Shown here: in pieces, positions 1 through 24,566 of the stretch | Layout of the letters: each line of letters opens with the position of its first letter | Numbering within the stretch: position 1 is the first letter of the stretch | Notes under the pieces: model-generated | The model's database searches: none | What the model was told of the DNA's origin: nothing | What the model saw: the letters and a program-made list of their open reading frames with translations, nothing else | Virus record (IMG/VR): IMGVR_UViG_3300003322_000977 | Coordinates: 1 to 24,566 of that record | Source: a virus | Strand: one strand, 5' to 3' | DNA: 24,566 nt | Translations under genes and position numbers: made by a program

Positions 1-1
1 C

Positions 2-1117
2 GGTAAGATTGATGACTCTTTCAATAGTGATGTTGATGAAAAAATTAAATTAATTAATAAAGTTGGTATTAGAGATGAAAGAGGAATTGATCCATTTACA
101 AATATTGATTCTAATTTAGATGATGATTATAGAGAAGTAATACCAACAGGTATATCCAAGATAGATGAATTAATGGGAGGAGGTCTTGGTAAAAAAGAAT
201 TAGGATTAATATTAGCAGCACCCGGAACTGGTAAATCAACGATCCTTACAAAAATTGCAAATACTGCAATAAATCATAAAAAAAATGTTCTTCAAATAAT
301 TTTTGAAGATACATATAAAGAAATTATTCGTAAACATTATTCTATTTGGAGTGAAGTACCTTTAAGTGATTTTAAGGATAGTAAAGAATTAATTAAGAAA
401 AAAGTACTTCAAGTACAAACGAATCCGAATTTGGGTAAATTAGTTCTTGTTCGTTTTCCAGAAGAAGGTGTTACAATACCATCAATTAAAAGATGGATAA
501 TTGAATTTCAAATTGAAACAGGGATAATATTTGATGAAATTGTTTTAGACTATATCGATTGTGTTGAGTCAGATAGAAGAATGAAAGACAAATTAGATGA
601 AGAAATGAGAGTCATTAAATCAATGATAGTTCTTTTAGATGAATTAGATATTCCCGGATGGTCTGCAGTCCAATCAAATAGATCAGGAGCAGTAAGTGAA
701 TTTATTAATTCAAGTCAGATTGCTGGTAATTTTAAAAGAACACATAAAGTCCATTTTTTTATGTCAATAAGTAAAACACCAGAACAAAGAAGACATGGAA
801 GAGCAAATGTTCAAATATTGAAATCAAGATTTGCAAGTGATGGTCAACAGTTTGAAGATATAATATTTGACAATAATAAAATGTCAATAATTATAACAGA
901 TAAACCACAAAAAAATTACCAAGGTGGTACTGGTCATACATTTACACAAGAAATTAAACCTGATGATTTTTCAATAAATATTGATTTATTGAAACAATTA
1001 GATGAATTTTCAGATGTTACAATTGTTGAAAATAAAAAAATAGAATCAGAAATTATTGAAAATTTAAATGATGAAGAAGAGTATGATCCTCTAAAAGAGG
1101 CACTTGCAAACATATAA
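2..1117 (+). CDS. DnaB-type replicative DNA helicase, C-terminal part (5' end outside window)
   Basis: The reading frame is open to the first base of the window, so this is the C-terminal part of a longer gene. The Met codon at 173 lies inside the conserved run IPTGISKIDELMGGGLG and is not the start. What is visible is the RecA-fold motor of a hexameric DnaB/T4 gp41-type helicase: Walker A APGTGKST (nt 218-241), a Walker B-like strand IVLDY (nt 539-553), a QSNR segment (nt 671-682) in the place of the DnaB H3 motif, and KSRF (from nt 821), which resembles the DnaB K-x-R arginine-finger region. The last 60 or so residues are acidic and look like a flexible tail. The family unwinds duplex DNA ahead of the fork using NTP hydrolysis. 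It lies upstream of nrdBA, as expected in a replication/nucleotide block. The family is clear; the missing N-terminal domain and primase partner cannot be judged. Confidence 0.85.
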   Translation, partial: GKIDDSFNSDVDEKIKLINKVGIRDERGIDPFTNIDSNLDDDYREVIPTGISKIDELMGGGLGKKELGLILAAPGTGKSTILTKIANTAINHKKNVLQIIFEDTYKEIIRKHYSIWSEVPLSDFKDSKELIKKKVLQVQTNPNLGKLVLVRFPEEGVTIPSIKRWIIEFQIETGIIFDEIVLDYIDCVESDRRMKDKLDEEMRVIKSMIVLLDELDIPGWSAVQSNRSGAVSEFINSSQIAGNFKRTHKVHFFMSISKTPEQRRHGRANVQILKSRFASDGQQFEDIIFDNNKMSIIITDKPQKNYQGGTGHTFTQEIKPDDFSINIDLLKQLDEFSDVTIVENKKIESEIIENLNDEEEYDPLKEALANI

Positions 1118-1140
1118 AAATATTTAAATTATATTTTTTT
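1116..1140 (+). terminator. Weak AT-only hairpin with T tail after the helicase gene
   Basis: An 8-bp stem made only of A-T pairs (AAAAATAT / ATATTTTT) with a 7-base loop runs into a T tract. It overlaps the helicase stop codon and precedes an 88-base gap before nrdB. With no G-C pair the stem would be weak, and in DNA this AT-rich it may be chance. Confidence 0.22.
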
Positions 1141-1205
1141 ATAAGTTCTATTCTTTTAAAAAATGATTTCTATTTATTAACACCCATTTATAAAAATAAA
1201 AATTC

Positions 1206-2183
1206 ATGAATAATATTTTTGAAAAAAGAGATTCTATTAAACCATATGAATATCCTAACTTAATGAAATTTACCAATGCAATACATAATAGTTTTTGGAT
1301 TCCAGATCATTTCACATATGATAGAGATGTAATTAATTATAAAGTTGATCTTAATCCTATTGAACAAGATATTTTAAAAAAATCAATGTTAGCAATAGGT
1401 GTTGTTGAAAATAAAGTAAAAACATTTTGGGCAAGAATTGATATGAGAATGCCTAAAACTGAGATAGCAAATGTTGGTCATACATTCGCAGCAAATGAAG
1501 TAATACATCAACTTACTTATGAGAAATTATTGAATTTATTAGGTTTAGAAGAAGAGTTTCTTCATATACATGAAGTTCCTTGTATGAAAGGAAGATCAGA
1601 ATATTTAAGTAAGTATTTAACTGGTGTTCATTCAAAATCAAATAAAGAATTTACAAAATCATTAATTCTGTTTACTCTTTTGGTTGAAAATGCAAGTTTA
1701 TTTTCACAATTTTTAATTGTATCATCTTTTAATAAATATAAAAAAATGTTAACCAATTTTAATACAGTAATTGGTGCAACAGCACGTGAAGAAAATTTAC
1801 ATGCGAAATTTGGTGAAGAACTTATTACAATTATTAGAAATGAAAATCCAGAATGGTTTGATGATGAAATGGAAAAAAAAATCAGACGAAATATACAGAA
1901 AGCATATAAAGCAGAAGTTGAAGTTTTAAATTGGATTTTTGAGAAGGGTGAGTTAGATTTTTTACCTAAAAAAAGTATTGAAGAATATTTAAAATATAGA
2001 TTTAATAAATCATTAAAACAAATAGGATATGAAAATGAATTTGAATTAGATGAAAATTTACTTTCATATTCCAACTACTTAGATGTTCAATTAACAGCAA
2101 CAACATCATTTGATTTCTTTTCAGAGAAGTCAACAGATTATGCACATAACTCTGCTTTTGATGAAGATAATTTATGGAATTAA
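1206..2183 (+). CDS. nrdB: Ribonucleoside-diphosphate reductase, small (radical-generating) subunit
   Basis: This is a class I ribonucleotide reductase beta subunit of 325 residues. The family is a ferritin-like helical protein that makes a metal- or tyrosine-based radical and passes it to NrdA for ribonucleotide reduction. Metal-site residues are visible: E98 and H101 in NEVIH, E161 in LVENAS, and E196/H199 in REENLH. Y105 stands four residues after H101, where the radical tyrosine of class Ia/Ib enzymes sits. The first ligand, Asp in E. coli, appears to be Glu (E68, in VVENKVKTFW), as in class Ic and Id and in many Bacteroidota enzymes. There is no N-terminal ATP-cone. The acidic C-terminal tail ending DEDNLWN fits the peptide that docks on NrdA. 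Start: ATG at 1206 after the A-rich leader AAAATAAAAATTC, with no Shine-Dalgarno. nrdA follows after 17 bases, so the two are surely co-transcribed. Confidence 0.95.
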   Translation: MNNIFEKRDSIKPYEYPNLMKFTNAIHNSFWIPDHFTYDRDVINYKVDLNPIEQDILKKSMLAIGVVENKVKTFWARIDMRMPKTEIANVGHTFAANEVIHQLTYEKLLNLLGLEEEFLHIHEVPCMKGRSEYLSKYLTGVHSKSNKEFTKSLILFTLLVENASLFSQFLIVSSFNKYKKMLTNFNTVIGATAREENLHAKFGEELITIIRNENPEWFDDEMEKKIRRNIQKAYKAEVEVLNWIFEKGELDFLPKKSIEEYLKYRFNKSLKQIGYENEFELDENLLSYSNYLDVQLTATTSFDFFSEKSTDYAHNSAFDEDNLWN

Positions 2184-2200
2184 AATAAAAATAGATAAAG

Positions 2201-3910
2201 ATGAAACTTAATTGGCTAAAAGAAGATCAAATAGAATTTTTAAAAAGAGGTTATTTAGAAAATGATCAAACACCAGAAGAAAGATATAAAGAAATTTGTG
2301 ATACTATAGAAAAATATTCACTGAAACTTTCAAAAAGTGTTGAAGCAATTGAATATTGTAAAAATATTGGAAAAAGATTTGAAGAATATATAAGTAAAGG
2401 ATGGGTATCCTTTTCAACTCCAGTTTTTATTAATTTTGGTAAAAAAGAAAATTTAGCAATTTCATGTAATAAAAGTATACTTAGCGATTCACTTGATGAT
2501 ATATATAAAGGTATTCATGAATTGGGAATGTTGGCAAAATATGGTGCTGGAACATCACAAAATTTTTCAAAATTAAGACCAATTGGTTCTAAAATAAATA
2601 CTGGTGGAGCATCTAATAGTATATTAGATTGGATTGAATTATATGCTGATATGATGTCAAAAACATCACAAAATAGAGCAAGAAGAGGATTTTTAACAGC
2701 GTATCTTTCAGTAGATCATCCAGAAATTATGGATTTTTTAGATATTGGTACACACAGAATGCCAACAGAAAAACAACGTTTTTTTCAAACAATTACAACC
2801 GCAGTAACATTACCTATTGGATGGAGAAAATCTTTAAAAGATGGTGATTTAGAAAAACGTAAAATTTGGGCAAAAATATTAAAAACAAGAAAGGAAATCG
2901 GATTCCCATATATTATTGATCTTGAAAATGCTAATGAAAATAAACCACAGGTTTATAAAGATAAAAATATGAATATTAGTACTTCTAATATTTGCACGGA
3001 AGTTCAAGAATATGCTGATGATAAAAAAACATTTGCGTGTTGTTTATCTTCTGCTAATGCATATTATTTTGATGAATGGGAAAATCATCCAAATTTCATA
3101 TTTGATATGAATATAATGTTAGATTGTGTTATTGAAGAATATATTGAAAAAGGTAAAAAACTTTCAGGTCTTGAAAAATCTGTTAAATTTGCAGAAGAAC
3201 ATAGATCAATTGGATTAGGAATTTTAGGATTTCATTCATATTTACAAAAAAAATCTATAGTATTTGGTGAATTAGCTTCATATTCAGTTAATCATAGAAT
3301 TTTTTCTAAATTAAGATCAGAATCAGATAGATCATCTAAGTGGATGGCAGAACATTTTGGTGAACCAGAAATGTTAAAAGGTTATGGTTTTAGAAATACA
3401 ACAAGATTAGCACAAGCACCAACTAAGTCGACATCATATATTATGGGAGGATTAACATTAAATCTTTCTGAGGGTGTTGAACCACACAAATCAAATTATA
3501 CTTCAAAAAAATTGGCTAAGATTCAATCTGAAGTTAAAAATAAAGAATTGATTGATTTATTAGAAAGTAAAGAAAAAAATAATAAATCAACATGGGATTC
3601 AATACTTTTACACAATGGTTCTGTTCAACATTTAGAATTTTTAACTGATAGAGAAAAAGCAATATTTAAAACATTTTCAGAAATATCACAAGTAGATGTT
3701 ATTAAGCTTGCAGCTCAAAGACAAAAATTTATTGATCAAGGTCAATCTATTAATATAATGATACATCCTGATACTCCAGTAAATGAAATAAATAAATTAC
3801 ATTTGCTTGCTTTTGATGAAGGTTTAAAATCATTATATTATCAATATTCAATTAATGCTGCACAAGAATTTAATAAAGATTTATTGACTTGCTCAAGTTG
3901 TGAAGCATAA
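2201..3910 (+). CDS. nrdA: Ribonucleoside-diphosphate reductase, large (catalytic) subunit without ATP-cone
   Basis: This is a class I ribonucleotide reductase alpha subunit that reduces ribonucleotides for phage DNA synthesis. All catalytic landmarks are present: C89 (ISCNKS) and C280 (FACCLSSAN) for the active-site disulfide; N263, C265 and E267 in NICTEV around the thiyl-radical cysteine; Y546-Y547 in SLYYQ for radical transfer; the APTKSTS phosphate-binding loop; and a C-terminal redox pair C564/C567 in CSSCEA. At 569 residues it is much shorter than the usual 750 or so. The protein begins directly in the region that normally follows the ATP-cone, so the overall-activity (dATP off-switch) domain is missing. 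The SDSLDD segment of the specificity-site region is kept. The start at 2201 follows GATAAAG, an A-rich leader. It is the last gene before the terminator at 3936. Confidence 0.95.
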   Translation: MKLNWLKEDQIEFLKRGYLENDQTPEERYKEICDTIEKYSLKLSKSVEAIEYCKNIGKRFEEYISKGWVSFSTPVFINFGKKENLAISCNKSILSDSLDDIYKGIHELGMLAKYGAGTSQNFSKLRPIGSKINTGGASNSILDWIELYADMMSKTSQNRARRGFLTAYLSVDHPEIMDFLDIGTHRMPTEKQRFFQTITTAVTLPIGWRKSLKDGDLEKRKIWAKILKTRKEIGFPYIIDLENANENKPQVYKDKNMNISTSNICTEVQEYADDKKTFACCLSSANAYYFDEWENHPNFIFDMNIMLDCVIEEYIEKGKKLSGLEKSVKFAEEHRSIGLGILGFHSYLQKKSIVFGELASYSVNHRIFSKLRSESDRSSKWMAEHFGEPEMLKGYGFRNTTRLAQAPTKSTSYIMGGLTLNLSEGVEPHKSNYTSKKLAKIQSEVKNKELIDLLESKEKNNKSTWDSILLHNGSVQHLEFLTDREKAIFKTFSEISQVDVIKLAAQRQKFIDQGQSINIMIHPDTPVNEINKLHLLAFDEGLKSLYYQYSINAAQEFNKDLLTCSSCEA

Positions 3911-3935
3911 TAAATTTTTATAAAAATTATTAATT

Positions 3936-3972
3936 AAATGGTATGTTTAACTTTAAACATACCATTTTTTTT
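3936..3972 (+). terminator. Strong intrinsic terminator after nrdA
   Basis: A perfect inverted repeat: AAATGGTATGTTTAA (3936-3950), two bases CT, then its exact reverse complement through 3967. T residues run on to 3972. The 15-bp stem (the innermost pairs probably open into the loop) followed by T's is a textbook rho-independent terminator. It separates the nucleotide-metabolism block from the fibre block, so fibre genes need their own promoter downstream. The AT-rich flanks would also support some termination on the other strand, but no gene there requires it. Confidence 0.88.
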
Positions 3973-4008
3973 GATTTTATATTTTAGTTGATTTCATTTA
4001 AAAACAAC

Positions 4009-4016
4009 TATTTATA
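4009..4016 (+). promoter_or_regulatory. Candidate promoter element TATTTATA upstream of the fibre block
   Basis: TATTTATA lies 15 bases before the first fibre gene, with a TTG 18 bases upstream (3988-3990). A promoter is expected between the terminator and 4032. The same octamer recurs at 15578-15585 before another structural gene. It only partly fits the Bacteroidota -7 element TAnnTTTG, and the octamer is common in AT-rich DNA, so this is tentative. Confidence 0.3.
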
Positions 4017-4031
4017 TGAAATTGAAAATTA

Positions 4032-6452
4032 ATGACATTCAATACAAGGCCAAATATTGACAACAGACAATTTAGGCAACTTTCTGGTGATAGTATAACT
4101 CTCTCTGGATTAACTAATTTTTTAGGGATTTTACAATCCAAAGGTGTTGAAATTGATGCAACTGCTACAGGTGCAACATCAGGTTTTGTATTAAAATATA
4201 ATGGAAGTAAAATTTTATTATCTCCAGACCTTGCTGGTAGAGGAAATGCATTAACAGACATAATTTCACAATCTGGACATGGTTTTACTGTCGGTTATGT
4301 TGTTGGTTATAATAGTGGAACAACATCATATAGTGGTGTAACTGCAACTAGTGGAAATACTAATGAAGTAATTGGTATTGTTAGTAAAGTATATAATGCA
4401 AATACATTTGAAATAACATATCAGGGTATAGTAACTGGTATGACATCACTTTCACCTAGTGCAACATATTTTTTATCTACAACAACTCAAGGACAATTAA
4501 CTACAACTGAAACAACAACAGTTGGAGAAGTTTCAAAGCCATTATTTGTTGCATTGTCAACTACATCTGGTTTATTTATTAATTGGAGAGGAAATATAAT
4601 AACTACTGGATCAAGTGGAGGTGGTGGAAGTAGTGGTTATCCCGCAATTGGACAGCCAACAGATGGAACATTTTCTGATGGACTTTTACCGTTAACTAGT
4701 GGAGATACAATTGCTGATACTGTTGATTCATTTAATGAATTATTTGCGGTATTAGCACCATCTCCTGCACCATCATTAACAAATATTAGTAAAACTGGAA
4801 CTGGGACATATGTTGCTGCCAAATTATCATTTGGTACATCAAATAATGATGTTGGTTATACTTTAGTGAGTACTGCCGCAGGAAATACTGCAGTTGATAT
4901 TAATGGTAGTTATAATATTGGTGGTACTAGATTAGGAGTAACTAATGGTACAAATATTACAGGTATATTAAATGATAATGTTATAGCTGGTTCATCATAT
5001 CCAGCAGATAGTTTTGGTGATGCCGATAAAGGTAAATTAAAATTATATTTAAATAATGTATTAATTGATTCATTAAATTTAAGTGGTACTACTGCTTCAA
5101 CTAGTAGTACAAGAATGACAGTATCTGCAGCCAGTCCAGTATTAACAGGAAATGGATCACCATTTAACTTTTTTAAATATAGAACAGGAACATATACTAT
5201 ACCTAATAGTTTATTCTTAAATGGAATGAATTATCTAAGAATATTACATGATAAAATAACTTCTACTGGTCAAACTAATTATCTTGAATTTGTATATGAT
5301 CCAGATTTGAGTGTGATGGCTTTTTCAACCTCTCCAACTTTAACAAGTTTAAATTTGGTTGGAAGTAAATTTATATCTGGTGTTCAATATCATGCTAGTG
5401 GTACTGTAAATTATAGCGCATCAACAAATAATGTATATAGAAATACTTATTCATTATCAACAACAGCATTTTCATATCCATCAAGAGTTAATTTAAGTGA
5501 TGCTACAACAATTACTAAATCTGGTGTTGGTATAATAACAGAAACAAATGCAAATAAAAATTTACCTGCATTAAATCCGGGTGTTAGTAATCCAGCACAA
5601 ACAAAATTAAATTTAGTATCAACACATACTATAAATGTTTCAAAAGTATTAGGTACAATAGGAACGTTTGGTAAAATAGAAACTAATTTTACTATAACTC
5701 ATCCATTAAAAACAACATTGTTAGGTGGAGTTGCAACAATGACAGGATTTTTACTAGATGGAACTAATCAAGTTAATAATCAAACAACAGAAGATTTTGA
5801 TGGTGAATTGAATAGAATGCAAAATAGAAGTTATGTTTCCGATACATTTGCAGTAGCAAATAGTTCAACATATCTATGGGACTCAACTCAAAGTTTAATG
5901 GGAGCAAGTCCAACACATAATAATGGTTTACTTATTTTTAATGGTGAATTGTTGTATCCAAATTCTACTTATTTGACAAGTCAATATGGTATTAATTCTG
6001 GTAATTTTGCAGGTATAACACATGGTTATGGAACTAATCCTAATTACTCTTTAGCATCAGGTATTAGACAACATACTAGAAGATTTATATCAACAAATTC
6101 AGTAACACAATCTTCATTAATAATTGATATACTACATAGTGGATCAAATTCTGATTTTATAACTATTGGTGGAACTGGTGGTACTGCTTCAGTTAATAAC
6201 ATAAAACTTGAATGTTTGATTAAACGTAGTGTTGGTTCGACACATGGAATTTTTAATCCATTTGCTTCAACAGGAAATCCTGAAGGTATTGCAAATACAT
6301 CTATTGCTGCTATTCCCGGAGGAACCAGAGTAATATGTACTTTATCAACAGTCCCAAGAATTGCATTGGGTGATTTATTATTCATTAATATAAAAGCATC
6401 CAGTGGATGGACTAATAGGATACAAAATATTAGTACAATTAATTTGATTTAA
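4032..6452 (+). CDS. Phage tail-fibre/structural adhesin, first of the fibre array
   Basis: An 806-residue protein rich in Ser, Thr, Gly and Asn and predicted to be nearly all beta, with no signal peptide or membrane segment. The N-terminus carries QLSGDSITLSG (about residues 16-26), a motif shared with the starts of the proteins at 9648 and 11157 and probably a common docking or trimer-starter element. Residues 45-190 hold fibre-type beta domains (ATSGFVLKYNGSK, then a GHGF...VVGYNSG stretch). A Gly/Ser linker at about 193-202 leads to a long C-terminal part beginning near SFNELFAVLAPSP (from about 232), a type of sequence I associate with phage structural proteins. The start at 4032 is chosen because it gives this N-terminal motif. 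Most likely a distal fibre or baseplate-associated adhesin; the exact role is not shown by sequence. Confidence 0.75.
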   Translation: MTFNTRPNIDNRQFRQLSGDSITLSGLTNFLGILQSKGVEIDATATGATSGFVLKYNGSKILLSPDLAGRGNALTDIISQSGHGFTVGYVVGYNSGTTSYSGVTATSGNTNEVIGIVSKVYNANTFEITYQGIVTGMTSLSPSATYFLSTTTQGQLTTTETTTVGEVSKPLFVALSTTSGLFINWRGNIITTGSSGGGGSSGYPAIGQPTDGTFSDGLLPLTSGDTIADTVDSFNELFAVLAPSPAPSLTNISKTGTGTYVAAKLSFGTSNNDVGYTLVSTAAGNTAVDINGSYNIGGTRLGVTNGTNITGILNDNVIAGSSYPADSFGDADKGKLKLYLNNVLIDSLNLSGTTASTSSTRMTVSAASPVLTGNGSPFNFFKYRTGTYTIPNSLFLNGMNYLRILHDKITSTGQTNYLEFVYDPDLSVMAFSTSPTLTSLNLVGSKFISGVQYHASGTVNYSASTNNVYRNTYSLSTTAFSYPSRVNLSDATTITKSGVGIITETNANKNLPALNPGVSNPAQTKLNLVSTHTINVSKVLGTIGTFGKIETNFTITHPLKTTLLGGVATMTGFLLDGTNQVNNQTTEDFDGELNRMQNRSYVSDTFAVANSSTYLWDSTQSLMGASPTHNNGLLIFNGELLYPNSTYLTSQYGINSGNFAGITHGYGTNPNYSLASGIRQHTRRFISTNSVTQSSLIIDILHSGSNSDFITIGGTGGTASVNNIKLECLIKRSVGSTHGIFNPFASTGNPEGIANTSIAAIPGGTRVICTLSTVPRIALGDLLFINIKASSGWTNRIQNISTINLI

Positions 6453-6463
6453 TATTTTAAAAC

Positions 6464-9400
6464 ATGGCATTAAACGATTCAAATAAAAATAGTATATCAT
6501 TTAAAAAATTAGTAGGAAAAGCACATACTCAACAAACATTTGCTTTTAATGAAGAATCTATTTCATCAAATATTAGTATATCATGTGCTACAGTATTTGG
6601 TGAAACTATTGATCCAACACCAATAACTAATGGACTTACTATACCATATAGCAATGATGGAATTGTTGAAAAAGTTAAATTTGAATTGGAAGTTATTCCT
6701 GATACACAAATAGGTACTAATCAATCACAAGGTTATAGAATTAAATTACCTACAGGATATACTGGTTTAGGTGCATTAGGATCAATATATTCTGGTGGTA
6801 CAATACTTTATAAAGCATTAGGTAGACTTCAGATTGTCCCAAGTTTATATGGAAAATTAAAATCAGATGGAAGTACAGAATATGATCCAATATTATATCA
6901 AACAAATGGATCAACAATAATAACAAAATTTGATTCTATTGATTGGATTTTAGATACATATGCAGGAACTATATTTGTACAAAGTCCACCATCTAATTAC
7001 AATATTAGTGCAGCCAGACCGGGTTATTTAGAAGCATTTTTATATATTGGAAAATATGTTGATCAAATTATTTCTGGAACAACTCCAGCAGTATCCGGTC
7101 CAAATTTTTCAGTTCAATGGAGAAATGGAACAGCATTTAGTGGTAGTGGATTTTTTGAATTTATTCCTTCAGCAAATACAGTAACATTAGGTACTAGAAC
7201 AAGTGGAACATTTGGTAGATATAGTTTATCTATTGGTTCAGGAAATACTGTAAGTGGAAATAATAGTGCAGCAATTGGTGCTGGCAACAATGCAAGTGGA
7301 TTAAATTCATTAGCTATAAATTCACAAACTTCGGCAGAAGGAGTACAATCATTTGCTGGTGGTTTTGGTTTAACATCTAAAAAAATAATATCAGCAGGTG
7401 CTAGTGCATTTAATTTCTCAAGAAATACATCTTCACAAATTAGTGGACATGGTGCAAATGCAGATGAATCTGTAATACTTGGTGGTCGAAATAATAATAT
7501 ATCAAGTCTTAATATTGGTTCGGTAATAATAGGTGGAAATGCTATTAAATTAAACAGCAGCGGATATACTTATACAACAGCAGTTCAAAATTTAGCAATT
7601 TTTGGTCCAGTTAGTGGAGGTACTAGTGGTGATACATTTCTTGTAATTGATAATACAACTAAAAAAGTTAGAGGTAGAACAACAAGTGAGGTTATTGGAA
7701 ATATTGCACAAGCACAGGGACCATTTTATTCTATTCAATATAATAAAAATGGTGGTTTTAGTGGTCAAACAGAATTTTATATAGATGAATCTCAACGTGC
7801 TTTAACATTAGGTAGTAGAGATGGTTCTATTGGTGTAAATTCATTTGTTATTGGTGGAAATTCTACTGCTAGTGGGAATTATTCATTTGCAATAGGAGAT
7901 AATACAATATCAAGTAATAAAGCTTCTATTGGGGGCGGTACAAATACAACAGTAAGTGGTGCTAATTCTATAGTATATGGTGAAAGTAATATTTTAGGTG
8001 GAAATAGATCAATAGTTTTAGGTTATAATAATACTGATTTAGCTAATGATAGTGCAATAATTGGTGGATCAGGAAATACAGTTTCATCAGGTAATACTGG
8101 AATTGTTTTGCTTGGAGTAAATGATTTAACAATAACAGGTAGTTCATATAGTAATACAACATTAGTTGATCAATTTGCAATTTTTGGATCACTTACTACT
8201 GGAACAACAGGTGATACTGTATTAGTTATTGATAGTACTACTAAAAAAATAAAAACTGTTTCTCAAAGTAGTATTGCTATTACTGGTATAACTACAGTAA
8301 CAGCAAATAATGGTTTAACTAAAGTTGGTAATAATATCTATTTAGGAGGTCAGTTAACAGGATCAACTACTATAGGTCTTACAGATAACAACTTAATATT
8401 TACTGCCACAACTGGAACACTTCGTTATGGTGGTGATTATTCTGGAAATTATAATATAAGATCATTAGTTGATAAGGGATATGTAACAGGCATAACAACA
8501 ACCTTAACAACTACAGCGAATAATGGAATAACAAAATCAGGTCAAAATTTCAGACTTGGAGGAACATTGACTGGTAATACTATTATTGATGGAAATAATA
8601 AAAATTTATATTTTAGATTTTTAAATACTGGTGGTACATTTAATGTCAGTGGTTCAACTGGGTATAACTTATCATTCGATCCAATAAATAAAAGATTCAT
8701 TGCTGGTAATGATTGTGTTGTTACTGGTGGTTCAATTAATTTTACTTTTGGTGATACAAATACAAATGATGGTGTTTTTGGTTCAGCAATGTTTGGTGAA
8801 TTATCATACATTGATCCTAATGTTGGTTCAGCATTGGCTGTTGGTGAGGCAGTGTGGATCAGAGCTTATGGTGGTAAAGCATTTGGTAGAGGATCAAGGG
8901 TAAATTCTAGTGGTAATTTTTCATTGGTAGGTGGTGGTTATACTGTTGGAAGTACTAACCCCAAAACAAATGATAAAGTACCACAAACAAATGGATTTGG
9001 TTCTTTTGGATTTTATAATACTGATGGTGGACAAACAGATAATCATGGTGCTCTTGCTGACTATTCTGCAATACTTGGTGGATTAAATCATAATATACCA
9101 TCATCATCAATTAGATCAGCAATTTTGGGTGGTGATGCAATAAAAGTTAATACTGGTGTTACTAATACTGTACATTTTCCAAAAGTTAGATTTGGATTAG
9201 GTAATAATGCAAATATTACAACTAATAATACTAATAATAATCTTCTTGTAAGAAATTCAACTACTGGTGAAATTGAAATACGTGATGCTTCAACTATTAG
9301 TGGTGGTACTGGTAATCAAAATATATATTCAACAAAAACTATAGTTAGTGGTAATACAACATTGACTAATAGTGATTTCGTTATATTTTGTCAATCAAGT

Positions 9401-9622
9401 GTAACATCAATAACATTAACATTACCTATTGCTCCTGTTGATGGACAAGTTTATAAAATTAAAGATGTTGATAATGCTCTAGTTAATAACATTACAATTG
9501 ATGGTAATGGAAAAAATATTGATGGAAGTAGTACTGCATTAATTAATACACAAAAAGGAGGTATAGAAATAGTATTTGATCAAACATTAGATGGATGGTA
9601 TGTATTGAATTTTGTAGGATAA
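6464..9622 (+). CDS. Large mosaic tail fibre with YadA-like head repeats
   Basis: A 1052-residue fibre. Residues 1-205 form a mixed domain opening NSISFKKLVGKAHTQQ and ending in a YIGKYVDQII strand, an N-terminal type I associate with phage fibres. Three blocks then show YadA/Hia-type head repeats (S-x-A-x-G spaced every 14 or so residues): about 251-366, 450-560 and 773-896. Two TANNG...LGG.LTG units start at residues 613 and 684, the second preceded by RSLVDKGYVTGIT. The last 93 or so residues form a beta cap with LTLPIAPVDGQVYKIKD and NNITIDGNGKNIDG that is nearly repeated at the end of the next protein. YadA heads are obligate trimers, so a trimeric fibre is likely. It follows the previous stop by 11 bases; the leader TTTTAAAAC lacks a Shine-Dalgarno. 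Confidence 0.8.
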   Translation: MALNDSNKNSISFKKLVGKAHTQQTFAFNEESISSNISISCATVFGETIDPTPITNGLTIPYSNDGIVEKVKFELEVIPDTQIGTNQSQGYRIKLPTGYTGLGALGSIYSGGTILYKALGRLQIVPSLYGKLKSDGSTEYDPILYQTNGSTIITKFDSIDWILDTYAGTIFVQSPPSNYNISAARPGYLEAFLYIGKYVDQIISGTTPAVSGPNFSVQWRNGTAFSGSGFFEFIPSANTVTLGTRTSGTFGRYSLSIGSGNTVSGNNSAAIGAGNNASGLNSLAINSQTSAEGVQSFAGGFGLTSKKIISAGASAFNFSRNTSSQISGHGANADESVILGGRNNNISSLNIGSVIIGGNAIKLNSSGYTYTTAVQNLAIFGPVSGGTSGDTFLVIDNTTKKVRGRTTSEVIGNIAQAQGPFYSIQYNKNGGFSGQTEFYIDESQRALTLGSRDGSIGVNSFVIGGNSTASGNYSFAIGDNTISSNKASIGGGTNTTVSGANSIVYGESNILGGNRSIVLGYNNTDLANDSAIIGGSGNTVSSGNTGIVLLGVNDLTITGSSYSNTTLVDQFAIFGSLTTGTTGDTVLVIDSTTKKIKTVSQSSIAITGITTVTANNGLTKVGNNIYLGGQLTGSTTIGLTDNNLIFTATTGTLRYGGDYSGNYNIRSLVDKGYVTGITTTLTTTANNGITKSGQNFRLGGTLTGNTIIDGNNKNLYFRFLNTGGTFNVSGSTGYNLSFDPINKRFIAGNDCVVTGGSINFTFGDTNTNDGVFGSAMFGELSYIDPNVGSALAVGEAVWIRAYGGKAFGRGSRVNSSGNFSLVGGGYTVGSTNPKTNDKVPQTNGFGSFGFYNTDGGQTDNHGALADYSAILGGLNHNIPSSSIRSAILGGDAIKVNTGVTNTVHFPKVRFGLGNNANITTNNTNNNLLVRNSTTGEIEIRDASTISGGTGNQNIYSTKTIVSGNTTLTNSDFVIFCQSSVTSITLTLPIAPVDGQVYKIKDVDNALVNNITIDGNGKNIDGSSTALINTQKGGIEIVFDQTLDGWYVLNFVG
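7214..7560 (+). repeat. YadA-like head repeat block 1 (in the 6464 fibre)
   Basis: Encodes residues 251-366 with successive SLSIGSGNTVSGNNSAAIG-type repeats, then AFNFSRNTSSQISGHGA and SVILGGRNNNI. The S-x-A-x-G periodicity is that of trimeric autotransporter head domains. Confidence 0.75.
7811..8140 (+). repeat. YadA-like head repeat block 2 (in the 6464 fibre)
   Basis: Encodes residues 450-560, a second run of the same repeat family: NSFVIGGNSTASGNYSFAIG, NSIVYGESNILGG, SAIIGGSGNTVSSG. It is separated from block 1 by a DTFLVIDNTTKKVRGRT linker, and a sister linker (DTVLVIDSTTKKIK) follows this block. Confidence 0.72.
8300..8590 (+). repeat. Two TANNG...LGG.LTG fibre modules, 71 residues apart
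   Basis: The first unit starts at 8300 (TANNGLTKVGNNIYLGG) and the second at 8513 (TANNGITKSGQNFRLGG). RSLVDKGYVTGIT lies between them. DNA in 8489-8517 and 8546-8582 is identical to DNA in the 16168 gene. Confidence 0.85.
8780..9150 (+). repeat. YadA-like head repeat block 3 (in the 6464 fibre)
   Basis: Encodes residues 773-896, ending with NHGALADYSAILGGLNHNIP, which matches at the protein level a block in the 16168 fibre (GHGALAQDSAILGGLNHNIP). The repeat is degenerate at its start. Confidence 0.65.
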
Positions 9623-9647
9623 TTTTATTTTTAATTTTTATGAAAAA

Positions 9648-11147
9648 ATGAGTTTTAAAACAAAACAAGAATTAGGTTTAGGAAAATTTATACAAGAAAG
9701 TGGTTTTACTTTAAATTTATCTGGAACTACTATTGTATTTGGTAAATTACAATATGATAGTTCAGTATTGATAACTGGATCAACACAAGTAACAACTAAA
9801 TCATATGTTGATAATAAATTATTAACAGGATCAACTGCTAATAATGGTATAAATAAAATTGGTAATAATTTTAGATTAGGTGGTGCTTTAACTGGAACAA
9901 CATCAATAACTGGTGCTCAGATATTAAATTTAGGTACTACTGGTTCCAGATTATCACAATTTAATGCTAATGCTTCAGGTATTATTGGTATAAATAGCAG
10001 TACTAGTAATGTTAATATTAGCTCAACCGTTGGTTTTGTTAACATTACATCAAATAATTCATCATCTAATGGTATATTAATACAATCACAAAACACATTA
10101 GAAATTAATGGTAAAACTATTAGTATGAAAGGTACACCTAATAGTTTAGCTGGTATTACTATTTTTGGTAGTACTATTGATTCAATGATATTATCTACTG
10201 GTGATGAATTAACTATTAGTGGTCAAGCCGGATTTGAAGGTGCTAAATATGATGTTGATTATTCTTCTGATTTTGGACCAAGATCATTAGTCGATAAAGG
10301 TTATGTAACTGGTTTAACTTCAGGACTTACTCTTACAGCAAATAATGGTTTAACAAAAATAGGTAACAACATTAGTTTGGGTGGAACATTAACTGGTAAT
10401 ACTACCATTTCAATGGATCAATATAATTTAATTTTTGAACCATCATCGAATTATCAATTACTAGGTTTTGGTACTAATGATTTTCCACTATCTAATATTG
10501 AGGCAAGAACTGGTGGTGCAGGTAGCCAAACTCAATTTAGAGCAGTAAGTGGTAGTTCAATATATTTGAGGAATTTTGATGCTGTTGCAAATAATTCCGT
10601 TGGTGAAATTGCTTTGACTGATAATACAGTGTATAGTGGATTAACACTTTTTAATTATGATGGGTATAATACTCAAATAAGATCATTAAATTCTGGTTTT
10701 ACTACTAATCATGAATTAAGATTTACCACAAACAATGTTAAATTTTATGATAATAAAACAATAAAAACTGGCATTGAATATAATGCAGATTATACAACTG
10801 GGTTTACTAGTTTATCATTAGTACATAAAGGATATGTTGATAATAAAAATAATACAATTATTGGTATTACTGCAAATACCTTACTTACAAATTCAATTGA
10901 TTATGTTTTAGTAAATTCCTCATCATCAGGATTGACTGTAACATTGCCATCAACACCAGATAGTAGTAAAAAAATAACGGTTAAAGATAGAACAGGTAAT
11001 GCATTATCAAATAATATAACAATTGACGGTAATGGAAAAAATATTGATGGAGTATCAACAGCTTTAATTGATACTAATCGTGGTTCACTACAATTTATAT
11101 ATAGTGATGAATTTGATGAATGGTATATTATAGGATTTTTAAATTAA
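9648..11147 (+). CDS. Mosaic tail fibre with shared N-terminal motif and C-terminal cap
   Basis: A 499-residue fibre. The N-terminus holds QESGFTLNLSGTTIVFGKL (about residues 16-34), the same starter element seen at 4032 and 11157. TANNG units start at residues 63 (TANNGINKIGNNFRLGG) and 230 (TANNGLTKIGNNISLGG). The second is preceded by DYSSDFGPRSLVDKGYVTG, and a diverged copy of that run (LSLVHKGYVDNKN) appears again near residue 385. The region between is Ser/Asn-rich beta repeat. Residues about 402-499 form the same cap as the preceding protein (VTLPSTPDSSKKITVKD, then NNITIDGNGKNIDG). Start: ATG 9648 after TTATGAAAAA, with no Shine-Dalgarno; an ATG 7 bases upstream is out of frame. Likely a trimeric fibre with the cap as its tip. 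Confidence 0.78.
   Translation: MSFKTKQELGLGKFIQESGFTLNLSGTTIVFGKLQYDSSVLITGSTQVTTKSYVDNKLLTGSTANNGINKIGNNFRLGGALTGTTSITGAQILNLGTTGSRLSQFNANASGIIGINSSTSNVNISSTVGFVNITSNNSSSNGILIQSQNTLEINGKTISMKGTPNSLAGITIFGSTIDSMILSTGDELTISGQAGFEGAKYDVDYSSDFGPRSLVDKGYVTGLTSGLTLTANNGLTKIGNNISLGGTLTGNTTISMDQYNLIFEPSSNYQLLGFGTNDFPLSNIEARTGGAGSQTQFRAVSGSSIYLRNFDAVANNSVGEIALTDNTVYSGLTLFNYDGYNTQIRSLNSGFTTNHELRFTTNNVKFYDNKTIKTGIEYNADYTTGFTSLSLVHKGYVDNKNNTIIGITANTLLTNSIDYVLVNSSSSGLTVTLPSTPDSSKKITVKDRTGNALSNNITIDGNGKNIDGVSTALIDTNRGSLQFIYSDEFDEWYIIGFLN
9834..9911 (+). repeat. TANNG...LGG.LTG fibre module
   Basis: Encodes TANNGINKIGNNFRLGGALTG and the following strand in the 9648 fibre. It is preceded by TKSYVDNKLLTGS, a diverged form of the RSLVDKGYVTG element. 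Confidence 0.8.
10335..10412 (+). repeat. TANNG...LGG.LTG fibre module
   Basis: Encodes TANNGLTKIGNNISLGGTLT and the following GNTTI strand in the 9648 fibre, directly after RSLVDKGYVTGLTSGLTL. Confidence 0.82.
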
Positions 11148-11156
11148 AAACAAGAT

Positions 11157-12620
11157 ATGTCAACTAAAATAATTTTAGATAACTCAAGAATTAATCAATC
11201 AACAGGTAATACAATTTCATTATCTGGTGATACAATAATTTATGGAAATATTACATATCCAGATAATTATAGTATTACTTCAGATAGATCATTAGTAAAT
11301 AAATTATATGTAACTAATGCTATCAGTACAGGTCAAACAAATACATTAATAAAACACATTACTGGAACTACATATTTAATTAGTAATTCAGATAAAAATT
11401 ATAGCATATATGTTGATGGAATATCAAATACTGATATTTATATACCAGATAATGTTGATAGCGGATTAACTTTCACGACTATCCGTTCAATAGGTGCTGG
11501 TACTGTTAACCATATTGCTACTGGTACATCGGTTTTAAATTCAATTAATAATGCAACAGACATTCAAGTTGAAAATGGTGCAGCTACATGGCAATATATT
11601 GGTAACAGTAACTGGTATGGATTTGGTGCATTAGGAGCTAGTAGTAGTGGTTCTACAGTAACTGCTAATAATGGTTTAACTAAAGTTGGCGATAATATTA
11701 GATTAGGTGGAACATTAACTGGTAGTACAACTATAGAAGGTGGTAATGCTAGTGGTTTATTTTTAGTCAACTTTGATTCTTTTAATATTACTACTACTGG
11801 TGCGAGTTTATATATTGGTAATGGTTTTACTGAAAACATTAGTACTAACGAGGGACTACTTAATCTTGTAGCAGGTGATGGTGTAACAATAACTAGTACA
11901 AATGGAGCTGGTTCAAGTTGGGTTGTAGCACCTCAAGGTGCTATTTCTGGTGGTGAAAGTTTATTGATTGAATATCCAGATATAAACATATCAGCAGATA
12001 ACTTTTGTAAAATTGGAAATCAGACCAATAACAACGCTATTCATCAATCAATATCAGGAACTAACATCACAGTATTTACTGGTTCAAGCAGCACATTTAG
12101 TATTAAAAATGGATTGAATACAATATTTAGTATTAATGAATCTGGTGGTACATCTTTAAATCTTGGAAGTGATGCAACTAATGATATTTTTTATAGAAAA
12201 AGTAATGGTAATCTAGATAGGCTTGCTGCTGGTACAGGTAATACAGTGATGATGTTAAATAGTGCAGGTACATCATTACAATATTCAAAAGTAGGAACAA
12301 ATAATATTGCCAATAATGCCGTTACCTATGGTAAGATGCAAAATACTACTGGCGGTACATCTATTCTTGGTCGTAGTCCAAATAGTGCTGGGGCATTAGC
12401 AGAGATAGCTGCAAGTACAAATGGACATGTATTGAAACGATCTGGAAATTCGTTGGTTTTCGGTATTGTTGAAACAGTGTCGTTTACTGTAAGCACTTTA
12501 CCAAGTGCAAGTACAGCCGGGCAGATGATTTATGTTAGTAATGAATCTGGTGGTGCAGTAATAGCATTTTCAGATGGAACCAATTGGAGACGTGTAACTG
12601 ATAGAGCAATTGTATCATGA
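11157..12620 (+). CDS. Mosaic tail fibre ending in an SDGTNWRRVTDR-type tip
   Basis: A 487-residue fibre. The start carries NQSTGNTISLSGDTIIYGN (about residues 13-31), the third copy of the starter motif, followed by SDRSLVNKLYVTNAI. Residues 63-153 are a diverged version of the cap domain found at the C-termini of the two preceding fibres, here placed internally. One TANNG unit starts at residue 169. The C-terminal part changes style: TSILGRSPNSAGALAEI, then STLPSASTAGQMIYVSNESG and a final SDGTNWRRVTDRAIVS. That ending is one I recognise from many phage and prophage tail proteins. Bases after about 11850 look richer in G+C than the first half, suggesting a module acquired separately. The stop overlaps the next start (ATGA, 12617-12620), so translation is probably coupled. 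Confidence 0.78.
   Translation: MSTKIILDNSRINQSTGNTISLSGDTIIYGNITYPDNYSITSDRSLVNKLYVTNAISTGQTNTLIKHITGTTYLISNSDKNYSIYVDGISNTDIYIPDNVDSGLTFTTIRSIGAGTVNHIATGTSVLNSINNATDIQVENGAATWQYIGNSNWYGFGALGASSSGSTVTANNGLTKVGDNIRLGGTLTGSTTIEGGNASGLFLVNFDSFNITTTGASLYIGNGFTENISTNEGLLNLVAGDGVTITSTNGAGSSWVVAPQGAISGGESLLIEYPDINISADNFCKIGNQTNNNAIHQSISGTNITVFTGSSSTFSIKNGLNTIFSINESGGTSLNLGSDATNDIFYRKSNGNLDRLAAGTGNTVMMLNSAGTSLQYSKVGTNNIANNAVTYGKMQNTTGGTSILGRSPNSAGALAEIAASTNGHVLKRSGNSLVFGIVETVSFTVSTLPSASTAGQMIYVSNESGGAVIAFSDGTNWRRVTDRAIVS
11661..11738 (+). repeat. TANNG...LGG.LTG fibre module
   Basis: Encodes TANNGLTKVGDNIRLGGTLT and the following GSTTI strand in the 11157 fibre. It comes right after the internal cap-like domain, not after an RSLVDKGYVTG element as elsewhere. 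Confidence 0.82.
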
Positions 12621-13612
12621 TGAAATTTGGAATTATACAATTTGGGAAAAATTTTCAAATTTCTACAGTTATTAATCAACGACCAGTAGCAAATAATATA
12701 TTATTATCAAAAAGTGGTAGTACTTACAATGTTACATGGGATTATTTTGATTTTGAAAATAATATTGAAGATGCTCCATTACCAATATCAGTATGTTCAT
12801 ATAATGGTATACTTGCAGTTAATCAAACTTTAACTGGTTCACATACATATAATCAAGTTAATGGAACAATTGAAGGTAATACAAAATATAAATGGTATAG
12901 AGCAGATGATAATTCTGGTACTAATGAAATATTAATTGGTACTAATCAAAATTATACATTAACATCATCTGAATTGAATAAATATATTAAATATGAAGTA
13001 ATACCTGTAACAATTGGTGGTACTACAGGAAATAGTATAACTACATCGTACTCAACTAGTCCTGTAACAGCAGGTTTGGTTCAAAGAAAAATATTAATAA
13101 GTTTTGGTCCATCAACAAAACCATTAGTTACTGGTTTTATAGATACTTGGAACCATGCACATACTGATAATCCTGATCAAACATATAAATTATTAAATCT
13201 TAAACGTAGTGATGGTACTACAACAAGTATAGGTCTTAAAGTTGATTTAGCAATGACAGATAATCCTAGTGGAGTAAACACTGGAAATAATAGTGGTGTT
13301 TTTCCTGATAATGCTATGAAACAAATATGGTATAGTACAGGAACCAGAGGATTTTCATTAACTGGTTTATCAAATACTACACAATATAATGCTCGTATAT
13401 TGGCTGGTACTTCAACGGCAGGAGTAAATCAATCAATAATGACATTTGCTGGAGAACAAAACTCATTATTAGATTGTCATAATAATACAAGTACAACACT
13501 TAATTGGACAGGAAAATATCCAACAAGTGGATCAATTGCAGTTAGAGTTATTGATGGAACAGGGATAAGTCCAATAAACTGTATGGAATTAACTTGGCTT
13601 GAATTACCATAA
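12617..13612 (+). CDS. Ig-like plus beta-sandwich adhesion protein
   Basis: A 331-residue protein with two visible parts. Residues about 20-155 form an Ig/fibronectin-like region. It has a first strand set around YFDFENNIED, then YKWYRADDNSGTNEILIG and YTLTSSELNKYIKYEV, a hallmark of an Ig-like repeat common in bacterial surface and phage tail proteins. Residues about 165-331 form a second all-beta domain with ILISFGPS, a WNHAH segment, GVFPDNAMKQIWY and a closing MELTWLELP strand. I do not recognise a named family, but the layout resembles galactose-binding-like beta-sandwiches, so carbohydrate binding is a guess. The start overlaps the previous stop by ATGA; a second ATG at 12620 is equally possible. 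It sits between fibre and beta-helix genes, which supports a role in adhesion or decoration. Confidence 0.65.
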   Translation: MMKFGIIQFGKNFQISTVINQRPVANNILLSKSGSTYNVTWDYFDFENNIEDAPLPISVCSYNGILAVNQTLTGSHTYNQVNGTIEGNTKYKWYRADDNSGTNEILIGTNQNYTLTSSELNKYIKYEVIPVTIGGTTGNSITTSYSTSPVTAGLVQRKILISFGPSTKPLVTGFIDTWNHAHTDNPDQTYKLLNLKRSDGTTTSIGLKVDLAMTDNPSGVNTGNNSGVFPDNAMKQIWYSTGTRGFSLTGLSNTTQYNARILAGTSTAGVNQSIMTFAGEQNSLLDCHNNTSTTLNWTGKYPTSGSIAVRVIDGTGISPINCMELTWLELP

Positions 13613-13641
13613 AAATAATTTTTAAATAAATTTTTTAATAG

Positions 13642-15573
13642 GTGGCTACAACATATTTTTATAATAAAGGATTTACTATTGATGGTGTAAATAAAGTTAC
13701 ATATGAAGAAAATGAACGACTTCAATTTCGTCTTAATTATTTATTAAATAAATATAGGCAAGTTAATTGGGAATTTATCAATTCTAATACTAATGAAATA
13801 ATTGCAACAAGTAACGAAATAAACCCTTTGTTGACTTTTAATTTTGCTGATGGTATAAATGGTATTGATGTACGTCTTACAATTGATTTTGGTATACATA
13901 GAACTTTATTTTATAAAAGAAGACGTATTATGATAGTTCCAGACACTTCAACTGCAGTTTGGAGTATATCAAATTTAACATCTCCACCAACTTATCAAGG
14001 ACATAGTTTAGTTACAGCATTTGGTAGTCAACATACAATTGATGGTAAATATTTTAGACCGGGTGATATAATTCATATTACCGGAAATTTATCTTCTGAA
14101 AGAATAAGATTTATAAATTTTAATGGTGTAAGTGGTAATCCAATTATTATTACAACCAATAATGATACACAAAGATTAATAACAAAAAGTAATACAACAC
14201 AAGATGATGTTTTTCAAATAAGAGATAATTGTAATCATTTGTGGTTTTATGGAAAAAAAGATATTAATGGTAATAGAAGTATTAAACTAATTGATGGTGG
14301 ATTTTCAGCACAATTGTTTAATGGTATGGCTAATTGTTGTAATGATATACGTGTGTTTGGTTTAGAAACATATAATGCTAAATCTACTGGTATTAAAATG
14401 AAATTAGATGCAGTAAATCGTCATACAGGTGCATTTGATGATTGTTTTGTCTTTGATTGTTTAGTTCAGAAATCAGGAAATGAAGGATTTTATGAAGGCT
14501 ATTTTCAATATAATTGGGATTCAGGTTTTAATGGTGGTGATTATCATCATGTAATGAAAAGATTAAAAGTATTTGCAAATATTGCCAGAGATTGTAAATG
14601 GGATGGAATACAAGTATCATCCTGCAATGAAGATACTGAAGTAGCTTATAATGTTAGCATTAATAATGCAAGTATATCTGACAATAATCAGAATTTTGAA
14701 ATAGTATTAAATAGTGGTTTTGCTGGTCAATGTTATGGTAATGTAATAATTAATACAATAACAAAAGGAGGTTTACAATTATTAGCAAATAAAAATGCTT
14801 ATGTATATAATAATCTTATTTATTGTCCTTTAGCTCAAAATGGTATCTTCTTGCATAGAACAGATAACCCCAATTTTTTAGGTCCAAATGGTGATTCATA
14901 TTTACACAATGATCCAACTGCAAAAATTTATATTTTTAATAATACAATAGTTTCATTACAAGATACATTATATATGTTAAATGAAAAACCAAATAATGTT
15001 GGACTTGTACCTGTATCTGCATTAACATTTATTAATAATGCTGTTTATTATGGTGGTGGAGCAATAGAAGGACAATTGAGATATAATGAACCTACTGGAT
15101 TTAGTCAAACTATAGTAGTTAATAATTATGTTTCTACAACATTAAATGGTCTTGGTGTAAATGTTAGTACTGGAACATCAACCTGTGATTTTGCTAATAA
15201 TTCTGTTGTTCCTACAACACTAGGAATTGATTTGAGTAACTACATTGATGTAACAAAATTAAAATTACCAATTTTTACAGATATCAATGATCAATATATT
15301 CCAATTAAAGGAATATGGCATCCCGGTCATAGTTCAAGAATAAAAGATCATGAAATTATAAATGAACCAGATATAACAAAAACAATGATTCAATGGTATC
15401 AAACTAATGATGTTACTAGAGTTAAAATACCTGAAGCATATGGTTTTGAATTTAAAACTTATAAATTAATTGATAATTCATCATTAAATAAAAAAATTGC
15501 TAGTATAAAACCAATTGCAAAAAATGGAAATAAAATTGGAAATGAAAAATTTTCAGACAATTCTATTAATTGA
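13642..15573 (+). CDS. Right-handed parallel beta-helix protein, possible tailspike/depolymerase
   Basis: A 643-residue protein. Residues about 8-95 look like an Ig/PKD-type beta domain (TYEENERLQFRLNYLL, then WEFINSNTNEIIATS). From about residue 110 to 480 the sequence has the stacked short strands and Asn ladders of a right-handed parallel beta-helix, clearest at 300-400 (WDGIQVSS, VAYNVSINNAS, GNVIINTITKGG, AYVYNNLIY). Pectate-lyase-like helices of this type form phage tailspikes that bind or cut capsule and exopolysaccharide. I cannot point to catalytic residues, so enzyme activity is unproven. The last 100 or so residues (after about 540) are different and lysine-rich. The start is GTG at 13642, because the frame has no upstream ATG after the stop at 13612 and the next gene-like motif begins at once. 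Confidence 0.7.
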   Translation: MATTYFYNKGFTIDGVNKVTYEENERLQFRLNYLLNKYRQVNWEFINSNTNEIIATSNEINPLLTFNFADGINGIDVRLTIDFGIHRTLFYKRRRIMIVPDTSTAVWSISNLTSPPTYQGHSLVTAFGSQHTIDGKYFRPGDIIHITGNLSSERIRFINFNGVSGNPIIITTNNDTQRLITKSNTTQDDVFQIRDNCNHLWFYGKKDINGNRSIKLIDGGFSAQLFNGMANCCNDIRVFGLETYNAKSTGIKMKLDAVNRHTGAFDDCFVFDCLVQKSGNEGFYEGYFQYNWDSGFNGGDYHHVMKRLKVFANIARDCKWDGIQVSSCNEDTEVAYNVSINNASISDNNQNFEIVLNSGFAGQCYGNVIINTITKGGLQLLANKNAYVYNNLIYCPLAQNGIFLHRTDNPNFLGPNGDSYLHNDPTAKIYIFNNTIVSLQDTLYMLNEKPNNVGLVPVSALTFINNAVYYGGGAIEGQLRYNEPTGFSQTIVVNNYVSTTLNGLGVNVSTGTSTCDFANNSVVPTTLGIDLSNYIDVTKLKLPIFTDINDQYIPIKGIWHPGHSSRIKDHEIINEPDITKTMIQWYQTNDVTRVKIPEAYGFEFKTYKLIDNSSLNKKIASIKPIAKNGNKIGNEKFSDNSIN

Positions 15574-15577
15574 ATAG

Positions 15578-15585
15578 TATTTATA
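15578..15585 (+). promoter_or_regulatory. Candidate promoter element TATTTATA before the small paralogous pair
   Basis: The same octamer as at 4009-4016, 14 bases before the 15600 start, in one of the few gaps of more than 20 bases in the fibre block. There is no TTG at the right distance upstream, so it is weaker than the 20011 promoter. Confidence 0.22.
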
Positions 15586-15599
15586 AAAAAATTTGAAAT

Positions 15600-15881
15600 A
15601 TGGAATATGATATAACAAATTTTGGTGGAAATAGAATTGATTCAATACCTGTAGAATACACAAAATTTAATAATAGTGATGAACCATCAAGAATTGATGA
15701 GATAAGTGATACATTATTATATATTGGATATACTAGAGCATCAATTGCTGATGAAAATGCACCTATTTGGAAAATAAAAAGAGTATCTAAAATAGGTAGT
15801 ATTTGGACAATAGCATATGCAACTGGAACTGATTTATATTCTAATATTTGGACAAATAGATTAACAATAACATATAATTAA
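15600..15881 (+). CDS. Small fibre-associated protein, paralog 1 of a tandem pair
   Basis: A 93-residue protein without signal peptide or membrane segment. Its second half follows the pattern Y-x-G-y-(T/A)...W-K-I-(K/R)...(Y)A-x-G...IW-x-N-R-L-x-(I/L)-T-Y. This pattern is repeated in the next gene (APIWKIKRVSKIGSIWTIAY against AAVWKIRKETLTAGETVVKY), so the two arose by tandem duplication. I associate short proteins of this kind with tail-fibre clusters, but I know no established function. A trimer or fibre-tip adaptor, or a small receptor-binding head, is inference. Start: ATG 15600 after the A-rich leader AAATTTGAAAT, with no Shine-Dalgarno. Confidence 0.7.
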   Translation: MEYDITNFGGNRIDSIPVEYTKFNNSDEPSRIDEISDTLLYIGYTRASIADENAPIWKIKRVSKIGSIWTIAYATGTDLYSNIWTNRLTITYN

Positions 15882-15887
15882 ATTATT

Positions 15888-16163
15888 ATGGATTTAAATA
15901 ATAACATTACACATTCAGTAATAGAATATTATCCTAATCAACAATCTTTGACTCAAGATCAAACAGGTGGATGGATAAGAAAATATACCTCTGGTTCAGA
16001 TACTTATTTTGGTTTTGCTAATTTAGGTTCTGATCCTGCTGCTGCAGTTTGGAAAATTAGAAAAGAAACACTTACTGCAGGAGAAACTGTTGTTAAATAT
16101 GCAGATGGTGATTTAAATTTTGACAATATATGGAATAATAGAGCTAGTTTAACATATAAATAA
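15888..16163 (+). CDS. Small fibre-associated protein, paralog 2 of a tandem pair
   Basis: A 91-residue paralog of the 15600 product, six bases downstream. The shared core is YFGFANLGS...AAVWKIRKE...VKYADGDLNFDNIWNNRASLTYK. The N-terminal 40 residues (VIEYYPNQQSLTQDQTGG) are not clearly alike, so divergence is concentrated there. Tandem position, equal length and a common C-terminal core suggest two versions of one domain, perhaps forming a mixed assembly or giving two binding specificities. The next gene starts only four bases after the stop. Confidence 0.7.
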   Translation: MDLNNNITHSVIEYYPNQQSLTQDQTGGWIRKYTSGSDTYFGFANLGSDPAAAVWKIRKETLTAGETVVKYADGDLNFDNIWNNRASLTYK

Positions 16164-16167
16164 TTTT

Positions 16168-19100
16168 GTGCCATTAGCAATTGATAAATTAACAGGAAAA
16201 GTATATTTATTTGATTTTCCTACAACAAGTGGAACTACTAGTGGTGGAACATATCAACAAGTAAATACATATAATGATTTACCAACTCCCGGTTTACATG
16301 TTGGTAAAATTTTTGTCGTTTTAGTTTCAACAGGTAGTTTTCTTTTAAATAGAAAAGAAGCTGGTTTATATATATCAAATGGTGTTAGTTGGAAAAGACT
16401 TGGTGATATACCATCATTTTTTAATGATAACAATTTTAGATTATTTAATGATAATGACAATACAAAACAGATAAAATTTCAATTATCTGGAAACACTACT
16501 AATGTTACACATAATATCGTAATAAGAAATGATAATGATGAAACTATAGCATATTTAAGTGATTTAGATTTATTTAAAGATGAAATTAATGCTTATACTG
16601 GAGCAACAGATATAATAATAAATGATATTTATGATAATATTAATTATATTTCTGGTGTTACAGAAACTAAATTAAATATTACATTATTTAATTCTTATAC
16701 TGCATCTACTGAAAATATATTAGATGATTTAAATCAGGATATAACATATTTATCTGGTCAAACTGATAATAAGTTAAACAAAAATATTTTTAATTTATAT
16801 ACTGGAACCACTGCCTCATCAACTTATGTTTTAAAAACAACATTTTCTAATTTTACTGGTAATACTGCGATACAAAGTGCAAATAATGGTTTAAATAAAA
16901 TTGGAACAAATGTTAGATTAGGTGGTACATTAAGTGGTAATACATTAATTACAACTGCTTCTGGATCAAAATTAGAAATAGCAGGATTTCCAATTAATTA
17001 TACAACAGATTTATCTGCTAATTTTACTTCAAAATCTTTAGTTGATAAAAATTATGTAACCGGCATAACAACAACCTTAACAACTACAGCAAATAATGGA
17101 ATAACCAAATCAGGTCAGAATTTTAGATTGGGTGGATCATTAACTGGATCAACAACCTTAACAACCTCGTCTTTAAATACTTTATCAATTTCTGGTTATC
17201 CAATATTATATGGAAGTGATTTATCATCTAGTTTTTCAAATAGATCATTGGTTGATAAGGGTTATGTTACAGGTATTACAAATACTTTAACAGTAACAGC
17301 AAATAATGGGATAACAAAATCTGGTCAGAATTTCAGACTTGGAGGAACATTGACTGGTAATACTACAATATTAAATAATAACAGTGATTTTAATATTAAT
17401 TATGTTGATTATATACCATCCAGTACTCAGCCAACATTTAAAGAAGGACGAGTTTTTTATGAAACAACTACACATACTTTTTGTTATTATGATCAATTTT
17501 CTGGTACAACGGTAAATATTGGTTATGAAAGTTTGATACGTGTAAGAAATAATACTGGTTCACAGATTAATAATGGTCAAGCAGTCTATATTTCAGGTGC
17601 AATTGGACAAACAGTAACAATTGCACTAGCACAAGCTAATGATGAATCAATAATAGAAAAAACAATTGGTTTAGCGACACATGATATACCAAATAATAGT
17701 TTTGGAAAAGTATGTGTTTTTGGTTTAGTTAATGATATTAATACTAGTTCATATAATGAAGGTGATAGATTATATGTATCGGCAACAGTTGCAGGTGGAT
17801 TAACATCAACACCACCAGTAAGTCCAAATGCAGTAAAAAGAATTGGTATTGTTCAATATAGTCATATAGTTAATGGTAAAATTTTAGTTAGTCCGGGAAG
17901 TAGTTTAGATAATGATAATAATTTAGGTACTAATCAAGAAATAGGTGCAACACAAAATGCAGTAAAAAGTTATGTTGATAATTCAATTGGAGTAGTCTAT
18001 TCTAATGAAACTGGTGCAGTAAAATCTGTAGAAAGTAATATCGACATTGTTGGTACAGGACAAATTATTGTTACCAATGGCAGCAGTGTTTTATCAGGTA
18101 TTAGTACAACCTTTACCGATTCAACATCTGGAATTGGTGTTGGATATTGGTTTCAAGTATGGTTTAGAGATTCTGCAAATACTTTATTTAGAATAGTGCT
18201 TGCAAGTATTACTAATAATACTACAGCAACTATATCTGCTGTTTACAATACAAATGATATACGTAATGGTCAGCAGTCCAATCAAGGTGCCAATTATAAT
18301 GGAGTTAGTGGTACATATAGCTATTATGTTGTTCGGAATGTTGCTGAAGATTTATTCAGCCTTGCATTTGGTAATAATACATATGCTAGAAATTTTGGTT
18401 TAGCCATTGGTGGTAGTGTATCTGCTACTGGTCAAACATCATTTGCATCAGGCAGATTTACATTAGCGGGTGGTGACCAATCATTCACACAAGGTAACTT
18501 GACAAAAGCAAGCGGTAATAGAAGTTTTGCTGGTGGTTTTGGTAATATTACTGGTGGTGATAAACGAGTATTAGCATCAGGTTTACAGGCTTTCAATTTC
18601 TCTGAAAACAATTCATCTCAAACTGTTGGACATGGTGCTTTGGCTCAAGATTCAGCAATATTAGGTGGATTGAATCACAATATCCCTTCAAATAGTTTAC
18701 GTTGTGCCATTATTGGAGGTAACTTAATCAAAGCCGTTGCTGCTGTTAATGATACAGTATATTTACCGTTAGTAAGAATAGGACAAGGTACAGGTGGTGC
18801 ATTGACATCTGGTAGTACTAGTAATGATTTATTGGTACGTAATATTGGTGGTATAATTCAAACAAGAACTGTCACATCTGTTTTAGCAAATTTAACTGCT
18901 AATAATGGTATTGTTAGATCAGTTAATAATTTTAGATTAGGAGGTAGCTTAACTGGTTCAACAACAATAGATGCTACTACTTTTGGTTTTATACAAACAG
19001 GTACAACAGGACAATTTAATGTTGGTAGAACTACCGGTTCAATTAATTTACAATCAAGAAATTCAGTTACACTTAAAGGATTTTCAACTGCAGGAATAGA

Positions 19101-19593
19101 AAGAACAACATTAAAAATATCTGCTACTGGTACAACATTTACTGATAGTAGAACAGGTACTACTGCAGTTGGTATGCAATATACATCAAATTATGGTAGC
19201 AATTTTGGTGTACGTTCAATAGTTGACAAAGGTTGGGTGACTGGTTATACACAATTATATAAATATAATTCAGGATCAGCACCAACATTAGTAACTGCAA
19301 CTAAAACGTTTGTTGGACAAGCAACAACAAATTCTTCTGGTGTAGCAACATTCAATATAACACAAAATGGAACAGCAACAGGTACTTCCATATTTTCAAC
19401 AATTTATAATGTTCAAGTAACTGCAGAAAATAATACTAGTTCGTTAACAGATGTCCCATTAGCATCATATAAAACTACAACAACATTACAAGTTTTAACT
19501 GTTAATGTTGTAAATAGTGGAACTAGTACTGCTGAAGGATTAGAATTTGTTGGAGCAGGTATAAATGTTCATGTGCTAATATTTGGTATTTAA
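16168..19593 (+). CDS. Giant mosaic tail fibre (1141 residues) with stalk, modules, YadA head and tip
   Basis: The largest protein of the window. Residues 20-110 form an N-terminal domain (QVNTYNDLPTPGLHVGKIF, NRKEAGLYISNGVSWKRLG) of a type I associate with phage fibres. Residues about 136-230 look like a stalk with two related segments (TETKLNITLFNSYT and TDNKLNKNIFNLYT). TANNG units start at 237, 307 and 377, exactly 70 residues apart, and a fourth at 910. Residues 458-578 are a separate beta domain (VRNNTGSQINNGQAVYISG, then EGDRLYVSATVAGGLT). Residues 735-856 are YadA-like head repeats. A final 95-residue tip begins FVGQATTNSSGVATFN. Start: GTG at 16168, four bases after the previous stop; I see no in-frame ATG that would keep this N-terminal domain. 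Bases 18000-18760 look richer in G+C than the flanks, pointing to a transferred module. Confidence 0.8.
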   Translation: MPLAIDKLTGKVYLFDFPTTSGTTSGGTYQQVNTYNDLPTPGLHVGKIFVVLVSTGSFLLNRKEAGLYISNGVSWKRLGDIPSFFNDNNFRLFNDNDNTKQIKFQLSGNTTNVTHNIVIRNDNDETIAYLSDLDLFKDEINAYTGATDIIINDIYDNINYISGVTETKLNITLFNSYTASTENILDDLNQDITYLSGQTDNKLNKNIFNLYTGTTASSTYVLKTTFSNFTGNTAIQSANNGLNKIGTNVRLGGTLSGNTLITTASGSKLEIAGFPINYTTDLSANFTSKSLVDKNYVTGITTTLTTTANNGITKSGQNFRLGGSLTGSTTLTTSSLNTLSISGYPILYGSDLSSSFSNRSLVDKGYVTGITNTLTVTANNGITKSGQNFRLGGTLTGNTTILNNNSDFNINYVDYIPSSTQPTFKEGRVFYETTTHTFCYYDQFSGTTVNIGYESLIRVRNNTGSQINNGQAVYISGAIGQTVTIALAQANDESIIEKTIGLATHDIPNNSFGKVCVFGLVNDINTSSYNEGDRLYVSATVAGGLTSTPPVSPNAVKRIGIVQYSHIVNGKILVSPGSSLDNDNNLGTNQEIGATQNAVKSYVDNSIGVVYSNETGAVKSVESNIDIVGTGQIIVTNGSSVLSGISTTFTDSTSGIGVGYWFQVWFRDSANTLFRIVLASITNNTTATISAVYNTNDIRNGQQSNQGANYNGVSGTYSYYVVRNVAEDLFSLAFGNNTYARNFGLAIGGSVSATGQTSFASGRFTLAGGDQSFTQGNLTKASGNRSFAGGFGNITGGDKRVLASGLQAFNFSENNSSQTVGHGALAQDSAILGGLNHNIPSNSLRCAIIGGNLIKAVAAVNDTVYLPLVRIGQGTGGALTSGSTSNDLLVRNIGGIIQTRTVTSVLANLTANNGIVRSVNNFRLGGSLTGSTTIDATTFGFIQTGTTGQFNVGRTTGSINLQSRNSVTLKGFSTAGIERTTLKISATGTTFTDSRTGTTAVGMQYTSNYGSNFGVRSIVDKGWVTGYTQLYKYNSGSAPTLVTATKTFVGQATTNSSGVATFNITQNGTATGTSIFSTIYNVQVTAENNTSSLTDVPLASYKTTTTLQVLTVNVVNSGTSTAEGLEFVGAGINVHVLIFGI
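16876..17373 (+). repeat. Tandem 210-bp fibre modules (TANNG...RSLVDKGYVTGIT)
   Basis: Three module starts at 16876, 17086 and 17296, each 210 bases (70 residues) apart. Each begins (T/S)ANNG, runs through RLGG.L(T/S)G.T, and the first two end in an RSLVDKGYVTGIT-type run. The third keeps only the first 26 or so residues before another domain begins. Confidence 0.88.
17062..17365 (+). repeat. DNA blocks identical to parts of the 6464 fibre gene
   Basis: Bases 17062-17090 match 8489-8517 exactly (29 bases), and 17329-17365 match 8546-8582 exactly (37 bases). The rest of the module is diverged. The two identical tracts fall in different copies of the 210-bp module. Confidence 0.8.
18370..18735 (+). 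repeat. YadA-like head repeat block (in the 16168 fibre)
   Basis: Encodes residues 735-856: FGLAIGGSVSATGQTSFASG, QSFTQGNLTKASGNRSFAGG, then AFNFSENNSSQTVGHGALA and SAILGGLNHNIPSNSLR. It is related to blocks 1 and 3 of the 6464 fibre at the protein level but well diverged in DNA. Confidence 0.75.
18895..18972 (+). repeat. TANNG...LGG.LTG fibre module (fourth in the 16168 fibre)
   Basis: Encodes TANNGIVRSVNNFRLGGSLT and the GSTTI strand, placed after the YadA-like block and far from the tandem array. Confidence 0.8.
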
Positions 19594-19606
19594 TTAAAAA
19601 ACAATT

Positions 19607-19996
19607 ATGAATTTTTTTATTAAGCAAAATAGTACTTATCCAATCCTTGAGTTTCAGATGACACAAGAATTGATGGAAAAACACAATATTACTGATGAAA
19701 TGATGGAAAATGTTGGAGTCACATTTTCAATGTATAATTTAGAAGATGGATTATATAAAATTGCCAATAATGAAGCTACACTTAAAATTGTTGATAATAG
19801 TGAATTATTTAATTTAGATGAAACACCATATACATTACAATATTCGTTTAAAGAACGAGATACAAGACAATCTGGTGTTTTTATTGGAGAATTTAAATTG
19901 GATTTTCTTGATTTTTGTGGAAAAATGACTCTTCCTAATGATGAAACAATTCAAATAATTATTAATAATTCTATCACAAAAACCACAGTTATTTAA
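19607..19996 (+). CDS. Small baseplate-like structural protein (BppU N-terminal-like fold suspected)
   Basis: A 129-residue acidic protein, 13 bases after the giant fibre. The order of elements is an N-terminal strand FFIKQNSTYPILEFQMTQ, a helix-like stretch, VGVTFSMYN...GLYKIANNEATLKIVD, then YTLQYSFKERDT.QSGVFIGEF and a closing ETIQIIINNS. Phage BppU-type N-terminal domains and related virion proteins show the same order (a linear input strand, a 'V.F.M.' strand, an 'rDT...G.Y.G.F' turn, then 'l.V.I..S'), so I suspect a small baseplate or fibre-attachment protein. The similarity is by pattern only. Start: ATG 19607 after AAAAAACAATT. It closes the fibre block; a 60-base gap with a promoter follows. 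Confidence 0.6.
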   Translation: MNFFIKQNSTYPILEFQMTQELMEKHNITDEMMENVGVTFSMYNLEDGLYKIANNEATLKIVDNSELFNLDETPYTLQYSFKERDTRQSGVFIGEFKLDFLDFCGKMTLPNDETIQIIINNSITKTTVI

Positions 19997-20010
19997 ATTT
20001 TTAATTAAAA

Positions 20011-20041
20011 TTGAATATTTCTGATTTTTTATTTATGTTTG
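20011..20041 (+). promoter_or_regulatory. Bacteroidota-type sigma promoter, TTG-N20-TATGTTTG
   Basis: TTG at 20011-20013 and TATGTTTG at 20034-20041 are 20 bases apart, a full match to the Bacteroidota housekeeping consensus (TTG, 19-21 bases, TAnnTTTG). Transcription would start near 20048-20050, just before the ATG at 20057, leaving a leader of under 10 bases. It would drive the SNF2-ORF-polymerase cluster with host RNA polymerase. It also rules out a TTG start codon at 20039, which lies inside the -7 element. Confidence 0.6.
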
Positions 20042-20056
20042 TCTTTTCATAATAAA

Positions 20057-21856
20057 ATGTCAGAAAATACCCAATTGATGATAAAATGTGAAAGAATTGA
20101 TAATAAATCACATTTTAAACTCATTTTTAATTACAATGCAGATTTGATTGCTAAGATCAAAGAACTCCCAAAAACTGATCGCATTTGGGATGGTGATGAA
20201 AAAGTATGGCATTTAAGTACAAAATCATTATATCATTTAATTTCTTCATATAAAAGAACTGATGGGTTATTTTTTAAATTTAATGATGATGATCGTGCTT
20301 ATTTTGTAACTCAAATTCAAAAATTGAAAGAAGAAGATGAGGAAGAAAAACAATTAATTAAAGATATTGAGAAAAAGAATAAAGAAAATTTAAAATATAA
20401 AGATTATTTAGAAAAGAATGCTAAATCATTAGAATCTAAAGTTTTATCTGTACTTAAAGATAGTAATAATTTAAAATTATATCCTCATCAAGTAGTTGGT
20501 ACTTTATTTTTGGATAAAGTGAAAAATGCATTGATCTCACTAGAGATGGGCCTAGGTAAAACTGCAATTGCTATTGCACATTGTGAACTTCAAAATTTTA
20601 AAAAAGTATTAGTTATTACTCCAAATAGTTTAAAATTTAATTTTTTTGATGAAGTTGAAAAATTTTCCTTTTCTAAACCACATATTTTAGGAAATAAAAA
20701 AAATTTTTTTTCTGCTGAAGAAGCTAAATATATTATTATTAATTATGATTTTTTTAGAAACTCTAATTTTAATGATATTAAAAATAAATTAGAAAAGTAT
20801 TCAATCATTATTAAAAATTTTGATAGTGTTGTATTTGATGAAAGTCATAAATTGAAAAATACAAAAAGTAACACTGTTAAAAACATAAAAAAAATATTAA
20901 AATTAGCAAAGCCTGAAAGTAAAGTTTTTTTATCAGGCACACCTACCCCAAATCGCGCATTTGAGTTGTATTCTGTTATGCATGAAATTGCACCATTGGA
21001 ATTTCCAACAAAAAAAGATTTTTATTCATTTTGTGGAATGCATTATAATATTCATACTGGTTTATGGGAAACAGATTTAAATGAAACAAAATTTGAAGAA
21101 CTTTTTCATAAAATTTCTCCTCATGTTTATAGAAAACGAAAAGATGAAGTATTAAAAGATTTACCTGATAAGATTTATCAAAAAATTTCAGTTGAAATGA
21201 CTGAACGACAAAATAAAGAATATCAGGCATTAGAAGAAAATATCGTTGTTGATTTTATGGGTCAAAAGATAACTTTTGAACAGAATCCATTAACTAAAAT
21301 AATTGAATTAAGAAAATATACTGCTAAAGTTAAATTAGAAGTAATTTCTGAAATATTGGAAACATTAATAGAACAAAAAGAAAAGGTTGTTGTTATTGAT
21401 GTTTTTAAAGAACCATTATATAATTTATATGAGAAATTTAAAGATGTTTCAGTAATTCATACTGGTGATCAAAGTGTTGATGAAAGAAATGAATCAAAAA
21501 GATTATTTCAAGACCCTAATTCTGAAATTTATTTGTTTTTTGGTTCTGCACAAACATGTAATGCTGGTTTAACATTAACTGCAGCTAGTAAAATGTTTAT
21601 AATAACATCACCATACTCTGTAGGTGATTTTGATCAAATTGCTGATAGGTTGCATCGTATAGGTCAAAAAAATACTGTTTTTATTTATGTACCTATAGTT
21701 ACTAATAGCATTGATGAAATAGTATTCGATATCATTGAAAGTAAACGTTCTGAAATTTTACAAGTAATAGATAATGAAGTCTATAAATCTAATGTTAGTG
21801 AATCTTTCAGCAAAGAACTTTTAACAAAATTAAAAGAAAAATATATTAATAAATGA
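20057..21856 (+). CDS. SNF2-family DNA helicase/ATPase (SMARCAL1-like architecture)
   Basis: A 599-residue superfamily 2 DNA-dependent ATPase. Numbered from the ATG at 20057, motif I is EMGLGKT (around residues 163-169), motif II is DESH (261-264), motif III SGTPTPN (293-299), motif V NAGLTLTAAS (502-511) and motif VI QIADRLHRIGQ (527-537). The HRIGQ form is typical of SNF2 rather than of UvsW-type phage helicases. Residues 1-75 contain WDGDEKVWHLS, which resembles the HARP-like domain of SMARCAL1-type annealing helicases. A charged, probably helical linker (about 90-135) follows. The family translocates on duplex DNA and remodels forks or protein-DNA complexes. I prefer ATG 20057 over TTG 20039, because the upstream bases look like a promoter. 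The stop overlaps the next start by ATGA. Confidence 0.88.
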   Translation: MSENTQLMIKCERIDNKSHFKLIFNYNADLIAKIKELPKTDRIWDGDEKVWHLSTKSLYHLISSYKRTDGLFFKFNDDDRAYFVTQIQKLKEEDEEEKQLIKDIEKKNKENLKYKDYLEKNAKSLESKVLSVLKDSNNLKLYPHQVVGTLFLDKVKNALISLEMGLGKTAIAIAHCELQNFKKVLVITPNSLKFNFFDEVEKFSFSKPHILGNKKNFFSAEEAKYIIINYDFFRNSNFNDIKNKLEKYSIIIKNFDSVVFDESHKLKNTKSNTVKNIKKILKLAKPESKVFLSGTPTPNRAFELYSVMHEIAPLEFPTKKDFYSFCGMHYNIHTGLWETDLNETKFEELFHKISPHVYRKRKDEVLKDLPDKIYQKISVEMTERQNKEYQALEENIVVDFMGQKITFEQNPLTKIIELRKYTAKVKLEVISEILETLIEQKEKVVVIDVFKEPLYNLYEKFKDVSVIHTGDQSVDERNESKRLFQDPNSEIYLFFGSAQTCNAGLTLTAASKMFIITSPYSVGDFDQIADRLHRIGQKNTVFIYVPIVTNSIDEIVFDIIESKRSEILQVIDNEVYKSNVSESFSKELLTKLKEKYINK

Positions 21857-22203
21857 TACCAAATTCGTATAAAAGTATATCTCACATTTTTGAATGTTAT
21901 GGTTATTACGATTATCTTGATCCAGATATTTTGAATGAAACAAGATTTGATATTTGTAATTATCTTTTGAGTAAAAAATATTCTGAAACAGATATTAAAA
22001 ATTATTTGAATGTTAATATTGTTGCAAATAGAAAAAAAGATAAATATAAATTAATTGCATTTAATATTATTAGTGCATTATGGATGTGTGATGTTTTTCC
22101 TAAAAATTTAGAAGTTGTTATGAAGAACAATATATATGAAACAAAAGATAAAGTATACACATTTGATAAAAAAAATTATAAGCTTAAAGTCGCATTGAAA
22201 TGA
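21853..22203 (+). CDS. Unrecognised 116-residue protein between helicase and polymerase
   Basis: I do not recognise this protein. It is basic at its C-terminus, appears mostly helical (LNETRFDICNYLLSKKYSE, YKLIAFNIISALWMCDVF) and has no signal peptide or convincing membrane segment. It contains two early aromatic clusters (CYGYYDYLD). Its ATG overlaps the SNF2 stop (21853-21856), and its own stop overlaps the polymerase start (22200-22203), so all three are probably made from one transcript by coupled translation. That position suggests a small replication accessory factor, for instance a polymerase or helicase partner, but nothing in the sequence proves it. Composition matches the neighbours. 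Confidence 0.7.
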   Translation: MIPNSYKSISHIFECYGYYDYLDPDILNETRFDICNYLLSKKYSETDIKNYLNVNIVANRKKDKYKLIAFNIISALWMCDVFPKNLEVVMKNNIYETKDKVYTFDKKNYKLKVALK

Positions 22204-24566
22204 GTGAAGTAAAAACAGATGTAAACTCAACAATTGAAGAAATACAAGGTTTTTTTGATGGTAATGGTACAATACAACATATTGTTAATATTGAAACATA
22301 TTATCATAAAGCAATAGCTGATTGTTTTATACAAAAAGATGATGGTACTATGGAAATAACTAAAGTACCTTATATTAACTTTTTATATATAAAAGATTAT
22401 AAAAAATTAGGTTTTAATTTTTATAATAATGATGAATATAAAAATGATGTAGCAAAGAAAAAATATGGTATTGATGTTGTTAAATTAAATACTGGAAATC
22501 ATCCTCGTCTTGAAAATGGATATGTGTATAAAATATCTAGTACAAAATCATATAATTCGATAACTTCTTATTTAAAAGATGGTGGAATTGATTTAAATGA
22601 AATTAAAAAAAACACAAAAGATAAAAATGATAGTTTAGTATATTCTCTTAAACTTCAGGAACAATTTTTTATATCAACAGGCAATAGATTATTTAAAGGT
22701 TTTGAAGAATATAAAAACATAAATAAATTAATATTTGACTTCGAGACTACTGGTTTAAATCCAAATACTAATAGATTAATTCAAGCCGGACTTAGAAATA
22801 ATAGAGGATTTGAATATATTTTGGAAGTAAGTAAAGAAAATGATGATTTATCTGAAGCTAAAATAATCAAACAATTTTTTTATTCTTTATCAAAATTAAA
22901 TCCTGCAGTTATTGCTGGTTATAATTCAGAATTATTTGACTTTGATTTTATTGTTAAAAGAACTGAAATTTTACAAAATCGTGAAGTAAATATCGGTTGT
23001 AATATTACAACATCATATAATACAAAAAAATATGAATATGATATTGGAAATAATAAAACTTTTATTATTGAAAGAAAGGCAAATTCAAGTGTTAAAATTG
23101 GTGGTAGTACTGAAAAATATACTGCAACACATACTTGGGGTTTTTCATATATTGATATTCTTCATGCTGTTAAAAGAGCTGCAGCAGTAAATACTAATAT
23201 TAAACAAACATCTCTTAAAGAAATTTGTAAATTCTCAAAGATTGCTAAGAAGGATCGAATGTATATTAAGGGTGATAAGATCAATAAATATTGGAAGGAA
23301 AATAAAATATTTACAATAGATTATGAAACTAATACATATAAAATTTTGCCAAACAAATTTCAACAAATTGGAAGAGATTTATTGAATGCACAAAAATATG
23401 ATAAAGAAAATGATAAATATTTTATTGATACTGAAGTAAAAAAGAAAGTTTTTACAGAAAATAAAGAATTTTTAGAATATATAAGTGAAGTATCTAAAGA
23501 AATAAAAAAATTTAAATTTATTTCAGGTAAAGAAATAGTTAATAAATATTTATTAGATGACTTGTGGGAAACAGAACAAGTTGATGAACGTTTTAATCAA
23601 AGTTCATTTCTATTAGCAAAAATAGTCCCAACACACTATTCAAGAATTTGTACTATGGGTAGTGCTGCAATTTGGAACTTACTTATGGTTACATGGAGTT
23701 ATCAAAATAATTTAGCAATACCATTACCTGATGTTAAAGAAAAATTTCCCGGTGGTCATGCCAGATGTTATAAAAAAGGATGGGCTAAAAATATACGTAA
23801 GTTAGATTTTGCTGGATTGTATCCTTCATTACAATTAACATATGATATATTTCCTACGGTTGATATAACTGGTGTCTTAAAGAAGATGTTAACTTTCCTT
23901 TCTCATGAGCGTAATAAATATAAGAAGCTTATGAAAAAAGCTGAAAATGATCATGATGAATCTCTTGAAAAATTTTATGATGCAAAACAACAACCATTAA
24001 AGGTATTAAATAACTCAATGTTTGGTGCTCTTGGTTCTAACATTGCATTTAATTGGGGTCATAATAATTGTGCTTCCAGAATTACATGTACTGGTCGTTT
24101 ACATTTAAGAAAAATGATTAAATGGTTTACCAAAAGAGATTGTACTCCATTGCTTGCAGTTACTGATGGTGTTAATTTTTCTTATCCTGATTTTACTACA
24201 ATTGATATTGATGGAAATAATGTACATACACAACCAATTTCAACAGAACAAGCATGGCAATATAATGGTAAAACTGGAATTGCAGCATTGGTTGAATACT
24301 ATAATCAAACTGAGTTATCAATCATAAATGGTAAAAAATCATATATAAAAGTTGATGATGATGGTAGTTGGGTTTCAACATTGAATGTTGCAAGAATAAA
24401 TTATGCTAATTTAACACCTGAAGGTAAATTAAAAATTACTGGAAATAGCATTAAATCCAAAGTAATGCCAGAATACATTGAAGAATTTATAAATAAAGGT
24501 TTATTGTTAATTCTCCAAGGGAAAGGTTCTGAATTTGTTGAATATTACTATTCATATGTTGAGGAT
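22200..24566 (+). CDS. Family B DNA polymerase with 3'-5' exonuclease (3' end outside window)
   Basis: The frame is open to the last base, giving 789 residues without a stop; the C-terminus lies beyond the window. About 175 N-terminal residues without recognised motifs precede the exonuclease. Exo I is FDFETTG (D180, E182), Exo II YNSELFD (N242, D247), and Exo III is probably YLLDD (Y450, D454). Polymerase motif A is DFAGLYPS (D536), motif B KVLNNSMFG (K601, N605, G609), with Phe for the usual Tyr, and motif C reads AVTDGVNF with the catalytic Asp at D656. The canonical first Asp of the DTD triplet is Val (V654). The family copies the phage genome with proofreading. The start ATG at 22200 overlaps the upstream stop. 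The palm is only partly covered, so the thumb and any C-terminal domain cannot be assessed. Confidence 0.93.
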   Translation, partial: MSEVKTDVNSTIEEIQGFFDGNGTIQHIVNIETYYHKAIADCFIQKDDGTMEITKVPYINFLYIKDYKKLGFNFYNNDEYKNDVAKKKYGIDVVKLNTGNHPRLENGYVYKISSTKSYNSITSYLKDGGIDLNEIKKNTKDKNDSLVYSLKLQEQFFISTGNRLFKGFEEYKNINKLIFDFETTGLNPNTNRLIQAGLRNNRGFEYILEVSKENDDLSEAKIIKQFFYSLSKLNPAVIAGYNSELFDFDFIVKRTEILQNREVNIGCNITTSYNTKKYEYDIGNNKTFIIERKANSSVKIGGSTEKYTATHTWGFSYIDILHAVKRAAAVNTNIKQTSLKEICKFSKIAKKDRMYIKGDKINKYWKENKIFTIDYETNTYKILPNKFQQIGRDLLNAQKYDKENDKYFIDTEVKKKVFTENKEFLEYISEVSKEIKKFKFISGKEIVNKYLLDDLWETEQVDERFNQSSFLLAKIVPTHYSRICTMGSAAIWNLLMVTWSYQNNLAIPLPDVKEKFPGGHARCYKKGWAKNIRKLDFAGLYPSLQLTYDIFPTVDITGVLKKMLTFLSHERNKYKKLMKKAENDHDESLEKFYDAKQQPLKVLNNSMFGALGSNIAFNWGHNNCASRITCTGRLHLRKMIKWFTKRDCTPLLAVTDGVNFSYPDFTTIDIDGNNVHTQPISTEQAWQYNGKTGIAALVEYYNQTELSIINGKKSYIKVDDDGSWVSTLNVARINYANLTPEGKLKITGNSIKSKVMPEYIEEFINKGLLLILQGKGSEFVEYYYSYVED

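Follow-up and report, generated by a model that had tools for sequence, protein, structure and literature searches.

The window analysed here is an entire IMG/VR virus record, 24,566 bases long. It carries a gene pair that we read, with a probability of roughly 0.93, as encoding, in a T4-like phage with a contractile tail, a complete class Id ribonucleotide reductase (RNR; NrdAi/NrdBi, Lys-containing subgroup) that works by the mechanism proposed below. Sequence, fold and phylogeny lend good support to the assignment to a class Id-like and probably dimanganese enzyme. The two genes are as follows:

1206-2183, plus strand: nrdB, complete ORF of 325 aa, class Id (NrdBi) radical-generating beta subunit (from the ORF, PDB matches, residue alignment, predicted fold and tree)
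2201-3910, plus strand: nrdA, complete ORF of 569 aa, class Id (NrdAi) catalytic alpha subunit (from the ORF, PDB matches, Pfam/NCBIfam and residue alignment)

The gene pair and its setting in the phage

The beta subunit is encoded first, with 17 bases between the genes, an order that is frequent in class Id and was recorded for 70 of 104 NrdAi (PMC9669993). Pfam searches gave Ribonuc_red_sm as the sole domain of NrdB and Ribonuc_red_lgN/lgC as the sole domains of NrdA. The NCBIfam equivalog models matched under their cut-offs and did not name the subclass. A DnaB-like helicase is encoded upstream of the pair, and an SNF2-type helicase and a family B DNA polymerase are encoded far downstream. 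The first 9,895 bases of the window are matched at 99.6% by a sister contig of 75,190 bases (IMGVR_UViG_3300003316_000244) and, since this contig bears a contractile-tail sheath and replication genes, we regard the window as a fragment of a T4-like myovirus. The nearest relatives are viral contigs, together with one contig (L106) binned with a Lacinutrix (Flavobacteriaceae) metagenome genome.

The interval between the RNR genes and the downstream helicase and polymerase genes is occupied by ~15.5 kb of large fibre-like genes (window 4032-19593), whose ORFs gave no PHROG matches where searched. Several of them have in common a repeat resembling ANNGLTKxGxNxxLGGxLTGxT, and the ORF at 6464-9622 contains YadA-head repeats. 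The ORF at 9648-11147 (499 aa) is 167 aa shorter in the sister contig (332 aa), an in-frame difference of ~501 bases between near-identical phages, located at window 9896-10334, which probably arises through internal repeats. On the sister contig, 99.6% identical to the first 9.9 kb of the window, genes for an NrtR-type Nudix regulator, a nucleotidyltransferase-Nudix protein and a nicotinamide phosphoribosyltransferase are clustered (L193:9599-12636); this cluster looks like a phage NAD+ salvage set and is reminiscent of NAD+ reconstitution systems, which act against defences that deplete NAD. The same contig encodes an adenylosuccinate synthetase-like protein of 380 aa (L193:15491-16633; PF00709) with a GDEGKG motif. 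In phages, members of this family can be PurZ, but the Asp that is altered in PurZ seems to be kept in this protein.

Metal site, catalytic residues and subclass placement

Residue columns were read from an alignment with E. coli NrdB and NrdF as references. The first metal ligand is Asp in both references and Glu68 in the phage NrdB, and Y105 aligns with the position of the radical Tyr, as the preliminary description had proposed. The remaining ligands are E98, H101, E161, E196 and H199, and the C-terminal tail Tyr is Y312. An earlier claim that all catalytic residues are intact also holds for NrdA, in which C89, N263, C265, E267 and C280 are kept, together with Y546 and Y547 of the radical path, a C-terminal C564-S-S-C567 and the specificity-site residues D96, R126 and R161.

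Glu in the first-ligand column was also seen in three phages of other subclasses (L099, L101 and L105), in part through doubtful alignment and, judged from these sequences, Glu as first ligand is not diagnostic of class Id when taken alone. NrdBi is marked by the replacement of this Asp by Glu, of Tyr by Trp seven residues on and, in the characterised subgroup, of Gly by Lys (PMC6754362). Class Id enzymes further show a Tyr104-Thr191 pair and a Lys71 near a helix distortion, Thr191 holding the Tyr away from Mn1 in Flavobacterium johnsoniae (PMC8463856, a review). Residues E67/K71/Y104/T191 of the F. johnsoniae beta subunit (PDB 6cwo-6cwq) match E68/K72/Y105/T192 of the phage NrdB, which has W75 as well. 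The set E68/K72/W75/Y105/T192 is invariant in all 80 cellular relatives fetched and is the same in 67 distinct IMG/VR NrdB, save for one viral class Id-type protein (L068:3021-3998) that has Phe where every other sequence has the Trp corresponding to W75. The full residue set was also observed in the NrdB of Rhizobium phage RHph_TM3_3_6 (L097:2941-3981) and of Staphylococcus phage UHP46 (L096:2707-4056), the latter annotated as 'class Ia', which indicates that annotation labels can mislead.

Comparison with all PDB sequences gave the same placement. NrdB scored 302 bits with Leeuwenhoekiella blandensis, 241 with Aggregatibacter and ~215 with F. johnsoniae, beta entries that are named as class Id, against 76 for the best non-Id entry, and NrdA scored 503 and 436 bits with the two solved class Id alpha chains, against 129 for the next. 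We take these chains, PDB 6dqx and 6dqw, to be the class Id alpha structures, in agreement with work cited in PMC9669993. The E values to solved class Id subunits (4e-89 for NrdB and 1e-149 for NrdA) exclude chance as the source of the matches. The characterised class Id NrdB proteins are about 35-47% identical to that of the phage. The NrdA of 569 aa, without PF03477, fits the short, cone-less alpha subunit of class Id, which has a median length of about 565 aa (PMC9531940, PMC9669993). In an AlphaFold model of NrdB (pLDDT 88), helix 51-70 is predicted to stop just past E68 and to resume at 75, and Foldseek placed the model at an rmsd of 1.1 A from the Mn-loaded L. blandensis structure (6sf5) and 1.5 A from the apo form (6sf4).

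In the NrdB tree, which compares the phage protein with cellular NrdB of class Id type and with outlying NrdB from phages rather than with named RNRdb references or named NrdBk (the sister subclass), a branch with full support separates the class Id set from four outlying phage NrdB. The window NrdB falls within a viral clade with L003, L004, L005, L006, L015 and the metagenome-bin contig L106, and does not cluster with a subclass that has Asp as first ligand. The class Id-like reading of the preliminary description is thus borne out by the residue marks, the PDB scores, the superposition of the model and the tree, and use of manganese by the phage NrdB is probable by homology. Classes Ia and Ib were rejected because the first ligand is E68 and not Asp and because no NrdI (PF07972) was found on the contigs examined, namely the window and three related contigs (G001-G003), all of which are fragments. 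The lack of a nearby NrdI is also a mark of class Id, and the pair shows every published sequence mark of this subclass that was checked.

A class Id derivative specific to phages, with altered metal use or allosteric control (for example Fe or Mn/Fe as metal, or a new regulatory site in place of the NrdB ATP-cone of most sampled flavobacterial class Id enzymes), is in our estimate very unlikely. The clade of the window is a distinct viral branch of class Id, and NrdA has a six-residue stretch (about 190-197) that is absent from the two solved class Id alpha chains, but the metal-site and second-sphere residues are all as in characterised class Id enzymes. A class Ic-like enzyme with a Mn/Fe centre of the C. 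trachomatis type is less probable again: although Glu as first ligand is common to class Ic (PMC6370689 Table 4) and the NrdB of C. trachomatis belongs to the closest structures outside class Id, the match to it reaches about 51-53 bits, compared with 302 for class Id. The phage NrdB has Lys72, Trp75 and Thr192, which are specific to class Id, and the ATP-cones found on the alpha subunit of class Ic are absent from NrdA. Class Ic moreover pairs Phe with Glu where class Id pairs Tyr with Glu (PMC8463856). Since residue 105 of the phage NrdB is Tyr and not Phe, class Ic was rejected. Phages often carry captured host metabolic genes, but that the pair is a decaying relic of such capture and not a functional phage enzyme is hardly credible, as the two ORFs are full-length and retain all catalytic residues, and many related viral contigs have the pair in intact form. 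The nearest relatives, at 60-86% identity, come from viruses and not from cells, the sole close one with a cellular label (L106) being the metagenome-bin contig.

Absence of ATP-cones

Neither subunit of the class Id pair carries an ATP-cone, as had been described previously. A search with PF03477 found none in any of the six frames of the window, in the operon or elsewhere, and none in the 75,190-base sister contig; the same search, used as a control, found cones in 12 of 14 control genomes. A cone hidden elsewhere in the window or in the sister contig was rejected on this basis. The preliminary description took the loss of dATP feedback to be deliberate, a reading that is neither supported nor needed, since the NrdAi subclass never carries an ATP-cone (PMC5794259, PMC6370689), the F. 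johnsoniae NrdB has no extra domain (PMC6754362), and the NrdB tree cannot tell cone loss from ancestral absence.

Most flavobacterial class Id NrdB that we fetched have an N-terminal extension of about 99 aa, which is the length of the L. blandensis cone, and no extension is present in the viral clade of the window, L106 included. Cone-less cellular class Id lineages exist in haloarchaea and Armatimonadetes and, together with F. johnsoniae, they place cone absence in the phage NrdB within the normal range of class Id. Viruses are among the encoders of cone-bearing NrdBi (PMC5794259), and PF03477 confirmed that the N-terminal extension of NrdB in Staphylococcus phage UHP46 and in Salicola phage SCTP-2 is an ATP-cone. 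NrdB cones in class Id are an optional add-on, kept in some phages such as these two. Cone-sized N-terminal extensions occur in 2 of 31 viral against 22 of 30 cellular NrdB; four changes between virus and cell are enough to account for the tree. We make no claim of virus-specific cone loss, as a sign test on the only four independent virus/cell pairs has no power and gave p 1 (not significant). As both subunits lack an ATP-cone, the phage RNR should be insensitive to shut-off by dATP, with its specificity site kept.

Proposed mechanism and relation to known systems

By homology, the phage NrdB would bind two Mn(II), and Mn(II)2-NrdB would be oxidised, probably by superoxide, to a stable Mn(III)Mn(IV) centre, the superoxide reaching the site through an opening beside Lys72, where the helix breaks after Glu68. 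An electron hole would then pass from Y312 in the NrdB tail through Y547/Y546 of NrdA to form a thiyl radical on C265, which would bring about the reduction of ribonucleoside diphosphates, with C89/C280 supplying the reduction. C564/C567 would in turn re-reduce these cysteines, together with a reductant that comes from the host or has escaped notice; a search of the contigs, which are fragments, found no glutaredoxin. During infection, we infer that the enzyme would be used to supply dNTPs for phage DNA synthesis. An RNR without dATP shut-off would suit a phage that is building DNA, an argument made already for other cone-less phage RNRs (PMC6370689), and a dATP-insensitive, manganese-dependent supply of dNTPs in infection is a testable idea that has been proposed before. 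The further suggestion that such an enzyme lets the phage avoid iron limitation is not supported by the sole ecological survey that we found, in which viruses that carry subclass Id increase as predicted iron increases, in much the way that Ia viruses do (PMC12918982).

The closest solved NrdB is that of the L. blandensis class Id enzyme (NrdAi/NrdBi; PDB 5olk, 6sf4 and 6sf5), to which the 302-bit match corresponds to 47% identity by structure alignment. It has the same ligands, Lys, Trp and Tyr-Thr pair as the phage protein but, unlike the latter, has an ATP-cone at its N-terminus, and dATP shuts it off. The F. johnsoniae NrdB, which is cellular, biochemically characterised and about 35% identical to that of the phage, belongs to an enzyme with an ATP-cone on neither subunit, as in the phage, and the solved class Id alpha chains (6dqx and 6dqw) are about 565 aa long, like the phage NrdA. 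Among phages, UHP46 and SCTP-2 are class Id by the same residues, with NrdB 43% identical, but keep the N-terminal ATP-cone that the NrdB of the window lacks. The NrdA of SCTP-2 (L102:4030-6699) is 889 aa long and contains an intein-like LAGLIDADG insert at the position of the catalytic cysteine (equivalent to Cys265). Two inserts were likewise observed in an NrdA from the window's own clade (L006:5092-8805; 67% identical, about 1,238 aa), the first of about 320 aa beside the loop-2 region, after residue 158, and the second of about 342 aa exactly at the catalytic Cys265, with a LAGLIDADG match and a sub-threshold intein-splicing match.

Phage RNRs that are labelled 'class Ia' and have class Id residues, such as that of UHP46, imply that database labels understate the presence of manganese-type RNRs in phages. 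A phage-borne class Id RNR is not new. Earlier work reported subclass Id from cyanophage S-TIM5 (PMC6370689), which is likened here by description, and from marine viruses, subclass Id and NrdAk together making up almost three quarters of the class I sequences in ocean viromes (PMC12918982). These enzymes are phage-borne like that of the window, with other hosts and in other clades, and the window adds a further clade of viral class Id.
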